Below, in pieces: positions 1-43,273 of a stretch of 43,273 nucleotides of DNA. A model generated the notes under the pieces. The model was not told the origin of the DNA and did not search any database. It worked only from the letters and a program-made list of their open reading frames with translations. The translations under genes and the position numbers were made by a program. Location: the NCBI GenBank assembly GCA_017429765.1, contig JAFROJ010000009.1, positions 1 to 43,273 on the forward strand, given 5' to 3'. Origin of the DNA: Bacteroidales bacterium (GTDB taxonomy: Bacteria > Bacteroidota > Bacteroidia > Bacteroidales > UBA932). The stretch's first letter is position 1; the number at the start of each line of letters is the position of its first letter.

Positions 1-96
1 TCCTTTCACTGTGATGTTCTGGGCATATGCACCAAATGTCGTCGCCAAGCAAAAAACGAGCGTTGCGAGCAGACTCAACAGTTTTTTGGAATGCAT
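1..96 (-). CDS. Exported protein N-terminus, probable SusC/RagA-like TonB-dependent receptor (partial)
   Basis: Only the first 32 codons lie in the window; the gene continues past the left edge. The ATG is at 96-94 on the minus strand. The peptide starts MHSKKLL, has a hydrophobic core (LLATLVFCLATTF) and a signal peptidase I site AYA-Q, followed by NITVKG. An exported protein opening with ITVKG just after the signal peptide is typical of SusC-like outer membrane receptors, whose N-terminal carboxypeptidase-regulatory-like domain begins this way. The start is supported by a TATATTTG promoter box about 70 nt upstream. The exported nature is clear; the SusC assignment rests on a few residues and another protein with the same N-terminal domain is possible. 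Confidence 0.6.
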   Translation of the reverse strand, partial: MHSKKLLSLLATLVFCLATTFGAYAQNITVKG

Positions 97-165
97 GTTA
101 AACTAATTAATTGGTTTGGTAAAATATAGTGTTCTTATGTTTGAGTGTCCAATAACCGACAGTAG

Positions 166-173
166 CAAATATA
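166..173 (-). promoter_or_regulatory. Bacteroidetes-type -7 box for the partial exported gene
   Basis: On the minus strand the bases read TATATTTG, an exact match to TAnnTTTG. It lies 70 nt upstream of the ATG at 96 in an AT-rich 152-bp gap (97-248). No TTG was found at the usual -33 spacing. Nothing else recognisable is in this gap. Confidence 0.45.
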
Positions 174-248
174 CTTAACAATTCTTGCCTGCGATGCACA
201 ATTAGCGTATTAATATACCCAAATCACGCAAAATGTGACGGGACCTCT

Positions 249-1982
249 CTATTCGTATTCCCTCACTACCTTCAGCAGGCGGTCGGGGTAGTTGGAGATG
301 ATGGCGTCGACGCCAAGACCGATCAGCCTGCGCATCTCGTCCGGGTCGTCCACCGTCCAGGTGTTGACCTTCATCCCGAGCTCATGGGCCCTCGCCACAA
401 GCGCGGCGTCCACATTCTCGTGAGGGGCGCTGAGCCACTGGGGGATGAAATCCAGCTTGCCCATGTACTCGTCGAAATCAGTCTCCCAACCCTCGACCAG
501 GTAAGCGAGGATGTGCCCGGGATACTTCTCGTGAATATAATTCAGCACGCGCTCGTCGAAGCACTGGATCATCAGGCGGTCGCCCAGACCGAGGGACTCC
601 AGCATCTCCATGCAGAGGTCGGCGAACTCGTGGTACTCAGGCCAGTTCACGCCTTCGATCCCCCCGTCGAAATCAGGGTCGCTCTTGATCTCGATGTCAT
701 AGCGCATCGGATAGTGGCCGGTCTCCTTGGTGTAGGCCTCGACGGCTGTGATAACATCCTTGGCGATAGGTTTCACGACGGGCATGCAACGCTTCTCGGG
801 CCATCCGGGGTTGTATCTCATACCCACATCCCACTTGGCTATCTCGCTGTAAGGGAGCTCGTAAAGGTACACCTTCGGGTCGCCGCCCAGGACGGGCGTC
901 CCGTCCGGACGGGTGGAGTAACGAGGATGGAAATAGCGGTCGTGCGACAGGATGACCTGCTTGTCCTGAGTGACGCAGAGGTCCATCTCGAGGGTGTTCA
1001 CACCGAGTCTCACGGAATTGAGCATGGCCGGGAGGGTCTCCTCGGGATAGAGTCCCATCCCTCCGCGGTGGGCCTCGACATCAACGACATACTTCGGCCC
1101 TTCGGCCTGCCCTTCGACAAGCCCTTCGACAGGCTCAGGGACCGGGGAATAACGCAGCATGGCCTTCACGGGATAATGGTCAGAGACAAACGGGGCGGTG
1201 CCGTAGGGCTGGCGGATCGCCTCGAACTTGTCGCAACCGGCGAAACCGGAATAGAACACGTAGTCGATCGGCTGGTCGTGGGTGATCTTGCCCCAGTCGT
1301 GCCAGGTGACCTCGTTGTCGGTCTCGGGAGCGGTCTGGCGCGCGTCGGACATCAACTCGCGGAGTTCCTTCAGGCAAGGGTCGTCGGGATAGACGTTCAT
1401 GTCGCCCGTGAGGATCATCGGGTGGCCGTCAGGGTTCATCGCCCCGATGCGATCGACCAGGAGAAGCAGCCCGTTGCGGCGGGCCTCCTTGCCGACATGG
1501 TCGAGATGGGTGTTCACGAAATAGAACTCACGGTCAGTGAGTTTGTCCTTAAGGAGGGTCCAGGTGGCCGTGCGGCGGCAGGCCGCGTCCCATCCCAGGG
1601 AAGGCTGGAAAGGAGTCTCGGAGAGCCAGTAGGTACCCCACTCCAACAGCTCCACACGCTCCGTGTCGTAGAACACGGACATGTGCTCGCCCTCGTGGAC
1701 GCCGTCCTCACGCCCCACACCGACACACTTGTAGCCGGGGCAGTTCCCCTCGATGTAGGCCAGCTGGAAGTCCAGTGCCTCCTGGACGCCGAACACGGCG
1801 GGCCTCTGGTCGAGAATCATGGCGCAGGCCGCGTCACGACGGTTCTCCCAGACATTGTCCCCGTCCCTGGCGGTGCCGTAACGGACGTTGAACGACATCA
1901 CGGGAAGGGTCTCGACCGCCTTCCTGTCCTTGCAGGAGAAGGCGACAAGAGGCAAAAGCATTAAGATTAATAATCGCTTCAT
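249..1982 (-). CDS. Lipoprotein fusion: EEP-family phosphodiesterase plus glycerophosphodiester phosphodiesterase
   Basis: 577 residues. Signal peptide with lipobox (VAFSC, Cys about 17), so probably a periplasmic or outer-membrane lipoprotein. Residues about 27-279 form an endonuclease/exonuclease/phosphatase (DNase I-like) domain with the expected metal and catalytic motifs: NVRYG, GVQEA, NTHLDH, TGDMN, PIDYVF and SDHYP. Residues about 298-575 form a GDPD domain with EAHRGG, PEETLPA, LEMDL, LSHD, YDIEIK and a C-terminal NTWTVDD. The two are joined by an 18-residue linker (280-297, starting PVPEPVEG) made from an interspersed DNA repeat. The family chemistry is phosphodiester hydrolysis: EEP members cut phospholipid, sugar or nucleic-acid phosphodiesters; GDPD releases glycerol-3-phosphate. 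It is the last gene of the five-gene operon, 10 nt after the ROK kinase. The exact substrate is not shown. Confidence 0.85.
1097..1147. repeat. Interspersed repeat family A inside the EEP/GDPD gene
   Basis: The plus strand carries one full unit CCCTTCGACAGGCTCAGGGA (from 1122) preceded by two shortened units, GCCCTTCGACAA and GCCCTTCGGCCT. In the gene's sense direction this reads [16 protein letters not shown], with no stop and no frame disturbance, exactly in the linker between the two enzymatic domains. Similar units occur at 37213-37278, 38371-38470, 40283-40355 and 42281-42388. Confidence 0.8.
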
Positions 1983-1992
1983 ATATCTCTAT

Positions 1993-2871
1993 TTAAGATT
2001 CTTCGCTTCGAGATTCTTCGCTTCGCTCAGAATGACAGTTAGAGGTGCCGCACAGAAGGGCCGCGCCAAGGATTCCGGGATTGTCTAGGTCCGTGGAATA
2101 GAGATCCAGGTTCTCGACGCTCTTCGGGTAAGGGAACTCCTTGATAACCCGCCACATAGGCTCACTGAACAAGGAGAACGCCTTCGCTATGCTACCGCCG
2201 AATATGATCACGGCGGGATCATAGGCGTACATGATCATCTGGACAAGGCGCCCGATGTGACCTCCGAACTCTTCCATGATCTCAAGGGCCCAAGGCTCCC
2301 CGGAGGCCGCGGCGACAGCCACGTCCTTGCCGGAGGTACCCTTTCCCGTGAAGAAACGGCTGCTGCAATAATATTCGTAATCCTTGTCGAGATAGGGTAT
2401 GCTGCCGATCTCGCCCGCCCCGGCGTTCCTTCCCCGGTAGAGATGGCCGTCAACCACGAGCGACCCTCCGACACCGGTGCCTAAAGTGACGCAGAAAGCC
2501 TCTTTGTGGGGGCCGCCCTTGCCGAACCTCGTCACCCCTAGGGCGAAACAGTTGCAGTCGTTGTCCACCGAGACTTTCACGTGATACCTCGCCTCGAGCA
2601 GGTCTTTCAAATGAACCTCCTTCCATGAAGGGATCCCGACCACGTTGTAGACTATCCCGCGCCCGGTGTCAACGACGGAGGGAACTCCTATCCCGATCCC
2701 GTCAACCTCAGGAGTGAACAGGTCGTCGATAATACGGTACAGTTGCTCAAGCACTTCCGTCTCGCTTCCGGAGGCGAGGCAAGGCTCGGAAAGAATCCTC
2801 GCGAACCTGCCTTCAGGCGTCACCGCGGCGACGCGGACATTGGTTCCTCCAAGATCTATCGCTATTCTCAT
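1993..2871 (-). CDS. ROK-family sugar kinase (glucokinase-like)
   Basis: 292 residues, cytoplasmic, no signal peptide. N-terminal phosphate-binding motif DLGGTN (about residues 6-11), GIGVPS, DNDCNCFALG with the catalytic Asp, GTGVGG, and sugar-binding GRNAGAGEIG. The CxCGxxGC zinc motif of many ROK proteins is not seen; instead there is YEYYCSS as in Bacteroides glucokinases. It would phosphorylate glucose or a related hexose released by the neighbouring exported enzymes. It starts at ATG 2871, 12 nt after the GH63-like gene. The last 15 residues (NCHSERSEESRSEES) come from interspersed repeat family B and are not part of the ROK fold. Whether the true substrate is glucose or another hexose cannot be read from the sequence. 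Confidence 0.88.
   Translation of the reverse strand: MRIAIDLGGTNVRVAAVTPEGRFARILSEPCLASGSETEVLEQLYRIIDDLFTPEVDGIGIGVPSVVDTGRGIVYNVVGIPSWKEVHLKDLLEARYHVKVSVDNDCNCFALGVTRFGKGGPHKEAFCVTLGTGVGGSLVVDGHLYRGRNAGAGEIGSIPYLDKDYEYYCSSRFFTGKGTSGKDVAVAAASGEPWALEIMEEFGGHIGRLVQMIMYAYDPAVIIFGGSIAKAFSLFSEPMWRVIKEFPYPKSVENLDLYSTDLDNPGILGAALLCGTSNCHSERSEESRSEES
1996..2040. repeat. Interspersed repeat family B forming the C-terminus of the ROK kinase
   Basis: Plus-strand AGATTCTTCGCTTCG is followed directly by AGATTCTTCGCTTCGCTCAG and AATGACAG, a tandem partial duplication. The full unit has ATTCT...AGAAT arms around TCGCTTCGCTC. Read with the kinase it encodes CHSERSEES-RSEES and then the TAA stop. Relatives lie at 42299-42327 and 42394-42428. 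Confidence 0.8.
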
Positions 2872-2883
2872 GAATCGGTGGAT

Positions 2884-4485
2884 TTACAGGTTGATCTTTC
2901 CGCTCTTCTCCACATGGACGGTGGCGGTCTGCCCGTCTCCCCAAGTCACTGTGAGGTCGAAGGGGATGTTGGTGGTAACTGTGATCGAAGGCTTATCCGA
3001 CAACGACTTGCGGGCCGCGGCCTTTAGAGAGACAACCCCCTCGGGGCCGAAGGGATAGCGGTCTATCCCATGGGCCTCGGCCTGGTGGACATCCCACTCG
3101 ATCTTACCCTCGCTGAAATCAGATTTCACTCCGAGAATATACTCTATGAAAACGGCGATCGGCGGAAGGCCGGTCCAGCCGACAAAGTCCTTGCGGGCCA
3201 TGAATCCGGGCTCTACCGCCTCGGGGGCGTAATATTCCCAGAAGGTGCCGGTGTCCTTCCAGACATCGAACACGTTGCCATAGTGGTTTTCCGCTATTTC
3301 CATGGCCTCTTTCCTGTAGCCCCTTTCCCAGAGACCGCTGATCACCATGTAGTTGGCGCCGGGCCAGATACCGCCCTGCCAGTAACGTCCCTTGGGGTTG
3401 TACTTCGGATGGTCGGCGGAGAGGGACGGCACCCTGTGGGTCCTGGCGAACTCGGCCTCGTCGCCCAGATGAGCCACGATCCTGTCCAGACGGTCCTTCT
3501 CGAGAATGTCGGTCTTGAGAGCCCAGAAAGCGGATATTCCTTTGGTTGAGTTGCGACTGCCGTCGCCCCAGACGTCATAGAGGAAGCCTGTCTCCTCGTC
3601 CCACATGTTCTCGTTGATCCAGGATTTCAGGTACTTCATCTCGTCCTCCATCTCCTCGATCTCCTGCCAGCGTTCGATGTAAAAACCGATCTGCATCAGG
3701 CAGTCGTTGACGAGATATTGCTGTAGATTGGTGTCCAGCCAGGTCATGTGGCCGTTGGAGAAGATCTGGTTGTATCCCTCCGGCACACGGGGCATGTTGT
3801 CCATCCCGGTGCCCCAGCCGCTGGACCAGTAGGTCCCGTCCTTCCAGGTGCGGTTCAACTTCCACCACTGGGCATAGGCCACCAGGGCCGGGAAGACCTT
3901 ATGGAGCCTGTCGATGTCGCCGAACTGCTTGTAATAGAGCAACTCGGCCCAGGGGAGGAGATTGGGTCCGGTGGAAGTGGGATCGTAGCGCTCGAAGCAG
4001 TCGGACCCGTCCGCGCGGATCTCCCGGCAGATGAAGCCGTCCTGGTGCTGCTTAGCGTAGAAATTGTCCAGAGTCCTCTGGAAGGGGAAGAAACGGTAGC
4101 CGTAACGGGCGAACATCATCATGAAAGAGTCGTCCCACATGAATATATTCCCGTTGTAGGCCACGTCGAGATAAGGAGAGACGAAGCCGGAACCTTCTTG
4201 GGGCTGGCGGATATTGCCGACGGCGATTCTCCAGGCGTGCCAGTACATCTCGATCTCTTTCTCATGCCCTTCCCAGACAGGGGAAGGGAGGATCTTCTGG
4301 GCCTCCTTGAAAGACTTGGGGGCTATCGTCTCGGGCTTCATCGTCCGGAAGGAGTTCTCGGAGACGAAGATATTCTTGACATAGGTGTTCTTGTACGGGA
4401 GGTCGAAGGGGCCGGATTTGAGATCCTGGGCCGCGAGGGATATGGAGCCGGCGAAGAGGAGCGCGGCTATAAACAAGCGTTTCAT
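2884..4485 (-). CDS. Exported GH63-like (alpha/alpha)6 glycosidase, trehalase/glucosidase-like
   Basis: 533 residues with a cleavable signal peptide (SISLAAQ). The body resembles GH63/MGH1-type or trehalase-family glycosidases: YNGNIFMWDDSF early, RYDPTSTGPNLLPW, WSSGWGTGMDN (a plausible general-acid Asp region), RYWQGGIWPGANYM and TGTFWEYYAPE near the end. Such enzymes invert alpha-glucosidic or related bonds (oligosaccharide glucosidase, mannosylglycerate hydrolase, trehalase). It follows the GDPD/phosphatase fusion with an ATGA overlap (4482-4485), so the two are probably translationally coupled. Exported location and position in an operon with GH92 and phosphodiesterases suggest it trims a glycan or glycosyl-glycerol moiety. 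Precise specificity is open. Confidence 0.75.
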   Translation of the reverse strand: MKRLFIAALLFAGSISLAAQDLKSGPFDLPYKNTYVKNIFVSENSFRTMKPETIAPKSFKEAQKILPSPVWEGHEKEIEMYWHAWRIAVGNIRQPQEGSGFVSPYLDVAYNGNIFMWDDSFMMMFARYGYRFFPFQRTLDNFYAKQHQDGFICREIRADGSDCFERYDPTSTGPNLLPWAELLYYKQFGDIDRLHKVFPALVAYAQWWKLNRTWKDGTYWSSGWGTGMDNMPRVPEGYNQIFSNGHMTWLDTNLQQYLVNDCLMQIGFYIERWQEIEEMEDEMKYLKSWINENMWDEETGFLYDVWGDGSRNSTKGISAFWALKTDILEKDRLDRIVAHLGDEAEFARTHRVPSLSADHPKYNPKGRYWQGGIWPGANYMVISGLWERGYRKEAMEIAENHYGNVFDVWKDTGTFWEYYAPEAVEPGFMARKDFVGWTGLPPIAVFIEYILGVKSDFSEGKIEWDVHQAEAHGIDRYPFGPEGVVSLKAAARKSLSDKPSITVTTNIPFDLTVTWGDGQTATVHVEKSGKINL

Positions 4486-6416
4486 TTCTTGACAAGCCTT
4501 TTGATTGTCCGGGCGATCTCGGTGTTGAGATAAGTTCCCCTGAATTCCCCCGATCCGGGACCGTAGGCGAAGACAGGAAGGGCGGAGGGGGTGTGGTCGT
4601 CGGAGTTGAAGACGGCCAGGACGTGACCTGTGGAGAGGTCGCCGTCAAGGACAGTCAGGCCACCGGTCTCGTGGTCGGCGGTGACCACGACAAGGGTCTC
4701 GCCGTTGCTGTCGGCGAACTTAAGCGCCTCAGCCACAGCGAGATCGAATCCGAGAGTCTCAATGATCGAAGCGGGCAGGCAGTCAGAATGGCCGGCGTAG
4801 TCGATCTTGGCGCCCTCCACCATCAGGAAGAATCCTTTCTTGGAGAGTGACCGCATCTTCGCGATCGACTCGCGGGTGATGTCGGCGAGGAAACCAAGAG
4901 TCTCCTCACGGGCGTAATCCCCCATTCTCTGGTCGGCGCAGATAACCTTCCCAGGGATGGAATTGACACTCAAGGCGTCGTGTGTGTAGGTGAACCCGTT
5001 GGCCTTGATTCCCGCCATGAGGTCGAAACCGTCGGCCCTGGGATCCTCGAAATAGTCGGTTCCGCTGCCGGCGAGAAGGTCAAGGGTCCGGGTTGTCGCG
5101 AGGTAACGGGTGACTTTTTCGACACTGTCACGCTCGGCGGTGTGGGAATAGAACACCGAGGGGGTCGCGTCGGCGAGGTCTCCAAGCGTCACGACTCCGG
5201 TGGCCTTCCCTTGGGCGTGGAAGTAATCGCAGAGGTTGGGATAGTCCACCGACCCGTCCTCGTTGGTGGCGATGTGCCTGGTCCAGGAGATTTCTCCCGT
5301 CGCGAGAGCGCTGCCGCCCGAGGCGGAGTCCCCGATGAAATCGTCGTTGGGATTGTAGAACTGGAGTCCCATATTCCTCATCCTCAGCATGGAAAGATCA
5401 CGGCCGTTGGCGTAGGCCCCTGTGATGATCTGTCCGAGACCCATCCCGTCGCCTATCAGGAATATGACATTCTTGATCTTCTTGGGCTTGCCGTCATTCC
5501 TGTAAGTGGGGGTGTACACTTCCACTCCCTTATTGAGCTGAAGTTTCTCGTTCTGGAAGCCCTGGAAGTCCCTGGTGGCCTTGTCCAGCCTCTTTGTCCC
5601 CGTGACCCCGGCGGCGACGGTCCGGCGACCCATGCGGAAATTCTTGTTGGTCCAGTCGCTGAAGAAGAGGGCGCACTTGGCGGGATAGTCGGTGTTGAAA
5701 TAATCAACCCCGAGCTTGTTGAAAGTGAAATAGGTCGTCGTCCCTTCCGGAGCGTCCCAGAAACGGATAGGCTTCCCAACGGCGTGGGCTTCCTCGATGG
5801 CCTTGGTCACGGCCTCAAGCTCTGGATTCGTCATCCTGCCCTTGCCGTTCCACTGCTTGGCGAAGCGGCGGAAGTCGGTGCTTATCAACGCTATACGTTT
5901 TAATTGCTCAGGGGTGTAGTCGATCTTGCCGCTCTTATTGAAATCCCCGTCAAACCAAAGCCAGGAGGGCCACTTGGCGAAGTCCTCGGGAGCCGGCCCG
6001 GATCCGGTGATGACTATCCTCACCCCGCTCTCCGCGGTGAACACGTCAGGATATTCCTCGGCCAGGGCCACGACCCCGGGAAGGGACTCACTTGTCTTGA
6101 GGTCAACCATGAGCTGGAGACGGTCGTCGCTGCCTTTCCACATCCTTCCCCCGTTCTCGCGGAAAACCTTCACGATCGGCTCGATGTACATGGTTCTCAG
6201 GCTGCGGTCGGCTTTCACGTCCTCCCGGTTGTGGGCGACAAGGATCTCCCCGTCCTGGAGGAAGACATCGGCCTCGATCGAGACGCAACCTTGGGAATAA
6301 GCCTCCCAGAAAGGAGCGACACGATTGTAGTCGTTGTGCGAGTGATAAGCTATGGGGCGCTGCCCGAAGACAGTCAGCGGAAGCGCCAACAAAGTTATTA
6401 CCAGAAATTTACGCAT
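4482..6416 (-). CDS. Exported fusion: PI-PLC/GDPD-like phosphodiesterase plus alkaline phosphatase
   Basis: 644 residues with a signal peptide ending near VFGQ. Residues about 20-260 form a GDPD/PI-PLC-superfamily domain with HSHNDY, SIEADV, LVAHN, LMVDLKT and a closing DYFNTDYP. Residues about 308-640 form a PhoA-type alkaline phosphatase: LIGDGMG, the nucleophile region DSASGGSALATG (Ser364), EGAKIDYAGHSD, VTADHETGG and STGH. All metal and nucleophile positions look intact. In sequence the first domain would open a phosphodiester and the second would remove the resulting phosphomonoester, giving free phosphate. It sits 16 nt after the GH92 gene and overlaps the next gene by ATGA. The fusion logic is inference; domain assignments are firm. 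Confidence 0.87.
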   Translation of the reverse strand: MRKFLVITLLALPLTVFGQRPIAYHSHNDYNRVAPFWEAYSQGCVSIEADVFLQDGEILVAHNREDVKADRSLRTMYIEPIVKVFRENGGRMWKGSDDRLQLMVDLKTSESLPGVVALAEEYPDVFTAESGVRIVITGSGPAPEDFAKWPSWLWFDGDFNKSGKIDYTPEQLKRIALISTDFRRFAKQWNGKGRMTNPELEAVTKAIEEAHAVGKPIRFWDAPEGTTTYFTFNKLGVDYFNTDYPAKCALFFSDWTNKNFRMGRRTVAAGVTGTKRLDKATRDFQGFQNEKLQLNKGVEVYTPTYRNDGKPKKIKNVIFLIGDGMGLGQIITGAYANGRDLSMLRMRNMGLQFYNPNDDFIGDSASGGSALATGEISWTRHIATNEDGSVDYPNLCDYFHAQGKATGVVTLGDLADATPSVFYSHTAERDSVEKVTRYLATTRTLDLLAGSGTDYFEDPRADGFDLMAGIKANGFTYTHDALSVNSIPGKVICADQRMGDYAREETLGFLADITRESIAKMRSLSKKGFFLMVEGAKIDYAGHSDCLPASIIETLGFDLAVAEALKFADSNGETLVVVTADHETGGLTVLDGDLSTGHVLAVFNSDDHTPSALPVFAYGPGSGEFRGTYLNTEIARTIKRLVKK

Positions 6417-6432
6417 ATTGTTAGTTATTTGA

Positions 6433-9297
6433 TTATCTGAATTTTATAGCCTCTTTAGGGATAGGGATGAACCTGCTCCCGCCCGGAGCCTTCCAAGCCA
6501 TGGACAGGGACTGGTCCTCATAATCCTCAAGATAGGTCAGGCGGAAAGGATGGAGCCCCTTCATCAAGGGGATCCTGCCTATGGCGGTGTAGGCGGAGTG
6601 GGAGCCGTCGTTGTCCACGACCGGCCTGCCGTCTATCTCCAGGAGCGCCCCGTCGTCGCTGCGGACCGAGAAGTACCATATCCCGTCCGAGGGGACATCG
6701 ATGAAACCGGTGAATATGTAACCGAAATGATCCTCGTCGGGGGCGAGACGGATGGTCGGATAGTCCATGACGCCGGAAGAGACAGGGCGGCTCGCCCTGA
6801 CATCGGCCGAGCTGGTGAACTGCCCCAGGTGGTAGGAATAGCGGCAACCATTCCTCAGGCCGGAGGCCGGGGTCGCGGGCACCCTGAGGGCGGGATAGGC
6901 GTGGGCCATCATCACCGGGCTAGAGAAAGCCCCCTGCTTGTAGGCCTTGGCCTTGATCACGACATCCCCGCTGATCTTGAACGGGGACTCGAAGACCGGG
7001 GAATCCTCTCCGGGGTCACTCCCGTCGAGGGTGTATCTTATGAAAGCCCCTTCCGTCCTGGTCTTGAGATCGACCTCGAACTCCCCCTCGTAATAGCCCG
7101 GGTCGCCGCTGAGGTAAGGGATCGAGACCTGGTCCACCATGGTCAATGAATAGGGAGCCTCCAAGTCGTCGCGGGTCGTCACGGGAACCTTCGAGAGCTT
7201 GAACTCCAACTCGCCGCCCTCCATCAGGCTCTCATACCTGATGAACTGGGCGTTGACAGGGGAACCGTTGAAAGTGACCGACTTGATGTAGGGATATTCA
7301 GGATGGTCAGCCTTGATCACCAGTGTCTTACCGGAAGAGAGGGACACTTCCGCCCTCTTGAACAAGGGGGCGGCGAAAACGAACTCACCCGTGCCCGGGC
7401 ACACAGGATAGATCCCGAGCGAGGAGAGGATGTACCAAGCGCTCATCTGGCCGCAATCCTCGTTTCCGCTGATGCCCTCCGGGGTCGGGGAATACATCTC
7501 CTCCAGCATCCGCCGGACCAGAGCCTGCGACTTGCCTGGCCGGCCGAGGAAGTTGAAGAGATAGGCCATGTTGTGGCTCGGCTCGTTGCCGTGGGCATAT
7601 TGCCCGACGAGGCCTGTCATGTCGCTGATCCTTGTCGCCGGATCCCTCTCCTCGTGGTAGAACAGGGAGTCCAGGGCGGCCGACATCGCCTCCTCGCCTC
7701 CCATCAGGCCGGTCAGTCCGGCGAAATCGTGGGGGACGAAGAAACGGTACTGCCAGGGAATACCCTCGACATAGTCCCTCGAGCTTCCGATGGGATTGAA
7801 AGAAGGCATCCAAGCGCCCTCGGAGTCCTTGCCGCGCATGAAACCGGTGGAGGCGTCGAAGACAGCCATGTACCTGAGCGACCTGTCGAAATATTCCTCG
7901 GCCACGTCCTGGCGGCCGAGATCAGAGGCCATTATGCCTATGCACCAGTCGTCGTAAGCGAACTCCAATGTCTTAGAGACCGCTCCCGCCTGGCTGTTGG
8001 CGGGGACATATCCGTACTCGTTGTAGGAGGGAGAACTCTCGTCGGTGTCCGAGGCGAGGATCATGGCCTCCAAGGCTTTCTCCCCGTCGACAGGGCGGAT
8101 GCCCCTTCCCCAGGCGTCAGCTATGACGGAGACGGCGTGGTAGCCGATCATGCAATCCGTGTCTGAGCTGGACAGAGGCCATTTAGGGAGCCTTCCGCCC
8201 TTGTCGGCCATGTCCATCAGACTTGACACCATGTCCTCGACAAGGGGCACGTTCACAAGGGTCTGGAGGGGGTTCCACGAGCGGAAAGTGTCCCAAAGGG
8301 AAAGGGTCGAGTACATCGCCCTTCCATCAGGGACAGTGGAGATCTCCTGCCGGAAATCCCTGTAACGGCCGTCGACATCGTCAGCCCTGTCGGGAACCAC
8401 CATGGTGTGGTAGAGGGCGGAATAGAAAACCTTTGTGGCGCTCTCGCTCCCTCCCTTGACCCTTATCGTCCCGAGCGCTTCGGCCCAGGCCTCGGCGGTC
8501 TCCCGGCGGACAGTGTCGAAATCTTTCCCGCCGGCCTCCGCCTCAAGGTTGATGAGAGCCCCGTCGGCATCGACCTGGGAGAGGCCGACAGAGACCTCAA
8601 CAGTGCGGGTCCCTTCCGGGAAGGTCAGCAGAACGCGGTCACCCTCAAGAGTTTCCGCCGATGAGAAAGGCTCTGAGAACCTGGCGTGGAAGAAAATGTA
8701 CCTCTCCGGAGCCCATCCTTTCACCCGTCGTCCTCCTCTCAACTCAGAATCCCCGACTCTCTCAAGGAATATCATGTCGGGATGGAGCTCGCCGATGTTG
8801 TGGAAAGCGTCCACGAGGATGTGGCGCTCCCCCTCGCCCTCGAAAGAATAACGATGGATCCCGACCCTGGGGCTCGCGGTCAGCTCGGCGCTGATCCCGA
8901 GGACGGGGAAATCAACCCGGTAGTAGCCCGGAGACGCCATCTCGTCCTCATGGGAGAATGGCAGGCTCCCGGGAATATCCTTCCCGATGAATGGCAGGAA
9001 AAGGAAGTCCCCCAGGTCCTGGCAACCGGTGCCGCTCAGGTGGGTGTGGGAGAAGCCGAGTATGACGGAATCGCTTTGATGATAGCCTGAGCTGCCGTCC
9101 CAGGTGGTGTTCCTGGTGTCAGGACTGAGCTGGACCATCCCGAAAGGAGCCGTGGCTCCGGGATAGGTGTGTCCATGGAAACCGGTGCCGACAAAAGGGT
9201 CGGCGCAAGACACCGGGTCGGGGGCGGAAAGACGGGCGCACGCGGGCGCGAGGGCAGCCAGCGCCGTCAATATCAGAAGTTCGCGGATTGGTTTCAA
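6433..9297 (-). CDS. GH92 alpha-mannosidase lipoprotein with CHB_HEX_C-like and PA14 domains
   Basis: 954 residues, first gene of the operon. The N-terminus has a lipobox (LAPAC). GH92 motifs: DPFVGTGFHGHTYPGATAPFGM, GFSHTHLSGTG, HGNEPSH (Glu572) and GNEDCGQMSAW (Glu613-Asp614), which hold the family's acid and base. After about residue 725 come a beta-sandwich region resembling the chitobiase C-terminal domain (YTLDGSDP) and a PA14-like module (WYFSVRSDDGALLEIDG) likely to bind sugar. GH92 enzymes are calcium-dependent inverting alpha-mannosidases. The first codon is TTG (9297-9295); no ATG occurs in frame before the catalytic domain, and TTG gives a complete lipoprotein signal. A promoter box and a perfect inverted repeat lie immediately upstream. 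Confidence 0.92.
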   Translation of the reverse strand: MKPIRELLILTALAALAPACARLSAPDPVSCADPFVGTGFHGHTYPGATAPFGMVQLSPDTRNTTWDGSSGYHQSDSVILGFSHTHLSGTGCQDLGDFLFLPFIGKDIPGSLPFSHEDEMASPGYYRVDFPVLGISAELTASPRVGIHRYSFEGEGERHILVDAFHNIGELHPDMIFLERVGDSELRGGRRVKGWAPERYIFFHARFSEPFSSAETLEGDRVLLTFPEGTRTVEVSVGLSQVDADGALINLEAEAGGKDFDTVRRETAEAWAEALGTIRVKGGSESATKVFYSALYHTMVVPDRADDVDGRYRDFRQEISTVPDGRAMYSTLSLWDTFRSWNPLQTLVNVPLVEDMVSSLMDMADKGGRLPKWPLSSSDTDCMIGYHAVSVIADAWGRGIRPVDGEKALEAMILASDTDESSPSYNEYGYVPANSQAGAVSKTLEFAYDDWCIGIMASDLGRQDVAEEYFDRSLRYMAVFDASTGFMRGKDSEGAWMPSFNPIGSSRDYVEGIPWQYRFFVPHDFAGLTGLMGGEEAMSAALDSLFYHEERDPATRISDMTGLVGQYAHGNEPSHNMAYLFNFLGRPGKSQALVRRMLEEMYSPTPEGISGNEDCGQMSAWYILSSLGIYPVCPGTGEFVFAAPLFKRAEVSLSSGKTLVIKADHPEYPYIKSVTFNGSPVNAQFIRYESLMEGGELEFKLSKVPVTTRDDLEAPYSLTMVDQVSIPYLSGDPGYYEGEFEVDLKTRTEGAFIRYTLDGSDPGEDSPVFESPFKISGDVVIKAKAYKQGAFSSPVMMAHAYPALRVPATPASGLRNGCRYSYHLGQFTSSADVRASRPVSSGVMDYPTIRLAPDEDHFGYIFTGFIDVPSDGIWYFSVRSDDGALLEIDGRPVVDNDGSHSAYTAIGRIPLMKGLHPFRLTYLEDYEDQSLSMAWKAPGGSRFIPIPKEAIKFR

Positions 9298-9323
9298 GTC
9301 TTTTAGTGTTATGGCTAAAAGAC
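9298..9323. promoter_or_regulatory. Perfect 9-bp inverted repeat before the GH92 operon
   Basis: GTCTTTTAG - 8 nt - CTAAAAGAC abuts the TTG start codon and touches the -7 box. It could be an operator or a 5'-leader hairpin that hides the start. Function is inferred from position only. Confidence 0.5.
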
Positions 9324-9330
9324 AAAAATA
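9323..9330 (-). promoter_or_regulatory. -7 box TATTTTTG of the GH92-phosphodiesterase operon
   Basis: Minus strand reads TATTTTTG, matching TAnnTTTG, 25 nt before the TTG start; a leader of about 20 nt is predicted. No clear -33 TTG. Confidence 0.45.
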
Positions 9331-9375
9331 GCTAACCGCTAAAAATAAACGTGGAATATTGCGCTTTACTACACC

Positions 9376-9395
9376 TTAAAAAGCGCAAAGCGCCC
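9376..9395 (-). terminator. Possible terminator after the OstA-like gene
   Basis: Just after the stop codon the minus strand reads GGGCGCTTTGCGCTTTTTAA: a short GCGC/GCGC stem followed by five T. The stem is weak, and an alternative pairing of GCGCTTT with AAAGCGC (9361-9367) exists. Confidence 0.35.
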
Positions 9396-9403
9396 GGGGA
9401 AGA

Positions 9404-11983
9404 CTACTTTTCCCGCTCTTGCCGCTTAAGGGCGGCGGCCTCCTTCCTGGCCTTTTTTTTCTCGTATCTGGCCTTGTACCGCTCGAGGATCCTTTGCTCT
9501 TTAGCGTCTCTCTTCTCCTTGGCTATCAGCATTTTCCGAAGTTTTTCCTGTCGCTTGGCCTCGGCCTTCGCCTCCTTCTTGGCGGCTTTCTCGGCGTCCT
9601 TGGCGTCAAGAGCCGCCCATTTCGCCTCTTTCCTCGCCGCCTTCTCCTGCCTGAGACTGTCCTGAAGAGCCCTGCGAGCCTCGCGTTCGGACTTCTTCAT
9701 GGCCTTCTCAGCTTCCGAGGGATCCACGGCCAGGGCCTTCATCAGGGAATCCATCCTCACCGTCTTCACCGAGTCGGCGAAAGCCTTACTGACATCAACC
9801 GAGTCAACCGCGGCGACGGAGTCTTTGAGGGCTGTGGCGATCGACAAGGAGTCTATCGCCGAGGCGAGGGTATCCTTTGCGGCAAGCGAGTCCCTGACAG
9901 CCAATGTGTCGGAGACGGCCGGCTCTTTCTCTAAAGTGACCAGGGCGAGGCTGTCCCTCCTTGCGGCCTCAGCCGCCTCCCGCTCAGCTCTTCTCACCCG
10001 CCTCAAAGAGTCGGCGCTGGCCAGAGTCCTGTTGATGTGGTCTATATGACCCGGGAAATACTTCTCTGTCTGCGTGAAAGTGGCTCTCGGCACATTCTCG
10101 TACCTGGCCCTCTCAGACTTCCTGGGAGTGTAGGCCACGACATCCTCAGGACCCTTGGGACGGTCATCGGCCCGCCACTCGAAGCCCTTCAGGATCCTGT
10201 CCTCCCTCTTCAGCTGGACCACCGGGTAGGCGTCGCTCTTGACGCCCTCGAAGTAATTGAGATCGTTGATGTTACCTTCAACGAATGTGGCGGTGAGCAT
10301 CTTGGCCTCGAACTTATTCACCGTGGCGAACACGTCGTTCTCCTCGAGGAAGAATACTCCCGAGGCCCCTCCCATCGCGTCGAAGCGACTCAAGACCCCG
10401 GTGGAGTCGAAATACGCCATCATCTCAGCGCCTTTGATCTGGTCGAAGCACAGGGAATCCTCCTGGACTATGATGAAGGCGTTCGACATGAGGCTCGCCT
10501 TCTCCAAGGCGCGGTTCCTCAAGACCACGGTTATGCTGTCCGAGGAGTACTGCCTGCGGATCTCGTTCCACACCACCGGCTTGTTATAGAGACGGACAAG
10601 GGAGTCAAGGTCGGTGTACACCAGAGAGTCGCAGGCGACCTGCATGTCCTTCCGGAACACCTTGACGTTCCTGAGACCAAGGAAGAAACCCATCTTGGTC
10701 GAGTCGACCACAGGGGGGAGCGAGTCGGCGACCGCGACAGTGTCGCCGGCGGCCGGCGGAGGCTCAGGGGCCGTTGCCGGGGGAGGTGTCTCCTCTTTCG
10801 GAGGCTCCTTCTCCTCGACGGCCTTGCCGCCCTTCGCCCCGGGCTTGAGCCTGGCGGCGGCGAAGTTGGGATCCTCTTCCTCCATCTTCTTCCTGGCCTC
10901 CTCGGCGGCGGCCTTGGCCGCCTCGTAGGCCTTGCGCCTGTATTCAGTGACAGGATCGACCGAGAGCTCTTTCAAACGAGCCTCCGCCGTCGATTTACTG
11001 TGATCAGGGACATCACACAAGGGGATGGTCCAATAGAGGAGCTCGTCCCCCCTGACATAGACCGTGTCCTTGCTCTCCTGTTGCTCCTGCACGGCTATCA
11101 CCGAGGGGTCCCTGGTCATCCTGATCCTCTCGAGGGAGTCGACATACTGCATGTACCCGGCCACGGCGGCCACATTCCGGGTCGTGTCGAGAAGCTCCAC
11201 GTTGCCGATCATCTCGACATTGTCAAACTCCCGCTCATAGACAAGGGTGTCCGACCACGCCTCCTGGTTCCTTGTCAGGAGGTGGACATTGTCCCTGAAA
11301 GTGAACAGCTCCGCAACCCGGTCGTAGACCCCGCTGTCAGAGGACAGCATGTTGTCGTCTTTCCAGGCGTTGGTGCCGGACCCGAAAAGGGCCACGGAGG
11401 TCTCCGTATTGTATTTCAGCTCATCGGTCTTGATGAAAACCGAGTCGGTGTACATGTTGACATCGGTCACGAAAGTGAACAGGTCCTTCTTCGCGTCATA
11501 GACACCGAGGTCGCTCTCGATGATCTGGCCGTCCTTGTCACGGAACGCCCCGCCCTGACGGAAGACGGCCATGCTGTCCCTTGTGTTGTAGTCGAGGTTA
11601 CGGGTCCGGAGGGTATTCCTGTCCTTGTCCTGGAGCTGCACCAGGGAGCCGCGGAATTCAGCCTGGCTGCTGCCGATGTAATAGATCAGGCTGTCGCTGC
11701 TCAGGACGGTCTTGTTCTGGATGATCCGGACATTCCCGAAAGCCCTGATGACGTTCTCGTCCACGTTCCATAACGCGGAGTCGCAGAGAAGCAGGGTGGA
11801 GTTGTGCTCGAAACGGGCCTTGCCTATCGCCTTCCTGAAGCTATGCCCCTCCACATCCTCCTGGAGCAGGCTATCGCAGCCGAGCAGGCGCACCAGACTG
11901 TCTTTCCGCTCATTTGTCTGCGCGGTGAGGGCCAGAGGAAGCAGAAAAAGAATTATGGAGAATATGAGGCGCCTGGGCAGCAT
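9404..11983 (-). CDS. OstA-like (LptA/LptD-N family) envelope protein
   Basis: 859 residues with a signal peptide (LPLALTAQ). The N-terminal part (about 30-330) is an OstA/LptA-like beta-jellyroll region with recurring units such as NSTLLLCDSALW, AFGNVRI and TVLSSDSLIYY; this family forms the periplasmic bridge for lipopolysaccharide transport. A second such region follows a Pro/Glu-rich linker (EEKEPPKEETPPPATAPEP). The last 200 residues are unusual: a set of DSLA-type repeats, then a long Lys/Glu/Ala/Arg coiled-coil tail. Start ATG overlaps the surA stop by one base (TAATG). Gene order guaB - PpiC-like - surA - ostA supports a role in outer-membrane biogenesis. It is too short in barrel-like sequence to be LptD itself. 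Confidence 0.8.
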   Translation of the reverse strand: MLPRRLIFSIILFLLPLALTAQTNERKDSLVRLLGCDSLLQEDVEGHSFRKAIGKARFEHNSTLLLCDSALWNVDENVIRAFGNVRIIQNKTVLSSDSLIYYIGSSQAEFRGSLVQLQDKDRNTLRTRNLDYNTRDSMAVFRQGGAFRDKDGQIIESDLGVYDAKKDLFTFVTDVNMYTDSVFIKTDELKYNTETSVALFGSGTNAWKDDNMLSSDSGVYDRVAELFTFRDNVHLLTRNQEAWSDTLVYEREFDNVEMIGNVELLDTTRNVAAVAGYMQYVDSLERIRMTRDPSVIAVQEQQESKDTVYVRGDELLYWTIPLCDVPDHSKSTAEARLKELSVDPVTEYRRKAYEAAKAAAEEARKKMEEEDPNFAAARLKPGAKGGKAVEEKEPPKEETPPPATAPEPPPAAGDTVAVADSLPPVVDSTKMGFFLGLRNVKVFRKDMQVACDSLVYTDLDSLVRLYNKPVVWNEIRRQYSSDSITVVLRNRALEKASLMSNAFIIVQEDSLCFDQIKGAEMMAYFDSTGVLSRFDAMGGASGVFFLEENDVFATVNKFEAKMLTATFVEGNINDLNYFEGVKSDAYPVVQLKREDRILKGFEWRADDRPKGPEDVVAYTPRKSERARYENVPRATFTQTEKYFPGHIDHINRTLASADSLRRVRRAEREAAEAARRDSLALVTLEKEPAVSDTLAVRDSLAAKDTLASAIDSLSIATALKDSVAAVDSVDVSKAFADSVKTVRMDSLMKALAVDPSEAEKAMKKSEREARRALQDSLRQEKAARKEAKWAALDAKDAEKAAKKEAKAEAKRQEKLRKMLIAKEKRDAKEQRILERYKARYEKKKARKEAAALKRQEREK

Positions 11984-13374
11984 TACTCCTCACGGAACTT
12001 CGTGTTCCAGATAGGGCGACGGAAATCGCAGTCCTTGAACATCGGGTCGATCACGACCTTGGTCTCGGAGATCTTCTTGGCGAGGAACTCGTCGATGGCC
12101 GCCTGCTGCCTCGCCATCTTGACCTCACCCTGAAGCTGGGCGAAATCATTCTCGAAAGTGGCCGTGTGGGCCGGAATGATCTTGTCGACCCGGATGATCT
12201 TGTAGTTGGTCTTGCCGACTACATAGTCCTTGACCTGATCCTTGCGCCCGTCGTTGTCGGTCGACTCGACAGGCTCGGAGATCTCACCTTCCTTGAGGTC
12301 CTTGATGGCCTTGTAGTCCTCCGGCTTGAGCTGGTCGATCTCGAAATATGAAGAGCCTGAATTCGGGTCGGACATCTGGCCCCCATTAGTCCTGGTGGGA
12401 GCGTCCTCCGAATAGAAGCTGGCGGCCATCTGGAAAGTCACCGCCCCGTTGAGAATCTCTGTCCTCAGGCTGTCCAGGGTCTTGAAAGCCTTGTCCTTGT
12501 CCTCCTGGGTGTACTTGGGCTTCATCAAGATGTGGCGGGCGTTGAACATGTCCCCGTTCTTCTCAATGACCTCGATGATGTGGAAGCCGTCGGGGGTCTC
12601 CACGATCTGGGAAATGACTCCGGGCTTGAGGGACATCGCGGCGTCGGAGAAGACGGGCCAGAAGATCGACTTGGAGGCCATTCCGAGCTCCCCGCCCCTG
12701 CGGGCGCTGGGATCCTCGGAATACATGCGGGCCAGGGTCGCGAACTTGTCTCCGTTGATGATCCTCTCCCTCAACTCCAGAAGTTTCTCACGCACAGCGA
12801 GATCCGCCGCCTCACGGTCGGGATAGAGGCAGATCTGGCTGAGCTGGTACTTGATGGGGACGATCGGCAGGTTCTTGACATCGACGGTGTCCATGTAGGC
12901 CTTCACATCCAGCGGAGTCATGTCCGGGACTGTCTTCATGATCTCGCGCTGCTCCTGCTGGGTGAGGCTCAAGTTCTCGTACTGCTGGCGCAAGTCCTGG
13001 CGGAGACGGTACAAGGGCTTCCCGAAATATTCCTCGACTTTCTCCTGGCCACCTAGATAGGTGAGGTAGCCGTCGATGTCCTGGGAAAGCATAGCCTCGA
13101 CGTTCTCCGTGTCGACGGAAAGGGAGTCGATACGCGACTGCATCAGGAATATCTTGGACTCGAGCATGCTCTCCAGGACCTCGCAGCGCATGTTCCTGTC
13201 CGAGCTCAGACCCTGCGCGCCCCTTCCCTTGACGGTCCCCTCGATGTCGGAGATCATGATGACCTCGTTGCCTACCACGGCCACTGTCTTGTCGATGTAG
13301 TTATATTTCTGGGCGGAGGCGGTCCAGCACGAGGCGAGGACGACCACGACGGTGAATAACGCTTTCCTTGTCAT
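11983..13374 (-). CDS. surA: SurA-like periplasmic peptidyl-prolyl isomerase/chaperone
   Basis: 463 residues with a signal peptide (SCWTASAQ). After the SurA N-terminal helical region come two parvulin (rotamase) domains, roughly residues 175-275 (YSEDPSARRGGELGM, VETPDGFHIIEV) and 285-395 (ARHILMKPKYT, FYSEDAPTRTNGGQM). It helps fold outer-membrane proteins in the periplasm. It overlaps the preceding lipoprotein gene by ATGA and the following OstA-like gene by one base, so the three are likely co-translated. Symbol given by family; orthology with E. coli surA is not proven. Confidence 0.85.
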   Translation of the reverse strand: MTRKALFTVVVVLASCWTASAQKYNYIDKTVAVVGNEVIMISDIEGTVKGRGAQGLSSDRNMRCEVLESMLESKIFLMQSRIDSLSVDTENVEAMLSQDIDGYLTYLGGQEKVEEYFGKPLYRLRQDLRQQYENLSLTQQEQREIMKTVPDMTPLDVKAYMDTVDVKNLPIVPIKYQLSQICLYPDREAADLAVREKLLELRERIINGDKFATLARMYSEDPSARRGGELGMASKSIFWPVFSDAAMSLKPGVISQIVETPDGFHIIEVIEKNGDMFNARHILMKPKYTQEDKDKAFKTLDSLRTEILNGAVTFQMAASFYSEDAPTRTNGGQMSDPNSGSSYFEIDQLKPEDYKAIKDLKEGEISEPVESTDNDGRKDQVKDYVVGKTNYKIIRVDKIIPAHTATFENDFAQLQGEVKMARQQAAIDEFLAKKISETKVVIDPMFKDCDFRRPIWNTKFREE

Positions 13375-14237
13375 TTCTTAGAGTATATTTCAAATTTCTC
13401 CTTGGCCTTGGCGTCTTCTATCAAGTCTTGTTCCAAAGTCGTGAGAAGCTTGTGCTTTCTTTCGCTTATGATTATGTCCTTTATCCTTTCCTCGCAGAAC
13501 TCCACGGGCGGGATGTCACCCGCCTTCACCATGTCCGCGACAAAGGCCACGCTCAGGTTGCCCGCCCCGTCCGCGATCTCGATGAATCTCCCGTTCTTCC
13601 TGGACAGTACCTCGACATAGTCCTTCCCGAACTCCCCCGCCAGCGTCACGGCGTCGATCCAGGAGTCGGAGCAGTCGATGTATCGCTGGGCGGAATTGAA
13701 GGCCAGGCTGTCGGCGGCGATCACGTCGGCCACATCTTCCGAGGACATTAACTTCTTAATTGTCTTCAGGTTAGGCGAGTCCTCGGCTATCCTCATGAAA
13801 CGGGCCTTGACAATCGGCCGGTCAAGGGTGAAGTTCTCCTTGTGGGCCTCGTAATAGTCGTTGACCTCTTTCACGGAGACGGCGGTGTCGAGCCTCTCGG
13901 CCACGTATCTCTGCTCGAAACGGTAGCGAAGGAGGGACTGACGGTAGTCCTCCAGCTCCTTCGAGACATCCTTCTCCTCCTTGCTGAGCTTCTGCTCGGC
14001 GATATCCTGGAAAGCCTTGCCGGTCGCCCAGGAGTTGATGTAAAGATTGGCGAGGTTGACACTGTCCTCAGGACTTATCCCGTTGGGGATCACCTTCTCC
14101 AGATCCGAGAGGAATAGCTTGTGGTCTCCGAGTCTCGCGACCACCTCCCCGTCGTGGACAAACGACTGGACAGCCTTGCATGACGGGATAACCGTCAGCG
14201 AGACTGTCAGGAAAAGTGCCGTCGGACTCCAGCGCAT
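13371..14237 (-). CDS. PpiC/SurA-N-like periplasmic lipoprotein
   Basis: 288 residues with a lipobox (VIPSC). It has the SurA N-terminal pattern: an ARLGDHKLFLSDLEKVIP segment like the VARVGD.PIY.SDL start of SurA proteins, then long charged helices (SKEEKDVSKELEDYR, VNDYYEAHKENF). A clear parvulin catalytic domain is not visible, so it may be a chaperone without isomerase activity. It begins 3 nt after guaB and overlaps surA by ATGA. Bacteroidales genomes commonly carry such a protein between guaB and surA. Confidence 0.7.
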   Translation of the reverse strand: MRWSPTALFLTVSLTVIPSCKAVQSFVHDGEVVARLGDHKLFLSDLEKVIPNGISPEDSVNLANLYINSWATGKAFQDIAEQKLSKEEKDVSKELEDYRQSLLRYRFEQRYVAERLDTAVSVKEVNDYYEAHKENFTLDRPIVKARFMRIAEDSPNLKTIKKLMSSEDVADVIAADSLAFNSAQRYIDCSDSWIDAVTLAGEFGKDYVEVLSRKNGRFIEIADGAGNLSVAFVADMVKAGDIPPVEFCEERIKDIIISERKHKLLTTLEQDLIEDAKAKEKFEIYSKK

Positions 14238-14240
14238 GGC

Positions 14241-15760
<1,520 letters not shown>

Positions 15761-15763
15761 CCT

Positions 15764-17494
15764 TTAAAGCCCCACAGGGGTGAGCCTCATCGAGGCGACC
15801 TTGGCGGAGGCGGCGTCCCCGTCGGACAGTGACAGGGTGAAGATGTGGACTCCGGGTTCCTCGACCTTGACCCACCCAAGACGGTACCAGGCGAAGACAT
15901 CGGTGTTCTTGTGAAGGTCAATCAGGGCGTCTTTCCCGTCAAGGAGCATCTTCCACTCCAGCTTCTCGGCCCCCAGGTACTCAAGATCGACATTGAACAC
16001 CCCGGGATCCTTGAAATCGACGGTCCAAGTGATCGAGGAGCCATCTCCGAAGCCCCTGGCCACGAACCTGGTGATCCACTCGCCGAATTTCTCGGTCCAT
16101 CCGGTCCTCTCCACGACGCAGCCGTCAGTCGAGGCGAAATCCACGGGCACCACCGTGGCCCGGGCCGGGTCGGCGGCCAATGTCCCGTCCACCTCGGGAG
16201 TGCCGTCGAACGAGAGCTCGACGACAGAGGCGAAAGGCTCCGGCCTGACGGCGGGCAGCTCGATCCTCAGCCACCCGTCCTCGGTAGAGCTCTTGAGTCT
16301 CTTGCCGTTCAGCCGGGCGGATTTGACCCCGGTCCTCAGTCCGGGGACCCAGAGGATCCCGTCGGAAGGCCAGTCGAACACCACGAGCTCGATCTTGTCG
16401 TTCTGAGTCACGGCGTCTCCCCAGGGAAGGGCGTGTCCCCACGGGGACGGGCCCGCGGCCTGGACAGCCTCGGGATGGCTGTGAACCCACTCGCCGGCCT
16501 TTCTGAGGGCGGCGGCGGCCATCTCGTTGACTTTGCCGTTAGAGTCGGGGCCCACATTGAGCATCCAGGTGCCTCCCCTGGCGATGGTGGAGACAAGAGT
16601 GCGGACTATGAAATCGGGGCTCTTCCACTCGTTGTCATATTTCGAGAAACCCCATCCGACCTGGGTGACGTCGATGCCTTCCCAACGACCCTCGCGGTTC
16701 CTGACCGGGACCTCCATGTCATTGAGGGTCACGTAATCCCCGAGGCCGTTCCCGACACGGCTGGAAACGAGGGCGTCAGGCTGGTTCTTCCTGACCAGGG
16801 CCACCAGCTCCTCTGAATACTTGGCCGGCATCTCTCCGGGGGTGTCGAACCAGATCAGCTGGATGTCACCGTATTTGGTCGTGAGCTCCTCGACCTGGGG
16901 GACACATTTTGTCCTGAAATATTCCTCGAAGGACACCTCCCTGCCGGTCGCGTCCGTCTGGGGTCCCCTGCCGCCTCCCGGGGCGGTCCAATCCTGGAAC
17001 TGGGAATAGTAGAAGCCGATCCCGAGTCCCTCCCGGTGACAGGCCTCGGCCAGCTCGGCCATCAGGTCGCGCTTCAGGGGGGTGGCGTCCACGATGTCGA
17101 AATCACTGACCGCAGTGTCGAACATGGCGAATCCCTCATGGTGCTTGGCGGTTATCACGATGTACCTCATCCCGGCGTCCTTGGCGAGCTTGACTATCTC
17201 GTCGGCGTCGAAGCCGTAGGGGTTGAAAGTGGCCGCCTCGGCCATGTATTCCTCCATCGGGATCCCGGCCTGGCCATGGTTCATGATCCACTCGGCGTTG
17301 CCGTAATAGATCTTCCCCTTCCAGACTCCCTCAAGTTTGGAATAAAGACCGAAATGGATGAACATGGCGTAGTTGCCGTCATCGAAGAGGATCTCCTGAG
17401 GGGAGCGGCCGTCCTCCGCGGGCGACGGGGCCTGGGACTTGCAGCCGGCCAGGATGGCCGTGATGGCGAAAAGAATGAAGAATGAACGTTTCAT
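15764..17494 (-). CDS. GH29 alpha-L-fucosidase lipoprotein
   Basis: 576 residues, lipobox ILAGC. GH29 features: MFIHFGLYS near the N-terminus, ITAKHHEGFAMFDT, GIGFYYSQFQDW and the nucleophile in QLIWFD (Asp217). After the (beta/alpha)8 barrel there is a beta-sandwich and a C-terminal region (about 440-576) resembling a carbohydrate-binding module. It releases alpha-L-fucose from host or plant glycans in the periplasm or at the cell surface. It follows the radical SAM gene by 12 nt, probably sharing its transcript, although no functional tie is evident. Confidence 0.92.
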   Translation of the reverse strand: MKRSFFILFAITAILAGCKSQAPSPAEDGRSPQEILFDDGNYAMFIHFGLYSKLEGVWKGKIYYGNAEWIMNHGQAGIPMEEYMAEAATFNPYGFDADEIVKLAKDAGMRYIVITAKHHEGFAMFDTAVSDFDIVDATPLKRDLMAELAEACHREGLGIGFYYSQFQDWTAPGGGRGPQTDATGREVSFEEYFRTKCVPQVEELTTKYGDIQLIWFDTPGEMPAKYSEELVALVRKNQPDALVSSRVGNGLGDYVTLNDMEVPVRNREGRWEGIDVTQVGWGFSKYDNEWKSPDFIVRTLVSTIARGGTWMLNVGPDSNGKVNEMAAAALRKAGEWVHSHPEAVQAAGPSPWGHALPWGDAVTQNDKIELVVFDWPSDGILWVPGLRTGVKSARLNGKRLKSSTEDGWLRIELPAVRPEPFASVVELSFDGTPEVDGTLAADPARATVVPVDFASTDGCVVERTGWTEKFGEWITRFVARGFGDGSSITWTVDFKDPGVFNVDLEYLGAEKLEWKMLLDGKDALIDLHKNTDVFAWYRLGWVKVEEPGVHIFTLSLSDGDAASAKVASMRLTPVGL

Positions 17495-17506
17495 GGGCGG
17501 AAATAA

Positions 17507-18451
17507 TTATTTATCAATATTATACAATCTTCCTTGGAAAGTGTCCCTCTCTTCGAGGCGGCGATCCAGCAGGCGCAGGATCCCGTCGTTGCGGATAAGT
17601 CCCCACGGGGTCTGGCTGACAAACCTGGGCGGCACCTCACCCGCGACCCTCTCGACGCAAAGGTCGGGACGGAGCCTCTCGAGGATGTCCACGATGAGGT
17701 CGAGATATTCATCCAGCCCGAACCTCAGGAAATCATCGGGCCTCTCGGCGAACTCCCTCTCGATCCTCGTCCCCCTGACTATCTGGAGCTGGTGGAACTT
17801 GACTGAAGTGAGGGGCAGCCCGGAGATGACGGCGCATTGGTCCAGCATCATCTGGCGGGTCTCCCCCGGCAGGCCGAGGATGAAATGGGCACCGACGTCG
17901 ATCCCCCTCTCAGCCGTCATCCTCACCGCCTTCTCGGCCCGGGCGAAATCGTGCCCCCTGCCTATCCTCTCCAGAGTCTTGTCGTGACAGGACTCGATCC
18001 CGTACTCCACCACAACCACCTTGTCCCGCAGGGACGCGAGGTAATCGAGCTTCTCCTCGTCGACACAGTCCGGCCTCGTGCCTATCACCAAGCCCGCCAC
18101 ATCCGGATGGGAGAGGGCCTCGCCGTACAGGGCCTTCAGGGTCTCAAGCGGGGCATAGGTATTTGAATACGCCTGGAAATAAGCGAGATAGCGCCTCACC
18201 TTGGGATAGCGCCGGCGATGGAACTCTATGCCCTCCTCTATCTGCTGGAGAATAGGTTTACACGGGGTGCTGTACCCCGGGTGGAAGGCCGCGTTGTCGC
18301 AAAAGGAGCAACCTCCGAAGCCCACGGTCCCGTCCCGGTTCGGGCAGCTGAAACCAGCGTCCAGCGTCAGTTTCTGCAACCTCTCGCCGAACATCCGCTG
18401 GTAGCGGCCGGCGGAGGTGTTGTAACGTTTGCCATCCGGGAAAGCTGACAT
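17507..18451 (-). CDS. TIGR01212-family radical SAM protein (YhcC-like)
   Basis: 314 residues, cytoplasmic. N-terminal GRYQRMFGERLQKL, then the family-specific cluster motif CPNRDGTVGFGGCSFCDN, in which the second and third Cys are spaced CxxC and the first lies farther upstream than in the canonical CxxxCxxC. Further motifs: YFQAYSNTYAP, IGTRPDC, EYGIESCHDKTL and HFILGLPGE. The family is conserved but its reaction is not settled. Starts at ATG 18451, divergent from the NlpC/P60 gene. Confidence 0.9.
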   Translation of the reverse strand: MSAFPDGKRYNTSAGRYQRMFGERLQKLTLDAGFSCPNRDGTVGFGGCSFCDNAAFHPGYSTPCKPILQQIEEGIEFHRRRYPKVRRYLAYFQAYSNTYAPLETLKALYGEALSHPDVAGLVIGTRPDCVDEEKLDYLASLRDKVVVVEYGIESCHDKTLERIGRGHDFARAEKAVRMTAERGIDVGAHFILGLPGETRQMMLDQCAVISGLPLTSVKFHQLQIVRGTRIEREFAERPDDFLRFGLDEYLDLIVDILERLRPDLCVERVAGEVPPRFVSQTPWGLIRNDGILRLLDRRLEERDTFQGRLYNIDK

Positions 18452-18475
18452 GGATCAAGGGGCTTTACTCCGCTG

Positions 18476-18483
18476 TAAAGTTA
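18476..18483 (-). promoter_or_regulatory. Probable -7 box for the radical SAM/GH29 transcript
   Basis: Minus strand reads TAACTTTA, one mismatch to TAnnTTTG, 25 nt before ATG 18451. It stands back to back with the plus-strand box at 18497. Confidence 0.3.
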
Positions 18484-18496
18484 CATTAAAAATCAC

Positions 18497-18504
18497 TATA
18501 TTCG
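18497..18504 (+). promoter_or_regulatory. -7 box for the NlpC/P60 gene
   Basis: TATATTCG, one mismatch to TAnnTTTG, 26 nt before ATG 18531. The same TTCG ending recurs at three other promoters in the window. Confidence 0.4.
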
Positions 18505-18530
18505 CACCAACTGTCAACAAGACCTGGGTC

Positions 18531-19616
18531 ATGAAAAGAATTATCGCCTTCATTCTTCCTCTCCTGCTCCTGCCATCGGTCCCGTTCGAGGCCTCAGCCC
18601 AGGAGAACAAAGCCGCCGACACCCCCCGGAAGGCTGTCGTCGAGTATTCCGCCAATCTAATGAGAGAGGAGCCCGACTACTCCGCCGAGCTCGGGGACCA
18701 GGCCCTGATGGGGACTGTCGTCGAGGTGCTGGAGACAAAAGACAGCTGGGTCAGGATCAAGTCCCCCGAGCCTTACACCGCATGGGTCAACGGGGCCGGT
18801 CTCGTGATGATGGACGAGCGGGAGCTCGCCGATTACATGGAGGCGCCCAAGTACATCTGTGTCGCCGGTGTGACCCATGTCTATGAGGAGCCCTCGGTCA
18901 AGTCCAGGATAGTCTCCGAGCTGGTCCTGGGCGACATCGTCAGGATCATGTACAAGATAATCACCCACAAGAGCGGACAGCTGAAAGGCTACGACGAGGG
19001 GCGGGCGGTGCTGAAAAAGAAGTTCGTCGGGGTGGTACTCCCCTCCGGGAAGACAGGCTATGTGCCCGCCAAGGACGTGGAGGTGTTCTACAAATGGGCG
19101 AAGGACAGGCATGGCAGGCTCGGCGACGAGACCGCTTTCAGGAACGACTTGGTACAGACCTGCATGAGATTCCTAGGGGTGCCCTACATGTGGGGAGGAA
19201 CCTCCATCAAGAACGTGGATTGCAGCGGCCTGACAAGGAGCGTTTTCTTCGCCAACGGGGTTCTCCTGCCTCGCAACGCCTCCCAGCAAGGCAGGATCGG
19301 GGAGGAAGTGAGGATATTCAAGGACGGGAAGGTGGACTGGAGCGAGCTGCTCCCGGGGGATCTCGTCTTATGGGGAAGGAAGGCCCAGGGCGACCTCCCG
19401 GAGAAAGCGACCCATGTGTCGATGTACATCGGGGACGGGCGTTTCATCCACGCCTCCGGGACGGTCAGGATAAGCTCGCTGGACCGCTCCGCTCCTGACT
19501 TCTACGACAGGGAGCCGCTGTGCGCCCGCAGGGTGGTCGGCCAGGTCGATGTCAAGGGCTCGGGGATAGTCTCCATCTTCAAGAGCCCGAGCTACTTCTC
19601 AATCAGTGGCCAATAG
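18531..19616 (+). CDS. Exported NlpC/P60 peptidoglycan hydrolase with SH3 domains
   Basis: 361 residues. The start at 18531 was chosen because it gives a clean signal peptide (MKRIIAF...FEASAQ) and lies behind a promoter box; longer reading upstream would run through the promoter. Two bacterial SH3-like regions (about 35-100 and 105-185) precede the NlpC/P60 domain, whose catalytic Cys is in NVDCSGLTR (Cys231) and His in ATHVSMYIGDGRFIHASG (His295). Such enzymes cut D-Glu-diaminopimelate bonds in peptidoglycan stems. It is convergent with dacB, another wall enzyme, and the 3' ends overlap by 18 nt. Confidence 0.92.
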   Translation: MKRIIAFILPLLLLPSVPFEASAQENKAADTPRKAVVEYSANLMREEPDYSAELGDQALMGTVVEVLETKDSWVRIKSPEPYTAWVNGAGLVMMDERELADYMEAPKYICVAGVTHVYEEPSVKSRIVSELVLGDIVRIMYKIITHKSGQLKGYDEGRAVLKKKFVGVVLPSGKTGYVPAKDVEVFYKWAKDRHGRLGDETAFRNDLVQTCMRFLGVPYMWGGTSIKNVDCSGLTRSVFFANGVLLPRNASQQGRIGEEVRIFKDGKVDWSELLPGDLVLWGRKAQGDLPEKATHVSMYIGDGRFIHASGTVRISSLDRSAPDFYDREPLCARRVVGQVDVKGSGIVSIFKSPSYFSISGQ

Positions 19617-21134
19617 GGCGATTATCCTGTCGATAATAGGATCAACCCTCGAGGCCGGCACGGTCGTGAAGTTGGTCATCACAGAGAAGATCACCGCGTC
19701 GGACTTGGAGCCTTCGGAGGGCTCAATGTAGCCGCTGAAACAACGTACCCCGTCCATGGATCCGCTCTTGAGGTGCACCCTGGATCTCAACTCCTCTGGC
19801 TCCCCGGCCATCCGGGACTCGTAATGACGGCCTCCAGGCTGTCCCATGGTCTCGATGTAATCCCCGAACACCGGGCTGTCCATCATCGCGGAGAGGAAGT
19901 TGACGATGTACTCCGGACTGACGAAATTATGCCTTGAGAGACCGCTGCCGTCGTCGATCCTGATATCGTCCGCGGCGGCGCCCAAATCCTTCAGCACATC
20001 GTTCATGGCGGCTACGCAGGAGTCGGGAGAGGAGGAATGGTGGAGCCTCCGGCCAAGGATCTTGAACAGGGACTCGGCGTAGAAATTATCGCTCTCCAGG
20101 AGGGTCTCCCTGACAATCTTCTTCAAAGCGGGGGAATAGGTCATCCCGAGGATCTTCAGGTCATCCACCTTGGCGGCGTACGGCCCCGGCTCAAGGGAGG
20201 AGAGGTCCGACCGGACCCGGCCCAGGCGAGTGTCGGCCACCCCGTGATTGACGGCTATTCCCTTGGCGATGAGATATTCACGGAAATAGTGGGCGCAGGT
20301 GTAGGCCCCGAACTTGTTGGAAAAGCCCTCCATCCTGGATTTGCGGTCGATGGCGAAGGTCCCTCTCACCTCGGCATAGGGCGCGAACTCGGAGGTGTAC
20401 ATGTAAAGCTCGTCCCCTGTCCCGGCCTTCCCGGTCTTGCCGTCGAAATAGAATCTCATCCAAGGGGTTGAGGGATAGGAGAGCATGTACGAGACCGGGG
20501 ATCCCACGGCCGGGCCGGCTGTCACCCTCATGTCGATCGTGTTCTCGTGGAAACACAGGCCGTCCCCTCCGGTGCCGTAATAGGTGCCCATGTCCTGGTA
20601 GGTCCAGGTCTCCCTGTCCTGAAGGCCGTCGAAATACCTTCCGTCCCCGATCACCATCCCGTTCACCCGTTTGATCCCGGCCTTGTCGAGGAAGCCTTTC
20701 CACTGGGCGAAAAGATCATTGATGGCGTAGGCTATCGAGTCTTTCGAGGCAATCGTGGGGTCTCCCCCGCCGATGATGTAGAGGTCTCCTTCCAGCACCC
20801 CGTCCCTCACTGTCCCGGTGTGGCCTATCCTTGTCGTGAACTTGAAGTCCGCCCCCAGCTTATGCATGGCGGCACCGGTGGTGATCAGCTTCATGTTCGA
20901 CGCCGGATTGAGGCGCTTGTCGTGGTTCCAGAGGACGAGAGTGTCCCCTCCCTCGGTCACGGCGAACACCCCGAGGGTGGCGTGCCTCAGGATGTCGTTC
21001 CTTGAGACGGACTCGACATACCTCTGGGCCTTGCTTCTCGAGGGCGACAGGCGACGGGCCGGCTCTTGCGCCGGGAGACTCATGACAGACAGGGCCGCCA
21101 ACGCGGCGGCGAGGAAGAATTTGACGGTTCTCAT
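19599..21134 (-). CDS. dacB: D-alanyl-D-alanine carboxypeptidase/endopeptidase (PBP4 type)
   Basis: 511 residues counted from ATG 21134; a GTG two codons earlier (21140) is also in frame, but the ATG gives a standard signal peptide (MRTVKFF...SLPAQ). Peptidase S13 motifs: SxxK in NPASNMK (Ser79), the SxN-like DGSGLSRHN, and KSG in HLKSGSMDG. It trims or cross-link-cleaves peptidoglycan in the periplasm. Its 3' end overlaps the NlpC/P60 gene, which runs the other way. Divergent from galE, with a 55-bp gap. Confidence 0.93.
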   Translation of the reverse strand: MRTVKFFLAAALAALSVMSLPAQEPARRLSPSRSKAQRYVESVSRNDILRHATLGVFAVTEGGDTLVLWNHDKRLNPASNMKLITTGAAMHKLGADFKFTTRIGHTGTVRDGVLEGDLYIIGGGDPTIASKDSIAYAINDLFAQWKGFLDKAGIKRVNGMVIGDGRYFDGLQDRETWTYQDMGTYYGTGGDGLCFHENTIDMRVTAGPAVGSPVSYMLSYPSTPWMRFYFDGKTGKAGTGDELYMYTSEFAPYAEVRGTFAIDRKSRMEGFSNKFGAYTCAHYFREYLIAKGIAVNHGVADTRLGRVRSDLSSLEPGPYAAKVDDLKILGMTYSPALKKIVRETLLESDNFYAESLFKILGRRLHHSSSPDSCVAAMNDVLKDLGAAADDIRIDDGSGLSRHNFVSPEYIVNFLSAMMDSPVFGDYIETMGQPGGRHYESRMAGEPEELRSRVHLKSGSMDGVRCFSGYIEPSEGSKSDAVIFSVMTNFTTVPASRVDPIIDRIIALLATD

Positions 21135-21158
21135 ATTCACAAAATTAGCAAAAATCGT

Positions 21159-21166
21159 TAACTTTG
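21159..21166 (+). promoter_or_regulatory. -7 box for galE
   Basis: TAACTTTG, exact TAnnTTTG match, 23 nt before ATG 21190; predicted leader under 20 nt. No -33 TTG at the expected distance. Confidence 0.5.
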
Positions 21167-21189
21167 GATTCCAAACTCATTTCAGGAAT

Positions 21190-22215
21190 ATGAAAAAACG
21201 CGTTCTTGTCTCAGGAGGCGCCGGTTTCATCGGCAGCCATGTCACGGTGGAGCTGATCGAGGCCGGGTATGAGGTGATAGTCGCCGACAACATGTCAAAC
21301 TGCGACACCACTTGTTTCGAGGGTGTCAAGAGAATCACCGGGAGGGATGATATCCCCTTCATCAAGATGGATTTCCGGGACCCGGTGGCCACAGAGCTCC
21401 TGTTCTCGACGAACGAGATCGACGCCGTGATCCACTTCGCTGGTTTCAAGGCCGTCGGCGAGTCGGTAGCGGAACCGCTCAAATACTACAAGAACAACCT
21501 TGACTCGTTCATGAATGTGATCGAGAGCGCCAAGGCCAACGGTTGCGGGAATATCCTGTTCTCCTCGTCCGCCACTGTCTACGGCGAGCCGGAGAAGCTT
21601 CCTGTCACCGAGAAGACTCCCCGGCAACCCGCCACCTCGCCTTACGGCAACACAAAGCAGATGTGCGAGGACATCCTCCGGGACAGCGTGAAGGCCTATC
21701 CCGAGATCAAGGGGATCGCTCTCCGCTATTTCAACCCGATCGGCGCCCACCCCTCGGCCCTTATCGGCGAGCTGCCCAACGGGGTACCGAACAACCTCGT
21801 GCCATTCATCACCCAGACCGCGATCGGCAAAAGGGAGTGCCTGTCAGTCTTCGGGGACGACTATCCCACCCCTGACGGCACCTGCCAGAGGGATTTCATC
21901 GACATAGTGGACCTGGCGAAAGCCCATGTCTTCGCGGTCCGCAGGATGCTCGAGGGCAAGATGAAAGAGGGTTACGAGGTCTTCAACGTCGGCACGGGCA
22001 AGCCCCTGTCAGTCATGGAGCTGATCAAAGGCTTCGAAAAGGCCAACGGCTTGAGACTCAACTACAAGATAGCTCCCAGAAGAGCCGGTGACGTGACGGC
22101 GATATGGGCCGATCCCACGCTCGCCAACAATGAGCTGGGATGGAAGGCCGAGAGGGACATCGAGGACACCCTGGCGTCGGCCTGGGCCTGGGAGAAGCAT
22201 CTGGCCGGGAAGTGA
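21190..22215 (+). CDS. galE: UDP-glucose 4-epimerase
   Basis: 341 residues. The ATG at 21190 follows a promoter box and begins right at the Rossmann fold MKKRVLVSGGAGFIGSH; upstream in-frame sequence runs antisense to dacB and is not used. SSSATVYG supplies the catalytic Ser/Thr, and YGNTK the Tyr152-Lys156 pair. The enzyme interconverts UDP-glucose and UDP-galactose, feeding galactose catabolism and surface polysaccharide synthesis. Its stop is one base from the end of the convergent asd gene. Confidence 0.96.
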   Translation: MKKRVLVSGGAGFIGSHVTVELIEAGYEVIVADNMSNCDTTCFEGVKRITGRDDIPFIKMDFRDPVATELLFSTNEIDAVIHFAGFKAVGESVAEPLKYYKNNLDSFMNVIESAKANGCGNILFSSSATVYGEPEKLPVTEKTPRQPATSPYGNTKQMCEDILRDSVKAYPEIKGIALRYFNPIGAHPSALIGELPNGVPNNLVPFITQTAIGKRECLSVFGDDYPTPDGTCQRDFIDIVDLAKAHVFAVRRMLEGKMKEGYEVFNVGTGKPLSVMELIKGFEKANGLRLNYKIAPRRAGDVTAIWADPTLANNELGWKAERDIEDTLASAWAWEKHLAGK

Positions 22216-22216
22216 T

Positions 22217-23218
22217 CTAGCCGATCCAGCCCTTCCTCAACAGCACCTCCGCGATCTGGACGGCGTTAGTCGCCGCCCCTTTACGGATGTTGTCGCTGAC
22301 GCACCAGAAATTCAGGCCGTACTTGACCGAGGGATCCCTGCGAAGGCGGCCGACAAACACGTCATCCTTGCCGAGGGAATAGAGTGGCATCGGATAGACG
22401 AAGGAGGCGGGATCGTCCTGGACGGTGACTCCCTCTGTCCCGGACCATATCTCCCGAACATCCTCAAGGGTGAAATCATTCTCGAACTCCAGGTTGATGG
22501 ACTCCGAGTGGCCACCCAGCACCGGCACTCGGGCCGTGGTCGGGCTGACACCGATCGAGTAGTCGCCCAGGATCTTGTGGGTCTCGTTGACCATCTTCAT
22601 CTCCTCCTTGGTGTAGCCCGTCTCCAGGAAATCGTCGATGTGGGGGATCACGTTCTGGTCGATGGGATAGTGGTAGAAGGCCGGGTACTCACCCCAGACT
22701 CCGCCTTCCCTCTCGGCCCGCATCTGGTTCATGGCGGGGGTACCCGAACCGGTGACCGACTGGTAGGTGGAGACCACGATCCTCTTTATCACATACTTAC
22801 GGTGGAGAGGCGCCAGGGGGAGAAGCATCTGGATGGTGGAGCAGTTAGGGTTGGCGATGATGTAATCGTCTTTCTCCAGGACATCGGCGTTGATCTCTGG
22901 GACGACCAGCTTCTTAGTGGGATCCATTCTCCAGCAGGAGGAATTGTCCACCACCCTGCACCCGACCGAGGCGAATCGGGGAGCCAGTTCGCGGGAGATT
23001 TCGGCCCCGGCGGAGAAAAGAGCCAGATCAGGCCGGCGGGAGACGGCCTCCCCGGCCTGGACAACGGGATATTCTTTCCCCTTGAATGAGATCTTTTTCC
23101 CCACGGACCTTCCTGAGGCCACGGGAATAAACTCATCCACAGGGAAGTTCCTCTCCTCGAGGACTTCGACCATCCTGGTTCCGACCAGGCCGGTCACACC
23201 AACAACAGAGACTTTCAT
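22217..23218 (-). CDS. asd: Aspartate-semialdehyde dehydrogenase
   Basis: 333 residues. NADP-binding GVTGLVGTRMVEVL at the N-terminus, catalytic Cys126 in NPNCSTIQ, VSTYQSVTGSG, and the C-terminal GHSESINLEFE substrate region. It reduces aspartyl phosphate to aspartate semialdehyde for lysine, threonine, methionine and diaminopimelate. Single gene; the upstream gap contains the terminator of the preceding small gene. A weak TTG - 19 nt - TATAAAAC arrangement upstream is the only promoter candidate seen. Confidence 0.96.
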   Translation of the reverse strand: MKVSVVGVTGLVGTRMVEVLEERNFPVDEFIPVASGRSVGKKISFKGKEYPVVQAGEAVSRRPDLALFSAGAEISRELAPRFASVGCRVVDNSSCWRMDPTKKLVVPEINADVLEKDDYIIANPNCSTIQMLLPLAPLHRKYVIKRIVVSTYQSVTGSGTPAMNQMRAEREGGVWGEYPAFYHYPIDQNVIPHIDDFLETGYTKEEMKMVNETHKILGDYSIGVSPTTARVPVLGGHSESINLEFENDFTLEDVREIWSGTEGVTVQDDPASFVYPMPLYSLGKDDVFVGRLRRDPSVKYGLNFWCVSDNIRKGAATNAVQIAEVLLRKGWIG

Positions 23219-23235
23219 TTTTGTTCGTTTTATAT

Positions 23236-23265
23236 TAAAAAAAGGAGGACTCTCAAGCCCTCCCT
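23236..23265 (-). terminator. Rho-independent terminator after the 95-aa gene
   Basis: Minus strand: GGAGG - 10 nt - CCTCC followed by TTTTTTT. Position between the small gene's stop and asd fits. Confidence 0.65.
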
Positions 23266-23289
23266 ATAATGATCGTACAGGACGAGAGC

Positions 23290-23577
23290 TTATTCGGTCT
23301 CACCCGCTTTCTTAACCATTCCGCTGAGCTTGGCGTAAAGTTCATCCGTCTTCTCGAGGAGTTCCTGGCGGATAGCCGCGAAGTGGGCGCTCTTCTTCCC
23401 CTCGGGCTTCATGTTCACCTTGTCCTTGAGATCGTTGTAAAGGTCGACAGCCTCGTCCAGCAGTTCGCCGAGGGCCTCGTCGTCGGCCTTGGAATTGACT
23501 GAGCTGAAGAGTGAGCAATCATCGATAAACGCGCCGATCACATACTCAATGTCTTTCTTGATGTCACGAAGATTCAT
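23290..23577 (-). CDS. Small helical cytoplasmic protein of unknown function
   Basis: 95 residues, MNLRDIKKDIEYVIGAFIDD at the start, no signal peptide or membrane segment. Almost entirely predicted amphipathic helix, acidic and lysine-rich (DDEALGELLDEAVDLYNDLKDK), which suggests a helical bundle. It has its own promoter box and terminator, so it is probably a real monocistronic gene. I do not recognise a function. Confidence 0.75.
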   Translation of the reverse strand: MNLRDIKKDIEYVIGAFIDDCSLFSSVNSKADDEALGELLDEAVDLYNDLKDKVNMKPEGKKSAHFAAIRQELLEKTDELYAKLSGMVKKAGETE

Positions 23578-23600
23578 GTCTTACAGTTTTAATTTCTCCG

Positions 23601-23608
23601 CGAAGATA
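23601..23608 (-). promoter_or_regulatory. -7 box for the 95-aa gene
   Basis: Minus strand TATCTTCG, 23 nt before ATG 23577. Identical octamer to those at 26934 and 39227. Confidence 0.45.
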
Positions 23609-23630
23609 GCATTTTTTCTTGTAAATACCA

Positions 23631-24920
23631 TCAATCATGGATGAGCCGCCTCCCGGTTTTGTACAGGACGACACAGGAGGCTTTTGAGGAGAGACCCGCC
23701 TGGTTGACGTTCTCCACACAAATCCGGGCTCTCCTCCCTTTTCCCGGGACCGGCAGGGTGACTCTCATTCCGGGAGGATCCGCGGGATAGGTGTTGTCCC
23801 CGTTCAAATTGAAGGACTGGTATTCCCCTTCCCCGGGGACACGGGCGACAGCCGACCCGTCCAGGTAAACATTGAGACACGAGATCCCTGATTCGGGATC
23901 AGCCTCGCAGCGCCATGACACGACAAGCGAATCCCCCTCCATGACCGCCTTAATGTCATAAGGAGAAGGCGGGGCCGTCCTGTCAAGCACATCATTGGTC
24001 GCGGCATATTCCTTCCAGGCCCTGGCGGAGGACTCGTCCGGGAAACGGCATAGGCCTGATTTATCTCCCCGGTATCCTTTTTCCGGGAACACTTCGAAAG
24101 ACAGGGTGTCACCGAGCCAGGAGCGGGACGGATCCGTTTCCCTCATCCGTCCTCCATCCCTGGGGAGACGCTCGCGGATCGCGCTCTCGAAGAAGGGAAG
24201 CATCATATGGCGCAGACGTGAATAGTTATGCGTCTCTCCCTTGTTCTCGACTATCGAAACGGGAGCGTCCATGGCGCGGAGCTTGTCGAAGGCGCGCTTG
24301 GCCGTCTCCTTGCAGTCGGGATACTCATTACGGTCCGCGTAACGGAGAAGGACAGGCACAGCCGAGGAGGCCGGGGAATAATCCCACCGCGGATCGAAAG
24401 CCGCCGAATAGCAGACGGCGGCAAGGATCCGTTCCGGATATTCACGAAGCATGGCCAGGGTCCAATGCCCTCCTCCCGAATGTCCCCAGATAAGCCATGG
24501 AACTGTCGCGAGTTCAGGCCTTTCCGTTTCCCCGGCCGCCCTGGCTAGCGCTTTCATCAAAGCCTCGGCGCTTCCGGACTCGGGATATGTCCACACCCGG
24601 CAGTCCCCGTGGAGGGCGGTTTCCAGGATGGCCAGATTCCATTTCCTCGCGAAAGCCTGGTACTGGAGGTCATAAGGACGGGTGACGCCGAATTGTTCCA
24701 TGGTACAGCCATGCTGAAGGACGATGACACCTTTCAGGGGCTCTTCACCGCCAGGGATCCACAGTCCGTACTCGGCGCTGTCGGCGAAAGCGCAGGCTTC
24801 TCCTGCGAGGGTGTACCGCAGCGTCCTGTCCTGAGATGGTTCCGTCCGCGGGGAACCACACCCAAGAATGCAGAAGGGAAGCAGGACGGCTAATGACAGG
24901 CGGAACAATCTGGAATCCAT
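23631..24920 (-). CDS. Alpha/beta hydrolase lipoprotein with C-terminal beta-sandwich
   Basis: 429 residues, lipobox CILGC. Residues about 35-270 look like an alpha/beta hydrolase: GVIVLQHGCTMEQFG (oxyanion region), nucleophile elbow WGHSGGGH (Ser148), PVLLRYADRNEY (acid) and a late His in GETHNYSRLRH. The remaining 150 residues resemble a fibronectin-III-like fold (SWRCEADPESGISCLNVYLDG). The family includes esterases and deacetylases acting on glycans or polyesters. It begins 4 nt after the heparinase-like gene, so it may de-esterify the same polysaccharide. Substrate unknown. Confidence 0.72.
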   Translation of the reverse strand: MDSRLFRLSLAVLLPFCILGCGSPRTEPSQDRTLRYTLAGEACAFADSAEYGLWIPGGEEPLKGVIVLQHGCTMEQFGVTRPYDLQYQAFARKWNLAILETALHGDCRVWTYPESGSAEALMKALARAAGETERPELATVPWLIWGHSGGGHWTLAMLREYPERILAAVCYSAAFDPRWDYSPASSAVPVLLRYADRNEYPDCKETAKRAFDKLRAMDAPVSIVENKGETHNYSRLRHMMLPFFESAIRERLPRDGGRMRETDPSRSWLGDTLSFEVFPEKGYRGDKSGLCRFPDESSARAWKEYAATNDVLDRTAPPSPYDIKAVMEGDSLVVSWRCEADPESGISCLNVYLDGSAVARVPGEGEYQSFNLNGDNTYPADPPGMRVTLPVPGKGRRARICVENVNQAGLSSKASCVVLYKTGRRLIHD

Positions 24921-24924
24921 GATG

Positions 24925-26853
24925 TCACCTCACGGGTGAAATGGTGAATACGTAGGTGCCTTTTGTCGCCGCCACGCGCTCCCGCAGGGTGACCCGGTAG
25001 ATCTTGTCGCCCCAGACTCTCCGCAGAGGCGGATCGTCCTGGACGATGGTCTCGATAATCGGCTCAAGTCTCTTGCCGTCGTAGTTGAGAGTGACGGTCT
25101 CCCCCTGGACTGTGATGGTGACTTTGCCGGGAGTGGCGATGTCCACGTCTCCCCAGGTGAGCCAGTTGAAGTCAGCCGGTTTCTTTGACTCCGAGAGGAG
25201 GTAGCTGTCCTTGACGGTCACCTTCCCGTTCTTGAGCGTGACCTTCCTCAGCATGCTCTTGACACAAGCCTCCTCGGGATAGGTTCCGGCGAAGTCCACG
25301 GAGAATGTCATGGTCTTGGGGTCGAATGTGGACTGCTTGCTCTCGTGACTCCGCCCCTCTTTCTCGGGAATGCCGTTGAGCATGGGGACGTTATGATAGT
25401 TCGCCTGCATGCTCCAGATCTCATAGCGCTGGGGGCTGAATGTCTTTGTGATGTACGTCCCGACCCCGGCGTCGATCAGGAAGGGGATGGCCTTGTAGTA
25501 GAGAGACACCGTCCCGATGTCATTGTGGTTGTGGCTCTGGGCGTTGTGACCGCCTTTTGACGCCACGAAGAACCCGTCCTTCTCCCTCATGTAGCAGATC
25601 TGGGTCTCGGGGTACCAGGTGTAGGGCTCTGTCAACAACTCGGGAGTCTCTTTCTTGAGATCCTCCTTGACGAGAAGTGAATAGAACATTCGGATGATGA
25701 AACGGTCTCTCACGGCCGGAAGCGGCTTCCCGTCAAGCAGATACGCCGCGTAACGAGTCATCAGCGGGCTGTCGACACCCTTCCCGTAGTTGTAGATGAC
25801 GAGCGGGCTCCCGCCTCCGCGGGCGCTGGCGTCGGAGAAGTTGACCACCCAGCCGTTCCCGATCACCGAGCTGGTTATATATTCACCCATCCTCTTGATC
25901 ATCGGGTTGTCGAGCGCGTCTACCCCGCCTCCTGTGATCCACTTGAGGAAGAGGAGATACTCGAAATTCTTCGCCGGGCCCTGGTACCAATATGAAGGTC
26001 CCTCGTCGCAGCAACCGTCACCAGTGATGTTGTTGAGATATTTATCCACTGACTCCATCGTCATGTAGGTGGCCTTGGCGAATCGGTCCATGTCTTTCTC
26101 CAGGAGGGCGAACACCTGGAGGCAGTTCACATTGCACCAGGGCGTCCAGTTGTTGAGCTGGTCGGTCTGGGGATCGAACTTGTCGCCCTTCCAGCCGAAA
26201 TGGGTCTCGGTCAGGTAAGGGGTCATGATCCTTTTGTCAAGTTCCTCATAGAGGCGGCGGCTGATCTCAGGCTCGATCTTGTCGAACTCCTCGTGGAAGT
26301 AATAATAAACCCAAGCCAGGACAGAACCCACGTCCCCGCAGACAAGGTCGATGGCGTTATCGAACGACTGCGGGAAATAATGCTGGCTCTTCTGGAGATA
26401 CAGGTGATGGGAAAGGACCCAGGTGGTGGCCTCGCACATGGCGAAAACACCGTTCATCAGCTGGTCGATGTAACGTCCCTTCCCGTCCGCCAGCTCGGCG
26501 AAGAAGAGATCCACTATTCCCATCGAGTTGGAGTTGACGCTGGCCGCGGCGTCCCCTTGGGAACCTCCGCGGTAATATGTGAGGTAATCGGTCGCCGTGG
26601 TGACTTTCCACTCCTGGGCCAGGGCTTTCTCCCCGCGGGCGATGAACTCATCCTTCCATTCGCCCAGCAGCTCATCCCATCCCGCGCGGTCACTGTAGGC
26701 GGGGAAAGGGACCCATTTCTGGTCAGGAATAAGGAGAGTCTTCAGTTTAGCCTCGTCCGCCAGGGAGCGTAGGATGTCCCGCTCCTCGTAGGCTGACATG
26801 CTCACAGAGGGAAGCAGGGCTATCGCCAGAGTCAACAGCGCTATTCTTTTCAT
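24925..26853 (-). CDS. Exported heparinase II/III-family polysaccharide lyase-like protein
   Basis: 642 residues from ATG 26853, chosen because it starts the signal peptide MKRIALLTLAIALLPSVSMSA; in-frame codons upstream lie in the divergent promoter region. An (alpha/alpha) toroid N-terminal domain (LMNGVFAMCEATTWVLSHH, WTPWCNVNC, CCDEGPSYWYQ) is followed by the heparinase II/III beta-sandwich motif GGHNAQSHNHNDIGTVSLYY with its His residues. Family members cleave uronate-containing glycans such as heparan sulfate or alginate by beta-elimination. First gene of a two-gene operon with the alpha/beta hydrolase; divergent from GH43. Confidence 0.85.
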   Translation of the reverse strand: MKRIALLTLAIALLPSVSMSAYEERDILRSLADEAKLKTLLIPDQKWVPFPAYSDRAGWDELLGEWKDEFIARGEKALAQEWKVTTATDYLTYYRGGSQGDAAASVNSNSMGIVDLFFAELADGKGRYIDQLMNGVFAMCEATTWVLSHHLYLQKSQHYFPQSFDNAIDLVCGDVGSVLAWVYYYFHEEFDKIEPEISRRLYEELDKRIMTPYLTETHFGWKGDKFDPQTDQLNNWTPWCNVNCLQVFALLEKDMDRFAKATYMTMESVDKYLNNITGDGCCDEGPSYWYQGPAKNFEYLLFLKWITGGGVDALDNPMIKRMGEYITSSVIGNGWVVNFSDASARGGGSPLVIYNYGKGVDSPLMTRYAAYLLDGKPLPAVRDRFIIRMFYSLLVKEDLKKETPELLTEPYTWYPETQICYMREKDGFFVASKGGHNAQSHNHNDIGTVSLYYKAIPFLIDAGVGTYITKTFSPQRYEIWSMQANYHNVPMLNGIPEKEGRSHESKQSTFDPKTMTFSVDFAGTYPEEACVKSMLRKVTLKNGKVTVKDSYLLSESKKPADFNWLTWGDVDIATPGKVTITVQGETVTLNYDGKRLEPIIETIVQDDPPLRRVWGDKIYRVTLRERVAATKGTYVFTISPVR

Positions 26854-26933
26854 ATCACTAACTATTTGGGTTGTCTTGACGCGATTATAGTCATTTTTCA
26901 CGCATAATTCAGCCATGTCGGGAAAAGAATGTG

Positions 26934-26941
26934 TATCTTCG
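26934..26941 (+). promoter_or_regulatory. -7 box for the GH43 gene
   Basis: TATCTTCG ends 7 nt before ATG 26949, so the transcript is predicted to start almost at the start codon. Confidence 0.45.
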
Positions 26942-26948
26942 TGAGTAT

Positions 26949-27923
26949 ATGAAGAAATCATTGGTGATTATTGTTTTGATGGCGGCCTCGGCGTTGTTCC
27001 TCACTGATTGCGTCCGTGGGGCGGGATCCGCCGGTGGCGTGGAGATCGAGCGGTCCGGGCTTCCTGTCGCCGACCCTTTCATACTCAGTCACGGGGGCAA
27101 GTACTACGCCTACGGGACCGGCGAGCCGGGCTTCCGGGTCTATGTCTCTGAAGACCTGGTTCACTGGACCAAGAAGGGCATAGCGCTCGATCTCGACAAA
27201 TGCTGGGGGGCCAAGTGGTTCTGGGCTCCGGAAGTCTATCACATCGAGTCCAGAGGCCTTTTTTACATGTTCTACTCTGCTGAGGAGCACATCTGCGTGG
27301 CGACCTCCACCAGTCCTGAAGGGCCTTTCGTCCAGTCCGACAAGAGGCCTATCCGGGAAGAGCAAGGGATCGACACCTCCCTGTTCATTGACAAGGACGG
27401 GAAGGCGTATCTCTTTTTCGTCCGCTTCACCGCCGGGAACGTGATCTGGGTCGCGGAGATGAGCGACGACCTCAAGTCCATCAAGGAGGAGACCCTGACC
27501 GAATGCATCAGGGCCGAGGAGCCCTGGGAGACGATCATGGGGAAAGTCGTCGAGGGCCCGTCGGTTTTCAGGGACGGGGACACCTGCTATCTCCTCTATT
27601 CGGCCAACGATTACCAGAGCCAGGACTATGGTGTGGGATACGCGACCGCGCCTTCCCCTCTCGGCCCCTGGACGAGGTATAAGGGCAACCCCGTATTCAA
27701 GAGGGGCTTCCCGAATGCCGGGAATCTGGTGGGGATAGGCCATGGGGCCCCGCTGAGAACCCTTGACGGGAAGATGATGTACGTGTTCCACGCCCACCAG
27801 AACGACTCGACTATTCATCCGAGGCTCACATACATCAACAGCGAGTTGAAGATAGCCAAGGACGGGACATTGAGTATGCCCGGAAAGATAATCGTCCCGG
27901 AGCTGGACAAGACAGGATATTGA
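26949..27923 (+). CDS. GH43-family glycosidase lipoprotein
   Basis: 324 residues from ATG 26949; the signal peptide and lipobox (LFLTDC) fit this start, whereas six more upstream codons would overlap the promoter box. Five-bladed beta-propeller with the three GH43 acids: Asp42 in VADPFI (base), Asp142 in GIDTSLFID (pKa modulator) and Glu202 in VVEGPSVF (acid). WFWAPEVYH and GIGHGAP are also typical. It would remove arabinose, xylose or galactose residues. It has its own promoter just ahead of the surface-glycan operon and is divergent from the lyase. Confidence 0.9.
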   Translation: MKKSLVIIVLMAASALFLTDCVRGAGSAGGVEIERSGLPVADPFILSHGGKYYAYGTGEPGFRVYVSEDLVHWTKKGIALDLDKCWGAKWFWAPEVYHIESRGLFYMFYSAEEHICVATSTSPEGPFVQSDKRPIREEQGIDTSLFIDKDGKAYLFFVRFTAGNVIWVAEMSDDLKSIKEETLTECIRAEEPWETIMGKVVEGPSVFRDGDTCYLLYSANDYQSQDYGVGYATAPSPLGPWTRYKGNPVFKRGFPNAGNLVGIGHGAPLRTLDGKMMYVFHAHQNDSTIHPRLTYINSELKIAKDGTLSMPGKIIVPELDKTGY

Positions 27924-27953
27924 TATTGTCGACGCCAAGCCGTTGTTTTTTGC

Positions 27954-27961
27954 TATCTTTG
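27954..27961 (+). promoter_or_regulatory. -7 box for the Stealth-LicD operon
   Basis: TATCTTTG, exact TAnnTTTG match, ending 8 nt before ATG 27970. Predicted near-leaderless transcript covering six genes. Confidence 0.5.
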
Positions 27962-27969
27962 CCGTGTAA

Positions 27970-28848
27970 ATGGACGTTGTCATCACATATGTGAACGGAC
28001 TGGATCCCGTCTGGCGGGCCGAGTACGGGAAGTATGTCGGGGAATCCTTGCTGGAGAAGCGTTACAGGGACTGGGGGACGCTCAAGTACCTGCTGCGGGG
28101 TATTCAATCTTGCATCCCTTTCGTCCGGAACGTGTTCCTGGTGGTGTCCTCCGACTCCCAGGTACCCGAGTGGGCCGACCGGGGGAACCTCCACATCGTG
28201 ATTCACAGGGATATTATTCCCGAACGTTTCCTGCCGGTGTTCAGCAGCCCGGCGATAGAGGTGTTCCTGCACCGGATCCCTGGCCTGGACGAGGAGTTCC
28301 TGTACTTCAACGACGACATGTTCCCCCTGATGCCCTGTGATAGCGCGGATTTCTTCCGGGACGGCCGGGGGGTCATAGGAATGACACGGCACCTGTTGGC
28401 CGGGAATTTGTTCAAGAGACACTGCAAGGTGGCCTCAGACATGGCCCGTAAGGCTCTCGGGATGCCCAAGTCCCCGTTTTTTCTCAGACCCCAGCACATC
28501 TGCTCCCCCATGTCCCGGAGCCTTAGCGAGGAGGCGTACAAGAGTCTTGAGAATGAGATTCTATCGACCGTGACAAGGCTTCGCTCGCCGGAGAATATGA
28601 ATCAATACTACTATCTTGATTATATGTTCCTCAGCGGCAGGCTGATCCCGGAGCGCGTCTCCAACAAGCACATCTCGCTGGGAGTCTGGTCAGGAGCCAG
28701 GACCGCCGATTACATCCTCAACCCCAAAAGCAAGTTCGCCTGCGTCAACGATGTCGAGATGCCAAGCGACACATATCTCGAGAAACGCGGCGCCATCATC
28801 AAGGCTTTTGAGACACGTTTCCCCGACAAATCACGTTTCGAGCGATGA
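27970..28848 (+). CDS. Stealth-family sugar-phosphate transferase
   Basis: 292 residues, cytoplasmic. Stealth conserved regions in order: CR1 DVVITYVNGLDP (residues 2-13), CR2 RYRDWGTLKYLLRGI, RDIIPERFLPVFSS and HRIPGLDEEFLYFNDDMF, CR3/CR4 around LRPQHICSPMSRS and YLDYMFLSGRLIP. Stealth proteins transfer hexose-1-phosphate from a nucleotide sugar to make phosphodiester-linked glycans (capsules, and GlcNAc-phosphotransferase in animals). First gene of the operon; its stop overlaps the next start by ATGA. It would make or extend a phosphodiester-linked surface polysaccharide. Confidence 0.92.
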   Translation: MDVVITYVNGLDPVWRAEYGKYVGESLLEKRYRDWGTLKYLLRGIQSCIPFVRNVFLVVSSDSQVPEWADRGNLHIVIHRDIIPERFLPVFSSPAIEVFLHRIPGLDEEFLYFNDDMFPLMPCDSADFFRDGRGVIGMTRHLLAGNLFKRHCKVASDMARKALGMPKSPFFLRPQHICSPMSRSLSEEAYKSLENEILSTVTRLRSPENMNQYYYLDYMFLSGRLIPERVSNKHISLGVWSGARTADYILNPKSKFACVNDVEMPSDTYLEKRGAIIKAFETRFPDKSRFER

Positions 28849-29249
28849 GAAAGGTTCTTACTGTAGGCGTTTTCGATCTTCTGCACATCGGCCATGTCGA
28901 GCTATTCCGGCGGGCGAAAGCCCTTGGGGACTACCTGATCGTCGCCGTCCAGGACGATGAGTGGATCCTCAAGTTCAAGCCTGACGCCCAGACCGTGAAC
29001 AACACCGCGGAGCGGTGCTACATGGTCAAGGTCATCAAATATGTCGACGAGGTCGTGGTCTACAAGGACATCCAGTCCATCGTGAAAGAGGTCGACTTCG
29101 ACGTGCTCGTGACCGGCCCCGACCAGAATCACGAGGGCTTCGAGCGGGCCGTCCGGTGGTGCGAGGAGAACGGGAAAGAGACTGTGGTCCTGCCCCGCAC
29201 GGAGGGTATCTCGTCAAGTGAACTCAAACGGCATATCAAAGCGTTATGA
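28845..29249 (+). CDS. TagD-like cytidylyltransferase
   Basis: 134 residues, the usual length for glycerol-3-phosphate cytidylyltransferases. HIGH motif at residues 14-17 (VFDLLHIGH), conserved VVYKDI and RTEGISSS near the end. It would use CTP to activate a phospho-compound, such as glycerol-3-phosphate, ethanolamine phosphate or choline phosphate, to a CDP derivative. The adjacent LicD gene is a likely user of this donor. Joined to both neighbours by ATGA overlaps. Which phospho-alcohol it activates cannot be told; no choline kinase is visible nearby. Confidence 0.9.
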   Translation: MRKVLTVGVFDLLHIGHVELFRRAKALGDYLIVAVQDDEWILKFKPDAQTVNNTAERCYMVKVIKYVDEVVVYKDIQSIVKEVDFDVLVTGPDQNHEGFERAVRWCEENGKETVVLPRTEGISSSELKRHIKAL

Positions 29250-30040
29250 CAGAGATCCTCGACTCGGCCCAGATCAGACAGAGGCAGTTGGAAATGCTCG
29301 ACCGCTTCTGTGATTTCTGCGCCTCGAAAGGGTTAAACTATTCACTGAGCGGAGGTTCCCTTCTCGGGGCCGTCCGCCACAAGGGGTTCATCCCCTGGGA
29401 CGATGATGTGGACCTGATGATGCCCCGCCCCGATTACGAGCGCTTCCTCAGTTCATTCAACAGCGAGTCGGACCATTTCAAAGCCCTTAACTTCAGGGTG
29501 GACCCGGATTTCCCGAGGCCTTTCACCAAGATAACGGATCCGGGCACCAGGATAGTGGCCAGGAACGGGATCAGCAAATACGGGATATTCCTGGACCTCT
29601 TCCCCATCGACGGCCAGCCTGACAGCGAGGAGGAGACCGCAAGGTATGTGGCTGAATATGAGAGACTCAATCGGCTGTTCTACAAAAAGACTCCCTTGTA
29701 CAGGATGTCGGACAACCTTCTCGTGAAGGTGAAATCCGCCCTGCGCTCGCCGTTTTTCCCCCAGCGAGAGGAGACCATGGGCAAGATCGAGAGGCTGATC
29801 GGGGAATATCCTTTCGGCTCCACCGGTTTCGCCGGGGCCGTGATGGGAGGCTCCAGGATGGGGACACATGTCCCTGTCGGTGTTTTCAAGGAATTCACCC
29901 TCATGGAATTCGAGGGCCGGGAAGTCAGCTGCATAAAAGACTTCGACACCTATCTCACCCGCATGTACGGGGACTACATGACCCCGCCTCCCCCCAGGGA
30001 GCGGAGAACCGGTCATTTCGGAAAGGTCTACAGAGCATGA
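29246..30040 (+). CDS. LicD-family phosphotransferase
   Basis: 264 residues, cytoplasmic. Signature LSGGSLLGAVRHKGFIPW followed by DDDVDLMMPRPDYERF, then YGIFLDLFPIDG and a C-terminal YLTRMYGDYM. LicD proteins (nucleotidyltransferase fold) move phosphocholine or another phospho-group from a CDP donor onto a sugar of a surface glycan. The preceding cytidylyltransferase would supply CDP-X. ATGA overlaps on both sides imply stoichiometric production with its partners. Confidence 0.93.
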   Translation: MTEILDSAQIRQRQLEMLDRFCDFCASKGLNYSLSGGSLLGAVRHKGFIPWDDDVDLMMPRPDYERFLSSFNSESDHFKALNFRVDPDFPRPFTKITDPGTRIVARNGISKYGIFLDLFPIDGQPDSEEETARYVAEYERLNRLFYKKTPLYRMSDNLLVKVKSALRSPFFPQREETMGKIERLIGEYPFGSTGFAGAVMGGSRMGTHVPVGVFKEFTLMEFEGREVSCIKDFDTYLTRMYGDYMTPPPPRERRTGHFGKVYRA

Positions 30041-31131
30041 GGATCGCCTATTGCATACATTCCCTGAACCTCACCGGAGGCATGGAGAGAGTCCTGAGCG
30101 TCAAGGCATCGAGACTCGCCGAGGACTACGGGCATGAGGTGTTCATACTCTCCGCCTCGATGAAAGGCAGGAAGCCGGCCTTCCCCCTATCCCCGAAAGT
30201 CAAACTGGTCGATGTGGGTGTGAGTGACCGCTTCGGCCCTGGCGTGTTCCTCTCTTACGGGCGCGCTTTGCGCAAGGTCCTGAAACAGATATCCCCGGAC
30301 ATCACGGTGAGCCTGTGCGGGAACGATGTGTATTTTGTCCCGTCCTCGAGGGATGGAAGCGTCAAGCTGGCCGAGTTCCATTTCTCCCACGACAAGTTCT
30401 TTTTGAAATATGGCGACACCCCCTATGCCCGCCTGCGGACCAGGATGCTCGAGAACGCTCTAAGGAAGTTCCGGTCCCTGGTCGTGTTGACAGAGGCGGA
30501 CGCCAAGGCGTGGCGGGAGGTCCTGCCTTCTGTGGACCAGATCTATAACCCCCTGACCTTCCCTCTCGGGGAGCGCTCGCCTCTCACGGCCAAAAGGTTC
30601 ATGGCCGCCGGGAGGTTGGAGAGACAGAAGGATTACCCTTCCATGGTCCGGGCTTGGGAAAAAGTCGCCGCGAGACATCCGGACTGGAGTCTGGACATAT
30701 TCGGTGAAGGGCATCAGAAAGACGCTGTCCGGAGACTTATCTCATCCCGCGGGCTGGAGGGGAAGGTTCGCCTTATGGAACGCTCCTCAGACATTCGCTC
30801 CGAGATGCTGGACAGTTCCGGGCTGCTGTTGAGCTCACGGTTCGAAGGGTTCCCGATGGTGCTTCTGGAAGGCGCCGCCATGGGACTCCCGCTGGTCAGT
30901 TTCGACTGCCACCACGGGCCTTCCGAGATAGTCCGTACAGGTGAGACAGGAATATTGGTCCCCCCGGGCGACACGGATGCCCTGGCGGACGCCGTGATCC
31001 GGATCATCGAGGATGAGGAGCTGCGCCGGCGTCTCGGGGCCGGAGCCTACGCCAGGGCCGAGGCCTTCCTCCCGGAACGCGTTATGGATCAATGGAACAG
31101 CTTATTCGTTCACTATTCTTCAAAAGCATGA
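30037..31131 (+). CDS. GT4-family glycosyltransferase
   Basis: 364 residues, GT-B fold. N-terminal SLNLTGGMERVLS (acceptor side glycine loop), GRLERQKDYPSMVRAW at the start of the donor domain, SSRFEGFPMVLLEGAAMGLP with the two conserved Glu, and TGILVPPGDTDALADAV. It would add a sugar to a lipid-linked surface glycan on the cytoplasmic side. Overlaps LicD by ATGA and, unusually, the exported GH51 gene by ATGA. Donor sugar cannot be inferred. Confidence 0.93.
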   Translation: MRIAYCIHSLNLTGGMERVLSVKASRLAEDYGHEVFILSASMKGRKPAFPLSPKVKLVDVGVSDRFGPGVFLSYGRALRKVLKQISPDITVSLCGNDVYFVPSSRDGSVKLAEFHFSHDKFFLKYGDTPYARLRTRMLENALRKFRSLVVLTEADAKAWREVLPSVDQIYNPLTFPLGERSPLTAKRFMAAGRLERQKDYPSMVRAWEKVAARHPDWSLDIFGEGHQKDAVRRLISSRGLEGKVRLMERSSDIRSEMLDSSGLLLSSRFEGFPMVLLEGAAMGLPLVSFDCHHGPSEIVRTGETGILVPPGDTDALADAVIRIIEDEELRRRLGAGAYARAEAFLPERVMDQWNSLFVHYSSKA

Positions 31132-33029
31132 TAAAAAGACTTCTCATCGTCGCCCTCGGCTTGGTGTGCCTGCAAGGAGCGAGGGCGCAGACAATAGACA
31201 TCAAGGTCAACAAGGAGTATTCACCCTTCGTCTTCGGGCATAATCTCGAGCACACCAGGGCTGCCGTCAACACCGGGCTGAGCGCCCAGATGCTCCAGAA
31301 CCGCAAGTTCGCGGGCAAACCCTCGAAGAACCAGGGGGTCGCCGCCATGTGGTCTGGAATCGGCGGGAAGGTGTTTTTCCAGACCGGTAGTCCCGCTTAC
31401 ACCAGGCACATCTGCCTTCCGGACATGAGCCGGTGGAACGAGATCGCCGCCCAGTCAGTCCAGAACCTCGAGGAGGGGCAGGAGGCCGGAATCAGCCAGG
31501 GCGGGCTGTTCCTTAAGGGTGGAGAGGCCTACGAGATGCGGGTGGTGACCAAGGTCTCCGCCCGGCTGGACCTCAAGGTGGAACTGACTGACCGTGAAGG
31601 GAATAAGGTCTATTCCTCGAGGACCCTCTCGCTGGAGCCGTCAGAGGATTGGGTCGTCAGCGAGTTTGAGATGACGCCCTCAATGGGCGACAAGGAGGGA
31701 TCCGTGAGGTACACCTTCACGAGGAAGGCCGAGGTGGTCTTCGGCGCCCTATCGATGATGCCCAAGGACAATTTCCACGGGATGAGGCCGGATGTCGTGG
31801 CGAACCTCAAGGCCATCGGTCCCAGGCTCCTGCGCTGGCCGGGAGGCAATTTCGCGGGAGAGTACCGTTGGAAGGACGGGCTGCTCCCCTCAGACCAGAG
31901 GGGGCCGCTCCAAGCCGTCACCGAGATCGAGACCCAGCCCTATTCATTAGGCTACGACAACCACGAGATCGACACCGACGACTTCATAGCGCTCTGCCGG
32001 GAGGTGGGGGCCGAACCGATGCTGACAATCAACATCTCCTGGAACAGCCCCGAGGAGAGCGCCCAGTGGGTGGAGTATTGCAACGGGTCGGTTGACACTG
32101 AATATGGGAAGATCCGGGCCGAGAGGGGTCATGTGGAGCCTTACAACGTCAAGTTGTGGTCCCTCGGCAACGAGATCGGCTACCGGCACATGGAAGGCCC
32201 CGACGGGCCTTTGGCCTATTCCGAATATGCCGGGAGACACGCCGACGCAATGCTGAAGGTCTCCCCCGACCTGGAGTTCTGCTCCTCCGGGCCCTACCCC
32301 AACGACACCTGGGCGGAGAATTCGGCCGCCGTCCTGGCCGAAAAAGTGAGATACATCTCCCTCCATCACTACGCCGGGGGAAGCAGGAGATTCACGACGG
32401 AGGAGGACGTCAGGAAGTCTTACGAGGAGATCACGGGATCCTTCAAGGGCAATGTCGACATCGCCAAGAGGATGAGGGAGAGCCTCGACGCGACAGGGAA
32501 ACAGCTGCGGATATCCTTCGACGAGTGGAACCAGTGGTACTCATGGTACCGGCCCTCCTGCGTCGCCGAAGGGATCTATGCCGCCAGAACCATGCATTTC
32601 TACCTCAACGAGACCAACTCGCTGGACATCCCTATAGTCTGCTATTTCCAGCCTATAGGTGAAGGGGCGATATTGGTGACCCCCGAAGGAAGCTCGCTGA
32701 CCGCGAACGGGCAGGTGTTCGCCATGATGAAAGCCCACCAGGACGGCAGGATCTGCAAGGTCACTGACAATGAGGATTATTCCACGGCCGCCACCATCAA
32801 GGACGGGGTCGTGACTATCACGTTGATAAACGACTCCTACGATGAGGAACGGGTGTTCTCGTTCAAAATCAAAGGCAAACCTCTGGAGTCCAGGCTGCTC
32901 AGCTCCGATGATGTCACGCCCCACAGCCTGTTCCGGGAATCCCCCCTGGAGGTCAATGTCTCAAGGAAGGGAATCAGCGCCACCCTTCCTCCCCACAGCG
33001 CCGCGCTGATCCGGCTGAGGACACTATGA
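31128..33029 (+). CDS. Exported GH51 alpha-L-arabinofuranosidase
   Basis: 633 residues. The ATG at 31128 overlaps the GT4 stop and begins a signal peptide (MIKRLLIVALGLVCLQGARAQ). GH51 features: FGHNLEHTR, RWPGGNFAGEYRW, acid/base Glu349 in LWSLGNEIGYR and nucleophile Glu466 in SFDEWNQWY, plus a C-terminal beta-sandwich. It removes alpha-L-arabinofuranose in the periplasm. Coupled tightly to a glycosyltransferase and followed 10 nt later by GH92. Whether it acts on the operon's own polysaccharide or on dietary glycans is open. Confidence 0.93.
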   Translation: MIKRLLIVALGLVCLQGARAQTIDIKVNKEYSPFVFGHNLEHTRAAVNTGLSAQMLQNRKFAGKPSKNQGVAAMWSGIGGKVFFQTGSPAYTRHICLPDMSRWNEIAAQSVQNLEEGQEAGISQGGLFLKGGEAYEMRVVTKVSARLDLKVELTDREGNKVYSSRTLSLEPSEDWVVSEFEMTPSMGDKEGSVRYTFTRKAEVVFGALSMMPKDNFHGMRPDVVANLKAIGPRLLRWPGGNFAGEYRWKDGLLPSDQRGPLQAVTEIETQPYSLGYDNHEIDTDDFIALCREVGAEPMLTINISWNSPEESAQWVEYCNGSVDTEYGKIRAERGHVEPYNVKLWSLGNEIGYRHMEGPDGPLAYSEYAGRHADAMLKVSPDLEFCSSGPYPNDTWAENSAAVLAEKVRYISLHHYAGGSRRFTTEEDVRKSYEEITGSFKGNVDIAKRMRESLDATGKQLRISFDEWNQWYSWYRPSCVAEGIYAARTMHFYLNETNSLDIPIVCYFQPIGEGAILVTPEGSSLTANGQVFAMMKAHQDGRICKVTDNEDYSTAATIKDGVVTITLINDSYDEERVFSFKIKGKPLESRLLSSDDVTPHSLFRESPLEVNVSRKGISATLPPHSAALIRLRTL

Positions 33030-33039
33030 GGACACTAAT

Positions 33040-35370
33040 ATGAAGAAAGCCCCTCTGATCCTCATCCTCGCGGCCCTGATCGCGGCGTCCTGCGGGGTGA
33101 AAGCGCCCGAGAAGACACCCGCCGGCTATGTCAACCCCTTCATCGGCGCCAGCACCAGCGTCGACGCGGCCGGAGTGTACCACGGTCTTGGAAAGACCTT
33201 CCCCGGCGCCACCACGCCTTTCGGCATGGTGCAGGCCAGCCCCAACACCATAACCGGCGGAGACAACGGCTCCGGCTACAGTTATGAGATGAGCTCCATC
33301 GAGGGCTTCGACCTCACTCAGATGAGCGGAGTGGGCTGGTACGGCGACCTGGGCAATTTCCTCGTGATGCCGACGACCGGTCCCATCAAGACCATAGCGG
33401 GAAAGGAAGACGGCTCGATCGAGGGCTGGCGCTCGTCCTTCGACAAGGCGACCGAGACCGCCTCCCCGGGCTACTATTCCGTGGTTCTCGAGAATTATGA
33501 CATAAAAGTCGAGTGCTCGGCCACTCCCCATTGCGGGATATTCCGCTTCACCTGGCCGGAGAACCCGCTTTCAAGGATACAGGTGGATCTGGCCAGAAGG
33601 GTCGGGGGCACCTCAGAGGAGCAATATGTGATAGTCGTCGACGACCACACGATCGAGGGATGGATGCGTTGCACCCCCGAGACCGGAGGATGGGGGAACG
33701 GCGCCGGCAAGGCCCTGTACACCGTGTACTTCCACGCGGAGTTCGACCGTCCCTTCTCGACCAGGGGATTCTGGAGCGCCGACATCCCGGACGACTGGAT
33801 CCGCAAGAGGGAAGAGGTGGTGAGCCTCCCCTATCTCGAGAGGGTCGCCCAGGCCGACATCATCACCGAATCCAATGAGCTGAGAGGCAAGCACTTGGGC
33901 TTCTTCTCCGAGTTCCCCACGACCAAGGGGGAGGAGTCGGTCCTGAAAGTCGGGATATCATTCGTGGACATCGAGGGCGCAAGGAATAATTTCCTCTCGG
34001 AGATAGACACCAAGGATTTCGACACCGTACGCCAGGACGCCTGGAACCAGTGGAACCGGGAACTGTCCAAGGTGGCGGTCAAGGGCGGGACCGAGTCCGA
34101 GCTCACCGTGTTCTACACGGCCCTTTACCACACCTACATCGACCCCAGGCTCTACGCCGACTGTGACGGGCGCTATGTCGGGGGCGACTACAAGATCCAC
34201 GGTCCCGACCCTTCCTTCACGAAGAGGACCATATTCAGCGGATGGGACGTGTTCCGCAGCCAGATCCCCCTCCAGGCGATCATAAACCCCGACGTGGTGA
34301 ACGACCTCGTCTCCTCCCTGGTGACAATGGGAGAGGAGGGCGGCAAAGGTATTTTAGAGCGTTGGGAGTTCCTGAACTCAAACTCGGGATGCATGGTGGG
34401 CAATCCGGCGGCTATCGTGATCGCCGACGCCTACGTCAAAGGTATCAGGAACTTCAACGCGGCCAAGGCCCTCGAGCTGGCCGCGAACACCTCCGTCAAG
34501 ACAGGCAACTTCCCTCTCGGATGGACTCCCACATCCAACAGCATATCCGAGACTCTGGAATACGCCTACGCGGACTGGTGCATAGGGCGTCTCGCCGAGG
34601 CTATCGGGGAGAAGGCCGTGGCCGGGGAATATTATCAGAAAGCCCAGGCTTTCAGGAATATATTCGATCACGAGGTCGGATGGTTCAGGGCCAGAAAGGA
34701 AGACGGGTCATGGGGACGCTGGCCAGAGGGCGCCAGAACAATGGAGGGACTCGGATGCATCGAGAGCAACCCCTACCAGCAGGGATGGTTCGTGCCTCAT
34801 GATATTCCCGGAATGGTCGAGCTTATGGGCGGGACGGAGAAAGTCCTGGCTGACCTTAAGGAATTCTTCGCCAACACTCCGGACAACCTGCTCTGGAACC
34901 AGTATTACAACCACGCCAACGAGCCCGTCCATTTCGTGCCCTTCCTCTTCAACGAGCTTGGAGAGCCATGGAACACCCAGAAATGGACCCGCTTCATCTG
35001 CGGCCACGCCTATTCCGACGACCCGGCCACCGGACTCGTGGGCAATGACGACGCCGGCCAGATGTCGGCCTGGTACGTCCTCGCGGCCGCCGGCCTGCAC
35101 CCGGTCTGCCCAGGAGACACCAAGATGGAGATCACCAGCCCCGTGTTCGACGAGGTCCTGTTCACGACAGATCCCAAGTTCGCCTCAGGCAAGACCTTCA
35201 CTGTCAAGGCTAAAGGCAACAGCCCGGAGAACATCTACATCCAGTCCGCAAAGTTGAACGGCAAAAGGCTGGATGTCCCCCACATCGATTTCTCCGACAT
35301 CGCCGCCGGAGGTGTCCTTGAACTTAAAATGGGCCCCCGCCCCTCCGAGTGGGGGACAAAGGCTCAATAA
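33040..35370 (+). CDS. GH92 alpha-mannosidase lipoprotein
   Basis: 776 residues, lipobox IAASC. GH92 motifs: NPFIGASTS, GKTFPGATTPFGM, HANEPVH with Glu628, and GNDDAGQMSAW (Asp670-Asp671). Compared with the GH92 at 6433-9297 it lacks the C-terminal CHB_HEX_C and PA14 modules and differs at key positions (NEPVH for NEPSH, GNDDAG for GNEDCG), suggesting a different linkage preference. Last gene of the Stealth-LicD operon. Its 3' end overlaps the convergent deformylase-like gene by 7 nt. Confidence 0.93.
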   Translation: MKKAPLILILAALIAASCGVKAPEKTPAGYVNPFIGASTSVDAAGVYHGLGKTFPGATTPFGMVQASPNTITGGDNGSGYSYEMSSIEGFDLTQMSGVGWYGDLGNFLVMPTTGPIKTIAGKEDGSIEGWRSSFDKATETASPGYYSVVLENYDIKVECSATPHCGIFRFTWPENPLSRIQVDLARRVGGTSEEQYVIVVDDHTIEGWMRCTPETGGWGNGAGKALYTVYFHAEFDRPFSTRGFWSADIPDDWIRKREEVVSLPYLERVAQADIITESNELRGKHLGFFSEFPTTKGEESVLKVGISFVDIEGARNNFLSEIDTKDFDTVRQDAWNQWNRELSKVAVKGGTESELTVFYTALYHTYIDPRLYADCDGRYVGGDYKIHGPDPSFTKRTIFSGWDVFRSQIPLQAIINPDVVNDLVSSLVTMGEEGGKGILERWEFLNSNSGCMVGNPAAIVIADAYVKGIRNFNAAKALELAANTSVKTGNFPLGWTPTSNSISETLEYAYADWCIGRLAEAIGEKAVAGEYYQKAQAFRNIFDHEVGWFRARKEDGSWGRWPEGARTMEGLGCIESNPYQQGWFVPHDIPGMVELMGGTEKVLADLKEFFANTPDNLLWNQYYNHANEPVHFVPFLFNELGEPWNTQKWTRFICGHAYSDDPATGLVGNDDAGQMSAWYVLAAAGLHPVCPGDTKMEITSPVFDEVLFTTDPKFASGKTFTVKAKGNSPENIYIQSAKLNGKRLDVPHIDFSDIAAGGVLELKMGPRPSEWGTKAQ

Positions 35371-35975
35371 GAGTAAGCGGTGAGGGTGTCGGCCCTGTCG
35401 GTGTAGAGGATGCCGTCGAGGTGGTCTGTCTCGTGCTGGAAGATCACGGCGGTGAAACCCTCCACTGTGTCACGGACTGTCCGGAGGGTCGAGGCGTCCT
35501 TGTAGGAGATCACGACCTTAGTGTAGCGGGGAACCATTCCCCTGAGACCGGGCACCGAAAGGCAGCCCTCCGCTCCGGGGACGACATCTCCAGAGAGAGA
35601 CTCGATCCTGATGTTGGGATAGACCTCGAAAGGCTCCCCTTCCTTGTCGAAACGCTGGACCGCCACTATCCTGCGGGAAAGCCCGACCTGAGGGCCGGCT
35701 ATTCCCACTCCGTCCTGGGAAGGATCGGTCACGGTGGTGACCATCTTCCCGGCCAGAGCCTGGTAGCGCTTTGTCTTGAGATCCCTGTCAGAGAAATCCG
35801 CGCATGCCTTCCTCAGGAAAAGGGAGTCCTTGCGGTCGGCGATCGTGAGCACCCTCATCACCGGGCCGGAGCCGTCGATCAAGGCCTTCTCGGCCTTCGT
35901 GAGAGAGGAGCCACCGGTGCGGGAGCAACCGAGAGAAAGCGCCAATAGCGCCATTATCGCTAATGAATATCTCAT
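35364..35975 (-). CDS. Peptide deformylase homologue with lipoprotein signal
   Basis: 203 residues. All three deformylase motifs are intact: GVGIAGPQVG, EGCLSVPG (metal Cys) and QHETDHLDG (HExxH). The domain proper begins near residue 38 (PVMRVLTIAD); ahead of it is a clear lipoprotein signal MRYSLAIMALLALSLGC. Deformylases normally act in the cytoplasm on nascent formyl-Met, so an exported version is odd. An AGGAGG sequence lies 6 nt before the ATG (35980-35988), a rare good Shine-Dalgarno here, within the end of radA, which it overlaps by ATGA. It may process formylated peptides or deacylate another substrate in the periplasm. Confidence 0.85.
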   Translation of the reverse strand: MRYSLAIMALLALSLGCSRTGGSSLTKAEKALIDGSGPVMRVLTIADRKDSLFLRKACADFSDRDLKTKRYQALAGKMVTTVTDPSQDGVGIAGPQVGLSRRIVAVQRFDKEGEPFEVYPNIRIESLSGDVVPGAEGCLSVPGLRGMVPRYTKVVISYKDASTLRTVRDTVEGFTAVIFQHETDHLDGILYTDRADTLTAYSY

Positions 35976-37387
35976 ATTCCACCTCCTTGGAACAGGGCCC
36001 TGACCAAAGCGGGAACGTCCGCCACTTTAACTATCTCGATACCTTTCGTCCCGGCCTCGAAAGAGGTGAAAGACGATAGGAATATCTTCTTGAAACCGAG
36101 CCTCGCCGCCTCGGATATCCTCCTGTCCGCCTGGGCCACGGGACGGATCTCGCCGCTGAGGCCGATCTCCCCGGCGAAACAATAGTCGGACGGGACCGGG
36201 AAGTCGAAATTCGACGAGAGGACGGCCGACACCACGGCCATGTCGCAGGCGGGATCGCTGATCCTGAGGCCTCCGGCCATATTCAGGAACACATCTTTCT
36301 GGGCTAGCTTGAACCCTGCCCTTCTCTCGAGAACCGCGAGGAGCATATTCAGACGCCTCGTGTCGAATCCGGTCGCGGAACGCTGAGCCGTGCCGTAGAC
36401 AGCCGAGCTGACCAGGGCCTGGACCTCGAACAGGAAGGGCCTGGCGCCATCCAGCATGACGGCCACGGCGGCCCCGCTGAGACCTTCCTCATGCATGGGA
36501 ACCAGGAGCTCGGAAGGATTGGCGACCTGGCGTAGCCCCTTGCCGGTCATCTCGAAGACGGCCAGCTCGGAGGTCGAGCCGAAGCGGTTCTTGATGCTCC
36601 TCAGGATCCTGTAGGCCCCCTTGTTGTCGCCCTCGAACTGGAGCACCACATCCACGATGTGCTCCAGGATCTTGGGTCCGGCGATGGAGCCTTCCTTGGT
36701 GATATGCCCGATCAGGATGACGGGGATCCCGGTCTCCTTGGCGAAACGGAGAAGGATCGCTGCCACCTCCTTGATCTGGGACACCGATCCCGGAGTGGAG
36801 TCCACGGTCTCGGTGTACATCGTCTGGACGGAGTCGACAATCATCAGGTCAGGGTCAGTCTCACTGGCCTGTGAAATGATATTCTCGATCAGTGTCTCGC
36901 TGTAGATCACGCAGTTGGACGCGTCGCCGCCAAGCCTGTCGGCCCTCATCTTGACCTGTCTCTCGCTCTCCTCGCCTGTGACATAGAGGGTTTTCAGGGT
37001 GGGGCAACCGAGGGGGATCTGAAGGGAGAGGGTGGATTTGCCGATGCCGGGCTCTCCACCGATCAGCACGAGGGAGCCCTCGACTATCCCGCCGCCGAGA
37101 ATCCTGTCCACCTCCTCGTTGTGGAGGGAGACTCTGGCCTCGTTGGTGGAGTCGATCTCGGAGAGTCTACGGGGCGCCCTTCCCTCGCCGGGAACATATC
37201 CTCTCGCTCCTCTTCCGGCCCCTAAACCTTTTCCAGTCCCTGAACCCCTTCCGGTCCCTGAGCCAGTCGAAGGGCCTATTTTCTGCTCCGTCAGGGTGTT
37301 CCACTCCCCGCAGGCTGGGCAGCGGCCCATCCACTTTGGGTATTCATTTCCGCAATTGGAGCAGAACCATACTATCTTTTCTTTCAT
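35972..37387 (-). CDS. radA: DNA repair/recombination ATPase RadA
   Basis: 471 residues from ATG 37387; an in-frame TTG at 37396 is less likely. N-terminal C4 zinc finger (CSNCGNEYPKWMGRCPAC), RecA-like ATPase with Walker A GEPGIGKST, DLMIVDSVQT (Walker B region), RadA motif KNRFGSTSE and a C-terminal Lon-protease-like domain (FLNMAGGLRISDPACD, SGEIRPV). It promotes branch migration during recombination. Between the zinc finger and the ATPase (about residues 37-64) there is a Gly/Ser/Thr-rich stretch ([17 protein letters not shown]) encoded by antisense copies of repeat family A. Middle gene of the minus operon; starts 5 nt after the YfcE-like gene. Confidence 0.96.
   Translation of the reverse strand: MKEKIVWFCSNCGNEYPKWMGRCPACGEWNTLTEQKIGPSTGSGTGRGSGTGKGLGAGRGARGYVPGEGRAPRRLSEIDSTNEARVSLHNEEVDRILGGGIVEGSLVLIGGEPGIGKSTLSLQIPLGCPTLKTLYVTGEESERQVKMRADRLGGDASNCVIYSETLIENIISQASETDPDLMIVDSVQTMYTETVDSTPGSVSQIKEVAAILLRFAKETGIPVILIGHITKEGSIAGPKILEHIVDVVLQFEGDNKGAYRILRSIKNRFGSTSELAVFEMTGKGLRQVANPSELLVPMHEEGLSGAAVAVMLDGARPFLFEVQALVSSAVYGTAQRSATGFDTRRLNMLLAVLERRAGFKLAQKDVFLNMAGGLRISDPACDMAVVSAVLSSNFDFPVPSDYCFAGEIGLSGEIRPVAQADRRISEAARLGFKKIFLSSFTSFEAGTKGIEIVKVADVPALVRALFQGGGI
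37213..37278. repeat. Interspersed repeat family A inside radA
   Basis: Plus strand: TTCCGGTCCCTGAGCCAGTC + GAAGGGCC (37249-37276) preceded by two degenerate copies, TTTTCCAGTCCCTGAACCCC and TTCCGGCCCCTAAACC. Antisense to radA, still in frame. Confidence 0.75.
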
Positions 37388-37392
37388 CACAT

Positions 37393-37950
37393 TCAATTAT
37401 TTATTTTTTGTGACCGGGGAACATAATCCCATGGAAGTTCGCATTTCTCGAGATGGGAGATTCTTCCGGCGTCGAGCTGGAAGCGGAGGGCCATGCGGGG
37501 GACGTCGCGGGAGCCTTGGAGGCCGCAGGCGCCGGGGTTCATGAACAGGAAACCGAGACGGTCGTCACGGAAGACCTGGGGGATGTGAGTGTGGCCGCAG
37601 ATGAATATGTCGGGATGCCACAGGTCGATCAGTTCCTTGGCGAACTCGTCGTACTGGGGCCGCTTCGGGTCGTAGGCCCAATAACTTCCCCTCCTCAGGC
37701 CGATGTGGGTCATCAGCACCCTAAGCCCCTCGCATTCAATGCGTTGGTATCTGGGATAGATCTGCCTCACGTCCAGCCCGTCACAATTCCCATAGACCCC
37801 CGTCATCGGCTTGAAAGCCTCAATGGTCGAGGCGCAGGAGAGGGTGCCGAAGTCCCCGGCGTGCCAGATCGCGTCCACCGGCTCAAGGAACTCCCTGACG
37901 TCGGAGGCGAACACCCCGTGAGTGTCGGATATGAGGCCGATCCTCGTCAC
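37393..37950 (-). CDS. YfcE/MJ0936-type metallophosphoesterase
   Basis: 185 residues, cytoplasmic. Calcineurin-like motifs: LISDTHG (residues 6-12), AGDFG, YGNCD, THIG and CGHTHIP. Members are two-metal phosphodiesterases, with YfcE shown to act on small phosphodiesters. It starts 1-2 nt after the acyltransferase gene and ends 5 nt before radA. Physiological substrate unknown. Confidence 0.9.
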   Translation of the reverse strand: MTRIGLISDTHGVFASDVREFLEPVDAIWHAGDFGTLSCASTIEAFKPMTGVYGNCDGLDVRQIYPRYQRIECEGLRVLMTHIGLRRGSYWAYDPKRPQYDEFAKELIDLWHPDIFICGHTHIPQVFRDDRLGFLFMNPGACGLQGSRDVPRMALRFQLDAGRISHLEKCELPWDYVPRSQKINN

Positions 37951-37951
37951 G

Positions 37952-39193
37952 CTACAGCTTGATCACTATATTCTTCTTGTACAGAGGATAGAGCAGGCAG
38001 AAGATGACGGTGGCGAATATCAGGGCGTACAGGAGCGACATGTACTCGTTGGCCCCGAAATAGGCGCTCGAGCTGAAGTTGAAGAAGGTATAACTCTTCG
38101 CTATCACTCCTGAGAGGATAAAGGCCATCAAAGGATTCAGGCCCAGCACCTTGAAGGGGAAGAACGGCTTGGAGTGGCCCTTGATGTCAACCACATACAT
38201 CAGGAAGGCGAGCGCCACCATTGCCCAGCCGCCGGCGTAGAACACGTAGGAGGCCGACCACAGGGGCTTGCTGATGGGGATCCAGATGCTGAGGATCATG
38301 GCACCCGCCAGGCAGGCGCAGCCATAGACGAATGTCCTGAGGGCGACTCGGTCGGGAGAGTTGCGCAGGCGGACCACTTCGACCGGCCCTTCGACAGGCT
38401 CAGGGACCGTAGGACACGGTTGGTGAACTTGTCGAACCACAGGGGCCGGCCCTTCGACCGGGTGGGTACCAACCCACGTGGCGGCCATGCGGTTCCTGGA
38501 GCGGATGATCATCGAGCCGATCAGGTAGCCCAGGAGGCAGGTGCAGGCCCCCGTCATCGAGCCGAGAAGACCCTCGGGGTCGAAATTGGTGCCGCTGTAG
38601 CCATGGTAGCAATGATTGCCTCCCACCAGCCACTCGTCGATCCTCATCGAGACATTCCCCTCGAGGGTGAAAGCCCCGGGATCCCTGCCGAACGCCAGGA
38701 GAATCCCGGTGTAGACGACACAAAGCGTGGCGATCGCGGCCATTATCTTACCCGGCCTCTTGAGCCAGAGCGCTATGCAACCGCCTATGGCATAGGCTAT
38801 TCCGATGCGCTGGAGCACTCCGAATATCCTCTTGTGCTGGAGCCAGTAGAGATAGTTCTGCCCGAAACTCCAGGTCTCGTCGTGGAGCGAGGTCGGGAAG
38901 AAAGGGTACAGATTCAAAAGCAATCCGACCAGGAATATCATCGCTCCCCTCTTCAGCACCTTTAGATAGGCCTTGTAGTCCACTTTCTCGAACTTGGTGA
39001 ACGAGAAAGCCATGGCGCAGCCCATGCAGAAGATGAAGAACGGGTACACGAGATCGGTCGGCGTACAGCCAGTCCAGCCGGCGTGGCGGAGCGGCGGGAA
39101 TATCTTTGACCATGTGCCTGGATTATTCACGACGCACATGAAAGCTATGGTTATCCCCCTGAGGATGTCCAGCGATAGATAGCGTTTTTTCAT
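37952..39193 (-). CDS. HGSNAT/NagX-like membrane acyltransferase
   Basis: 413 residues from ATG 39193, which begins the typical RYLSLDILRGITIAFM helix; upstream in-frame codons overlap the divergent promoter region. About ten membrane segments (for example FIFCMGCAMAFSF, MIFLVGLLLNLYPFF, AMVALAFLMYVV). Motifs GNHCYHGYSGTNFDPEGLLG and IPISKPLWSASYVFYAGG match the heparan-alpha-glucosaminide acetyltransferase/DUF5009 family, which acetylates sugars across the membrane using acetyl-CoA. A 35-residue stretch (about 240-274, PVEG...VVRQVHQP...VPEPVEG) in a loop is encoded by repeat family A. First gene of the minus operon. Confidence 0.87.
   Translation of the reverse strand: MKKRYLSLDILRGITIAFMCVVNNPGTWSKIFPPLRHAGWTGCTPTDLVYPFFIFCMGCAMAFSFTKFEKVDYKAYLKVLKRGAMIFLVGLLLNLYPFFPTSLHDETWSFGQNYLYWLQHKRIFGVLQRIGIAYAIGGCIALWLKRPGKIMAAIATLCVVYTGILLAFGRDPGAFTLEGNVSMRIDEWLVGGNHCYHGYSGTNFDPEGLLGSMTGACTCLLGYLIGSMIIRSRNRMAATWVGTHPVEGPAPVVRQVHQPCPTVPEPVEGPVEVVRLRNSPDRVALRTFVYGCACLAGAMILSIWIPISKPLWSASYVFYAGGWAMVALAFLMYVVDIKGHSKPFFPFKVLGLNPLMAFILSGVIAKSYTFFNFSSSAYFGANEYMSLLYALIFATVIFCLLYPLYKKNIVIKL
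38371..38470. repeat. Composite interspersed repeat A inside the NagX-like gene
   Basis: In the sense direction it reads GGTCGAAGGG, then CCCTGTGGTTCGACAAGTTC, ACCAACCG, a 9-nt insertion, then GGTCCCTGAGCCTGTCGAAG, and another GGTCGAAG. The core equals the element in tsaC apart from one base and the 9-nt insertion, which keeps the frame. It encodes PVVRQVHQPCPTVPEPVEG. Confidence 0.8.
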
Positions 39194-39198
39194 ATTTA

Positions 39199-39206
39199 CA
39201 AATATA
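39199..39206 (-). promoter_or_regulatory. -7 box for the NagX-yfcE-radA-deformylase operon
   Basis: Minus strand TATATTTG, exact match, ending 5 nt before ATG 39193; predicted leaderless. Divergent from the rsmE box. Confidence 0.5.
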
Positions 39207-39226
39207 ATCTTTTCACGGCGATTTGG

Positions 39227-39234
39227 TATCTTCG
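39227..39234 (+). promoter_or_regulatory. -7 box for the rsmE operon
   Basis: TATCTTCG ending 4 nt before ATG 39239; predicted leaderless transcript. Confidence 0.45.
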
Positions 39235-39238
39235 CGTT

Positions 39239-39961
39239 ATGGAGATTTTCCACGCCGCCGAGTTTAACGGGAACATGGTGTTCCTTGACGCCGATGAGAG
39301 CGCCCACTGCGTCCGTGTTCTGAGGCACAGGACAGGGGACGAGATCACCGTGGTCGACGGGAAGGGGACCATGGCCCGCTGCCGCCTGACCGACGACTCC
39401 CCCAAGGGAGCGTCCGCCGAGATTCTCGAGAGGTTCCCTCTCTGGGGCGGCCATCCATATTCACTCACCATGGCGGTCTGCCCGGTGAAGAACAATGACA
39501 GGTACGAGTGGTTCGTCGAGAAGGCCACGGAAGTCGGTGTGGATGTGATAGTTCCGGTCATTGGAGAAAGGTCGGAGAGAAGGGTTTTCAAGACGGACCG
39601 CTCCAAGAAAATCGCCCTGTCGGCGATGAAACAGAGCCTCAAGGCGAAACTCCCCGAGGTCGAGGAGCCGGTCAGCGTCAAGGATTTCATCGCCTCCCGG
39701 AAAGAGCGGGGCGGGCTCAAACTGATCTGCTATTGCTTCGAGGGAGAGACAGAGAGAGTCTCCGTCGAGGAGGCCCTGAAAGGCCTTCCGGAAGGCTCGG
39801 ACTTAACCATCATGATCGGCCCCGAGGGAGACTTCTCGCCGGAGGAGGCCCGTCTGGCGGTGGAGAGCGGCTTCCTTCCGGTCCATCTGGGGCCGTCAAG
39901 GCTCCGCACGGAGACAGCCGCCGTCACGGCCGCCACCGCGGTTTATTTACATTTCATTTAG
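39239..39961 (+). CDS. rsmE: 16S rRNA m3U1498 methyltransferase
   Basis: 240 residues. PUA-like N-terminal part with ESAHCVRVLRHRTGDEI, then a SPOUT domain with EKATEVGVD, SERR and the AdoMet-knot motifs MIGPEGDFSPEE and LGPSRLRTETAA. It methylates U1498 of 16S rRNA. First gene of a three-gene operon with tsaC (3 nt gap) and a CotH-like gene. Confidence 0.96.
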   Translation: MEIFHAAEFNGNMVFLDADESAHCVRVLRHRTGDEITVVDGKGTMARCRLTDDSPKGASAEILERFPLWGGHPYSLTMAVCPVKNNDRYEWFVEKATEVGVDVIVPVIGERSERRVFKTDRSKKIALSAMKQSLKAKLPEVEEPVSVKDFIASRKERGGLKLICYCFEGETERVSVEEALKGLPEGSDLTIMIGPEGDFSPEEARLAVESGFLPVHLGPSRLRTETAAVTAATAVYLHFI

Positions 39962-39964
39962 AAT

Positions 39965-40654
39965 ATGCATAAGAAAGACATAGACAAGGTTTTGGGAGAG
40001 GCCGTCCAGACCCTACGGGAAGGCGGTGTGATCCTTTATCCGACCGACACTGTCTGGGGACTCGGCTGCGACGCCACCAACCCGGAGGCTGTGTCGAGAA
40101 TATTCGGGATCAAGCGCCGGCCGGACAGCAAGTCGCTGGTTCTCCTGGCCAGCGACCTTGATCAGATAGCGCGATATGTCGCCGCGATCCCCCCGATGGC
40201 CATCGACCTCGTCGAGGTCAACGACAAGCCCATGACCATCATCTATCCCGGAGCCAAAACCTACCCTGCGCCGACTTCTCTGGTCCCTGCCTCGCCCCCG
40301 GTCCCTGTGGTTCGACAAGCTCACCAACCGGTCCCTGAGCCTGTCGAAGGGGCCAAAGCCGATAAGTACCATTTAGCGTGGAACGCCGTGGCCGACGACG
40401 GCACCGTCGGGATCAGGATCCCGATGATGGAGTTCTGCAGGAATATGGCCGGGAAACTCGGCAGGCCCGTGGTCTCCACCTCGGCGAATATCTCCGGCCA
40501 ACCGACCCCTAGGATATTCAAGGACATCCCCGAGGAGATCAAGGCTGCCGTTGACTACATCGTCGATCCCCGCCTCGAGGCCGGGGCCACCGGTGAGGCG
40601 TCCCAGATCATTAAGATAGGCCTGCGAGGAGAGGTTGAGATAATAAGGCCATGA
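39965..40654 (+). CDS. tsaC: Threonylcarbamoyl-AMP synthase (Sua5/YwlC/TsaC family)
   Basis: 229 residues. Motifs LREGGVILYPTDTVWGLGCDA, IKRRPDSKSLVLL, PMTIIYPG and PVVSTSANISGQPTP. It makes threonylcarbamoyl-AMP for the t6A37 modification of tRNA. The stretch from about Val107 to Gly129 ([18 protein letters not shown]) comes from repeat family A and explains a length beyond the usual 185-210; it falls between the substrate loop and DGTVGIRIP, where loops vary. Overlaps the CotH-like gene by ATGA. Activity with the insertion is expected but untested. Confidence 0.93.
   Translation: MHKKDIDKVLGEAVQTLREGGVILYPTDTVWGLGCDATNPEAVSRIFGIKRRPDSKSLVLLASDLDQIARYVAAIPPMAIDLVEVNDKPMTIIYPGAKTYPAPTSLVPASPPVPVVRQAHQPVPEPVEGAKADKYHLAWNAVADDGTVGIRIPMMEFCRNMAGKLGRPVVSTSANISGQPTPRIFKDIPEEIKAAVDYIVDPRLEAGATGEASQIIKIGLRGEVEIIRP
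40283..40355. repeat. Composite interspersed repeat A inside tsaC
   Basis: GGTCCCTGTGGTTCGACAAG, CTCACCAACC, then GGTCCCTGAGCCTGTCGAAG and GGGCC. In frame and in the same orientation and reading frame as the copy in the NagX-like gene. Confidence 0.8.
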
Positions 40655-42282
40655 TGCGGAAAGGACGCCTGGCGGCCTTCTTCTTACTTCTGCTGGCCGC
40701 CTGCTCCAAAACGGAAGAAGTTCAGGAGGAGACTTTGCCAGCCCCCGCCACGCTGAGGATTCTCTCCGAGTCGGTCGCCCTGACCCCTGGAGGCGAGGCC
40801 TACGCGGAATTCCGGATCAGCCCTTTCGAAACCCAAGTCAACAGCGACACCGGCGGTGACCGCTGCTCCATCTCGGTCTTGAACGTGACCGGGGAAGAGG
40901 TGAGTTATTTCACCGTCTCCAGGGTCGAGCCCGCCGGGAGCGACTATTCCGACAAAGGAACCTACCGGGTCTTCCTGAAGGACGCCCTTGCCAAGATTTC
41001 TTACAACCAGCGCTGCCGTGTGATTTATAAAGACGCATTCGGGAGGGTCATCTCGTCGGACGCGTTCAACGTGACCTGCAAGTGTGACGAACTCACACAA
41101 TCCCTTCTGGACACCGGCCTCCCCCTGCTCCGGATCGACACGGAAGGGAAAGTCGAGCCTACTTGCGAATATGTCTCGCACCCTGAGGGCTGCAACGGGG
41201 CGGGCATCAAGAACGCCGTTAAAGTCCCCGGGGAACTGACTCTGATGAAGGGGGACAACATCCTCCACTCCACCGGTCCCTTCAAGAAGGACGAGAGCGG
41301 CATGACTCTGAAAATCAGGGGCAACACCAGCGCCTACGGGGCCAAAAAGCCTTTCAAGATAAAGCTACAGAAGAAGAAGGACCTGCTCTGCCGGGGCGAT
41401 GAGAGCAAGTACAAGGATAAGGACTGGCTCCTCCTCTACTACGACGATCTCCGCATGCTGGCCGGAACCGAGGTGAACCGGAAACTGGGGATCCAGTGGA
41501 CCCCCTCTTTCGAGTTTGTCAACCTCGTCGTGAACGGGGACTATCGGGGAATATACCTCCTCTGCGAGGCCGTGGAACGGAACGAGCGCTGCCGCCTGAA
41601 TGTCTCCGAATCCGGCTATGTCATTGAATATGACGCCTATTGGTGGAACGAGGACGTCCATTTCACCGGCGGCTGGAACTACAGCATGGAGTACACATTC
41701 AAGTATCATGAGGACGACGAGGTCACCGGCGCCCAGATCAAGTATATTCAGGACTACATCCAGAAGGTCGAGACCTCGGTCAAGGCCGGGGACTATGACA
41801 AATACATCGACGTCCTCTCATTCGCCCGCTGGCTCCTCGGACACGATGTCCTCGGCATCCTGGACTGCGCCGGATCCAACTATTTCCTGACCAAGTACGA
41901 CAACACCGCCAATTCCAAACTGATGATGGCGAACATGTGGGACTTCGACAGCATCTACCGGATGAAGGACAGCTGGTCCAACACCCACAACTGGGGAGCG
42001 AATTATTTCACCACCCTTTTGAGAAGCCCCAACACGACTTTCAAGGACACCTACATCGCTCTCTGGGAAAGCCAGTCAGTCGGCCTCTGCAAGACATTGT
42101 CAGCCTTCATGAAGAGCTTCGTGAACTCCGAGACCGGACGCGCCCTGGACGCCTCGATCCCTCTTGACAACAAACGTTGGCGCGCCTCCCACCCCACCGT
42201 CGAGCAGTCCGTCGCCACCTCCCGCGAATGGTTCGACACCCGCGGCCAATGGCTCGACGCCGCCATCACGGCGTTGAAATAG
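40651..42282 (+). CDS. CotH-like kinase-fold lipoprotein
   Basis: 543 residues, lipobox LLAACS. An N-terminal beta-sandwich domain (about 30-150) precedes the CotH domain: LKIRGNTSAYGAKKPFKIKL, KDKDWLLLYYDD, VNGDYRGIYLLCEAVE, GYVIEYD and MWDFDSIY (metal-binding DFD type). CotH proteins have an atypical protein-kinase fold; bacterial exported members may phosphorylate surface proteins or bind cell-wall components. Coupled by ATGA to tsaC. A 700-bp repeat-rich gap follows. Confidence 0.88.
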   Translation: MMRKGRLAAFFLLLLAACSKTEEVQEETLPAPATLRILSESVALTPGGEAYAEFRISPFETQVNSDTGGDRCSISVLNVTGEEVSYFTVSRVEPAGSDYSDKGTYRVFLKDALAKISYNQRCRVIYKDAFGRVISSDAFNVTCKCDELTQSLLDTGLPLLRIDTEGKVEPTCEYVSHPEGCNGAGIKNAVKVPGELTLMKGDNILHSTGPFKKDESGMTLKIRGNTSAYGAKKPFKIKLQKKKDLLCRGDESKYKDKDWLLLYYDDLRMLAGTEVNRKLGIQWTPSFEFVNLVVNGDYRGIYLLCEAVERNERCRLNVSESGYVIEYDAYWWNEDVHFTGGWNYSMEYTFKYHEDDEVTGAQIKYIQDYIQKVETSVKAGDYDKYIDVLSFARWLLGHDVLGILDCAGSNYFLTKYDNTANSKLMMANMWDFDSIYRMKDSWSNTHNWGANYFTTLLRSPNTTFKDTYIALWESQSVGLCKTLSAFMKSFVNSETGRALDASIPLDNKRWRASHPTVEQSVATSREWFDTRGQWLDAAITALK

Positions 42283-42430
42283 CCGGTCCCTGAGCCTCCC
42301 TGTCATCCTGAGCGAAGCGAAGAATCTCCGGTCCCTGAGCCAGCTTGCCGTGAGCTTGTCGAACGGTCGAAGGGCCGGTTCCTGAACCCAGCTGTCATTC
42401 TGAGGCAGGTTCACCTGCCGAAGAATCTGC
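42281..42430. repeat. Intergenic cluster of repeat families A and B
   Basis: Order on the plus strand: A (CCGGTCCCTGAGCC, 42281), B (TGTCATCCTGAGCGAAGCGA + AGAATCT, 42301-42327), A (CCGGTCCCTGAGCC...GAGCTTGTCGAACGGTCGAA + GGGCC, 42328-42377), degenerate A (GGTTCCTGAACC), and a B variant (42394-42428) whose centre is GGCAGG-TTCA-CCTGCC, a perfect hairpin inside ATTCT...AGAAT arms. No gene is visible. Confidence 0.8.
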
Positions 42431-42440
42431 TCTTTGCTCA

Positions 42441-42593
42441 CTCTTTTCGCCGTTCCCGTCCCATTTTTTGGACCGGAAACAGCATTTAAGGCCATTTTTG
42501 CCGTTCCCGTCCCATTTTTTGGACCGGAAACAGCGTTTTCGTGCATTTTCGCGGCGCCCGTCCCACTTTTTGGACCGGGCAAAGCACCCGGCC
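42441..42593. repeat. Three-unit 51-bp tandem repeat
   Basis: Units align from 42449, 42500 and 42551 with core GCCGTTCCCGTCCCATTTTT + TGGACCGGAAACAGC; the third is more diverged (GCGGCGCCCGTCCCACTTTT). Each holds a GTCC...GGAC dyad. As 51 is divisible by three, both strands stay open and give spurious 17-residue peptide repeats (FRSKKWDGNG on minus). Confidence 0.85.
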
Positions 42594-42968
42594 ATCAGAC
42601 AGGAGACAGATGCCGCTTGATAATCAGTCACTTCCTATATCTCCTGTGCTTGTTGGTTGGTATGGGAGATGGCGGAACTTGCTGACAATCAAAGTCAAAC
42701 TGTCTCCATCAAGACTCTTGTAGAATTCATCAACAGTGTTCCTGGAGATAGTCGGATTCCGCTCCCTGCGGTCGCGCTATCCGACTGCCGCCGCGCGGGG
42801 CGGTCTGAGCGCGAAGCGGTGGCGGCATCAGCCGCCGTGCCGGAACGTCAGCAAGATGTCGAAGACATCGAAGCAGTGAAGGCACCGCACTAGCGAAGCG
42901 TTGGGCGCGATACCCCTGAAAGGGGTCGGCTGAAAGCCGGGGGTTGAGAGGCAGAGACTATCGGAACG
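42594..42968. other. Non-coding stretch with a chain of perfect hairpins
   Basis: No convincing gene. 42594-42740 shows nothing clear. From 42743 there is a copy of the tRNA-Ala 3' end (17 nt), then hairpins: GTCGGAT/ATCCGAC (42751-42785) with inner CCGC/GCGG; GGCGGC-ATCA-GCCGCC (42821-42836); GATGTC-GAA-GACATC (42855-42869); ACCCC-TGAAA-GGGGT (42912-42926); CGGC-TGAAA-GCCG (42927-42939). The tRNA-Ala terminator hairpin follows and also has T4 on the plus strand. Possible structured RNA or repeat element. Confidence 0.5.
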
Positions 42969-42995
42969 AAAAAAGCCACCGCTGAGGTGGCTTTT
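42969..42995 (-). terminator. Terminator of tRNA-Ala
   Basis: Minus strand GCCACC-TCAGC-GGTGGC followed by TTTTTT. The plus strand has the same stem followed by TTTT, so it may work in both directions. Confidence 0.8.
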
Positions 42996-42999
42996 GGAG

Positions 43000-43072
43000 T
43001 GGAGATAGTCGGATTCGAACCGGCGACCCCATGCTTGCAAAGCATGTGCTCTACCAGCTGAGCTATACCCCC
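43000..43072 (-). tRNA. tRNA-Ala (anticodon TGC)
   Basis: 73 nt. Acceptor GGGGGTA / TATCTCC with two G-T pairs, D arm GCTC...GAGC, anticodon stem CATGC/GCATG with loop TTTGCAA, T loop TTCGAAT. The T stem GCCGG/CCGAC has one C-A mismatch. Discriminator A; CCA is not encoded. Confidence 0.95.
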
Positions 43073-43102
43073 GGGACTAGTGAAAACAGGACTAGTGGAA
43101 AT

Positions 43103-43130
43103 AAAAAAAAGCCGGGCTGGCGTCCGGCTT
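43103..43130 (-). terminator. Terminator of tRNA-Ile
   Basis: Minus strand GCCGG-8 nt-CCGGC followed by eight T. It separates the two tRNA genes. Confidence 0.75.
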
Positions 43131-43135
43131 TCCTG

Positions 43136-43209
43136 TAGGCCCTGGCAGAGTTGAACTGCCGACCTCTACATTATCAGTGTAGCGCTCTAACCAACTGAGC
43201 TAAGAGCCT
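43136..43209 (-). tRNA. tRNA-Ile (anticodon GAT)
   Basis: 74 nt. Acceptor AGGCTCT/AGGGCCT with one T-G pair, D arm GCTC...GAGC, anticodon stem CTACA/TGTAG with loop CTGATAA, T arm GGCAG-TTCAACT-CTGCC. Discriminator A; CCA not encoded. Confidence 0.95.
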
Positions 43210-43225
43210 ATATAATAATGAAAGA

Positions 43226-43273
43226 TTAGCACTGCGAGCACATTGACTCGAGCGCCGCGTCGCCGGGGTCAAA
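43226..43273 (-). CDS. Possible C-terminal end of an unidentified gene
   Basis: On the minus strand the last bases read FDPGDAALESMCSQC then TAA, entering from the right edge. The closing CxxC pair is suggestive of a redox-active or metal-binding tail, but 15 residues are too few to identify it or to be sure that the frame is coding. Confidence 0.3.
   Translation of the reverse strand, partial: FDPGDAALESMCSQC

Follow-up and report, generated by a model that had tools for sequence, protein, structure and literature searches.

Do six tightly packed genes of a Bacteroidales bacterium form one pathway, in which a phosphodiester glycan is built and then trimmed outside by glycosidases, or do genes of different purpose share a row? 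The window, by which we mean the whole stretch of 43,273 nucleotides that was analysed, had been described in an initial annotation as possibly carrying such an integrated system. All six open reading frames are present on the plus strand in the order described, and their families and linkage stand. The features of the row and its upstream neighbourhood are:

9404-11983: OstA/LptD-type LPS-transport protein, some 16 kb from the cluster
26949..27923, plus strand: GH43-family glycosidase, exported or lipoprotein-like (export judged by eye); PF04616, E 8.8e-52
27954..27961, plus strand: TATCTTTG, Bacteroidetes -7-like element, 8 nt before the Stealth ATG
27970..28848, plus strand: Stealth-type sugar-phosphate transferase; PF11380 CR2, E 9.1e-30; CpsY 8j2n, E 7e-25
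28845..29249, plus strand: TagD-like cytidylyltransferase; PF01467, E 1.1e-19; 1coz, E 1.4e-21; RTEGIS motif aligned
29246..30040, plus strand: LicD-family phosphotransferase; PF04991, E 1.4e-46; FKRP 6kaj, E 1.4e-5
30037..31131, plus strand: GT4 glycosyltransferase; PF00534, E 4.8e-35
31128..33029, plus strand: GH51-type alpha-L-arabinofuranosidase, signal-like N-terminus (by eye); 3s2c, E 1.4e-41
33040..35370, plus strand: GH92 alpha-mannosidase-type enzyme, lipobox-like N-terminus (by eye); PF07971, E 4.4e-145; 6f8z, E 1.2e-113

Overlaps of 4 nt with the letters ATGA lie at Stealth/TagD, TagD/LicD, LicD/GT4 and GT4/GH51 (n=4), and 10 nt separate the end of GH51 from the start of GH92. The GH51 reading frame is listed from 31092, but translation probably begins at the internal ATG at 31128 (MIKRLLIVALG...). 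This start was chosen by eye, as the N-terminus that follows looks like a signal peptide; it matches the start of the orthologue in the relative G387 and produces the fourth overlap. Since the six genes from Stealth to GH92 are so tightly packed, they are probably co-transcribed. The packing of the proposed six-gene row was borne out, but the description had omitted the GH43 gene, which lies 46 nt upstream of Stealth on the same strand, and thus the row is not opened by Stealth. The element TATCTTTG resembles the Bacteroidetes -7 consensus TAnnTTTG, as given in the available text of PMC7366714; a TTG sought 17-23 nt upstream of it is absent. Terminator-like sites in 26800-35500 are as frequent as expected (7 observed, 7.1 expected), and one of them falls inside the GH43/Stealth gap (27930-27945). 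The 4-nt overlaps are not special in this window. By a hand-made gene list they occur in 9 of 24 co-directional neighbour pairs, namely 4/5 inside the six-gene row and 5/19 outside it. Four of the five outside overlaps are ATGA, and these include Sua5/CotH and Def/RadA, pairs without an obvious functional link, so that unrelated genes are joined too; the fifth, RadA/metallophosphoesterase, depends on a doubtful TTG start.

The first four genes are a plausible kit for a phosphodiester glycan, as had been suggested, and probably serve a surface glycan that bears polyol phosphate. In Pfam profile searches the Stealth protein exceeded the cut-off for CR2 (103.5 vs 39.4 bits), CR1 and CR4 were found below their cut-offs (23.4 vs 27.2 and 20.7 vs 27.4 bits) and CR3 was not reported; it aligns with CpsY (8j2n) nearly end to end (residues 2-291 of 292). 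The LicD protein belongs to its family (PF04991, 159.8 bits vs cut-off 22.6, profile 1-227 of 227), its alignment with FKRP (6kaj) spans the nucleotidyltransferase-type motif, and this motif segment is identical across three relatives aligned. For the TagD-like enzyme 1coz is the best solved-structure match, and the HxGH-type and RTEGIS motifs are as in TagD. A structure-database comparison places it nearest to glycerol-3-phosphate and ethanolamine-phosphate enzymes, with choline-phosphate enzymes matching weakly (E about 2e-7 to 9e-7), and the phosphocholine substituent considered earlier is disfavoured as a first choice. The enzyme scores below the glycerol-3-phosphate cytidylyltransferase equivalog (TIGR01518, 80.3 vs cut-off 165.4 bits), which counts against a CDP-glycerol reading, and also below the heptose-1-phosphate adenylyltransferase domain (TIGR02199, 83.9 vs cut-off 181.5). 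Foreign origin was not indicated by composition, as the GC (0.564-0.594) and GC3 (0.742-0.785) of the cassette are like those of the window's other genes.

Members of this kit recur together in relatives. Five other genomes carry close LicD relatives (66% or more), accompanied by GT4 and by Stealth, TagD or both, and the ATGA overlaps are kept where genes adjoin (LicD/GT4 5/5, Stealth/LicD 3/3, TagD/LicD 2/2). Neither GH51 nor GH92 lies within the visible flanks of these five loci, of which L207 and L210 are shorter than 4 kb and L209 ends with a GT4 that runs off the contig. Within 5 kb of 80 Stealth loci we counted LicD 22 times, TagD 12 times and a second Stealth 23 times, and GH92 and GH51 once each, neither above 32% identity. 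In G170 and G423 the TagD relatives (56% and 60%) are one gene away from Wzx-type genes, and in G375 a partial APH-family kinase gene is convergent to GT4. Many gene names of relatives (transporter, tricorn-like, MazG, PrfA, UvrA, Wzy) were read by eye from N-termini, and the family searches covered 20 proteins of relatives. In the paper library searched we found no description of a compact Stealth/TagD-like/LicD/GT4 cassette, and no paper there that names LicD, stealth and cytidylyltransferase together with Bacteroid-; this cassette, which recurs in uncultured gut Bacteroidales, is the lasting result of the analysis.

The two glycosidases are well placed in their families and are probably ordinary scavengers. 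GH51 exceeds the Pfam ASD1_dom cut-off (30.5 vs 22.2 bits) and stays below the equivalog NF051901 (142.5 vs 625); its GNE and DEWN glutamates, which we take to be the catalytic residues, align with 3s2c. GH92 matches PF07971 (484.7 bits), PF17678 (226.6 bits) and TIGR01180 (557.5 vs 249.55), and its motifs NEP..H and GNDD.GQMSAWY, presumably catalytic, align with 6f8z. A repeat search of 22900-36200 returned a single 21-nt direct repeat (86% identical), of which GH51 and GH92 hold a copy each, and inverted repeats were absent at the lengths searched; borders of a mobile element were not recognised in this pattern, and a mechanism of insertion is not shown by it.

How the two groups of genes came together can be judged best from G387, the closest relative found, which groups with the window genome at 100% ultrafast bootstrap in a 10-genome tree. 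One contig of G387 carries asd, a small gene, PAP2 and, after 6 nt, GH51, followed by deformylase and RadA. Its GH51 is 84% identical to the window's and has the same flanks, and Stealth, TagD, LicD, GT4, GH43 and GH92 are absent between these flanks. In the window the variable interval is bordered by:

23296..23577, minus strand: small conserved gene next to asd, left border (tblastn with the G387 gene, 87%)
35364..35975, minus strand: peptide deformylase-like gene, convergent with GH92, right border (PF01327; orthologous neighbour in relatives)

Thus the GH51 of G387 occupies the same locus without the cassette, against the proposal that transferases and glycosidases are joined as one system. 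From the sequence comparison, the best reading is that the window and G387 have this GH51 in common and that, in the window, a cassette now stands upstream of it inside a variable interval; the opposite direction, in which the G387 lineage lost the cassette, is conceivable. Because a relative with the same flanks has GH51 without the transferases, the locus is a clean example that tight packing and ATGA overlaps alone do not show a shared pathway. Among the same-genus genomes examined, no second one has the GT4/GH51 or the GH51/GH92 junction, and such uniqueness, in a window from a 75-contig assembly, would be expected if the junctions were an assembly chimera. Yet gene order on either flank follows that of G387, the reading frames are intact across the junctions and GC content varies little (0.564-0.600 over the genes Stealth to GH92 vs 0.586 for the window), and we regard a chimera as very improbable.

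The wider survey points in the same direction as G387. GH51 is found in 19 and GH92 in 40 of 400 same-genus genomes. Eleven other genomes have both, on the same contig in 0/11, where many genomes are fragmented and a different contig says less than a large distance. Matches to Stealth, TagD, LicD, GT4 and GH92 were found near the GH51 relatives in none of the 16 genomes fetched among the 18 other carriers (G236 and G321 left out). A LicD match (1e-50) is missing from 16/18 other GH51 carriers and 36/39 other GH92 carriers, and in G170 and G301 close relatives of GH51, GH92 and LicD lie on three different contigs each. GH92 has its own surroundings: seven of 13 loci fetched adjoin an acetyl-CoA hydrolase/transferase gene, three are one gene off and three are cut by the contig end. 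That family was confirmed in G423 and G096 and recognised by eye in the others, and the surroundings were viewed in the 13 loci and G012, leaving out G218 and most other carriers. Conserved co-occurrence of the six families, which the initial annotation had proposed to check, was not borne out; the glycosidases are apart from the transferases in close relatives, the very outcome that the annotation had named as refuting its reading.

A trimming role for GH51 and GH92, acting on arabinose and mannose branches of the glycan that the four transferases would build, is unlikely on these grounds. We know of no hydrolase of GH51 or GH92 type in a synthesis operon. Hydrolases within polysaccharide-synthesis systems as such are known, since PelA trims Pel (PMC9894940, from the available text), and the tight packing with the 4-nt GT4/GH51 overlap would suit a joint function; but 4-nt overlaps join unrelated genes in the window too, and in no other genome examined are the named parts together. 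In G170 the closest Stealth-LicD-GT4 cassette is preceded on its own strand by genes for a SASA esterase and a LolA-like protein, and GH95 and another SASA gene are close by on the opposite strand, which speaks partly for a link of glycan and glycosidase, though with other families. The five genomes that carry a close LicD relative (at least 66%) also have a GH51 relative in 2/5 cases (vs 18/399) and a GH92 relative in 3/5 (vs 39/399), counts uncorrected for kinship. This mild co-occurrence, seen in G170, G301 and G375, favours an integrated pathway and may be explained by shared ancestry.

That the row is a degradation locus is unlikely as well. Its target would be a glycan from outside, phosphorylated or arabinose/mannose-rich; GH43, GH51, GH92 and a Hepar_II_III-type protein would be the cutters, and the transferases would only be carried along. 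GH43 and a gene with a Hepar_II_III_C domain (Pfam) do adjoin the row, and G017, G236 and G321 have 84%-identical relatives of the latter close to deformylase. However, the cutters are at different places in relatives. For GH43 itself, G168, G176 and G306 carry close relatives (61-67%) and G387 a partial one, with no cassette matches around any of them. Moreover, the 28 window proteins scanned against Pfam, a subset of the window genes, include no SusC/SusD pair or TonB-type match, and the locus does not classify as a polysaccharide utilization locus.

Builders and cutters are separated in the relatives that were examined, so the row seems to reflect chance placement more than a new combined pathway. 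We consider it likely that two unrelated modules, a surface-glycan cassette and scavenging glycosidases, share one transcript. The first would be a portable cassette (27970-31131). Here, the TagD-like enzyme would make the CDP derivative of a polyol or amino-alcohol, CDP-glycerol being the most likely product; LicD would put the phospho-alcohol on a sugar acceptor, Stealth would transfer sugar-1-phosphate and GT4 would add a sugar. The resulting glycan would contain phosphodiester links, and its lipid carrier, flippase and polymerase would be encoded elsewhere. The second module, GH51 and GH92, would act in scavenging as exported exo-glycosidases for arabinofuranosides and alpha-mannosides, with no functional link to the first. 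When the cassette came directly upstream of GH51, so that GT4 overlaps it by 4 nt, GH51 probably already occupied the space from the small gene beside asd to deformylase. GH92 has its relatives at other places and would have come to lie behind GH51. The tight six-gene packing counts against two unrelated modules, as selection could favour co-transcription, and so do the exported carbohydrate-active enzymes that flank the G170 cassette. A selected capture of the resident GH51 and a relocated GH92 behind GT4, with an overlap that couples translation, would be a recent operon fusion that tailors the cell's own surface glycan, and seems to us unlikely; if true, two exported exo-glycosidases would be made in fixed proportion to a phosphodiester-glycan kit.

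Compared with known systems, the row resembles several in part. As the initial annotation had noted, no Wzx/Wzy or choline kinase is in view, and since the 28 proteins scanned include neither a flippase or polymerase nor an ABC exporter, the locus is not classed as a complete capsule or O-antigen locus. The lic phosphocholine operons (LicA/B/C/D) combine a cytidylyltransferase with a LicD transferase. The window row shares these two, but its cytidylyltransferase is weakly choline-type, and no APH/choline-kinase-type match occurs among the 28 proteins, so that it is not classed as such an operon. ROK and CotH-kinase-domain proteins in the window belong to families other than choline kinase. PelA is a glycosidase encoded with synthesis machinery, for which a functional link is reported (PMC9894940), whereas the linkage of transferases to GH51 or GH92 is absent even in G387, and no other GH51, GH92 or cassette locus that was examined shows it. 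In the O-antigen locus of Haemophilus parainfluenzae strain 20 a Stealth protein acts as a surface-glycan sugar-phosphate transferase, in an O-antigen phosphate link; LicD is unmentioned in the available text of that paper, and a TagD-like enzyme or glycosidase was not seen there (PMC3989065). Type capsule loci of Actinobacillus pleuropneumoniae likewise pair a glycerol-3-phosphate-type cytidylyltransferase with the LicD-family CpsC, and CDP-polyol donors lead to a phosphodiester polymer (PMC11666461, PMC5974469, both from the available text). There, CpsC is described as a polyol-phosphate polymerase in a system fed by glycerol-3-phosphate cytidylyltransferase (PMC11666461). These loci use TagF/TagB-family transferases and group 2 capsule export, whereas the window row has Stealth and GT4.

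The six genes exist as open reading frames and are arranged as the initial annotation described (ORF listing). Together with the two genes that border the variable interval around them, they are:

23296..23577, reverse strand, small gene next to asd
27970..28848, forward strand, Stealth transferase
28845..29249, forward strand, TagD-like cytidylyltransferase
29246..30040, forward strand, LicD
30037..31131, forward strand, GT4
31128..33029, forward strand, GH51
33040..35370, forward strand, GH92
35364..35975, reverse strand, peptide deformylase-like gene (Def)

Pfam, alongside which NCBIfam was run, assigns the six to Stealth, CTP_transf_like, LicD, GT4, an alpha-L-arabinofuranosidase domain protein and GH92. 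The comparison with solved structures is consistent with the assigned families for all five proteins searched: the Stealth protein matches CpsY and GNPTAB, the second gene product glycerol-3-phosphate cytidylyltransferase 1coz, LicD the fukutin-related protein across one motif, and the two glycosidases GH51 arabinofuranosidases and GH92 alpha-mannosidases. Alignment to solved structures showed that GH51 and GH92 retain the catalytic motifs.

It had been proposed that these genes form one operon joining synthesis of a phosphodiester glycan to exported glycosidases. The row itself and the four transferase genes as a sensible kit stand, but the functional joining to GH51 and GH92 is not supported: in the relatives examined the glycosidases lie apart from the transferases, the very outcome that the proposal had named as refuting it, and the junction was seen in the window genome alone among the genomes examined. 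The joining is most likely positional. In 400 same-genus genomes, evenly drawn from a larger group, GH51 is present in 19 (E <= 1e-60). For 16 of the 18 other carriers the surroundings were fetched (the G170 contig is just 4 kb long), and tblastn gave no match to Stealth, TagD, LicD, GT4 or GH92 around GH51 in these 16 loci. GH92 occurs in 40/400 (E <= 1e-150; identities from 45%), and the window's own genome holds 19 GH92 matches. Eleven genomes besides the window's carry both glycosidases, on different contigs in all 11. The surroundings of GH92, fetched from ten of these (not G218) and from G375, G168 and G096, show it adjoining an acetyl-CoA hydrolase/transferase gene in 7/13 cases, with one gene between in 3/13 and a contig end at GH92 in 3/13; this neighbor was confirmed by family search in G423 and G096 and recognized by eye elsewhere. 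A LicD match (1e-50) is absent from 16/18 GH51 carriers and 36/39 GH92 carriers, and the glycosidases are therefore independent of this LicD. Co-occurrence within genomes speaks against a positional reading: among the five other genomes with a close LicD, GH51 is found in 2 (base 18/399) and GH92 in 3 (base 39/399), kinship being ignored. In both G170 and G301, the relatives of GH51, GH92 and LicD lie on three separate contigs.

The transferase genes are also found together in related genomes, in differing combinations. LicD (E <= 1e-50) is present in 19/400 same-genus genomes, and in five of these, not counting the window's own, the identity is at least 66%. Of the five, G170 has Stealth-LicD-GT4; G198 and G123 have this order too, with TagD added on the opposite strand; G301 and G375 have TagD-LicD-GT4. 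ATGA overlaps are seen again in these relatives for LicD/GT4 (5/5), Stealth/LicD (3/3) and TagD/LicD (2/2), and the gene 3' of GT4 is convergent and not a glycosidase in all four loci where it is visible. In G170, genes for a SASA carbohydrate esterase and a LolA-like protein lie upstream on the same strand and, past a convergent oxidoreductase gene, GH95 and a second SASA gene follow on the other strand. A second genome thus has the cassette beside exported glycan-active enzymes, which counts against the positional reading; we read these neighbors as background because their families are not those of the window and the genomes concerned commonly carry genes of this kind. The cassette of G375 faces a partial, convergent gene for an APH-family kinase (151 residues on the contig; fetched locus L210:1-456), which might be LicA-like.

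The tightness of the row is a further result against a positional reading. Four-nucleotide overlaps occur in 9 of 24 co-directional neighbor pairs in a hand-made list of window genes, 4/5 in the six-gene row vs 5/19 in the rest; the GT4/GH51 overlap uses the ATG at 31128. Four of the five outside the row are ATGA, including Sua5/CotH and Def/RadA, and the fifth hangs on a TTG start that is doubtful. Genuine as they are, and denser inside the row, overlaps of this kind are not a mark of functional kinship in this genome. With packing this tight, the genes from Stealth through GH92 are likely to be co-transcribed. A GH43 gene belongs to the row as well, 46 nt upstream of Stealth, and the gap contains TATCTTTG 8 nt 5' of the Stealth start; a -7 consensus TAnnTTTG is reported for Bacteroides fragilis in the portion of PMC7366714 consulted.

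The stretch 23577-35367, from the small asd-side gene to the deformylase gene, varies within the genus. Among 20 loci fetched around deformylase relatives, six (G176, G033, G096, G213, G066 and G017) have both borders in the window's order, 5.5 to 12.2 kb apart, and between them neither the four transferases nor GH51 or GH92 gave a match. Two (G423, G114) carry the border genes on a single contig but in a different order, and in the remaining 12 at most one border is visible. In G387, placed together with the window genome in a tree of five concatenated neighboring proteins from 10 genomes (100% ultrafast bootstrap), the interval measures 2.9 kb vs 11.8 kb in the window and holds, on one contig, a PAP2 phosphatase gene and, after 6 nt, a GH51 84% identical to the window's, followed by the deformylase gene and RadA. 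Most simply, the common ancestor of the two already had GH51 in place; the transferases would later have taken the position held by PAP2 in G387, and GH92 would have arrived between GH51 and the deformylase gene. Alternatively, the transferases and GH92 may have been lost in the G387 lineage, the comparison being of two genomes alone; G387, 83% complete, has a Stealth relative (56%) at another place and gave no LicD match at 1e-50. Part of the window's interval goes back further, as a Hepar_II_III-type gene shows: it lies near the deformylase gene in G017, G236 and G321 at 84% identity, and its counterpart in the window (24925-26853) has a weak Hepar_II_III_C match (24.2 bits vs a cut-off of 24).

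Elsewhere in the window, an interspersed 15-base repeat, TTCGACAGGCTCAGG, has 11 sites at <= 3 mismatches vs 1.95 expected. Sites at 1125, 37257, 38390 and 40311-40348 fall within the GDPD, RadA, HGSNAT-like and Sua5-like ORFs, with two inverted half-sites near 40311-40348; in the HGSNAT-like and Sua5-like genes the repeat contributes an in-frame 11-residue peptide. Exact copies occur in 3/329 fetched loci. The GDPD protein (249-1982) has an N-terminal endonuclease/exonuclease/phosphatase domain, and 4482-6416 encodes a 644-aa protein with an alkaline phosphatase domain from residue 314.

A survey of 80 of the 113 confirmed Stealth relatives in the genome collection, 44 of the 80 with 5 kb on both sides, was limited to relatives of proteins from the window, so that glycosidases of other families fall outside the counts. 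The 5 kb to either side of the Stealth match included LicD in 22 of the 80 loci listed, another Stealth in 23, TagD in 12, GT4 in 11, and GH92 (locus L006) and GH51 (locus L026, 24% identity) in one each. By these neighborhood counts, Stealth is therefore repeatedly accompanied by LicD, and the pair seldom has relatives of the window's GH51 and GH92 next to it among the loci listed. At L006, Stealth is flanked on each side by a GH92-type gene (6517-8646 and 13232-15484) on the opposite strand, 28 and 32% identical to the window GH92.

The four transferases fit the synthesis of a glycan with phosphodiester links. In the TagD-like enzyme the RTEGIS motif is preserved, and its nearest matches are cytidylyltransferases for glycerol-3-phosphate and ethanolamine-phosphate; the enzyme scores below the curated cut-off for glycerol-3-phosphate cytidylyltransferase, and a heptose-phosphate adenylyltransferase model scores about equally. 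The GDPD-domain gene directly 5' of Stealth in G198 and G123 would fit with glycerol-phosphate supply. TagD relatives in G170 and G423 (56% and 60%) lie one gene from Wzx-type genes, which fits a surface glycan. As far as the consulted sections of the literature go, a LicD-family polyol-phosphate polymerase is described in a system with glycerol-3-phosphate cytidylyltransferase (PMC11666461; see also PMC5974469), a Stealth protein is associated with an O-antigen phosphate link (PMC3989065), both serving as precedents, and Stealth and LicD proteins are also encoded in capsule loci of commensal streptococci, the two in different strains (PMC5111408).
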